This document shows, one piece after another, positions 1 to 32,529 of a DNA stretch of 32,529 bases. Origin of the DNA: Thiomargarita sp. (GTDB lineage Bacteria; Pseudomonadota; Gammaproteobacteria; Beggiatoales; Beggiatoaceae); assembly GCA_020720115.1 (NCBI GenBank), contig DYPD01000037.1, positions 1 to 32,529 on the forward strand. The letters run 5' to 3'. The stretch's first letter is position 1; each line of letters begins with the position of its first letter. Both the position numbers and the translations under genes were made by a program. Under the pieces are notes generated by a model. It saw only the letters and a program-made list of their open reading frames with translations. It was not told the origin of the DNA and did not search any database.

Positions 1-62
1 TGATATATTTACTCATAACTTAAAGCCTCATTTTGGGATTTTATGAATTACAGATATTTTTA

Positions 63-287
63 CTATTTTAGTTGAAAATTATGATAGGACAAGTCTATTG
101 AATTTTCAATATCTTTTATATATGCAATTCCTGAATGACAGGCATCCACAAACTTTATAGAAAGTTTTGGATTTAAGCTGCGTAGCCAATTATCTACTTC
201 TGAATTTTCTAAAGATGTTTGTTTTCTTTATCAGTGTACGCACAATGGATAAACATAAGAGGAATATCTATAAAAACGGTTGAATCT
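63..287 (-). pseudogene. Caspase-like peptidase fragment (decayed)
   Basis: Read on the minus strand, positions 227 to 63 are open and give a peptide containing EVDNWLRSLNPKLSIKFVD followed by ACHSG, ending in a stop. VDACHSG matches the catalytic-cysteine block (DACxSG) of p20 caspase-family (C14) peptidases. The frame is closed upstream by a stop at 228-230. A second frame, running from about 287 to a stop at 209-211 and containing FIHCAYTDKENKHL, could supply the preceding residues after a frameshift, so the gene looks broken. No start codon, complete p20 domain or convincing catalytic-histidine block is visible. The caspase call rests on one short motif plus its local context; the assignment of the upstream piece is inference. 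Confidence 0.42.
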
Positions 288-296
288 AGTAATGAA

Positions 297-494
297 ATGC
301 GTCCTCATTATAAAAGAGGAGATTTGGAGGCGGGTATTCGCGGTAAATATTACGCAGACTATCAGGCTTCACATAATTTAGTGCGGCTTAAACCCGAAGT
401 TGCTCAAGCCTTTCCTTCTGAAGAAGCCGTTAATGAAGCCTTGTTAGCTTTGATTAAAATAGCTCAGGCTTCTGCGGTTAAACATTCGTCATAA
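297..494 (+). CDS. Small antitoxin-like protein
   Basis: A 65-residue protein starting MRPHYKRGDLEAGIRGKY. It resembles small proteins of the pattern 'RGKY..Y..G.N.V.L.P.VA..FP..EAVN.AL..L' that often sit beside toxin or PIN-domain genes, hence the antitoxin-like call; no DNA-binding fold can be assigned by eye. The ORF can be extended to 219, but that stretch overlaps the caspase-like remnant on the other strand and has no family character. I therefore use the ATG at 297, although its ribosome binding site is weak. No partner toxin gene follows; the next gene is ccmF on the opposite strand, converging. It could equally be an orphan of unknown role. Confidence 0.5.
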   Translation: MRPHYKRGDLEAGIRGKYYADYQASHNLVRLKPEVAQAFPSEEAVNEALLALIKIAQASAVKHSS

Positions 495-513
495 CGTCCT
501 GCGCGGCGGGTCT

Positions 514-570
514 TTCTTTCCTTGTTCCCACGCTTTCCATCGTGCCAGCGTTCTACGCCGCACGAGAGAA
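514..570. repeat. Possible degenerate interspersed repeat
   Basis: The spacer between the antitoxin-like gene and ccmF contains TTCCCACGCTTTCCATCGTG followed by CCAGCGTTCTACGCCGCACG. This recalls the short 'gttcccacgctc...gcgtgggaac' repeats scattered through many filamentous bacteria. The two arms do not pair cleanly here. No second copy was found in this window, so it is only a suspicion. Confidence 0.2.
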
Positions 571-624
571 AAAAGCGAAATTTAATCAAACACTGGTGCT
601 TTTTATTGAGTTTTGTGGCGGGTG

Positions 625-2604
625 TTAGGCTTTTGCTTCGCTGACTTTTACTGCCATGGGTTTGACGGCTTCGCGTTGGGCTTGGCGGCGGTAGCGTTTA
701 TCCAGTACGCTGAGCAAGCCACCGAGTGCCATGAAAATCGCGCCGAGCCAAATCCAGCGCACGAAGGGTTTGTGGTACACGCGCATACTCCAGGCGTCTG
801 CGCCGAGCGGTTCGCCGAGGGCGACATAGAGATCGCGGGTGAATCCGGCGTCAATGCCAGCTTCGGTCATGGGCATGGTTTGTACTTGGTAAATGCGTTT
901 TTCTGGGTGCAATAGGGCGATTTCTTGTCCGTCTTTGCTGACGCGCACAGTGCCACGAGTGGCTGTGTAGTTGGGTCCTGGGGTTTGTTCGATGCGGTCT
1001 AGCATGAATTGGTAGCTGCCCACCTCAATGGGTTGTCCGGGTGACATACTGACATCTTTTTCGGTGCTGTAGGTCGTCGTCAGGGTGACGCCGACAACAA
1101 AGAAGGCGACGCCCAAATGGGCGATGATCATGCCGTAAAAGCTGCGCGGTAAGTCGCGCATTCCTTGCCAAATGCTGGCTTTGTGTAGGGTTTTTTCATA
1201 GAGGTTTTGTAGGCTGCTAAGGAGTATCCAAAAAGCGGCGGTTATGCCAGGTATTGCTTGCCAGCCGTCGTTGCCGTAGAACAGGATCATGCTTAAGCCG
1301 CCTAAAATGCTGAGGCTCAAGGCAGGAACAAGGCGGCGCATGAGTTTGCCAAATTCGTCTTGTTTCCAGCGTGCCAGCGGGCCGATGCCGAGGGCGAAGA
1401 GGAGCGGTATCATGAGGTAGAAAAACAGTGTGCCGAAGTAGGGCGGGCCGACGGAGATTTTGCCCATGCCGAGCGCGTCAAGGAACAGCGGGTAGAGTGT
1501 GCCAAGCAAAATTGTGGCGGCGATGACGGCAAGGATGATGTTGTTCATTAGTAGGAAACTTTCTTTAGACACCCCTTCAAAGCTGCCGCCGCGCCCGACG
1601 CTGGGCGCTCGCCAAGCGTATAGCGTTAAGGAGATGCCGACGGTGACGACCAAGAAGCCAAGCACAAAAACGCCGCGAGCGGGATCACTGGCAAAAGCAT
1701 GTACTGAGGTCAAAACCCCTGAGCGCACTAGGAATGTGCCGAGCAGACTTAAGGAAAAAGCGGTGATGGCGAGTAATACAGTCCAGGTTTTGAATGCGCC
1801 GCGTTTTTCTGTGACCGCCAGCGAGTGCATTAAGGCGGTGCCGACGAGCCAGGGCATGAAGGAAGCGTTTTCTACCGGGTCCCAAAACCACCAGCCTCCC
1901 CAGCCGAGTTCGTAATACGCCCACCAACTGCCGAGCGCGATGCCCAGCGTTAGGAAAATCCAGGCTACTGTAGTCCAAGGACGTGACCAACGTGCCCAGG
2001 CGCTATCTAGAGTGCCGCCCAATAGCGCGGCGATAGCAAAACCAAAAGCCACTGAGAAACCAACGTAGCCCATGTAAAGCATCGGCGGATGAATGATTAA
2101 GCCTGGGTCTTGTAGCAACGGGTTGAGGTCGCGCCCTTCCATCGGCATGGGGAATAGGCGATCAAAGGGGTTAGAGGTGAAAATCATAAACAGCAGAAAA
2201 CCGCTGCTGACAAAGCCCATGACGCCAATCACGCGCACTGCCATTTCTAGCGGCAGCGAACGGCTGAACAGCGCAACGGCGAGAGTCCAGCCGCTTAAAA
2301 TCAATGCCCACAGTAATAATGAGCCTTCGTGTCCACCCCACACGGCGGAAATGCGGTATTGCAACGGCAGGGCGCTGTTGGAATTGCCTGCGACATAGGA
2401 CACGGAAAAATCGTTGTGAATGAAGGCATAAGTAAGACAGCCAAACGACAGGGCTAAGAACACCCATTGTCCGGTGGCGGCGGGGCGTGCGACTGACATC
2501 CAGTTGGTGATGCCGCGTTGTGCGCCTATGAGGGGGAAAATGGTTTGCACCACAGCCAGACAAAACGCCAAGATCAGCGCAAAATGACCGAGTTCGGGGA
2601 TCAT
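625..2604 (-). CDS. ccmF: Cytochrome c-type biogenesis protein CcmF (heme lyase)
   Basis: A 659-residue multi-spanning inner-membrane protein, the usual CcmF length. CcmF takes heme from holo-CcmE and, with CcmH, attaches it covalently to apocytochrome c in the periplasm (system I). The tryptophan-rich WWD signature lies at residues 228-248 (ELGWGGWWFWDPVENAS). Histidines at 172, 260, 302 and 496 match the four conserved CcmF histidines; by homology with the E. coli protein, 260 and 496 would ligate the structural heme b, while 172 and 302 would face the substrate heme. The ATG at 2604 has GGAG just upstream. Oddly, no ccmG/dsbE or ccmH follows and no ccmABCDE precedes: the upstream neighbour is a MoxR-type ATPase about 100 bp away, and the downstream neighbour converges. 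The rest of the pathway must be encoded elsewhere. Confidence 0.97.
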   Translation of the reverse strand: MIPELGHFALILAFCLAVVQTIFPLIGAQRGITNWMSVARPAATGQWVFLALSFGCLTYAFIHNDFSVSYVAGNSNSALPLQYRISAVWGGHEGSLLLWALILSGWTLAVALFSRSLPLEMAVRVIGVMGFVSSGFLLFMIFTSNPFDRLFPMPMEGRDLNPLLQDPGLIIHPPMLYMGYVGFSVAFGFAIAALLGGTLDSAWARWSRPWTTVAWIFLTLGIALGSWWAYYELGWGGWWFWDPVENASFMPWLVGTALMHSLAVTEKRGAFKTWTVLLAITAFSLSLLGTFLVRSGVLTSVHAFASDPARGVFVLGFLVVTVGISLTLYAWRAPSVGRGGSFEGVSKESFLLMNNIILAVIAATILLGTLYPLFLDALGMGKISVGPPYFGTLFFYLMIPLLFALGIGPLARWKQDEFGKLMRRLVPALSLSILGGLSMILFYGNDGWQAIPGITAAFWILLSSLQNLYEKTLHKASIWQGMRDLPRSFYGMIIAHLGVAFFVVGVTLTTTYSTEKDVSMSPGQPIEVGSYQFMLDRIEQTPGPNYTATRGTVRVSKDGQEIALLHPEKRIYQVQTMPMTEAGIDAGFTRDLYVALGEPLGADAWSMRVYHKPFVRWIWLGAIFMALGGLLSVLDKRYRRQAQREAVKPMAVKVSEAKA

Positions 2605-2703
2605 GTGTTCTCCATTGGTTGAAGAGAAGGGGGCGAGTTAAGGTTGCTAACAACCTCGGAAGGTGCATTGTAGGCGCTTGCCCCGCAGGGGTAAACTCAA
2701 GCT

Positions 2704-3747
2704 TTATGCGTACAGCAGTATGTCTGTGACTAATGTTGCCCACGTCTGGAATTGCGGCACGCTGAAAAGCGCGTTACCGATAGCCCGCTGCATGTCAGAC
2801 ACCAGCATCACGCCCATTTCTTTTTGGCGAAAAGTGCGGGCGTAATCGAGAATGCGCCCGTAAATTTCTGGCGCTTGCGCCGTGCCTTGGGCGCGAATTG
2901 CCCGCCCGACTAAAGCCGAAGCCACTGCATATTGCAGATCAATTTCGCTGGGTGTGGGCACGGGTTCGCCACGCAAAATCGCGTCTAAATCCGGTATTTT
3001 ATCCAGATTGTCTATGAAGGCTTTTAATTCAATACCGGCTGCCGGTCCGACGCAGGCTTGCAGACTACCCAGCAACAAATCCGGCATTTCAGCAAATTTT
3101 TGCACTGCACGGTGAGCAAATTCCCAAGAACGCGGCGAAGGAAAAGCCACCGGATTATGTGCTGGATCAAAGTTAAACAGCAATTCTGGACGAAAGCGCA
3201 AAAAGCCGATAATGCGCTCATCAATGCCATTTTGATACGCCCAAAACACCCAATCGTCTAAATGCGTTTCCACTTCAAAATGCGCAAAGCGATTGGCTAA
3301 GGGCGCGGGCATGGTATAAGTCACGCCGCGATCCCCTTGGCGATTGCCTGCCGCGACGATAATCCAATGCGCCGGCACCTGATAAGCCCCCAGCCGCCGA
3401 TCCAAAATCAACTGATAAGCAGCGGCAGAAACGCTCGGCGGCGCGGAAGTGATTTCATCCAAAAACAAAATACCCGTCGTGCCATGCCGCTGCGCATCCG
3501 GCAACAATGACGGCACCGCCCATTCCACCAAATCGCCCACACGGAACGGAATACCGCGCAAATCGCTTGGCTCCATTTGCGACAGCCGCACATCCACCAC
3601 AGCAGCGCCATGACGTTCAGCCACTTGCGCAACGATCTGGGATTTACCCACGCCCGGCGCACCCCACAGCATCACCGGGGTATGATGCCCATGCTGGGCG
3701 CTGGCAAATTCTTTATCCAATAGCCTACCGAGTTGTGCAGGACGCAT
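2704..3747 (-). CDS. MoxR-type AAA+ ATPase
   Basis: A 347-residue single-domain AAA+ protein (AAA_5/MoxR-like). The Walker A motif GAPGVGKS is at residues 29-36, the Walker B motif ILFLDE at 93-98, and the sensor-1 asparagine is in VAAGNR at 131-136. A later sensor-2/lid region is plausible in the second half. MoxR proteins act as ATP-driven chaperones that insert cofactors or metals, or remodel complexes, usually with a von Willebrand A (VWA) partner encoded next door. No VWA gene is present; instead a heme oxygenase lies 55 bp upstream and ccmF 100 bp downstream, all on one strand. A heme- or envelope-related role would be a guess from position. The start has AGGGA nine bases upstream. Confidence 0.85.
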   Translation of the reverse strand: MRPAQLGRLLDKEFASAQHGHHTPVMLWGAPGVGKSQIVAQVAERHGAAVVDVRLSQMEPSDLRGIPFRVGDLVEWAVPSLLPDAQRHGTTGILFLDEITSAPPSVSAAAYQLILDRRLGAYQVPAHWIIVAAGNRQGDRGVTYTMPAPLANRFAHFEVETHLDDWVFWAYQNGIDERIIGFLRFRPELLFNFDPAHNPVAFPSPRSWEFAHRAVQKFAEMPDLLLGSLQACVGPAAGIELKAFIDNLDKIPDLDAILRGEPVPTPSEIDLQYAVASALVGRAIRAQGTAQAPEIYGRILDYARTFRQKEMGVMLVSDMQRAIGNALFSVPQFQTWATLVTDILLYA

Positions 3748-3802
3748 AAGACTTTTCCCTAAAAAATGCTTACAAGCTTTAATTTATAATAAAAATGAGG
3801 CA

Positions 3803-4429
3803 TTAGGCGTTAGTTTGTTGCCAAATATCGTCTAATAAAGCAGCTATTTGGGAAAAACACTGTTGCGCGGCTTGGATTACCTGATGCTGCTGCGCGGGTT
3901 CTAACACTGCCTGATTCATGCGTTCGCGGAAAATCGCCCAATGTGCGCGGGTATCAACACCATAGGCGCGGTAGAAAGCACACCCGGCTTGGGTCAAGGC
4001 ATAGCTTTTTTGGACAATGGGTAACAATACGCTTGCCCCTAGCGTAGAGCCTTCAAACACATACAAAATGCCGAGCAAAGCCAATTCCTCTGTGTGCTGA
4101 ATTGCTTCCAACCAGTGCATAAATAAGCTATTCGCCGGGACCGCATGAAGAGGTTCAAGGGCTTGAAAATACAGCAAATCCCGCTGCAATAAATGGGTTT
4201 TACGCAAATCTTCTTGCCAAACGTGCTGCACGCTGGGGTGATGACTGTTAGCAAGTGCTTGCTCCAAAACAAGTAACAGCAAAAAATACTGTTGCAATTG
4301 ACTCACATAAGCCGCTTGGGCTAAACACCCACCGGCTAAAGCTTGATTAAATGGCCGTTTTTCTAGTTTTTTATGCTCAGACCAGGTTGCATTACGCAAG
4401 CTATCCATCAGTGTTACGGCTTGGTGCAT
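3803..4429 (-). CDS. Heme oxygenase (biliverdin-producing, BphO/HemO-like)
   Basis: A 208-residue soluble alpha-helical protein. Heme oxygenases open the heme ring with O2 and reductant to give biliverdin, CO and ferrous iron. The N-terminal SLRNATWSEHKKLE places the proximal heme-ligand histidine at residue 19. The distal-helix glycine motif appears as LYVFEGSTLGAS in the middle of the protein, as in bacteriophytochrome-associated enzymes. The gene starts six bases after the stop of the LRR gene, implying co-transcription and possibly coupling. No bacteriophytochrome or siderophore/heme-uptake gene lies in the window, so iron acquisition and chromophore supply remain equally open. The family call is firm; the exact subtype is not. 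Confidence 0.85.
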   Translation of the reverse strand: MHQAVTLMDSLRNATWSEHKKLEKRPFNQALAGGCLAQAAYVSQLQQYFLLLLVLEQALANSHHPSVQHVWQEDLRKTHLLQRDLLYFQALEPLHAVPANSLFMHWLEAIQHTEELALLGILYVFEGSTLGASVLLPIVQKSYALTQAGCAFYRAYGVDTRAHWAIFRERMNQAVLEPAQQHQVIQAAQQCFSQIAALLDDIWQQTNA

Positions 4430-4435
4430 AAGAAT

Positions 4436-6028
4436 CTATTCCAACTTAATGTTATCTACCCCAAACCAGGAAGACCAGGCGCGTAGATAAGCACTTTTTA
4501 AGGGGTTTTCACTTAAATCCAAGTGCTTGAGCGTGCCCAGGTTGTGTACGCCAGCGGGTAACTCAGTCAAATTATTTTGACTGAGATTCAACCATTGTAA
4601 ACGTGGTAGATTCATGACTTCCGCTGCCATGTTTTGCAAACCATTACCGCTTAAATCCAGTTGCCGCAGATTATGCAACTGACTCAGACAGTCGGGACAA
4701 CTGTAAAGCAAGTTATTGGTTAAATCCAAACTTTCTAGGGCTTGCAACTGCGCGATTTCTTCAGGTAAATCAGATAATTCATTGTGTCCTACATCCAAGC
4801 GTTTGAGCTGGGTAGATTTTGCAATAGCCGCCGGAAACTCGGTTAATTCATTTCCATTCAGCAAAAATCTCTGCAACTTGGGTAAGTACATATCAGGAGA
4901 AACTTCAGGCAGCACGTTGTAACTGAGATCAAGGTATTGCAACTGCGGCAACTGAAACAGCGCATCGGGCAAATAAGCCAACTCATTACCATTTAAGTCC
5001 AAGCGTTGCAATTCTTGCAACTGTTCTATAGCATCAGGTAATTTGACAATACTATTGTAGCTTAAATCAAGTCGGCGCAATTTAGGCAAGCAGAACAGTG
5101 CTTCAGGTATTTCTGTCAGCAAATTATGGCTAATATCCAGTTCTAATAGATGCTGCAACTGTTCAATACCCGCAGGAATGGCTTCTAGTTCATTATCATA
5201 TAAGTCCAACCACCGCAATTCGGTAAGGCAAAAGATGGAAGAATCTAATTTCTCTAGGATATTATCACTTAAATCGAGCCGTTGTAGTGCTTGTAAATCT
5301 GCCAGGCTATCTGGTAGTTTTGCCAGCTCGTTATCATATAAATGTAGTTGCAACAATTCCGTTAAATTACCTATGTACTGCGGTAGTGCTTGCAGGCTGT
5401 TGTGATTGAGATTTAAGTATTCCAGTTCTTTCAGTTGAGCCAGGCTATCAGGTAATGTAACCAGCTCGTTTTCTTTCAGCGAAAGAAACTCAAGCGCCTG
5501 TAGCTTTTCGATAGAATCAGATAATTCACTTAAGTCATTATCATCTAAAATGAGACGTTCTAGTTTGTGCAAAGAAAACAAAGTTTCTGGCAACTCGGTC
5601 AAAGCATTATCGCTGAAATCCAAATGCCGCAATTGGGCTAATTCATAGATATTTTCTGGTAATGCACGCATGCGATTACGTTTGCATAACAGTTGCTCTA
5701 ATGCAGGCAACTGTAGAATTTCCAAAGGAAATTCGCGCAATTCATTGTGACTGAGATCAAGTTTACGCAAAGCCCTTAAGCGAGCAAACTCTGCTGGCAC
5801 ATTTTGCAATAGATTACGGCTTAAATCTAATTGGCGTAAACCAGGCAAACTCAGTAAAACCTCTGGCACTCTGATCAGTTCATTGCCACTGAGATTCAGT
5901 TTTTCAAGGTGTTGCAATTGTTCAATTGCATCGGGCAAATCCAGTAAACAGGTGTCACTGAGATCGAGTTCAAGCGCACCTGTGGCTCGGTTTTCTGCTA
6001 TAAGGCGAAGGAGTTTGTGTTGTTTCAT
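4436..6028 (-). CDS. Leucine-rich-repeat protein (22 repeats)
   Basis: A 530-residue protein built almost wholly of LRRs. I count 22 consecutive units of consensus LxxLDLSxNxLxxLPxxIxxL. Units 1-21 are 23 residues each except unit 16, which is 22; the last unit lacks a full LP half and acts as a C-terminal cap. About 15 residues precede the first repeat. There is no signal peptide, membrane segment, kinase, ROC/COR or TIR domain, so it should be a cytoplasmic solenoid for protein binding. It resembles the LRR half of Roco-type or plant-intracellular-type proteins but stands alone. No Shine-Dalgarno sequence precedes the ATG. Its stop lies six bases before the heme oxygenase start, which makes a functional link possible. 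Partner and function are unknown. Confidence 0.9.
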   Translation of the reverse strand: MKQHKLLRLIAENRATGALELDLSDTCLLDLPDAIEQLQHLEKLNLSGNELIRVPEVLLSLPGLRQLDLSRNLLQNVPAEFARLRALRKLDLSHNELREFPLEILQLPALEQLLCKRNRMRALPENIYELAQLRHLDFSDNALTELPETLFSLHKLERLILDDNDLSELSDSIEKLQALEFLSLKENELVTLPDSLAQLKELEYLNLNHNSLQALPQYIGNLTELLQLHLYDNELAKLPDSLADLQALQRLDLSDNILEKLDSSIFCLTELRWLDLYDNELEAIPAGIEQLQHLLELDISHNLLTEIPEALFCLPKLRRLDLSYNSIVKLPDAIEQLQELQRLDLNGNELAYLPDALFQLPQLQYLDLSYNVLPEVSPDMYLPKLQRFLLNGNELTEFPAAIAKSTQLKRLDVGHNELSDLPEEIAQLQALESLDLTNNLLYSCPDCLSQLHNLRQLDLSGNGLQNMAAEVMNLPRLQWLNLSQNNLTELPAGVHNLGTLKHLDLSENPLKSAYLRAWSSWFGVDNIKLE

Positions 6029-6260
6029 AGTTGTGCATTGTACTGAAATTTGCGCGGCGTGCAGGCATCGGGGAAAATTTTTCTACCTAGCCTTGGCAGA
6101 GAGAAAAATACTGCTTAATTGCTTAAGCCCAATACACCTCGGAATATTTTTACATAAAATCACAACCAATTGATTTGATTGTTATTATGGCGCAAAAGAC
6201 AAAAGTAACCCGGATTGCTTGCCCCTTTTGCAAAACATTTTTTCAGGGTAATGTCAAATC

Positions 6261-8243
6261 TTAATGCTGTAAAGAGGTATCAATCCCCAGCTTTTCCAAT
6301 CTTTCTGCAACTGCTTTATATTGACTCAGTGCAAATGAATTGGTGAGGTGTTGGTTGTCCCGAAATACAATAATACCGTCTTCTGTTAAAGCCGAGCACA
6401 ACTGATGTGGACAAACCAAATCATTCAAATTGAGGAAACCAGCGGTTGGAATATTTTGGGTTGCTTGTTTTAATGCGTCAGCAACAAAAGCAGATTTGGT
6501 TACTGTGAGTGCTTCACGACAGACTTCATGAGTTTCTGCTGTGCCTTCTAACAGACTGGTATACCATTTCATCAAACAACCAGGTCCGTTAAAGGATAAC
6601 GCTGGTGTGCCTGTCAATACGATTGTATTATTTGCCACTGCGGTCAAACGCGACAAAATACGTTGCGTACCTTTTATCCATTGTTCTTGGGAAAAATCAT
6701 AGTCTATGGAACTGCCAATAATGACGAGTGTTGGGTGAAAAGAAGGTAAGGATTCTAATACCGCATTTCTCCATTCACTGCATATTTTGTATTCTTCTCC
6801 AATACGCGCATAAAATATGGGTTCATCCACAATGGGGCAGGATGATTTAGTTAAAACAATAGTACGCCATTCGGGTGCTGCAAATAGCTTAGGTAACAAT
6901 GAAACCCATTGTGCTCCAATACTGTCACCAATAAAAACCAGGGTTTTTGATGCGCCTTCTTGTCCACTGATCATGCAAGGGTAAACTTCCGCACTCTGAT
7001 ACCAGGTATCACAGCCCGAAGCATAAATTGCAGGTATATCAGCGCGAGAAGCTGCTACTATTTGAACAAATTGATTGTTTTCGTCAACACTAAAAACTTG
7101 CTTATATTTCAAAATTCCAGTTATCACAAATACCATTGCTAATATTGCCAGCAAAATGCTTAACAGCGGATTGGATAATTGACTCCAACGTCCCTTCCAA
7201 AAGGGTAACTCGACCAAACGGTAGCTCAGCATTGACATTAACAAAGAGATTAGAATCAATGCGATAGTTTGGCTTATGCTGTTTTTCATTCCCAACGAAA
7301 AGCCCAATATCAGTATTGGCCAATGCCATAAATACCAAGCGTAGGAACGATCACCAATCCAGACTAAAGTGGGATGAGATAACAGGCGATTAACACTCAA
7401 GTATTTGCTCGGTGGATGCGATGCAATGATGAGTGCTGCACCAATGGAAGGAAAGAGAACCCAGTAGCCTGGATAGAGCATTTCTTGATGCAAGAATAAC
7501 GCGCTACCAATAATCAGAATAAGCCCTATGAATCCACTCCAAGCAGTGTTTAGCCAGGTTTTTTTGTTTTCCAACCAAATAAACACCAGCGCACCCAGTG
7601 CAAATTGCCAGATGCGCGATGGCATTAAATAAAATGCCCACAAGGGTTGAGTTGTTGTCCAATAGGCTAAGAGGATGAAGCTGAGTAAAGACATCATTCC
7701 CATCAGTATTAACGCTGCTGATAAATGTTGCTGGGTTTTAACTAGGTATTTTTTCAACACGGGTAGGAACAATATCAAGAGCAATGGCCAGCATAAATAA
7801 AATTGTTCTTCAACGCTGAGTGACCAGGTATGTAGAAATAGGTCTTGAGTTTCTGGTGCAGAAAAATAGATTTTTTCTCGAAATGCAAAATACAGGTTGC
7901 TGCTCCAGATGGCTGCATAAATATCTGAGCCGGTTTGTTGCATGACTTCATGGTAAGAAAGCAGCAAAGGTGTGATGAGCGTGATAGAAAGAATCACCAC
8001 TAACAACGAAGGTAATAAACGCTTAAGCCGTCGCGCATAAAAGCGTGCTAGTTGAATTGTGCCAGTTTCTTGAAATTCTCTTAATAGAAGACTGGAAATG
8101 AGGTAGCCAGATAATACAAAAAATACATCAACACCAATAAAGCCGCCGGGGAGGATAGGGAAGTTGGCGTGTGTTAAAACAACTAAAAGAATTGCAATGG
8201 CGCGTAAGCCTTGAAGATCAGCGCGGAATCCTTGCGTGAGCAT
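6261..8243 (-). CDS. OafA/YrhL-type acyltransferase with SGNH domain
   Basis: A 660-residue two-part enzyme that O-acetylates surface glycans (O-antigen, exopolysaccharide or peptidoglycan). Residues about 1-370 form an acyltransferase-3 membrane domain of roughly ten helices: FRADLQGLRAIAILLVVLTH carries Arg14 and the catalytic-type His25, followed by PGGFIGVDVFFVLSGYLI and HTWSLSVEEQFYLCWP. Residues about 400-660 form an SGNH hydrolase-like periplasmic domain with the block I GDS at 439-441 and the block V Asp629/His632 in FRDNQHLTN. Both active sites look intact. An AAGGA ribosome site precedes the ATG. It lies 50 bp downstream of folP and could share its transcript, though the functions are unrelated. 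The acceptor polymer cannot be told from the sequence. Confidence 0.93.
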   Translation of the reverse strand: MLTQGFRADLQGLRAIAILLVVLTHANFPILPGGFIGVDVFFVLSGYLISSLLLREFQETGTIQLARFYARRLKRLLPSLLVVILSITLITPLLLSYHEVMQQTGSDIYAAIWSSNLYFAFREKIYFSAPETQDLFLHTWSLSVEEQFYLCWPLLLILFLPVLKKYLVKTQQHLSAALILMGMMSLLSFILLAYWTTTQPLWAFYLMPSRIWQFALGALVFIWLENKKTWLNTAWSGFIGLILIIGSALFLHQEMLYPGYWVLFPSIGAALIIASHPPSKYLSVNRLLSHPTLVWIGDRSYAWYLWHWPILILGFSLGMKNSISQTIALILISLLMSMLSYRLVELPFWKGRWSQLSNPLLSILLAILAMVFVITGILKYKQVFSVDENNQFVQIVAASRADIPAIYASGCDTWYQSAEVYPCMISGQEGASKTLVFIGDSIGAQWVSLLPKLFAAPEWRTIVLTKSSCPIVDEPIFYARIGEEYKICSEWRNAVLESLPSFHPTLVIIGSSIDYDFSQEQWIKGTQRILSRLTAVANNTIVLTGTPALSFNGPGCLMKWYTSLLEGTAETHEVCREALTVTKSAFVADALKQATQNIPTAGFLNLNDLVCPHQLCSALTEDGIIVFRDNQHLTNSFALSQYKAVAERLEKLGIDTSLQH

Positions 8244-8293
8244 GTATTTGATCCTTATGTTTAACAGTTAAAGTGGGTAAATAACGCTAATGG

Positions 8294-9100
8294 TTAGCTC
8301 AGCACTGCTTGGGTCATGCGTAGCACTTCTAGCGTGGGGGCTACGTCGTGGGTGCGGATGAGGTGTGTGCCTTGGGTGGCTGCTAACACTGCGAGGGCTA
8401 AACCGCCGTAGAGCCGTTGGTTGACGGGTTTGTCTAGCACTGCGCCGATGAGGGATTTGCGCGAGACGCCAATGAGTAGCTTGCAGTCGGGTTGCTGGAG
8501 TTGTTTTAGGTGTTTCATGAGCAAGAGGTTGTGTTGCAGGTTTTTGCCAAAGCCAAAACCCGGGTCTAGGTAGAGGCGGTGGCGGGCGATGCCGACTTGT
8601 GTGCAGCTTTGTACGCGCTGGGCGAGGAATTGTTGCACTTGTGCAACTACGTCTTGGTAGTGCGGTTGTTGCTGCATGGTACGGGGGTCGCCTTGCATGT
8701 GCATGAGGCAGACTTCGACTTGGCTGGCGGCGATGAGTTCGAGCGCACCTGGCGCACGCAGGGCGTTTACGTCGTTGATCATGTCAGCACCGGCGGCAAT
8801 AGCGGCTTGCATGACGGCGGATTTGCTGGTGTCTACTGAGAGTTTGGTGTGCGGTAGTTGTTCGCGCACGGTTTCAAGTACGGGCATGAGGCGGCGCAGT
8901 TCTTCGCTGGTGCTGACGGCGGGTGCGCCAGGGCGGGTGGATTCGCCGCCCAAATCTAGGTAGGTTGCGCCTTCTTCAACCATGCGCTGTGCTTGTTCTA
9001 GGGCGGCTTGCGGGTCGAGGAAACGTCCGCCGTCGGAGAATGAGTCGGGGGTAAGGTTGAGTATGCCCATGACGTGCGTGGCGGGCGGCGTGGCAAGCAT
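8294..9100 (-). CDS. folP: Dihydropteroate synthase
   Basis: A 268-residue cytoplasmic enzyme that joins 6-hydroxymethyl-7,8-dihydropterin pyrophosphate to p-aminobenzoate to make dihydropteroate, the sulfonamide-sensitive step of folate synthesis. The family blocks appear in order: GILNLTPDSFSDGGRF, YLDLGGESTRPGA, LSVDTSK, DMINDVNAL, MHMQGDPRTMQ, DPGFGFGKN, LLIGVSRKSLIG and IRTHDV. The pterin-pyrophosphate and sulfa-site loops are all present. Its ATG overlaps the pabC stop by one base (TAATG), so the two genes should be translationally coupled. Pairing folP with pabC puts p-aminobenzoate formation and use in one transcription unit, a sensible but not universal arrangement. Confidence 0.97.
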   Translation of the reverse strand: MLATPPATHVMGILNLTPDSFSDGGRFLDPQAALEQAQRMVEEGATYLDLGGESTRPGAPAVSTSEELRRLMPVLETVREQLPHTKLSVDTSKSAVMQAAIAAGADMINDVNALRAPGALELIAASQVEVCLMHMQGDPRTMQQQPHYQDVVAQVQQFLAQRVQSCTQVGIARHRLYLDPGFGFGKNLQHNLLLMKHLKQLQQPDCKLLIGVSRKSLIGAVLDKPVNQRLYGGLALAVLAATQGTHLIRTHDVAPTLEVLRMTQAVLS

Positions 9101-9939
9101 TAGCTGTGGTTCCAGGTGACGAGGTGTGGGGCGAGGTGGATTCTAAGGCGCGTGGCGAGGGCTTGGGATGACCACTGGTGTAGCCTGCTGGTGTCTTCCT
9201 GCAGGCTGTGTACTGACCAAAGACCAATGAGGCTGTTGCTTAAAAAGACTTCGGCGGCGGCGTAAAGCGCCGCTAGGCTAAAGTGGCTGATGCGGGTGGG
9301 GATGGCAAGTTGTTGTGCGGCTTGCAGAATCAGCCCACGCATGACGCCTGCGACGCCGCATTCTTGTAAGCTGGGCGTGCAAAGACAGCCGTGTTGCACA
9401 AAAAATAGGTTGGACATAGTGCCTTCAACCAGGTGCTCGTGCATGTCCAGCATCAAACCTTCGGCGATTTCGGCGTTGTCCCATTCGCTACGCGCCAGCA
9501 CATTTTCTAGGCGATTTAAGTGCTTAATGCCTGCCAAACGGGGTTGGATGGCTAATCGGGTGCGGCACAGGCGCACTTTTACGCCTTGTTGCCAGAAATG
9601 GGCGGGATAATTGAGCCCTGGATGTTGCGAGACGAGCAGGTTAGGTTGTGCGGCGGCGGGTGGGTTATAGCCGCGTCCGCCTACGCCGCGTGTGATGAGG
9701 ATTTTGATGACGGCGGGTTGCGAAAGTGCGTCACATAAGCTGTACAGGCGGCATTCGAGATCGGCCTGTGCGGGTGCGGGGATATTCAGGCGTTGGCAGC
9801 CATCGCGCAAGCGTTGCCAATGCTGTTCCCAGCACAAGGGGCGTTGTGGCAGAGCGGCGAGGGTGGTAAAGAGACCGTCGCCGTATAGCAGTCCGCGATC
9901 TTGGGGATTGATGCTGGGGGATTTGTTAGTCTGCGTCAT
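9100..9939 (-). CDS. pabC: Aminodeoxychorismate lyase
   Basis: A 279-residue PLP-dependent fold-type IV enzyme that releases pyruvate from 4-amino-4-deoxychorismate to give p-aminobenzoate. It opens with NPQDRGLLYGDGLFTT, typical of the branched-chain aminotransferase/PabC superfamily. The Schiff-base lysine is K139 in GIKHLNRLEN, and the VEGTMSNLF block binds the cofactor. The ORF can be read back to 10062, but that part overlaps the YfiR-like gene out of frame and has no homology, so I use the ATG at 9939. This start sits 14 bases inside the end of the YfiR-like gene, and the stop overlaps the folP start. Coupled expression from the upstream periplasmic-signalling genes is therefore likely. 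Confidence 0.93.
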   Translation of the reverse strand: MTQTNKSPSINPQDRGLLYGDGLFTTLAALPQRPLCWEQHWQRLRDGCQRLNIPAPAQADLECRLYSLCDALSQPAVIKILITRGVGGRGYNPPAAAQPNLLVSQHPGLNYPAHFWQQGVKVRLCRTRLAIQPRLAGIKHLNRLENVLARSEWDNAEIAEGLMLDMHEHLVEGTMSNLFFVQHGCLCTPSLQECGVAGVMRGLILQAAQQLAIPTRISHFSLAALYAAAEVFLSNSLIGLWSVHSLQEDTSRLHQWSSQALATRLRIHLAPHLVTWNHS

Positions 9940-10546
9940 CTTTTGCGGTAGGTGTTTGAGTGTGCGGATTTTTTTTGCCCAGCAACGAAGTACCTGACAT
10001 GACCAGTAGTTGCGCTCGAATAGACAGCCCGGCTTGTTCGGCGGCGGCGAGGTTGATGCCAAAACGCACGCGCTGTCCGGTTTGCAGCAAAGCGATCATA
10101 CCGCCGGCTTCGGCAAAGTTGGGTTGATCGCTGAGGGTGAGAATGGCTGACTGGTGCAAACGCGGCAGCAGCGTGGCAAGCGGCTCGCTCAATGCCTCGC
10201 CGATAAAAGCGAGGTGACACTGGGGCTGGGATTCGCTGGGCTGTATTGTTAATAATTCGATTCTATGTCCTTGAATATTTTTGGTTTTAGTTATACTTTG
10301 CAGGCTGTCGTGCAGCCCTGACGAAATGTGCCCCAACAGGCAAAGCTTAAAAGGCACGGCAGTTTCTGCGCTGTTAAAGTGGGCAGGGGGCCAGGTGACA
10401 AAAAGCGCCAGGCTATAAATCACCTGCGCTTTTTTGCGCTCATCTTCTTCTGCTAAAGGGTCTTCAGCCCAGGCGCTTTTGCTCATGCTTGCCATCAGCA
10501 GGCATAAAATAAACGCCAGTAAAAACCCGGCTTTGAATTTACACAT
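9926..10546 (-). CDS. YfiR-like periplasmic protein (DUF4154)
   Basis: A 206-residue exported protein with an N-terminal signal peptide (about residues 1-28, ending SAWA). The mature part follows the YfiR/HmsC-type pattern: a KAQVIYSLALFVTWP opening, PFKLCLLG, a CHLAFIGE strand, LTLSD, GGMIALLQ, VRFGINLAAAEQAGL and a final strand at QLLVM. In Pseudomonas, YfiR is the periplasmic repressor of the diguanylate cyclase YfiN and is released by the OmpA-like lipoprotein YfiB. Here an OmpA-like lipoprotein precedes it and a large GGDEF/EAL gene is divergently transcribed just beyond, so an analogous role is plausible but inferred. I use the ATG at 10546 rather than the TTG one codon earlier. The last 14 bases overlap pabC. 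Confidence 0.82.
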   Translation of the reverse strand: MCKFKAGFLLAFILCLLMASMSKSAWAEDPLAEEDERKKAQVIYSLALFVTWPPAHFNSAETAVPFKLCLLGHISSGLHDSLQSITKTKNIQGHRIELLTIQPSESQPQCHLAFIGEALSEPLATLLPRLHQSAILTLSDQPNFAEAGGMIALLQTGQRVRFGINLAAAEQAGLSIRAQLLVMSGTSLLGKKNPHTQTPTAKDDAD

Positions 10547-10578
10547 CAAGGGATGACTTCAATATAGTAGGATTACTC

Positions 10579-10602
10579 AATAATTATATTTTTATAATTA
10601 TT
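10579..10602. repeat. Perfect AT-only inverted repeat
   Basis: AATAATTATA, a TTTT loop, then TATAATTATT form a perfect ten-base-pair stem made only of A and T, in the 84-bp gap between the OmpA-like lipoprotein gene and the YfiR-like gene. It could be an operator, a weak attenuator or simply the AT-rich promoter region of the YfiR-like gene. The stem would be weak as RNA, and no GC-rich terminator is present. Confidence 0.5.
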
Positions 10603-10630
10603 AAGCATATGATTTTATATATCTTTTATT

Positions 10631-11476
10631 TTAAAGATTCAGTAATCCGACTATAAAAGGCGAAACAATGCACACGCGGCGGCGCTCGTCTTCGCGTTGA
10701 TAAGGTGGCTGCGGGTTGGCGTCACGCGGTAGCGATTCGCCCATGCCTTCAATGTGGCTGACAATTTCCAGCGCATTCAAATGGGCAGGCAACTGTTGCC
10801 GCACGCCTTGTACTACATAGTTTTGCAAGCTTTGGGCGCGAAAGCGCGATAACACCTGGTTAAGTTGAGCACGTCTGGCGGCGGCGGCTTTGGCGGGTTT
10901 TTCTACCTCTGCCAGAGTAGCTTTTTCCAAGGCGCTGCCTGGGCTGATGGGGATTTCATCTGTGTAACCTACCGCTTTGATAATTAAGCGAATTTTGTTG
11001 CTGGGGTATTTTTTCGCTAACTCGGTCAAAGCATTGCTGAGTTTATTCACCAGTAAATCGCTGGCTTGGCGCCCATATTCGGAAAGGCTGGCGAGTTGAT
11101 AGCCGCCAAGCGGAAAAGACACGTCAGCTTGTAGCTTAAGATCAGAAAAACGCTCAATATTTTCGTTAATAATGGCGATTTTAAGCTGATAGCTTCTAAG
11201 CTGTTCAGGATTAAAACGTTCTGGATCGGTTTTGACATTTTCTGTGTAAGTCAAAATCGAATCCAGCACTGTTAAGGAATCACGCAGCAGGCTTTCTGGA
11301 TTTTCCTGAAGTTTTTGATCAACCCGAATGCGCGTATGAGCGGCGGTGTTTTGCAAATTCATTAAGGCTTGGACTTGTTGTTGGGTCAAGCCTGCACAGC
11401 CAGATAGCCACAGTGTGCTCAACAGCAACAGCAAAGTGAAGGGCGCATAAGTGCTTTGAAAGGGCGTGGGTTGCAT
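10631..11476 (-). CDS. OmpA-like outer-membrane lipoprotein
   Basis: A 281-residue lipoprotein. The hydrophobic leader ends in the lipobox LSGC with the lipidated cysteine at residue 27. Residues about 30-130 are helical and may form a periplasmic spacer. Residues about 135-281 look like a divergent OmpA/MotB peptidoglycan-binding domain (VGYTDE, ARRAQLNQVLSRFRAQSLQNYV, GMGESLPRD, EDERRRVCIVSP). A clear CAGGAG ribosome site precedes the ATG. Its position before a YfiR-like gene recalls YfiB, the OmpA-like lipoprotein that sequesters YfiR under envelope stress, but the protein is much longer than YfiB and equivalence is inferred. It is probably co-transcribed with its neighbours on both sides. 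Confidence 0.8.
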   Translation of the reverse strand: MQPTPFQSTYAPFTLLLLLSTLWLSGCAGLTQQQVQALMNLQNTAAHTRIRVDQKLQENPESLLRDSLTVLDSILTYTENVKTDPERFNPEQLRSYQLKIAIINENIERFSDLKLQADVSFPLGGYQLASLSEYGRQASDLLVNKLSNALTELAKKYPSNKIRLIIKAVGYTDEIPISPGSALEKATLAEVEKPAKAAAARRAQLNQVLSRFRAQSLQNYVVQGVRQQLPAHLNALEIVSHIEGMGESLPRDANPQPPYQREDERRRVCIVSPFIVGLLNL

Positions 11477-11497
11477 TCTGTTCTCCTGTTGAGGGCA

Positions 11498-11977
11498 CTA
11501 GGGTTTTCCTGATGAATCTAATAGATGCTGTTGTTTCTCCATGGCTTCTCGAAACTCTTGCATGGTTTGCCGGTAATTTAATTCTTCTTGAAAAAGTGCA
11601 ATAAAACGCGCCATTTTTTGCTGACGCAGGCGCAAAGGCTCGGGGTCGGCAAAATTTTGCGCCAACTGTTCCAAATTGTCCTGTTGTTGACGATATTCGT
11701 GCAAAATGCTGCGTAGCACTGGAATCATGCGCGGGTCTAGGACTTGATCCTGTTGTTTTTCCTGGTTATGAATTTCTTCATATTCGCCCAAAGATGCCAG
11801 CAGTTCGTAGGGCATATCTATGATGACAATGGTCTCTTCGGCACGCAAGCCACTGGCATAACCCAACCCCAAACAGAGCACCCATAAAAATTGCGCGACT
11901 TGGCGTACCGCGTATTTGCGGCGATTTTTTGCGCGGTTATAGGCGTTACCGAGCTTCTGGATCAAACATTTTGACAT
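11498..11977 (-). CDS. Exported coiled-coil protein of unknown function
   Basis: A 159-residue protein I do not recognise. The start is set by AAGGATGG just upstream of the ATG at 11977; an in-frame extension to 12052 lacks a ribosome site. A positively charged N-terminus (NRRKYAVRQ) and a hydrophobic stretch (FLWVLCLGLGYASGLRAEE) look like a signal peptide cut near residue 46. The remainder is rich in Gln and Glu and is predicted by eye to be helical and coiled-coil, with many Q/E/L heptad-like runs. It lies 21 bp upstream of the OmpA-like lipoprotein gene and heads the group that includes the YfiR-like gene, so a role in the same envelope signalling unit is likely but unproven. Confidence 0.72.
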   Translation of the reverse strand: MSKCLIQKLGNAYNRAKNRRKYAVRQVAQFLWVLCLGLGYASGLRAEETIVIIDMPYELLASLGEYEEIHNQEKQQDQVLDPRMIPVLRSILHEYRQQQDNLEQLAQNFADPEPLRLRQQKMARFIALFQEELNYRQTMQEFREAMEKQQHLLDSSGKP

Positions 11978-12410
11978 AAGCCATCCTTGCAGAGATGTCC
12001 TGATATACCGCAAAACTGTGAAAAGCGCTGGGTGAGTGTTCATAAGTTGCATTCAGGTGATTTTAAGCTCATTTTCTGCTTTAGGCATATTGAGCGGCGA
12101 TTATACTGCGCGCCGCCTGAAACCGCTCTCAAGGATGTTGATTAAACAATTAAAAATCAATCAGTTGTGTCAAATTTGCTAGAGCAAAAAATGCAGTTTC
12201 TGGCGGGTATGAATAGAGGTTTGTAAGGTTATGGCTCAGGGCTTGGGCGCTGCGCTACTCTAGCTGCTTCGGGTTATAATCTGAATATGCAGATATACTA
12301 AAATATTTTGCTTTGCTCTGTTTGAATTGTTTTTCACACAGCTTATGCGGATAGGTTTGAATGTGCCTCATATCCGCCCTGTTCGCACAAAATTTGAATC
12401 AAGAGCCGCT
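11978..12410. other. Divergent intergenic region
   Basis: This 430-bp spacer separates the YfiR/lipoprotein group (leftward) from the c-di-GMP enzyme gene (rightward). It holds the probable promoters of both. A TATAAT hexamer faces right at 12275-12280. An imperfect repeat TTGATT...AATCAA lies near 12138-12162. In-frame extensions of both genes reach into it but show no protein-family character. Confidence 0.5.
12275..12280 (+). promoter_or_regulatory. Possible -10 element for the GGDEF/EAL gene
   Basis: A consensus TATAAT hexamer lies 131 bp before the chosen ATG. No good -35 box is found at 16-18 bp, so it may depend on an activator or be chance. Confidence 0.3.
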
Positions 12411-15400
12411 ATGACGCAACTTCAATCTCAGCGCATTTTATTAGTGGATGACGCGCCAGAAAACCTAAGCGTTATCTCCAGTTATCTGGAGCGACAAAAC
12501 TTTATCGTGTTGGTTGCCGAAGATGGTTTTACCGCACTAGAGATTGCCTTGCGGGAGACTATTGATCTCATTTTGTTGGATATTCTCATGCCAGAAATGG
12601 ATGGGTTTGAAACCTGCCAGCGTTTGAAATCAGAGCCGCAATGCCGTGATATTCCAGTCATTTTCATGACGTCGCTGAGCGGTGTGCAGCATAAAATCAA
12701 AGCTTTTCACATCGGCGGCGTGGATTATCTGCTGAAACCTGTGCAGCCAGAAGAACTCTGGGCGCGTATCAATCTGCATTTACGACTACGCACCTTACAA
12801 AAGGATTTGGCAGAAAAAAATCGCCAGCTTAATACCAACAATCGCCAACTGCACTACAGCTTACAGCAGCAAAAAATTCTGTTTGATAACTCCCTGGTGG
12901 GTATCGCTTTTTTGAATGGTAATCGGCAAATTGTGCAGGTCAATGACGAATGTGCGCGCATTTTTGGCTATAGCAAAGAAGCCTTAATTGGGCAAAGTGT
13001 GGCGCAGATTTATCCCAATTTAGACCAGTTTGAATACCTCAGTGCGCAGATTTATCCGCTACTCAATGATGGCAAAACCTTTGAAAGCGAGCAGCGCATG
13101 GTGCGCCAAAATGGTGAGTTATTTTGGTGCTATTTGCGCGGCAAAGCCATAGACCCAACCGATGTGTCGCAGGGGTCGGTGTGGAACATTGAAGACATTG
13201 AGCAGCGCAAAGTGGCGGAAGATGATTTGCGTTTGGCAGCGACTGTGTTCAATAGTCTTGGCGAGGCGTTGCTGGTATGCGATCCCAGCACGCATGTGAT
13301 ACGCATCAATCCGGCGTTTACCGAACTGACGGGTTATACGGAAGCGGACATTTTGGGGCAAACGCCCAATATCCTCTCGTCTGGGCTGCATAGCCGCGCT
13401 TTTTTTCAGACCCTGTGGGATGAGTTGCTGCAACAGGGTGAATGGCAAGGCGAAATCTGGAACCGCCGCAAAGATGGCAGCGTGCTGCCGATGCAAAACC
13501 ACATCACGCTGGTACGCCGCCCTGATGGGGCAATTTCTCATTATGTGTCAGTAATTTCCGACATCAGCGAGCGTAAACGCACCGAACAAGAACTCACCTA
13601 TCAAGCGCATTACGACAAGCTTACCCGTTTACCCAACCGTAGTTTGCTGCATGATCGCCTGCTCAATGCCTTAGCGCGTGCCAAGCGACACGGGCAACAG
13701 GTGGCAGTGCTCTATATTGACTTGGATGGGTTTAAAGCCATCAACGACACCTTCAGCCATGACGCGGGCGACCAGGTACTCATTAAGGTTGCTAAGCGTC
13801 TGCAAGAGGCGTTGCGTGAGGAGGACACCGCTGCCCGTTTAGGCGGCGATGAATTTATTGTGCTACTGGCGGATTTAGAATACGCCGAACAGGCGGATGT
13901 GGTGGCAAAGCGTTTGATTGATCGCCTCGCGCTGACTATCAAACAGAATGCGCACCAGCTTTCGGTGTCTGCCAGCATAGGTATCGCGGTGTTTCCGCAC
14001 GATGCAGATGCGGCAGAAAGCCTGTTGCGCCAAGCGGATACTGCCATGTATCGCGCCAAGCAACTGGGCAAGAATACCTATTGTCGCGCTCAGCATAACG
14101 ACTTGAAAACCCTGGGTTTACACAACCAAAGCTGGCGTAAACATGAGGCGGAATGGGGGACGCTGGCGATTGATAATGCCCAAACAGAACAACAGCGCCT
14201 GCTGTATGTTGAAGACAATCCAGTAGATGCGTTACTGGTCGAGGCACTATTGGCACAAGAAGGGTATCTGGTAGACCATGTGGCAACCGGTGCAGAAGGC
14301 ATACAGCGCCTGCACGACGGGCGTTACGCGATGGCGCTGATTGATTACCAATTGCCGGATATGAACGGCATGGATTTGTTGGAATATGCGCTACGCGAGC
14401 ACTTGCCGATTCCGTTGGTGATGGTGACCGCACAAGAAGATGTGGGCGTGGCGGTGGAAGCCATGAAACGCGGCGCAATGGATTATGTGCGCAAGGACGC
14501 AGAACTCGATGGCTTACTGCCCGCCATCGTTGCACGCACCTTGACTGGCAGCCGGATGCGCCAGTTGCAGCGCGAAGCGACTCAAGCCCTAGAAGAAAAA
14601 ACCCTGTATCGCAGCATTTTTGATACGGCTTTTTTGGCGCTGGTGATTATGGACAACGACGGGCGTATTGTGGACGCCAACCAATCGGCTTGCACATTAT
14701 TTGGTTACACACACGAAGCCTTTACCAAGCTCTACGGACAAGTGCTGTTTCATCAAGAAGATTACGGCTTATTCAAGCGTTTCCTGAACGAGACGGAAGA
14801 ATTTCCGCGTTGCGAAATCACCCCGGTCAGTCGCAAAGGCAAAAGCATTTACATCGAAATTCAGCGTTCGCGCTTAACCTATCACGGCGTGGCGCACTGG
14901 TTGGCGCTGATCCGCGACATCAGCGCCCACAAACAAGCCGAAATGCACTTGCGCCAAGCCGCCATCGTGTTTGAACACGCCACCGAAGGCATTTTTATTA
15001 CCAATGCCAAATGCAAAATTCTGGCGGTTAATGAAGCCTTTGTTGGCATCACCCAATACCAAGAAGTAGAAGTGATAGGACACGCGCCGGAGTTTTTTCA
15101 ATCCGGTCGTCACGATCAAGCCTTTTATCGAAACCTCTGGCAATTAGTAGACAGCGAAGGTTTCTGGCAAGGCGAAATCTGGCAACGGCGCAAAAATGGT
15201 GCGCTGTTTGCGGCTTGGCAAGGACTTTCCCGCATCCTTGACGGACAAGGGCGTACCCAGGGCTACATTGGGATTTTCTCCGACATCACCGACCGCAAGC
15301 TGGACGCCGAAAAAATCCAACACCTGCTGCATTATGACGCCTTAACCCACCTGCCCAATCGCGTCCTGCTGCGCGAACGCCTTGAATACGCTTTGCAGCA

Positions 15401-16688
15401 AGCTGCGCATCACCAAAGCATTCTGGTGGTATTGCACTTGGGATTGGATCGCTTCAAAAGCATCAACGAAAGCCTGGGCCCCTTAGCCGGCGACGAACTC
15501 CTACGCGCCTCTGCCTTGCGCCTGCAAAAAGAACTGCCCGCCAATGCGTATTTGGGGCGCGTGGCGGGCGATGAATTTGCCTGCTTTATGGAACTCAAAC
15601 CCGTCGCCTTCACCCAACAAGCCACTGCGTTAGCCATGCAGGTGCTCAGTATTTTTACCCGCCCGTTCAGTATTCAAGAACAAGTTCTGCGCCTCAGCGC
15701 CAGCTTAGGCGTGAGCCTACACCCGCGTGACGGTAGCGACGCCACCACCCTGCTCAAACACGCCAGCACCGCCATGTCCCGCGCCAAACGCCAGGGACCC
15801 AACACTTACCAATTTTACGCCGAAGAACTCACCGCACTGGCACAAGACCGCCTGGAATTAGAAAACGCCCTGCGCCAAGCGATGGATAGCCTCAACCCCA
15901 TGCAACTAAACCCAAACCTCTGTCTTGCACTGGAGGGCTTCTATTTATGCTATCAACCACAGGTGGATTTAAAATCCGGGCGCATTTTTGCCGCCGAAGC
16001 CCTGCTACGTTGGCAACATCCGCAACTGGGCATGATACCGCCAAGCAAATTCATTCCCATCGCCGAAGAAAACGCCCTGATTCTGATTTTAGATCGTTGG
16101 GTGCTATGCCAAGCCTGCCAACAAATGCGCCAGTGGCTAGACGCCGGACTGCCCTTATCCTATATCGCAGTCAATGTCTCGGCGCTACAACTCAGGCGCG
16201 GTGACGTGCTTGGCATGGTGGAACAAGCCCTCAAGCGCAGCGGATTGCCGCCGCAAGTGCTGGAATTAGAAATCACCGAAGGCGTGTTTATCGGCGAATT
16301 AGAACGCGCCAGCACCGTCTTTACCGAACTGCGCGACATGGGCGTGCGCTTGGCAATTGACGACTTTGGCACCGGCTACTCCTCGCTGAGTTACCTAGAA
16401 CACCTGCATGTAGATAAGCTCAAGTTAGATCGCAGCCTACTTGAAGGCGTCGGCAGTAATCCAGACAAAGGCAAAGTCGCCGCTGCCGCTATCGCGCTAG
16501 GATGTGCTCTACAACTCAAAGTGCTGTGTGAAGGGATCGAAAACGAAATGCAAGAGAGTTTCTTGAAAACCAGCGAATGCCACGAAGGACAAGGGTATCT
16601 CTATAGCCAGCCGCTACCCGCCAGCGAATTTGAACAATTCGTGATAAACCGCGCTAAAGCGGCTGAAGCCAAGCAAACAAGCAGTTAA
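12411..16688 (+). CDS. REC-PAS-PAS-GGDEF-REC-PAS-PAS-GGDEF-EAL c-di-GMP enzyme
   Basis: A 1425-residue cytoplasmic hybrid with no membrane segments. Order: REC (about 1-125, phospho-Asp57), PAS (150-260), PAS (265-390), GGDEF (395-560), REC (590-710, phospho-Asp645), PAS (720-840), PAS (850-970), GGDEF (972-1140), EAL (1165-1410). The first GGDEF motif, at 478-482, is intact and preceded five residues earlier by an RxxD inhibitory site (REED, 469-472), so it should make c-di-GMP with product feedback. The second reads AGDEF (1052-1056), its metal-binding Asp is Gly (LGLDRFKSINE) and it lacks RxxD, so it is probably inactive or regulatory. The EAL domain keeps EALLRW (1196-), LEITEG, IDDFGTGYSS, DKLKLD and EGQGYLYSQP and should be an active phosphodiesterase. 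I use the ATG at 12411 just before REC; 12327 is an alternative start. Confidence 0.95.
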   Translation: MTQLQSQRILLVDDAPENLSVISSYLERQNFIVLVAEDGFTALEIALRETIDLILLDILMPEMDGFETCQRLKSEPQCRDIPVIFMTSLSGVQHKIKAFHIGGVDYLLKPVQPEELWARINLHLRLRTLQKDLAEKNRQLNTNNRQLHYSLQQQKILFDNSLVGIAFLNGNRQIVQVNDECARIFGYSKEALIGQSVAQIYPNLDQFEYLSAQIYPLLNDGKTFESEQRMVRQNGELFWCYLRGKAIDPTDVSQGSVWNIEDIEQRKVAEDDLRLAATVFNSLGEALLVCDPSTHVIRINPAFTELTGYTEADILGQTPNILSSGLHSRAFFQTLWDELLQQGEWQGEIWNRRKDGSVLPMQNHITLVRRPDGAISHYVSVISDISERKRTEQELTYQAHYDKLTRLPNRSLLHDRLLNALARAKRHGQQVAVLYIDLDGFKAINDTFSHDAGDQVLIKVAKRLQEALREEDTAARLGGDEFIVLLADLEYAEQADVVAKRLIDRLALTIKQNAHQLSVSASIGIAVFPHDADAAESLLRQADTAMYRAKQLGKNTYCRAQHNDLKTLGLHNQSWRKHEAEWGTLAIDNAQTEQQRLLYVEDNPVDALLVEALLAQEGYLVDHVATGAEGIQRLHDGRYAMALIDYQLPDMNGMDLLEYALREHLPIPLVMVTAQEDVGVAVEAMKRGAMDYVRKDAELDGLLPAIVARTLTGSRMRQLQREATQALEEKTLYRSIFDTAFLALVIMDNDGRIVDANQSACTLFGYTHEAFTKLYGQVLFHQEDYGLFKRFLNETEEFPRCEITPVSRKGKSIYIEIQRSRLTYHGVAHWLALIRDISAHKQAEMHLRQAAIVFEHATEGIFITNAKCKILAVNEAFVGITQYQEVEVIGHAPEFFQSGRHDQAFYRNLWQLVDSEGFWQGEIWQRRKNGALFAAWQGLSRILDGQGRTQGYIGIFSDITDRKLDAEKIQHLLHYDALTHLPNRVLLRERLEYALQQAAHHQSILVVLHLGLDRFKSINESLGPLAGDELLRASALRLQKELPANAYLGRVAGDEFACFMELKPVAFTQQATALAMQVLSIFTRPFSIQEQVLRLSASLGVSLHPRDGSDATTLLKHASTAMSRAKRQGPNTYQFYAEELTALAQDRLELENALRQAMDSLNPMQLNPNLCLALEGFYLCYQPQVDLKSGRIFAAEALLRWQHPQLGMIPPSKFIPIAEENALILILDRWVLCQACQQMRQWLDAGLPLSYIAVNVSALQLRRGDVLGMVEQALKRSGLPPQVLELEITEGVFIGELERASTVFTELRDMGVRLAIDDFGTGYSSLSYLEHLHVDKLKLDRSLLEGVGSNPDKGKVAAAAIALGCALQLKVLCEGIENEMQESFLKTSECHEGQGYLYSQPLPASEFEQFVINRAKAAEAKQTSS

Positions 16689-16689
16689 A

Positions 16690-16710
16690 CGATTGGTTTT
16701 AATCGGTTTT
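16690..16710 (+). terminator. Weak hairpin after the GGDEF/EAL gene
   Basis: CGATT, a GGTTTT loop and AATCG form a five-base-pair stem followed by GTTTT, starting two bases after the stop codon. It may be a weak intrinsic terminator, but the stem is short and GC-poor. Confidence 0.3.
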
Positions 16711-16789
16711 GCAGTAAGTTGAAATTTTTCTTTCAATAAGAAACAATACACATCTTTCATTATGGCGTTCTACTTTTAAGGGGTTTCAG

Positions 16790-17236
16790 ATGAATACCGA
16801 ATCTTCCGCAGTAACAACTGAAGTACAAAGCATTCAGGAGATTGATAACTCTATCAGCTACGTCAATCGCATTGGCAATTATCTCGTAGAACTATTTCAT
16901 CTCATTGGGCTGTTTATCATAGGTCTCATCGTGATTTGGGCAGCCGCCAAAGAATGTATGGATATTTATTTACATGGCTATCCTTCTTTGGTAGATATTC
17001 TTTTATTGTTTATCTACTTAGAACTAGGCGCCATGATCGGCGTTTATTTTAAGACGCATGAGTTACCAGTACAGTTTTTCCTTTATGTTGCCATTACCGC
17101 CTTAACCCGTATTTTGGTGGTGGATATTAAAACAATGGACGAGTGGCGTGTTATGACTTTAACGCTGGCTATCTTAGTGTTAGTGATAGCAGCAATGGCG
17201 CTACGCTACAGCGCCAGCAAATTTCCTGGTGACTAA
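16790..17236 (+). CDS. PsiE-family inner-membrane protein
   Basis: A 148-residue protein with about four membrane helices, at approximately 33-55, 64-85, 90-112 and 120-140. The conserved family core is visible as LDILLLFIYLELGAMIGVYF followed by THELPVQFFLYVAITALTR and MTLTLAILVLVIAAMALRY. The family (phosphate-starvation-inducible PsiE, PF06146 type) has no established biochemical function. A strong AAGGGG ribosome site precedes the ATG. It lies 101 bp behind the large c-di-GMP enzyme on the same strand, with a weak hairpin between them, so read-through co-expression is possible. Nothing in the sequence confirms phosphate control. Confidence 0.82.
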   Translation: MNTESSAVTTEVQSIQEIDNSISYVNRIGNYLVELFHLIGLFIIGLIVIWAAAKECMDIYLHGYPSLVDILLLFIYLELGAMIGVYFKTHELPVQFFLYVAITALTRILVVDIKTMDEWRVMTLTLAILVLVIAAMALRYSASKFPGD

Positions 17237-17339
17237 CTCTGTTGAAGCGAGAAGCGGCTAATCGCTAGGGGTAGTGGTGCAATGAAAATGATTTTAGAAA
17301 ACAATTGAATCTATAAATAACCTTAAAAAGGAGATAAAT

Positions 17340-17570
17340 ATGAATTGTCCCTATATAATAGAGTATAAAAATCAATTTATCGGTAGCGGTAGTGAGTACA
17401 GGCGAATTTCCTCGGCTTGTTTTTTTGGTATTTGGCAAGTTTTTTTGTTTCAATATTTTTTGCTTCTTCTTCTAGAGATAAGGAAAACTCTGGTAACAGT
17501 TTTTCAAATTCTTTATTTAACCTGTAAGACGGGTGACAGCGTCCATGCTGTGCGAGCTCAAACTCGCTAG
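17340..17570 (+). CDS. Small hydrophobic ORF, possibly frameshifted
   Basis: A 76-codon ORF whose ATG is preceded by AAGGAG at six bases spacing (17328-17333), the best ribosome site in this stretch. The first 20 codons (MNCPYIIEYKNQFIGSGSEY) look protein-like. After that the annotated frame becomes a run of Leu/Phe/Gln. Meanwhile the +2 frame from about 17396 reads VQANFLGLFFWYLASFFVSI and then FFASSSRDKENSGNSFSNSL, ending FNL and a stop near 17528, a more natural membrane segment plus polar tail. One base gained or lost near 17395 would join the two. I do not recognise the protein; it is either a frameshifted small membrane protein or a chance ORF. Confidence 0.3.
   Translation: MNCPYIIEYKNQFIGSGSEYRRISSACFFGIWQVFLFQYFLLLLLEIRKTLVTVFQILYLTCKTGDSVHAVRAQTR
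17536..17567. repeat. Two adjacent short hairpins
   Basis: ACAGC-gtccat-GCTGT (17536-17551) is followed immediately by GCGAG-ctcaaa-CTCGC (17552-17567), two perfect five-bp stems in tandem between convergent ORFs. They lack a T-run on either side, so a simple terminator is doubtful; they could be a short repeat unit. Confidence 0.35.
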
Positions 17571-17571
17571 A

Positions 17572-17700
17572 TTAGGCTGACAAAGAAAGCCCCGTCCGAT
17601 GTTTTACATTTTGCATAGACTCAAAATAGAGTTGTTGCAAAATAGCGTTTTTGGCATTAGATAAGGGGTGTTCAAACATGGAGAGTTCATCAATGGGCAA
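17572..17700 (-). CDS. Small ORF abutting the V-ATPase B stop
   Basis: Directly after the TAA of the V-ATPase B gene comes a 42-codon reading frame (TTG at 17700, or ATG at 17679 giving 35 codons). Its product contains DELSMFEHPLSNAKNAILQQ and LYFESMQNVKHRTGLSL. It is amphipathic and helical by eye. It does not resemble the start of subunit D, which often follows B in V-type operons. It may be a remnant of a longer gene or an unknown short protein; there is no clear ribosome site. Confidence 0.25.
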   Translation of the reverse strand: MPIDELSMFEHPLSNAKNAILQQLYFESMQNVKHRTGLSLSA

Positions 17701-19089
17701 TTAAGCTACCTCTGTCTGCCAATGATGATATTTCTTCAAGTCTTCTTCTTTCACGCGAGACAGTGCATCGGGTGGTAGAATCGAGAGCAACTCCCAAGCT
17801 AAATCTAAGGTTTCAATAATGCTACGGTCTTCGCTTTCGCCTTGTCCGATGAAACGTTTTTCAAAGGCTTGGGCGAAATCCAGATAATTTTTATCTTGCG
17901 AAGAAAGTTCTTCTGCACCGATGATGGATGCCAGATTACGCGCTTCTAGGGCGCGGGTGTAGGAGGCGTAGAGTTGGTTGGCGAGGCGTTGGTGGTCGTC
18001 GCGGGTGAAATCTTTGCCGATGCCGTCTTTCATCAAGCGCGACAGCGACGGCGGTACGTTGACGGGCGGGTATATGCCTTGGTTGTGTAGTTCCCGCGAC
18101 AGTACGATTTGTCCTTCGGTGATGTAGCCCGTGAGGTCGGGAATCGGGTGGGTGATGTCGTCGCTGGGCATACTGACTACGGGCACCATGGTGATGGAGC
18201 CGTGACGGTTTTTGATGCGTCCAGCGCGTTCATAGATTTCTGCTAAATCGGAGTAGAGGTAGCCCGGATAGCCTTTGCGGGCGGGTACGTCGCCTTTGGC
18301 GGTGGCGACTTCGCGCAGGGCTTCGGCGTAGTGGGTCATGTCGGTGATGACGACGAGGACGTGGCGATCCATTTCGTAGGCTAAATATTCGGCGGCGGTT
18401 AAGGCGGTGCGCGGCAGAATCAGGCGTTCCATCGGTGGATCGGAGGCGAGATTGATGAACATGACGACGTTGCTTAACACGCCGCTGGATTCAAATTCGT
18501 CTTGGAAAAACCGTGCATCGGCATAGGACACGCCCATCGCTGCAAAGACTACGGCGAATTGTGATTCTTCGCCGGGCAGTTTGGCTTGTCGCACAATTTG
18601 CGCGGCGAGGCGGTTATGCGGTAGCCCAGAACCGGAAAAAATCGGTAGTTTTTGTCCGCGTACCAGTGAATCTAAGCCGTCAATGGTGGAGATGCCGGTT
18701 TGGATAAATTCTCTGGGGTAGGCGCGGGCGGCGGGGTTGACCGAAGAGCCGTTGACGTTGCGTTTGTGGGCGGAAATAATCGGTGGACGACCGTCGAGGG
18801 GTCTGCCCACGCCGTTGAAGATGCGCCCTAGCAAGTCGGGCGATAGCGGCAATTCAAAGGGTTCGCCGAGAAAACGTACCCAGGTGTTTTCTAAATCTAG
18901 CCCTTCTGTGCCTTCAAACACTTGCACGAGGACGACGGCTTCGGAGGTGCGAATGACTTGTCCGTTGCGTTTGCGCCCGCCACGATCGCGGATCACGACG
19001 CGGTCGCCGAGTGCCACACCTGGAATATTTTTAAGAAACAACAGAGCGCCATTTGCGCCCGATGCCATGCGGTATTCTTTAGCTTTCAT
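17701..19089 (-). CDS. V-type ATPase/ATP synthase subunit B
   Basis: A full-length 462-residue non-catalytic B subunit of an A/V-type rotary ATPase. It starts MKAKEYRMASGANGALLFLK, and carries GRIFNGVGRPLDG at about 88-100 and the degenerate nucleotide site SGSGLPHNRLA from residue 152, which replaces the P-loop of the catalytic A subunit and marks this as B. Other family blocks follow: VFAAMGVSYADARFF, SDPPMERLILPRTALTAAEY, VITDMTHYAEALREV, KGYPGYLYSDLAEIYERAGR and MPSDDITHPIPDLTGYITEG. No A, C, D, E, F, I or K subunit gene is found on either side: upstream is a CheC-like gene about 100 bp away, downstream only a short ORF. It is therefore an isolated copy; whether it serves a rotary enzyme encoded elsewhere or has a private role is open. 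Confidence 0.94.
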   Translation of the reverse strand: MKAKEYRMASGANGALLFLKNIPGVALGDRVVIRDRGGRKRNGQVIRTSEAVVLVQVFEGTEGLDLENTWVRFLGEPFELPLSPDLLGRIFNGVGRPLDGRPPIISAHKRNVNGSSVNPAARAYPREFIQTGISTIDGLDSLVRGQKLPIFSGSGLPHNRLAAQIVRQAKLPGEESQFAVVFAAMGVSYADARFFQDEFESSGVLSNVVMFINLASDPPMERLILPRTALTAAEYLAYEMDRHVLVVITDMTHYAEALREVATAKGDVPARKGYPGYLYSDLAEIYERAGRIKNRHGSITMVPVVSMPSDDITHPIPDLTGYITEGQIVLSRELHNQGIYPPVNVPPSLSRLMKDGIGKDFTRDDHQRLANQLYASYTRALEARNLASIIGAEELSSQDKNYLDFAQAFEKRFIGQGESEDRSIIETLDLAWELLSILPPDALSRVKEEDLKKYHHWQTEVA

Positions 19090-19190
19090 GCGGGTTTTCT
19101 CAAAGAAGATGAAGGGGTAAGGTTAATTAATACGCGCACCCTGAAGAAAATATTCAGCTTTGCAGGCAGTTATGTTACGCACTTGAGTTC

Positions 19191-19757
19191 TTAAAACAAT
19201 ACTTCGTGGAACAAGAGCACTGCTGTGCCTTGAATTTGTAAACCTGGAGTTTGCATTTGTGCGTGAGCCAATACGAGCAAGGCTTCTGGATCTGCTAGGT
19301 CGCGTTGCAGCAAGTGCAGCAGGCGGTCTTCAACATAGGTGGGAGTGCTGGTATACACCAGGTTGCGGTGCAATTCGTTCGCTACTGCGCCGAGCAAGCC
19401 GCTGAGTAGGATATTGCCGACTTCTGTGATGGCGGCAATATGGATGACTTTTTCGGCAGTATTTATAGAGCGTCCGCCAACGAGTATTTCTACCAGCCGC
19501 GTGGCGCTTTCTTGCGGTAAAACCAATAAGGCAGTGCCAGATAGGTTACTCTTAAAACCCAGGCTGACGATAGATGAGGTTTGTTCGCCTTCTTCAATAT
19601 CCAGTTTGGTGAGTTCGTGACGGCGCAGCAGGCTAATTTCTGGCATGGATAGCTCCACGGGGCTGCGGAGCATGGCATTGAGGGTGCTGGCGGCTTGCTC
19701 TGCGCCAATGCGCAACATTTTTTGCAGTTTTTCTCGGTCTTTGGCGGGGAGTTGCAT
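19191..19757 (-). CDS. CheC-like phosphatase-family protein
   Basis: A 188-residue protein of the CheC/CheX type, cytoplasmic phosphatases that dephosphorylate CheY. The second-half motif AAITEVGNILLSGLLGAVAN supplies the Glu112/Asn115 pair of the E-x-x-N active site. The equivalent N-terminal segment (RIGAEQAASTLNAML, residues 16-30) lacks the glutamate-asparagine pair, so only one of the two CheC sites looks usable. A central block (LSGTALLVLPQESATRLVEILVG) is typical. It follows a CheY-like gene by three bases, with GGAAGG in the CheY 3' end as ribosome site, so enzyme and substrate are probably made together. No CheA or methyl-accepting proteins are nearby, pointing to a non-motility signalling role. 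Confidence 0.75.
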   Translation of the reverse strand: MQLPAKDREKLQKMLRIGAEQAASTLNAMLRSPVELSMPEISLLRRHELTKLDIEEGEQTSSIVSLGFKSNLSGTALLVLPQESATRLVEILVGGRSINTAEKVIHIAAITEVGNILLSGLLGAVANELHRNLVYTSTPTYVEDRLLHLLQRDLADPEALLVLAHAQMQTPGLQIQGTAVLLFHEVLF

Positions 19758-19760
19758 GTT

Positions 19761-20126
19761 TTAGCCTTCCAGCGCCAGACCAATCGCTTTTTGTAGCGTG
19801 TCACTGTCTGGGTCTATGGGTTTGTGCAAGACCATCTGAGCGCCCAGGGTTAAACATTCTTGTTCGGTGCTTTTTTGGATGTCGGCTGTGACCATAATCA
19901 CCGGCATAGCGAGTTTTTGTTCGCGGATTTTGCGCAAGGTAGTAATGCCGTCCATTTCCGGCATTAGCACATCCAGTAACACACAATCCGGCTCATGCTT
20001 GACTGCCATGAGTAAACCGATGCGCCCATTTTCTGCTTCTATTATTTGATGCCCGGCTTCTTCCAAAATAGCGCGGAGATTGGCTCGCTGAAACCAGGAA
20101 TCATCAATAACAAGAATATTCGACAT
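19761..20126 (-). CDS. CheY-like single-domain response regulator
   Basis: A 121-residue receiver with no output domain. It has the acidic pair in ILVIDDSWFQ, the phospho-accepting aspartate in CVLLDVLMPEMDG, the conserved Thr in MVTADI and the Lys in LHKPID, so it should be phosphorylatable. I use the ATG at 20126 rather than a TTG four codons earlier. It lies 26 bp downstream of the CHAT peptidase gene and three bases upstream of the CheC-like gene, all on one strand. Its kinase is unknown: no histidine kinase is present in the window, and the only kinase nearby is the Ser/Thr-type protein at the head of this gene run. Confidence 0.93.
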   Translation of the reverse strand: MSNILVIDDSWFQRANLRAILEEAGHQIIEAENGRIGLLMAVKHEPDCVLLDVLMPEMDGITTLRKIREQKLAMPVIMVTADIQKSTEQECLTLGAQMVLHKPIDPDSDTLQKAIGLALEG

Positions 20127-20152
20127 AAAACGACTCAAACTGAAGTGGCAGC

Positions 20153-22438
20153 TTATAACCAGTTGCCGATTAACAGGAAAGGTGCCCAGTAAGACGGGTG
20201 CCAGTAGCGATCCTGAGCAATCAATTTAAGCTGCACTTTGCGCAGTGCTTTGGCTTTGGTGAGGTTCGGATCATTCATCACTTCACGGTAAAAATCTTTC
20301 ATCATCCCAGAGGTGGCTTCATCGTCTACAAACCATAGGCTTGCCAAGGCGCTACGAGCGCCGGCTTTGACGGCTACACCGGCTAACCCTAATGCAGCGC
20401 GATCATCACCAACTGCCGTGCGACAGGCGCTTAAGGTCAGGAGTTCAATAGGTTTTTCGCGGAATTTACCTAAGCCGATAACATCCTGTAGCTTATTGAT
20501 AGTGAGCTTGCTTTCATAGGTCAGCAAATAGGTGTGTTCGGGGTCGGAGCTAAATTCGCCGTGCGTTGCCATGTGGATGACGGAATATTCTTTGGCTTGC
20601 AGTTTGTCGCGGAAAGCTTCTGTTGAGTAAGCCCCGTTCAGTAATTTGTCACCACCAGTAAGGCTTTGAATAGATTGCAATTCGCTGGGCACGCCGGGAA
20701 GCGGCGGATAGTCTTGTACTGCGTCAGCTAAACCCAGTAATAACACTTGCGCTTCTTTCCAATTGAGCGCCTGCGGATCGGTTAAGGTCAAGCCAGGTGT
20801 GAGCGCCAGCGCGTAGTCTTCTATCAGAAAATGCTGACCGTCGTTTAAGGTGGAAAAAGGAATCATGCGTAACGCTGCGTCTGGCACTACCACGAGGGTA
20901 TCCACTTGATGGCTTTCCAGGGTTGGGCGCAACGGGCGAATGAGCCAGTCGTACAGTTGCCAAGCATTGTACAAAAAGCCATTATCCGGGCGAGTTTGCA
21001 AGCGGCGGCGAAAATCCCGCACCACTTCATCCACCTTTGCGCCCTTAACAGGCGTGGAAAACTGTTGCCATTCGCCCGCAATCCCCAGCAACACCACCAG
21101 CCGCTCTGGTAGCGGCATGGGGTAGATAATGGCGGTGTGTGGGTCTACTTCGTCTAACGCACGCGCTTTGGCAGCGAATTGCGCAACACATTGATCCTGA
21201 AAATAGTTTTCCAGTTCTACGCGCTTGACTTTTTCTACCGTGTTTTGTGCTTCAAACATCAGGGTTTGCGCATCCACTGGTGAAGCCGTTTCTGCTTTAC
21301 GCAGCAACAAATCTGCTAATTCGTAATACACCGGGCGCACGGCGCTGTTGAAATCATCCGGCGAAGTGCGATAACCCAACTCTAAATTGTTTTGAATCGG
21401 CTCTAAAATCGCCAATGAACGCTGGTAAGCGGCAATCGCATCATCGAATTGATGCGCAGCGTTGAGTTGACGCCCTAATTGCCATTCCCAGCGGTATAAA
21501 ATATCTGGCGCATAAATTTGGCGGGCATAAAAAACCGCTTGGCGGGTCAGCGGCTGTGCGGTCTGAATCGCTTGTTGCTGCTCATACAAAGCGCCCAGAT
21601 AGCCAAACGCCATAGAAGCGGTGCGCACATCGCCCAATTGCTCGGCTTCTTTTGCCGCCTGCTGATACACCTGCAAAGCTAGGGTTTGTAACTGCACGGC
21701 GGTTTGCGGATTCTGCGGTTCGCGCAAATGGTATTGCAGCCAACGTTCTGCCAATAAACCCATAGAAATCAAGATGTAATTTTTATCATAGCTGGCAGGT
21801 AAGGTTTTCACCTGGGTTTGCAAGGCTTGCAAGTGCGCTTGGAATTTGTCCAACTCTCCCGCGCTGAACGCAGCATCTGCATAATTTAACAGGATTTTTC
21901 CTTGCAGCAACGCATCACCGGCTTGTTTTGCCAGTTGTTCGGCTTCCTGGTAGCTTGGTTCGCTTTCTTCAAATAAACCCAAAGCACTCTGTGCGTTGCC
22001 CTTGTTGTTCAAAGCGCCGGCTAACAAGCGGGGGTTGTTTAAGGTGCGGGCGATGCTTTCGCTGTCTTTCGCCATGCTCAGCGCCCCGCCGATTTCCCCC
22101 ACCGCCAGCCAGCCGTCGCTGGATTGCGTCAACACTTGACTTTGCAATTCGGCTTCATTCAGCTCGTCGGCCAACAAAATGGCTTCTTGCAAGAGGTTGA
22201 GCACTTCGGTGTGCATACCTAAATGCTGATAAGCCGCACCCAAGCGCATGAGCAATTTCACTCGCTCGGCAGAGGCTTGGTTAGACAGGGCTTGTTGAGC
22301 GGCTTGCCAGATTTCAGCGGCTTTTTGAAAATCTCCTTGTTTAAATGCAACATCGCCATCAGTGGCATCTGCTGCCCAAGTTAAGCTGGAAAAGCACAAC
22401 AGCAAAGAGCAAGAAAGAGTCAGTGAAGTGTTTAGCAT
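20153..22438 (-). CDS. Exported TPR-CHAT peptidase-like protein
   Basis: A 761-residue protein with a signal peptide (LTLSCSLLLCFSSLTWAADA, cut near residue 23), several tetratricopeptide repeats over about 25-400, and a C-terminal CHAT (caspase HetF-associated with TPRs) domain from about 450. The caspase-like dyad is visible: His626 in HMATHGEF and Cys672 in LSACRTA. It is followed by LGLAGVAVKAGARSALASLW, where CHAT domains have a conserved specificity region, and ends in a WAPFLLIGNW strand as usual. The start lies 37 bp after a two-partner-secretion beta-helix gene, a pairing common in cyanobacteria and filamentous sulfur bacteria. It may act on that neighbour or another envelope protein; substrate and role are unknown. 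Confidence 0.9.
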   Translation of the reverse strand: MLNTSLTLSCSLLLCFSSLTWAADATDGDVAFKQGDFQKAAEIWQAAQQALSNQASAERVKLLMRLGAAYQHLGMHTEVLNLLQEAILLADELNEAELQSQVLTQSSDGWLAVGEIGGALSMAKDSESIARTLNNPRLLAGALNNKGNAQSALGLFEESEPSYQEAEQLAKQAGDALLQGKILLNYADAAFSAGELDKFQAHLQALQTQVKTLPASYDKNYILISMGLLAERWLQYHLREPQNPQTAVQLQTLALQVYQQAAKEAEQLGDVRTASMAFGYLGALYEQQQAIQTAQPLTRQAVFYARQIYAPDILYRWEWQLGRQLNAAHQFDDAIAAYQRSLAILEPIQNNLELGYRTSPDDFNSAVRPVYYELADLLLRKAETASPVDAQTLMFEAQNTVEKVKRVELENYFQDQCVAQFAAKARALDEVDPHTAIIYPMPLPERLVVLLGIAGEWQQFSTPVKGAKVDEVVRDFRRRLQTRPDNGFLYNAWQLYDWLIRPLRPTLESHQVDTLVVVPDAALRMIPFSTLNDGQHFLIEDYALALTPGLTLTDPQALNWKEAQVLLLGLADAVQDYPPLPGVPSELQSIQSLTGGDKLLNGAYSTEAFRDKLQAKEYSVIHMATHGEFSSDPEHTYLLTYESKLTINKLQDVIGLGKFREKPIELLTLSACRTAVGDDRAALGLAGVAVKAGARSALASLWFVDDEATSGMMKDFYREVMNDPNLTKAKALRKVQLKLIAQDRYWHPSYWAPFLLIGNWL

Positions 22439-22475
22439 GAGGGGTCTCGTCCGAGTCAGTCATCGTCAGGCATAG

Positions 22476-24851
22476 TTATTCAAAAATAATGTTGCTGGGC
22501 GCCCAGTCACCTTGGCGATTGGGCACACCTTGACGCTCTTTCAGCACAAAGCGGCTGCTGGGTTCTTCGTTCTTGGCACAAGAGGTTTGCAACACTATGT
22601 CGCTATCCAGAAAATCAGTCGAAACCGCCAACACCGCCTCGGCGACATTCACATCGGGAGAGTTAATTTCTACCACGCCATCCACGCCGAATTTGGAAGA
22701 AGCATCAATAGGATTAGCGCCGGCGGGGGGGAATTTGTAAATGCCGGTGGTGTTGATGAGAATATCGCCGCCGTTGCCACGTTCCGCACGCGCAATGATG
22801 GGGGTGTTTTTTTGCACAATAAATTCGGGATTTAGCCAGATATTGCCGCCATTACCGCTGCGTCCTGTGGCTGTGTCAATGACGCTGGTGGTGATAGAAC
22901 TGTTTTGTGCATAAATATACTGCGAGCTGTTGATTGTCACGCTACCGCCGTTAGCGCCATTGGCAGCGGTTGAAATTGCCGCTTGATTGCTCAAACTCAG
23001 CACCCCACGCAAGTTCATGTTGATGTCGCCCGCGTCGCCAAAACCGTCACTCAAGCCCGTGATATAGCCGCCTTTATCCAAGGTCACGCGCTCGGCGTCT
23101 AACGTCAAGCTGCCGCCCTTGCCAGAACCAAAAGTGCCTACTGTGAGTTCGGCGCCATCCAACACTTGCACATGTCCGGCAGTGACTTGAATATTGCCGC
23201 CCGTACCGCTGGCGTCTGTTTGCACAGCAGAGTTTAAACCGCTGAGAAAGCCCTGTGCGTCTTTGCCGCTAAATACCGCAGAATCACTGGCTTTTAGTAC
23301 AATTTCTCCGCCAGCAGCGGGACCAAAAGTAGCGTTTGCTACTTGTGCGCCATCATTAAAGGTGATGGTTTTCGCCTCCAAACTCACACTGCCCCCTGCG
23401 CCTGCGTTGGGTGCTGTCCCGGAAGCATTTGCCGCGATAAAGCTGCCAAAACCACCGCTGTCCAACCCCGCCAACTTGATGCTATCAGCTTGAATTTGCA
23501 CATCGCCGCCACGCCCGCTGCCTTGGGTTTCAGCACTGATTTTTGCGCCATTTAGCAGTGCAAAATGACCCGCCTGTACCTGAATGCGCCCAGCCTTGCC
23601 GCTACTGACTGCGCCAGTCAAGAGGGCGCTGGTATTGCCTTTTTTATCTTCGCCGCTCAAGCTTAAAGAATCACTGGCAGCAATGCGAATTTCCCCGCCG
23701 TTGCCAGTGGTAAAGCTGGTGCTGCTGATTTGCGTACCGTCTTGAATGAGGATTTTTGGCGCTTGGATTTGGATGCTGCCGGAGTTACCGCTGACCTTAA
23801 ATCCCGAAGTGCCCGCATTCGCATTAATGGTATTGCCGAGATCGGCGTTGCCGATAAAGCTATCAGCGGGCGCTGTGCCAGAAAATTCAATACTTTGCGT
23901 GGCAGTCATACGAATATCGCCACCTTGTCCGCTGGAAAAGGTGCTGGTGGTGATCAAATTGCCGTTGCTGATTTTGATAGTGTCCGCTTGCAAGCTGATA
24001 GGTTGTCCAACACCCTGCACAGTGCTTGATGCCAAACGGCTATTATTGATTTCTAGCTGCCCAGCCTGCGCATACAGAGCGCCGCCGCTAGGCGCTTTAG
24101 CCGAGGCAGCAACATTCAATGAGGCTTGATCCAAACGCAAAATACCGCCAGTAGAAGTCATTTCTAAGCCTTGTTCTTGCACACGCACTTCTCCGGCAGT
24201 TTTAACGCTGGCGAGGTTTAAGCGCCCACCTTTAGCTGTTAAACCACCCGCATCTAAGCTCAGATCGCCGCCGACTAAAGACAGGGTTTTGCCGTCAGCC
24301 ACCGCAAGAACGCCGCTCTCTACTTTGAGTGCAGCAGGTGAGCTATCAAAAAAACCAAAGGCGCTGGGAGCAGCACTGCTGAATTGGCTTTGTTCTGGAT
24401 GGGTTGCTTGGAACTTCTGCCCATCGCTAAAATGCAACGCATCTGCGGTGCTGGCATGAAAAGAACCGCGCAAGTCTAAGGTCGCATTAGCGCCAAAAAC
24501 GATCCCTGTCGGATTAAGAAAATACAGGTTTGCACCGCTGATGTCGCTGCCTAGCTTGCCGTCAATAAAGGAAGGTTGTCCGCCGGTGACGCGGCTGACG
24601 ATGTTTTGCACAGTTGCGGGTCCCGAAAACACCGCGCTTTCGCTGGCGTTCAGATTAAAACTCTGGAAACTGTGGAATAGATTAGCACCCTGCTGTCGCC
24701 CTAAATCCGACATAATTGCGTAGTTGGGTCCGGCTAAAGTAACGGTACTGCCTAAGCTGCCATCAGTGACCACTTCCGCACCGACCGATAAGGGCAATAG
24801 CATGACAGCATATTTCAACAAGGCGCACAGCGAGTGCAGTTTCATATACAT
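22476..24851 (-). CDS. Two-partner-secreted filamentous haemagglutinin-type protein (TpsA-like)
   Basis: A 791-residue exported protein. After a signal peptide ending near GAEV comes a TPS (haemagglutination activity) domain over about 25-270, with TDGSLGSTVTLAGPNYAIM, GANLFHSFQSFNLN, NIVSRVTGG and ANLYFLNPTGIVFG (an NPNG-like variant). The rest is right-handed beta-helix repeats rich in GGxIxIxA. The C-terminus (LQTSCAKNEEPSSRFVLKER then QGVPNRQGDW) is the cap seen in the CHAT-associated subgroup rather than long adhesins. I use the ATG at 24851, which has GAGG eight bases upstream; 24863 and 24845 are alternatives. An extended -10 promoter lies upstream. No TpsB/ShlB-type transporter gene is in the window. 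Confidence 0.9.
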   Translation of the reverse strand: MYMKLHSLCALLKYAVMLLPLSVGAEVVTDGSLGSTVTLAGPNYAIMSDLGRQQGANLFHSFQSFNLNASESAVFSGPATVQNIVSRVTGGQPSFIDGKLGSDISGANLYFLNPTGIVFGANATLDLRGSFHASTADALHFSDGQKFQATHPEQSQFSSAAPSAFGFFDSSPAALKVESGVLAVADGKTLSLVGGDLSLDAGGLTAKGGRLNLASVKTAGEVRVQEQGLEMTSTGGILRLDQASLNVAASAKAPSGGALYAQAGQLEINNSRLASSTVQGVGQPISLQADTIKISNGNLITTSTFSSGQGGDIRMTATQSIEFSGTAPADSFIGNADLGNTINANAGTSGFKVSGNSGSIQIQAPKILIQDGTQISSTSFTTGNGGEIRIAASDSLSLSGEDKKGNTSALLTGAVSSGKAGRIQVQAGHFALLNGAKISAETQGSGRGGDVQIQADSIKLAGLDSGGFGSFIAANASGTAPNAGAGGSVSLEAKTITFNDGAQVANATFGPAAGGEIVLKASDSAVFSGKDAQGFLSGLNSAVQTDASGTGGNIQVTAGHVQVLDGAELTVGTFGSGKGGSLTLDAERVTLDKGGYITGLSDGFGDAGDINMNLRGVLSLSNQAAISTAANGANGGSVTINSSQYIYAQNSSITTSVIDTATGRSGNGGNIWLNPEFIVQKNTPIIARAERGNGGDILINTTGIYKFPPAGANPIDASSKFGVDGVVEINSPDVNVAEAVLAVSTDFLDSDIVLQTSCAKNEEPSSRFVLKERQGVPNRQGDWAPSNIIFE

Positions 24852-24944
24852 TAAGAGCCTCATTTTGCTTAAGTTTTAAAGCCAATTTCAGCGCCTCATG
24901 CAAGCCCCGCTGGGAAGCTGCTAGGCGCAAACCCAATTTATCAC

Positions 24945-24953
24945 ACTATACCA
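24945..24953 (-). promoter_or_regulatory. Extended -10 promoter for the TPS-CHAT genes
   Basis: On the minus strand TGGTATAGT gives a TGn extended -10 with TATAGT (5/6 to consensus), about 95 bp before the TPS gene start. It has no good -35, as is usual for extended -10 promoters. It would drive the TPS gene and probably CHAT, CheY and CheC behind it. Confidence 0.45.
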
Positions 24954-25043
24954 CAGCATCAGCGAAAAATACGTCTATGCCATGTACGGCGCGACGGCGC
25001 GATAAGCTAACGCTGGGTGTTGCACGGAAAAAACTCTAATCCA

Positions 25044-25739
25044 TTAGAACATATAAGAAAATCCGGCATTGAAAGAAACAATGTTTTCGTTAATGCTTAA
25101 GCTCAAACTGCTAAAGTTTTCGTGGTAATAATCGTGGCGTATCAGCATGAGTTCGTAGTTCCAGCGTTCGGTAAGCCGCCCGCGCCAACCAAGCGATAAG
25201 CTGGTGCCGCTGGCTTTGCCGCTGGAATCGTCTACGCTGTTGTCTTGGTAACGGGTATCCAGTCTGGCATAAGCAGCACTGAAAAACAGTAGCCCCCGTT
25301 GTGGTATTTGCCAACCAGCCCCTGCACCTATGAAGGGACCCTTACCAGTGAGGCGAATGGCGACACTTGGGTCGCTACTTAATTCAATGCGGGTATTACC
25401 ATATTTGTATCCGGCAAAGGCGCTGATGCTGTCACTCAAGCCATAACCAAGCGAAAATGTGGCGTCTTTGCGTCCAAATGCCAATCCAGCCGTCTCGCTA
25501 CTGGAAGAGATGTCGGTTTCAAAAGAAGTGTCTAAGTACAGGCGTCCGTGGGTTAAGGTCATGCCGAAATCTGCCGAGGTCAGTTGGGCGGACACGTTGG
25601 TAAGTCCGGCGGAATAAGACAGGTTGCGGTGATTGACGGAAAGTTCTGGTATCCATTGCCAGTCTTCTGCTTGCGCGGACAAGGGGTGGCAGGTTGCCAA
25701 TAGGTAAAGGCTTATGCAACAAGCTTTAGAATTCAACAT
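25044..25739 (-). CDS. Outer-membrane beta-barrel protein
   Basis: A 231-residue protein with a signal peptide (cut after about AQA, residue 24). Alternating polar and hydrophobic strands suit a barrel of roughly ten strands (DFGMTLTHGRLYLDTSFE, DATFSLGYGLSDSISAFAGY, GTSLSLGWRGRLTERWNYEL). It ends in FSYMF, the C-terminal aromatic signal recognised by the BAM complex. I do not recognise the family. It is too small and lacks POTRA domains, so it is not the TpsB transporter for the TPS protein next to it. It starts 20 bp after the kinase gene, so kinase and barrel should be one transcript. A role as an envelope sensor or anchor is a guess from position. Confidence 0.8.
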   Translation of the reverse strand: MLNSKACCISLYLLATCHPLSAQAEDWQWIPELSVNHRNLSYSAGLTNVSAQLTSADFGMTLTHGRLYLDTSFETDISSSSETAGLAFGRKDATFSLGYGLSDSISAFAGYKYGNTRIELSSDPSVAIRLTGKGPFIGAGAGWQIPQRGLLFFSAAYARLDTRYQDNSVDDSSGKASGTSLSLGWRGRLTERWNYELMLIRHDYYHENFSSLSLSINENIVSFNAGFSYMF

Positions 25740-25759
25740 AGGTCTTGGTCTCGGCGTTT

Positions 25760-28030
25760 CTAAAACGAAGGCGTCAGCAATAATCGCTCACTGTGGTTTT
25801 GCGGTGTTTGAGGCGGTGGCTGGACCGCGGGAGTAGGGGTATTAAGCTGTTCGCGTAGGGCTTGTTGCAATTGTAGCAATTCCGGCGATTGGGCTTGTAT
25901 GCCTAAGCCTCTGCCGACTAAAACCAGGCTTTCTGCCAATTCTCCAGCAAGTTGCCGTTGGTGTGCCAATGTGGCATAGCGCGAGGCAATGGCTTGTACA
26001 CCCTGCCGTGCTGCTGAATGTTGCGGTTGTAACGCTAATATTTTCTGATAGTTACGATAGGCTTGTTCTAGCTCGTCTTGCGCTAATGCCTGCTGCGCTT
26101 GGGCTAACCAGTCGGCTAAATCGGGTTGGGGAATTGGCTCTGCTGCACGAGGAGCGGCTGCTACTTGTGGTGGCGGCGGCGGGACATAAGCGATTTCCAC
26201 CACAGGCGCGGAAGCAGCAACGCTACTTTCTGCTGGCGTGCTCTGTTCTAACGCCTTTTGTAAGTCCAGTAAAGCGGCGTAAGTAGGTAGAATGCTGAGA
26301 CCTTTTTGAATGAGTTCGTGTTTTTTTGATGGGGTTTGAGCTTGCTCGGCAAGTTCGGCATAGCGTTCGGCAATGCGCTCTGGCAGGCGTTTAACCCGTG
26401 GATCGGTTGCAGCAAGTGCTTGCAAGCTTTGGTAGCTGGCGTAGGCGTTGTCACCCGCAGGTGTGGTCAGTTTGTGTGTGGCAAGTTGTTGCTCGGCTTG
26501 CGCAAGCAGGGCTTCTAGCTGCTCTTGTTGTGCCTGAGCCGCCAGACTTTGCATGAAGTTTTGCTGCAAACTTTGCAGATCGCGGCGGCGGTTTGGAAAA
26601 TACTCGGCGGTTTGCTGAAGTAATGCAAGTCCCGCTGGGTATTGCGCCTGCTGATACAGGTTTTGCGCTTGTGCTAAACGCTGTTGGGCGAGTTCTTCTA
26701 ACCCTTGCTGCGCTTCGGGGTGGGCGGGCTGCAATTGCAAAACCGCAGCATAGCTTTGGTAAGCTGCAACAAAATCTGTTGCGCTGCGGTCTTTGGCATA
26801 ACGCAGCCAATAGGCTATCGCGGCTTGTAGCGGATCAGGTGCCGGCAGACTGGGAGAGGTTTCCATGTTGGATTCGGCGACGGCGACAGGAAAAGTCGCT
26901 GCCTGTGCGGTGATAGCTGGCGTGGGCGGAGGCGGTGTGTCTAATTGCCAAACAAGCGTCAGCAAGGCTATCGAGCACGCAGCAAACAGGCTATAGAGAA
27001 AGGCTGGGCGCGGCTTAGCGGGTTTGGGTTGCGCGATCAAGGCAGCACGAAATGCGGCAATATTTTGCCAGCGCCGCGTTGCTTGCACGGCTAAGGCGGT
27101 TTTTAACGCGGCTTGGATGACAGGCGCACGGAGATCATCAGTTTCAGCTAAGGCGATGCGCAGATTATCCTGTTGCCAGCGTTCCGTTGCGGCGGGCGGC
27201 AATTGCCCGTGTAGCAATAAATACAGCAGCGCAGCGCAGGCATAAATGTCTGTCCAAGCGCCTATGTTGCCCTGATCTGAGTATTGTTCCAGCGGCGAAT
27301 AACCAGGTTTGAGCACCAGCGTCATGCTGCGGGTGTATTCGGCAATCACGCTGACACTGCGAGCGGCGCCGAAATCAATCAGCACCGGCACTTCATGGTG
27401 CGTCAGCAAAATGTTATGTGCCGAAACATCCAGATGAAACACCTGTTGCGCATGAACCACTTCCAGCGCATCCAAAATCGGCAAGAGGATGTCCAGCGCC
27501 TCGTCAATGCCCAACCGCCCACCGCGCTCGCATAAACGCCGTGCGGGATTATCGCCTTCCAGGTATTCCATGACCATGTAAGCGGTCTGGTTTTCGCTGA
27601 AATAATTCAACACCCGCACTATGTTGGGGTGATCAAATTTTGCCAGATTGCGGGCTTCGCTAATGAAGGAATCCAGCCCTTTTTGTAAGGCTTGAGCTTG
27701 GTTGCGCTGAGGAATGACTTGCCCCGTGTTTGGATCACGCAACGCTAGACCGGAAGGCAGGTATTCTTTAATCGCTACACGTTTGTTAAGGCGCGTGTCT
27801 AAGCCTATGTAAGTAATGCCAAAACCACCCTGTCCTAAAACCCGCCCTAGGCTATATTGTCCCTGTAGCAAGGTCTGCGGTGACAGATAAAGAGGATGCG
27901 GGTAATAGCTTTGATCAGGGTGTCCACAATGCGGGCAGGCGGCGGCTGAAGCTTCAAATTCTCCCATGCAGTGGATGCAGCGAATGCGCAAACAGAGTTT
28001 GGTATCATCAGGGCATTGGGTGTTGTTCAT
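25760..28030 (-). CDS. Zinc-ribbon Ser/Thr protein kinase with TM segment and TPR-like periplasmic region
   Basis: A 756-residue protein. Residues 18-35 carry CxxC...CxxC (CIHC, CPHC), a zinc ribbon. The kinase domain runs from about 57 to 330, with glycine loop GQGGFG (67-), Lys88 in VAIKEY, Glu125 in helix C and DFG at 219-221. The catalytic loop reads HLDVSAHN (199-206) in place of HRDxKPxN: the base Asp201 and Asn206 are kept, but Arg and the usual Lys are replaced. A membrane helix at about 344-362 (LYSLFAACSIALLTLVWQL) is followed by a Gln/Ala-rich helical repeat region to the end, probably TPR-like and periplasmic. I start at the ATG at 28030, which has GGGG upstream, rather than a TTG at 28054. 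It leads the kinase-barrel-TPS-CHAT run. Confidence 0.9.
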   Translation of the reverse strand: MNNTQCPDDTKLCLRIRCIHCMGEFEASAAACPHCGHPDQSYYPHPLYLSPQTLLQGQYSLGRVLGQGGFGITYIGLDTRLNKRVAIKEYLPSGLALRDPNTGQVIPQRNQAQALQKGLDSFISEARNLAKFDHPNIVRVLNYFSENQTAYMVMEYLEGDNPARRLCERGGRLGIDEALDILLPILDALEVVHAQQVFHLDVSAHNILLTHHEVPVLIDFGAARSVSVIAEYTRSMTLVLKPGYSPLEQYSDQGNIGAWTDIYACAALLYLLLHGQLPPAATERWQQDNLRIALAETDDLRAPVIQAALKTALAVQATRRWQNIAAFRAALIAQPKPAKPRPAFLYSLFAACSIALLTLVWQLDTPPPPTPAITAQAATFPVAVAESNMETSPSLPAPDPLQAAIAYWLRYAKDRSATDFVAAYQSYAAVLQLQPAHPEAQQGLEELAQQRLAQAQNLYQQAQYPAGLALLQQTAEYFPNRRRDLQSLQQNFMQSLAAQAQQEQLEALLAQAEQQLATHKLTTPAGDNAYASYQSLQALAATDPRVKRLPERIAERYAELAEQAQTPSKKHELIQKGLSILPTYAALLDLQKALEQSTPAESSVAASAPVVEIAYVPPPPPQVAAAPRAAEPIPQPDLADWLAQAQQALAQDELEQAYRNYQKILALQPQHSAARQGVQAIASRYATLAHQRQLAGELAESLVLVGRGLGIQAQSPELLQLQQALREQLNTPTPAVQPPPQTPQNHSERLLLTPSF

Positions 28031-28134
28031 GTCATCATCCCCAAAAGCTTGCAAAAGCGGTTGCCTCTGTCAGTCAGGCGTTAAGCATGGAGCGGTTGGT
28101 GTTCGTGTGATTTATCTATGACGAAGGCTGTTTG

Positions 28135-28163
28135 ACGATAAGCCGTGCGGAATTGACTGTCAA
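28135..28163 (-). promoter_or_regulatory. Sigma-70 promoter for the kinase operon
   Basis: On the minus strand a perfect TTGACA (28163-28158) is followed after 17 bp by TATCGT (28140-28135, 4/6 to consensus). It lies about 105 bp before the kinase ATG, in the gap between rsmI and the kinase gene. Confidence 0.5.
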
Positions 28164-28190
28164 TAGTCTACCTCAGATAGAGAAACGCTT

Positions 28191-29042
28191 TTATTCCGTT
28201 TGTTGCCAAGTGAGTGCTTGGGCGTACAACGCATTTTTGGCAATACCCGTAATCTGACTGGCTAACTGAGCGGCTTGTTTAAGCGGCAATGCAGCCGCTA
28301 AAACGCGCAGCACTCGCTCCGCTTGCGCGTCTAGTTGGTGCAACGCGGGCGGTGCGCCTGCCAGCAATACCACAAATTCGCCTTTGCAACGCTCTGCCGC
28401 TTCAAGCAACCAGGCTTGTAGCTCGGCTAAAGTACCGCGCTTCACGGTTTCGTAGATTTTACTCAATTCCTTCACCAGCACTGCCTCACGTTGCGTGCCA
28501 AAAACTTCACATAAATCCGCAAAACAGTCCAAAATGCGATGTGGCGCTTCGTAAAATACCAGCGTGTATTGCGCGTCACTCAACGCCTGCAACGCTTGCA
28601 CACGCGCCTGATGTTTAGCCGGCAAAAAACCCAGAAACATGAATTGGTCGGCGGGTAAACCCGCCGCAGACAAAGCGGCAATCAAAGCATTGGGGCCGGG
28701 TAGTGGACTAACACGGATTTGCGCAGCATGAGCAGCACTGACCAACCGCGCCCCCGGATCGCTGATCAGCGGCGTTCCCGCGTCGCTGATTAAGGCAATG
28801 TCTTCCCCTTTAAGCAACTGTTGCAAAAGCTGTTGCGTCACGCTCTGCTCGTTGTGCTCATGCAGCGCCTGCAAGGGCGTATGAATGGCAAAATGTGCTA
28901 ACAAGGGACGACTATGGCGCGTATCTTCAGCGGCAATCAAGCTAACTTGCTGTAAAACCTGTTGCGCACGCGGCGAGAGGTCTTGTAAGTTACCGATAGG
29001 CGTTGCCACTACATACAAGCAACCTGTCTGTGCTATAGGCAT
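28191..29042 (-). CDS. rsmI: 16S rRNA (cytidine-1402-2'-O) methyltransferase
   Basis: A 283-residue SAM-dependent tetrapyrrole-methylase-fold enzyme that methylates the 2'-O of C1402 in the ribosomal P site. Family motifs: LYVVATPIGNLQDLSPRA at the N-terminus, AAEDTRHSRPLL, LQALHEHNE, ALISDAGTPLISDPGARLV, SPLPGPNALIAALSAAGL, FLGFLPAK, TLVFYEAPHRI and KELSKIYETVKRG. Everything expected is present and the length is normal. Upstream on the same strand is a PilZ gene about 165 bp away. In many gammaproteobacteria rsmI neighbours lpoA/yraN; neither is seen here. Confidence 0.97.
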   Translation of the reverse strand: MPIAQTGCLYVVATPIGNLQDLSPRAQQVLQQVSLIAAEDTRHSRPLLAHFAIHTPLQALHEHNEQSVTQQLLQQLLKGEDIALISDAGTPLISDPGARLVSAAHAAQIRVSPLPGPNALIAALSAAGLPADQFMFLGFLPAKHQARVQALQALSDAQYTLVFYEAPHRILDCFADLCEVFGTQREAVLVKELSKIYETVKRGTLAELQAWLLEAAERCKGEFVVLLAGAPPALHQLDAQAERVLRVLAAALPLKQAAQLASQITGIAKNALYAQALTWQQTE

Positions 29043-29208
29043 AGAAAAAGGAAAACCACAAAGGAAGAGGAAGGGGAATTATAAGCTGCGCAGACAAACT
29101 GGTGCTGAGGCAAGGACTTTCAAATTCATGCTTAAAATCAGAAAATCCAGCAATTTTTTAATATGCCATAAAATCTATAAAAACTTGATTAAAAATCTTT
29201 TAATTCAA

Positions 29209-29658
29209 CTAATGAAGCGGCTGATTTTGAGCATAATGCAACATATTTTTATCAAAGCGTTCCGCATACTGCTCAACCCATTCTAACGCCGCTTCTTCGC
29301 AAGTCAGCAAGCGCCCCAGAGCAAGCTGTTTCTGCCGATACAACTCAATTTGACACAACTGTTCAACCATGCGTCCCTTAAAGGCATCTTCTTCACTGAT
29401 AAACATCACCCCAATCTCAAAATAACTCAAACGTCGCCTTGCCCACACCACTTTAACAACCGCTTCAAACGCTGGTTTCACAAGAGCTAAACGCAGCTTA
29501 ATCAAGGTATTCGGTGGCCAATAATTGGTGCAGATAAAGGCTAGTCCGCCCATACTGACATTTTTAAGTGAAGGGTGAGTATAAGCGGGGTCTGAAACTT
29601 CCCAAAGCTCTACAGGAATCTCCGAAGGATGTCGGTAAAATTTTCTGCACTCTTGCAC
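29209..29658 (-). CDS. PilZ-domain c-di-GMP receptor
   Basis: A 149-residue protein with an N-terminal PilZ domain and a helical tail. Both c-di-GMP-binding motifs are intact: RKFYR (R5xxxR9) and NVSMGG (33-38, the D/NxSxxG motif). GVMFI in the core fits the PilZ barrel. The start is a GTG at 29658 with AGGAG seven bases upstream; the longer ORF to 29820 lacks homology. The C-terminal 60 residues (ERFDKNMLHY and surroundings) are helical and rich in Glu and Gln, and may contact a partner. With the YfiR-like protein and the GGDEF/EAL enzyme it makes a third c-di-GMP-related gene in this window, although they are not adjacent. Confidence 0.85.
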   Translation of the reverse strand: MQECRKFYRHPSEIPVELWEVSDPAYTHPSLKNVSMGGLAFICTNYWPPNTLIKLRLALVKPAFEAVVKVVWARRRLSYFEIGVMFISEEDAFKGRMVEQLCQIELYRQKQLALGRLLTCEEAALEWVEQYAERFDKNMLHYAQNQPLH

Positions 29659-29818
29659 GGTCTGCTCCTTCAATCCTTTAACGCTTGTTTGCGCTGTGGG
29701 AAGACACGCAACGGCTACGCAAATTTCCTTAAAAAAGCCAAAACTGTCAAACAGTTGCCACTTCTTATGAGCATAGATTATGCCCCAACGGAAGGCGCAG
29801 CATTGTACGCTTAATACC

Positions 29819-29836
29819 ATAGCCTTTAAAGGCTAT
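29819..29836. repeat. Perfect 18-bp palindrome
   Basis: ATAGCCTTTAAAGGCTAT is a perfect palindrome without a loop, 160 bp upstream of the PilZ start and six bases before the TPR remnant begins. It could be an operator for the PilZ gene or a short terminator-like element at the border of the accessory strip. Confidence 0.5.
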
Positions 29837-29841
29837 TCTAG

Positions 29842-30176
29842 GCAGACGCCCATTTTGCGCAAGCGGCGCAAGGCTTGCGCGATACGGGAACTATTCACCA
29901 TATCCCACGCGGCTTACTCCACCGCGCCGCTTGGTATCAACAACAGAGCAAACTAAAAGAAGCCAAACAGGATTTGCGCGAGGCGTTGGAGATGCCGAGT
30001 GCGGCGAGGTGCGGTTATTTGCAGCCGATGTGCATTTGGGGTTGGCGGAATTGTTAAACCTGCCAGGTTTGACGGCAGCGGAACATCTGAACAAAGCGCG
30101 GGCAATCATAGATAAAACCCGTTATGAATCACGGCGGGCGCGTTTGGAAGTCTTGCAATCGGGGCGCTTGGATTAG
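29842..30176 (+). pseudogene. C-terminal remnant of a TPR protein, frameshifted
   Basis: The first frame (29842 to about 29993) reads FAQAAQGLRDTGTIHHIPRG, LLHRAAWYQQQSKLKEAKQD and LREALEM. A one-base shift near 29991-29996 moves the continuation to another frame: GEVRLFAADVHLGLAELLNL, then TAAEHLNKARAIIDKTRYES and RRARLEVLQSGRLD to a stop. Together they match the closing TPR units of large signalling ATPases or TPR proteins (pattern 'LPRGLLxRA...A..DL.EA.E.A..G.MRLF..D.HL..A'). There is no start codon or N-terminal domain; a stop at 29839 closes the first frame just upstream. The parent gene was probably cut when the neighbouring toxin-antitoxin strip was rearranged. Confidence 0.6.
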
Positions 30177-30183
30177 TCGCCTC

Positions 30184-30226
30184 CTCGGTTTCGATAGAAA
30201 GCGTTTTCATTCTGTCTTGCCTTTTT
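30184..30226 (-). repeat. Third copy of the XRE-tail/hicB-start junction
   Basis: The minus strand reads KKGKTE-stop overlapping ATG (ATGA) and then MKTLSIETE. This repeats the end of the intact XRE gene and the first nine codons of hicB at 31799-31845. The hicB similarity stops at about 30184, eight bases from the end of the TPR remnant, which marks a breakpoint. Confidence 0.7.
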
Positions 30227-30681
30227 TCATCCATCGGCTTGCCCGCCGCCCGCCGCTGGATTCCATGCTTGCAAGCCTTCTTGCTTGGCGGCTTCGTTCA
30301 ATTCGGTGTCGGAAGATATAAATAACTAGGCATCAACGGCTAAGGCGGAGGCTAATTGAAAGGCATCACAACCTCGCAAAGCATGGGATTTTGCCAATAC
30401 GCCAGCGCGCAAAACAGTGGTTATGCAGCCTCTGCCAAGTGAATACCAAGCCACTGCTGGTCAAAAGCAATGCGCATTTGCTCAAGCTCGGCTTCGTTAA
30501 TACGGCGACCTTTCCAGGCGCGGGTAAAAGTTGCGTGCATTTCCGCGTAAGTCACCACGGAAGCATAGAAAAGATTTTCCGGCTTTTGCGATTGTTGCGC
30601 GAGAAAGAATTGAAGATCGTGGCTTCCTGCTTCGGCAATGAAATATTTTATCCAGGCGGAAGTATCCAGAAAAATACGCAT
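30227..30681 (-). pseudogene. vapC-type PIN toxin, inactivated
   Basis: The first 86 codons (30681-30421) give MRIFLDTSAWIKYFI with the first PIN acidic residue, plus a second acidic block in VVTYAEMHATFTRAW, and then stop early at HLAEAA. A shifted frame directly after reads TVLRAGVLAKSHALRGCDAF then QLASALAVDA, a stop, and LFISSDTELNEAAKQEGLQA ending before 30227. RGCDAFQLA and SSDTELNEAAKQEG are the C-terminal PIN motifs with the remaining acidic residues. One frameshift near 30415 and one nonsense codon therefore break a normal toxin of about 145 residues. VapC ribonucleases cut tRNA or rRNA; this copy should be dead. Its antitoxin gene precedes it by 14 bp. Confidence 0.8.
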
Positions 30682-30695
30682 GGCTAAGACCGATC

Positions 30696-30896
30696 CTAAA
30701 GCACCATCTCGCTGGCCGATGGTCCAGCGCCGCGCATGGCTATCGCCCGAAAAGGCAAAAATACCGGCTTCGCGGGTATTTGCTTTTCCAACGCGAGAAC
30801 AATCACTTCCACCCGTTCTCCTTTTTCCAACGGCAGCGTCTCCACGGTAAGCAGGCCGTCCCTTTGCAAAGTAGTTTCAATTCGATAGGCTAACAT
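30696..30896 (-). CDS. VapB-type antitoxin
   Basis: A 66-residue protein starting MLAYRIETTLQRDGLLTVET and continuing LPLEKGERVEVIVLALE, the pattern of small antitoxins paired with PIN toxins. The end reads GPSASEMVL-stop, and the next codons would encode DRS before another stop. Related antitoxins often close in SExVLEDRR, so a GAG-to-TAG change may have removed the last few residues. An AGGAG ribosome site precedes the ATG. It starts 23 bases after a duplicated tail of the XRE gene and is followed by a broken vapC, so it now lacks a working partner. Confidence 0.68.
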   Translation of the reverse strand: MLAYRIETTLQRDGLLTVETLPLEKGERVEVIVLALEKQIPAKPVFLPFRAIAMRGAGPSASEMVL

Positions 30897-30903
30897 GTAT
30901 TTC

Positions 30904-30998
30904 TCCTCGGTCTTGCTTTCATTCCGCTTTGCCTTTCTTTAACAACGCGACAATTTCTTTCAAATACCTAGTTTCCTGTTGTAATTTTTAATCATAAA
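30904..30998 (-). repeat. Second copy of the XRE-gene 3' tail
   Basis: The minus strand encodes LQQETRYLKEIVALLKKGKA then E-stop (30984-30919), a near-identical copy of the last 21 codons of the intact XRE gene (LQQENRYLKEIVELLKKGKT, E). Similarity continues a few bases further, where it cuts into the truncated vapC fragment. After the stop a shortened trace of the hicB start remains (ATGAAAGC...CCGAG). This is a duplication or recombination scar. Confidence 0.78.
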
Positions 30999-31116
30999 TA
31001 ATTTCATTTGAACACACATACACCTGATAGGGCTGTAATTGTTGCATTCTTGTCCGTACCGGAGAATCAGCCTGATTCAAGTACAGAATACAAGCATTCG
31101 TATCCAGCTGATACAT
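30988..31116 (-). pseudogene. Truncated PIN toxin (second vapC)
   Basis: Beginning directly after the stop of the CopG-like antitoxin gene, 42 codons read MYQLDTNACILYLNQADSPV, RTRMQQLQPYQVYVCSNEII and YD. The YxLDTNxxIxYL opening is the N-terminal PIN motif, with the first catalytic aspartate in LDTN. A full VapC has about 130 residues. The frame ends where the duplicated XRE tail begins, so the toxin was cut by that rearrangement. It is too short for the usual ORF size limits. Confidence 0.72.
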
Positions 31117-31371
31117 TTAGAATAACTCACGCCGCTGTTCATATTCTCCTTGCGGCTGACGTTGCAACGGATCGTTTGCCAGACAACCGGCGGTTTGTTC
31201 AAAAAAACCAGGTGGCCAGCGATCTTGAGCAGGCCGCGCAGCCGCTGCCGTCACGCCAGCCAGCGCCAAACACTGCGCAATCAGCTTATCAATAGATTCT
31301 CCCTGGTGGCTCGCGGTGGTTCGTAGCGCCTGATATTCGTTATCCGGCAAATGTACTGTAAATTGGGTCAT
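31117..31371 (-). CDS. CopG/RHH-type antitoxin
   Basis: An 84-residue protein. TQFTVHLPDNEYQALRTTAS followed by GESIDKLIAQCLAL fits a ribbon-helix-helix: a beta strand with alternating residues, then two helices, forming a DNA-binding dimer. The C-terminal half (Pro/Gln/Arg-rich, RWPPGFFEQTAGCLANDPL) would wrap the toxin; GFFEQT.G is a pattern seen in antitoxins of PIN toxins. An AGGAA ribosome site precedes the ATG. The stop is directly followed by the ATG of a truncated vapC, the expected layout for vapBC, so this antitoxin probably has no functional toxin now. It lies 32 bp behind hicA. Confidence 0.72.
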   Translation of the reverse strand: MTQFTVHLPDNEYQALRTTASHQGESIDKLIAQCLALAGVTAAAARPAQDRWPPGFFEQTAGCLANDPLQRQPQGEYEQRRELF

Positions 31372-31403
31372 TAGATTTTTTCCTGAACCAAGCCATCTCC
31401 CTG

Positions 31404-31619
31404 CTACAAATCATCCGGCATCAGTCCCGTGTGCTTTGCAATACGCGCCACCATGCGCGGACCGATTTCATCGCCGTCATGGAAAGCAAACACAACATCC
31501 GGCCAGCCGTCACGCGCCAGAATCCGATGCGAACCGCCGCTTTGGCGCTTAATCCGCCAGCCGATACGCAATAACGCGGCCAGCAAATTTTTCGCTTTAA
31601 CCGACGGCCACTGGCTCAT
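31404..31619 (-). CDS. hicA: HicA-type mRNA interferase toxin
   Basis: A 71-residue toxin with the double-stranded-RNA-binding-like HicA fold: VKAKNLLAALLRIGWRIKRQ, then GGSHRIL with the catalytic histidine, FAFHDGDEIGP and a closing IAKHTGLMPDDL. All the usual landmarks are present and the frame is intact. It starts at the ATG at 31619, overlapping the hicB stop by four bases (ATGA); a longer reading to 31781 only shadows hicB. HicA cleaves mRNA and is neutralised by HicB. The antitoxin gene comes first here, the reverse of the classic hicAB order. Confidence 0.88.
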   Translation of the reverse strand: MSQWPSVKAKNLLAALLRIGWRIKRQSGGSHRILARDGWPDVVFAFHDGDEIGPRMVARIAKHTGLMPDDL

Positions 31620-31825
31620 GCGGCAAGCGAGAACAGAGAGTCTAGCATCGGCTCCGCCTCGCCGTGTTCCAGGCGTTCGGCAATGACGCGCAAAGCCAAT
31701 GCCTGCGCCTTCAAAACGGCCTCGCGCTGATTCTGCCCATACACCATCACGCCGGGCAATTGCGGGATTTCTGCAATCCATCTGCCATCGGTTTCCAACT
31801 CGGTTTCGATAGATAAGCTTTTCAT
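31616..31825 (-). CDS. hicB: HicB-type antitoxin
   Basis: A 69-residue protein of the short HicB class: a partial RNase-H-like fold, with RWIAEIPQLPGVMVYGQNQR then EAVLKAQALALRVIAERLEH. It has no DNA-binding C-terminal domain, so repression of the operon may be supplied by the XRE regulator encoded just upstream. It overlaps the XRE stop and the hicA start by four bases each (both ATGA), giving a tightly coupled XRE-hicB-hicA operon. Confidence 0.87.
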   Translation of the reverse strand: MKSLSIETELETDGRWIAEIPQLPGVMVYGQNQREAVLKAQALALRVIAERLEHGEAEPMLDSLFSLAA

Positions 31826-32208
31826 TCCGTTTTTCCTTTCTTTAACAACTCCACAATTTCTTTCAAATATCTATTTTCCTGCTGTAATTTTTCAATGATA
31901 AGCTGCTGTTTCTCAAATTCATATTTTAACTGCATTTGTTTGGGGGATAGTTGATTGTAGCCAGTTTGATGATTATTTGTACCATTAAAGTTAATTATTT
32001 GCTTTACTTCAGAATAAAACAAATCCGCCAAATCAATTTCCAACACTTCCGCGATTCTTTCCAGCCGCGACAAGCTCACATCGGTATCGCCGCGCTCGAT
32101 GCCGCCATAGCCACTGGGCGACATTTCCAGCTTTTCTGCCATGCCTTCCTGCGTCCAGTTTTTCAGTTGCCGGAAAAATTTGATTTTTTCAAAGACTTGC
32201 TTGGGCAT
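31822..32208 (-). CDS. XRE-family transcriptional regulator with coiled-coil tail
   Basis: A 128-residue protein. The N-terminal helix-turn-helix (IKFFRQLKNWTQEGMAEKLE, then MSPSGYGGIERGDTDVSLSR and LERIAEVLEIDLADLF) is a typical Cro/C1 domain. A Gln/Asn-rich linker follows, and residues about 95-128 (KYEFEKQQLIIEKLQQENRY) form a leucine-zipper-like coiled coil likely to mediate dimerisation. The start is the ATG at 32208 with GGAGAGG upstream; the extension to 32373 has no homology. As the first gene of an operon with hicB and hicA it probably autoregulates it. Two partial copies of its 3' end lie further left among broken toxin genes. Confidence 0.88.
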   Translation of the reverse strand: MPKQVFEKIKFFRQLKNWTQEGMAEKLEMSPSGYGGIERGDTDVSLSRLERIAEVLEIDLADLFYSEVKQIINFNGTNNHQTGYNQLSPKQMQLKYEFEKQQLIIEKLQQENRYLKEIVELLKKGKTE

Positions 32209-32308
32209 GGCGGCCTCTCCGCTGAAAAAACGGCCGCAGCGCGGGAAAAACGCGGCTACCGGCTGGAAAGCCGCCCGGTTTCCCGTTGTAATGGCCTCTG
32301 TTGACATT

Positions 32309-32331
32309 AGGACTGGCGGACTGCCAGTCCT
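32309..32331. promoter_or_regulatory. Perfect hairpin or operator between divergent genes
   Basis: AGGACTGGC, a five-base GGACT loop and GCCAGTCCT form a perfect nine-bp inverted repeat in the 163-bp gap between the XRE gene (leftward) and the exported-protein gene (rightward). Its position suits an XRE operator; its sequence also looks like a REP-type palindrome. No T-run follows, so a terminator is unlikely. Confidence 0.5.
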
Positions 32332-32371
32332 CGAATTTCGATTATCACTGCAATCAAGAGGATAGCATACC

Positions 32372-32529
32372 ATGAAGACATTGGCACAGAGTTTTACCCG
32401 TTTTTGCGGCGCGGCGGCGCTGTTGGTGGTGGCGCAAGGGGCTTGGGCGGCGGATTATCTGCTGGATGCCAGCACGATGGCGGTGGGGGCTACCGCCGGG
32501 GAGAATTTGGTGGTCAAGGAGGGGTGTCT
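32372..32529 (+). CDS. Exported protein, 5' part only
   Basis: The first 52 codons of a gene cut by the window end. MKTLAQSFTRFCGAAALLVV AQGAWAADY is a classic signal peptide with cleavage after AWA, residue 25. The mature start (LLDASTMAVGATAGENLVVK) is not diagnostic of a family. AAGAGG lies about ten bases before the ATG. High-GC codons contrast with the AT-richer toxin-antitoxin strip to its left, which suggests this is where ordinary chromosomal sequence resumes. Confidence 0.7.
   Translation, partial: MKTLAQSFTRFCGAAALLVVAQGAWAADYLLDASTMAVGATAGENLVVKEGC

Follow-up and report, generated by a model that had tools for sequence, protein, structure and literature searches.

Three conserved gene pairs, including a probable trans-envelope kinase-barrel pair, juxtaposed in a six-gene run of a Thiomargarita genome

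In FecA-FecR and PupB-PupR signalling, a barrel in the outer membrane relays a signal across the periplasm to a protein of the inner membrane. What bacterial Ser/Thr kinases respond to is an open question, and to our knowledge no such kinase has a dedicated outer-membrane barrel as partner; literature text searches for this combination yielded nothing on point. Here, we analysed 32,529 nucleotides from a Thiomargarita sp. draft genome (contig DYPD01000037.1, hereafter the window), in which the gene of a membrane Ser/Thr kinase precedes that of a barrel. The proposed pair would likewise signal from barrel through periplasm to inner-membrane protein, with the contact between the two as our proposal. 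It differs from the Fec and Pup systems in that the barrel is small, 10-stranded and not of the TonB-dependent type, while a protein kinase takes the place of the anti-sigma factor, and no sigma or anti-sigma gene was found among the identified neighbours. With PknB/PASTA kinases, the window kinase shares a cytoplasmic kinase domain, one transmembrane helix and an extracytoplasmic sensor region, but it carries an N-terminal zinc ribbon, TPR-like helices in place of PASTA repeats and a conserved C-terminal tail, and has an outer-membrane barrel as genomic partner.

All six open reading frames of the run are located on the minus strand at 19191-28030, as initially annotated (Table 1), and are separated by gaps of 20, 180, 37, 26 and 3 bp in the order from kinase to CheC. 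The domain assignments made at that stage hold, with Pfam matches for kinase (Pkinase, 1.6e-30), TPS protein (4.9e-38), CHAT peptidase (1.1e-60) and receiver (Response_reg, 6.4e-28), and CheC homology by profile. An extended -10 element had also been assigned to the TPS gene itself. Such a motif, TGGTATAGT, is visible upstream of the gene as a consensus match only, and promoter scanning gave seven hits compared to 8.3 in shuffles, which is within chance expectation.

Table 1. Position of the six genes and associated features in the window.
Feature	Position	Strand	Remarks
Module 1: membrane Ser/Thr kinase	25760-28030	-	ATG start; ORF open to 28054
Kinase architecture, N- to C-terminus			zinc ribbon, Hanks-type kinase domain, TM helix near residue 351, periplasmic TPR-like helices, variable linker, C-terminal LTPSF
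Module 1: kinase C-terminal T-P-S-F codons and stop	25760-25774	-	tail conservation in family kinases
Module 1: outer-membrane barrel	25044-25739	-	signal peptide; predicted 10 strands
Gap between modules 1 and 2	24864-25043	-	180 bp; extended -10-like TGGTATAGT
Module 2: TPS (two-partner-secretion) exoprotein	22476-24863	-	NPTG motif
Module 2: exported TPR-CHAT peptidase	20153-22438	-	H626/C672
Module 3: single-domain receiver, CheY-like	19761-20126	-	ATG start
Module 3: CheC-like phosphatase	19191-19757	-	one predicted active site
rsmI	28191-29042	-	kinase's conserved upstream neighbour in G003 and G042; outside the system

The initial annotation had regarded the run as a single system. When co-occurrence was analysed in 43 genomes of the order (the window genome and 42 others), the full six-gene set was found in none of the 42 others. 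In the metagenome-assembled genome (MAG) BB31 (G003), the sole other genome of the genus, three contigs carry the pairs kinase-barrel, TPS-CHAT and CheY-CheC, each of them intact, at separate interior positions with ends flanked by convergent or unrelated genes: pilZ and rsmI precede kinase-barrel on one contig and convergent pgl and spoT follow the barrel, prpB and prpC precede the TPS gene, and convergent dnaA follows CheC. DNA homology between the window and BB31 stops at the gene borders, and the 180 bp preceding the TPS gene showed no convincing homology to the region upstream of the BB31 TPS gene. We consider it probable, at roughly 0.68, that the six-gene run arose when three conserved gene pairs came to lie side by side in this lineage only, and that one of them, the kinase and the barrel, signals across the envelope. 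In the window genome, the three pairs may share one transcript, though selection has not kept them together.

The presumed coupling of kinase and barrel received strong support from joint presence and loss across the 43 genomes. Both genes are present in 28 genomes and both absent from 14, while one genome has the kinase only and none the barrel only (Fisher 2e-10); at a completeness of at least 90%, 24 genomes have both and nine neither, with no genome in the remaining classes. On a RecA tree, seven kinase losses and eight barrel losses are discordant at a single tip, implying about seven joint losses, whereas 20,000 random placements gave a mean of 18 discordant tips; this is a single-gene tree on which the window genome lacks a RecA match and many genomes are MAGs. 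Outside the order, two barrel relatives (G232 and G336) adjoin membrane kinases.

The kinase has the catalytic lysine, the Asp/Asn of the catalytic loop and the DFG expected of a Hanks-type enzyme (VAIKEYLP, HLDVSAHN and DFGAAR), with HLD instead of HRD in the loop, and a single transmembrane segment; its predicted structure is of low overall confidence (mean pLDDT 64.9). It does not belong to the PASTA class, as it scores 124.5 bits for PknB_PASTA against a cut-off of 450 and lacks PASTA domains. Membership in a known anti-phage defence system was rejected, since PADLOC yielded no complete system, only generic kinase-domain matches to P0001, and for the others weak matches or none. After a variable linker, x-P-[ST]-F-COOH terminates all 29 family kinases and none of 12 paralogous kinases, while VFGTF-COOH is the C-terminus of two kinases that are linked to a barrel in other families. 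A use of the tail as genome-wide sorting signal was discarded: the codon pattern of T-P-S-F and stop has 15 matches in the genome compared to 16 for the reversed control, so that the tail is not a common tag.

For the barrel (231 aa), a fold of ten strands was predicted with a pLDDT of 87.9; its score for OMP_b-brl (26.4 bits) is below the Pfam cut-off of 28.7. The model aligns with pOmpT (VIA-align Z 23.3, rmsd 2.2, 200 residues aligned) and OpcA (Z 22.0, rmsd 2.0, 194 residues aligned). Omptins and OpcA thus share the 10-stranded barrel fold, but their identity to the window barrel is only about 10%. A function as omptin protease was rejected, since the signatures PS00834 and PS00835 are absent from all 23 family barrels and no omptin Pfam match was obtained. 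A search with seven closer barrels retrieved 14 loci, all in records titled as Beggiatoa-like, Thiotrichales or gammaproteobacterial MAGs.

How could such a pair work? With the barrel held in the outer membrane, the kinase would be anchored in the inner membrane and reach into the periplasm with its TPR-like helices and flexible linker, and the C-terminal P-[ST]-F peptide might dock on the barrel or on another outer-membrane partner. The state of the barrel, set by a putative stimulus, would then alter the activity of the cytoplasmic kinase towards its presumed targets, the signal probably running inwards. We thus infer that the barrel and the periplasmic part of the kinase together sense across the envelope, the tail serving as docking peptide. 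A more specific version, held tentatively and at somewhat less than even odds, is that the Ser/Thr kinase reads the outer membrane directly, in that a dedicated 10-stranded barrel engages the P-[ST]-F peptide via a long periplasmic TPR arm, in a unit kept across Beggiatoa-like bacteria and found with the same layout but a different tail in two or more further families of Gammaproteobacteria.

Since 19 of the 28 genomes carry the two genes at unlinked sites, the joint loss of kinase and barrel could stem from a common life style instead of contact. We regard such co-loss without interaction as unlikely. Several genomes lacking both genes are indeed small or incomplete, but they also include the large and 99% complete G033, G034 and G039, and G032, which belongs to the same genus as the first two, has both kinase and barrel. 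Moreover, the genes are adjacent in the other nine of the 28 genomes, often at most 25 bp apart, and adjacency recurs independently in two other families.

CheY and CheC together make up a phosphorelay pair. The receiver retains its Asp, Thr and Lys residues, and the CheC-like protein matches CheC_Thtogales (3.2e-11); a profile of its relatives matches the solved CheC 1xkr at 3.3e-23. Its annotation as CheC-type phosphatase is therefore upheld as to homology, but of the two E-x2-N motifs kept by the family only the second is present, K-x2-R replacing the first. Like CheC/CheX phosphatases, it belongs to the CheC family and has a receiver partner; in contrast to them, the window protein keeps a single E-x2-N site, and the pair lies outside a che operon, with no CheA, CheW or receptors among the identified window genes. 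Of 23 genomes of the order, almost all have the two genes as a pair, which also occurs in other families. The aspartate of a receiver is expected to be phosphorylated by a histidine kinase, and in relatives the pair adjoins hybrid or PAS histidine kinases; hence, the Ser/Thr kinase is not favoured as phosphodonor of the receiver, a role that had been envisaged for it. In this genome, an unlinked histidine kinase would probably phosphorylate the receiver and CheC would dephosphorylate it.

Beyond the pairs, some linkage recurs: G023 has kinase-barrel-CheY-CheC in one uninterrupted block, and G028 has kinase-barrel-TPS. Contiguity in G023, together with a barrel three genes away from CheY-CheC in G004 and G005, lends weak support to a link between these two pairs. 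One might therefore propose an ancestral kinase-barrel-CheY-CheC unit into which TPS-CHAT was inserted in the lineage of the window, and the gene order of G023 equals that of the window exactly except for TPS-CHAT. However, CheY-CheC lies elsewhere in BB31 despite the shared genus, CheC of the window genome and BB31 is just 20-27% identical to others, and kinase, barrel and CheY-CheC are apart in most genomes, so that we judge such an ancestor to be rather improbable.

The TPS protein has the hallmarks of TPS exoproteins, a signal peptide and matches to PF05860 and adhes_NPXG (6.7e-19), and an unlinked TpsB transporter is encoded in the genome (ShlB above cut-off, G000:C35:8453-9460). Its neighbour matches the CHAT domain with 206 bits and has a His-Cys dyad. 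The proposed coupling of the two is corroborated by repeated adjacency and by three in-frame TPS-CHAT gene fusions (G030, G029 and G010); literature text searches for such fusions returned nothing on point. The TPR-CHAT proteins include Csx29 of Craspase (PMC9729208). Like these, the window peptidase has its TPRs in front of a CHAT domain that contains a His-Cys dyad, but it differs from them by its signal peptide and TPS partner, and no CRISPR genes are among the identified window genes. The TPS protein would be a beta-helix, secreted or displayed on the surface, that is exported through the TpsB encoded elsewhere. The CHAT peptidase, which has a signal peptide of its own, may act together with the TPS protein or on it as a putative substrate.

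A chimeric contig, or recent random rearrangement without meaning, is improbable as the origin of the run. In its favour, the joins barrel/TPS and CHAT/CheY were found in no second genome, and the genes flanking the run also differ from those in BB31. Still, both joins are intergenic (gaps of 180 and 26 bp) in a single orientation, and tandem repeats are absent from them. That all six genes form one envelope or cell-fate system, with surface protein, CHAT protease and receiver wired to the kinase, we consider highly improbable: short gaps, the common strand, the clusters of G023 and G028 and a barrel near CheY-CheC in three lineages (unlikely by chance, by our estimate about 0.05 genomes expected) argue for it, but the set recurs nowhere else and its pairs separate within the genus, seven genomes have kinase and barrel without CheC and two have CheC without kinase and barrel, and, TPS and CHAT being multicopy, a single case of a TPS gene adjoining a barrel among 28 genomes is close to chance (our estimate, about 0.2 expected). 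Nothing was found in support of a role in cell fate.

However attractive as one unit, the orderly run of genes on one strand of this draft genome of a sulfur bacterium is thus not a conserved operon but probably three juxtaposed pairs. The TPS-CHAT fusions within the same family point directly to a possible substrate of exported CHAT peptidases. The kinase-barrel pair looks like an undescribed route by which the cell interior is informed of the outer surface; if real, it would provide a bacterial Ser/Thr kinase with a defined ligand, the four C-terminal residues, and with a defined partner, the one barrel that each genome has.

Domain scans of the window confirmed six minus-strand open reading frames at 19191-28030, at the positions and with the domains given in the initial annotation: a membrane kinase, a barrel, a TPS protein, a CHAT protein, a CheY-like receiver and a CheC-like protein. 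While this observation is right, the proposal that all six form one envelope signalling or cell-fate system was not borne out. CheC, barrel, kinase, CHAT and TPS each served as a query against 43 genomes of the order; once the neighbourhoods had been fetched and their genes mapped, we found the six together in no other genome. The window is the entire 32.5-kb contig C72 of a draft genome (3.86 Mb, 185 contigs, 99.5% complete) whose relatives are Beggiatoa-like sulfur bacteria, and this single contig may be misassembled. In G003, the sole congener among the compared genomes, DNA matches to the window fall on three separate contigs, each match stopping at gene borders. There, an additional Sel1-repeat gene separates rsmI from the kinase and the barrel is followed by convergent pgl and spoT; prpB-prpC lie upstream of TPS and a convergent Roc-COR gene follows CHAT; CheC is followed by convergent dnaA. 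Given these separate contigs and flanking genes, each pair is a complete unit elsewhere.

Two partial overlaps were found, in G023 (kinase-barrel-CheY-CheC, then a PAS-GGDEF-EAL gene, without TPS-CHAT) and in G028 (kinase-barrel-TPS, then a second kinase). In G004/G005 the barrel lies three genes away from a divergent CheY-CheC. By our estimate, proximity of barrel and CheY-CheC within five genes exceeds chance (three lineages observed versus about 0.05 genomes expected), whereas a single TPS neighbour of the barrel, given the many TPS genes, does not. The ATPase B gene beside the run has no adjacent A or D subunit gene in the window, L226 or L227; it shows 94% identity in G003, close to an integrase-like ORF, and 81% in G042.

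Features of the window and of compared loci
Feature	Location	Remarks
pilZ-rsmI-kinase-barrel	G003 C248 (140,579 bp)	
TPS-CHAT	G003 C161 (62,837 bp)	
CheY-CheC	G003 C132 (16,950 bp)	
rsmI	window	upstream of kinase
Orphan V/A-type ATPase B gene	window 17701-19089	downstream of CheC
CheC-like proteins of the genus	window 19191-19757; L024:14484-15044	
TPS-CHAT fusions	L159:36-4448; L160:985-4653; L161:1266-4526	
Family f64 run	L183:3330-9487; L178:2026-8165	same strand; domains scanned in L183
530-aa protein, nearly all leucine-rich repeats	window 4436-6028	between heme oxygenase and acyltransferase-like genes
YfiR/HmsC-like gene	window 9926-10549	
1453-aa protein	window 12327-16688	two receivers, PAS, two GGDEF-like stretches, EAL-like end (by eye)
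HicA-like toxin ORF, Cro/C1-type HTH gene	window 31404-32373	contig end

The kinase and the barrel occur together far beyond their linkage. One clear barrel member was present in each of 28 genomes (E below 1e-25; next matches above 1e-9) and a member of the zinc-ribbon kinase family in 29 (E below 1e-95). With absence calls depending on these cut-offs and the compared genomes being mostly MAGs, 28 genomes had both, one the kinase only, none the barrel only and 14 neither; at a completeness of at least 90% the counts were 24, 0, 0 and 9 (Fisher 2.6e-8). The kinase-only genome, G030, is an 80%-complete MAG with the kinase on a 3.6-kb contig. On a tree built on a single gene (RecA, 40 genomes), seven kinase and eight barrel losses were needed, and the two were discordant at one tip (20,000 random placements: mean 18, minimum 5). 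Within genus g20, G032 has both genes and G033 and G034 (99% complete) neither, and genera g19 and g6 are split likewise. The genes adjoin in nine genomes (G000, the window's own, G003, G014, G019, G020, G023, G028, G031 and G035), five with gaps of 1-25 bp, while in many others the kinase is divergent from a biotin-carboxylase/BCCP operon. That two unlinked genes are lost together is the strongest indication that they share a function. In the recA ORFs of L220-L224 (G040, G041, G015, G019 and G020), which measure 536-697 aa, an insertion near RecA model position 197 fits the presence of inteins in RecA.

The kinase comprises a CxxC...CxxC ribbon, a Hanks-type kinase domain, one transmembrane helix (about 342-363 in model numbering; hydropathy peak at ORF residue 351), two TPR-like helix blocks and a disordered end; with a mean pLDDT of 64.9, only the secondary structure of the model was used. 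All 29 kinases end in x-P-[ST]-F-COOH with invariant P and F (TPSF 25, TPTF 2, APSF 1, IPTF 1), and conservation drops below half within seven residues upstream. The tail was found in none of 12 other kinases of the order, one zinc-ribbon paralogue included, and its codon pattern showed no enrichment across the genome. G038, which lacks the barrel, encodes a 580-aa zinc-ribbon Ser/Thr kinase (L240) without the tail. The barrel model has 10 strands (pLDDT 87.9) and best matches omptins and OpcA; omptin signatures are missing, hence only the fold is common to barrel and omptins. Outer-membrane proteins end in aromatic residues, as does the barrel.

Among 369 gammaproteobacterial genomes, the barrel profile matched nine further ones (E 1e-14 to 1e-28). 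Two of these, G232 and G336, belong to different families and have the barrel beside a membrane kinase ending in RVFGTF-COOH after a low-complexity linker; the kinase precedes the barrel in G232, whereas in G336 it comes second and has TPR-like sequence. In G249 the barrel is preceded by a receiver protein and a hybrid histidine kinase. Such a barrel beside a signalling protein is thus recurrent, and a conserved tail ending in phenylalanine is common to the barrel-linked kinases.

TPS and CHAT matches lie less than 2 kb apart in G003, G002 and several other genomes (e.g. G003:C81, G040, G041:C89, G035:C98, G028:C49, G029:C194 and G030:C497), and in the Beggiatoa-like G030, G029 and G010 a single in-frame ORF of 1086-1470 aa joins an N-terminal TPS to a C-terminal CHAT domain, in one case with TPRs in between. 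Together with a TpsB transporter encoded on C35 of the window's genome, this makes a functional TPS-CHAT pairing likely; the CHAT protein may mature the TPS protein, shed it or be displayed with it. Many metacaspases have been reported in Thiomargarita (PMC4853749); for Beggiatoaceae, earlier work describes CHAT proteins in the vicinity of receiver proteins (PMC5108060). CheY-CheC pairs usually overlap or lie a few bases apart; 23 genomes of the order have one, and other families have them too. Their neighbours in relatives include a PAS-HK-REC-Hpt hybrid kinase, scanned in G015 and belonging to a gene cluster that G019 and G020 share, and the f64 run reads RR-SpoIIE-HATPase, CheY, CheC, PAS-HK, STPK-cNMP; a histidine kinase is therefore the likely phosphodonor of the receiver. 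The window CheC keeps its second active-site motif and not the first, an E-x2-N phosphatase motif altered in the CheC-like proteins of the genus and kept in the remaining family.

We infer physical contact between kinase and barrel, and their function. The kinase-barrel pair is the worthwhile result, supported by the joint loss of its genes, by their repeated adjacency and independent recurrence, and by the conserved tail at the kinase C terminus.
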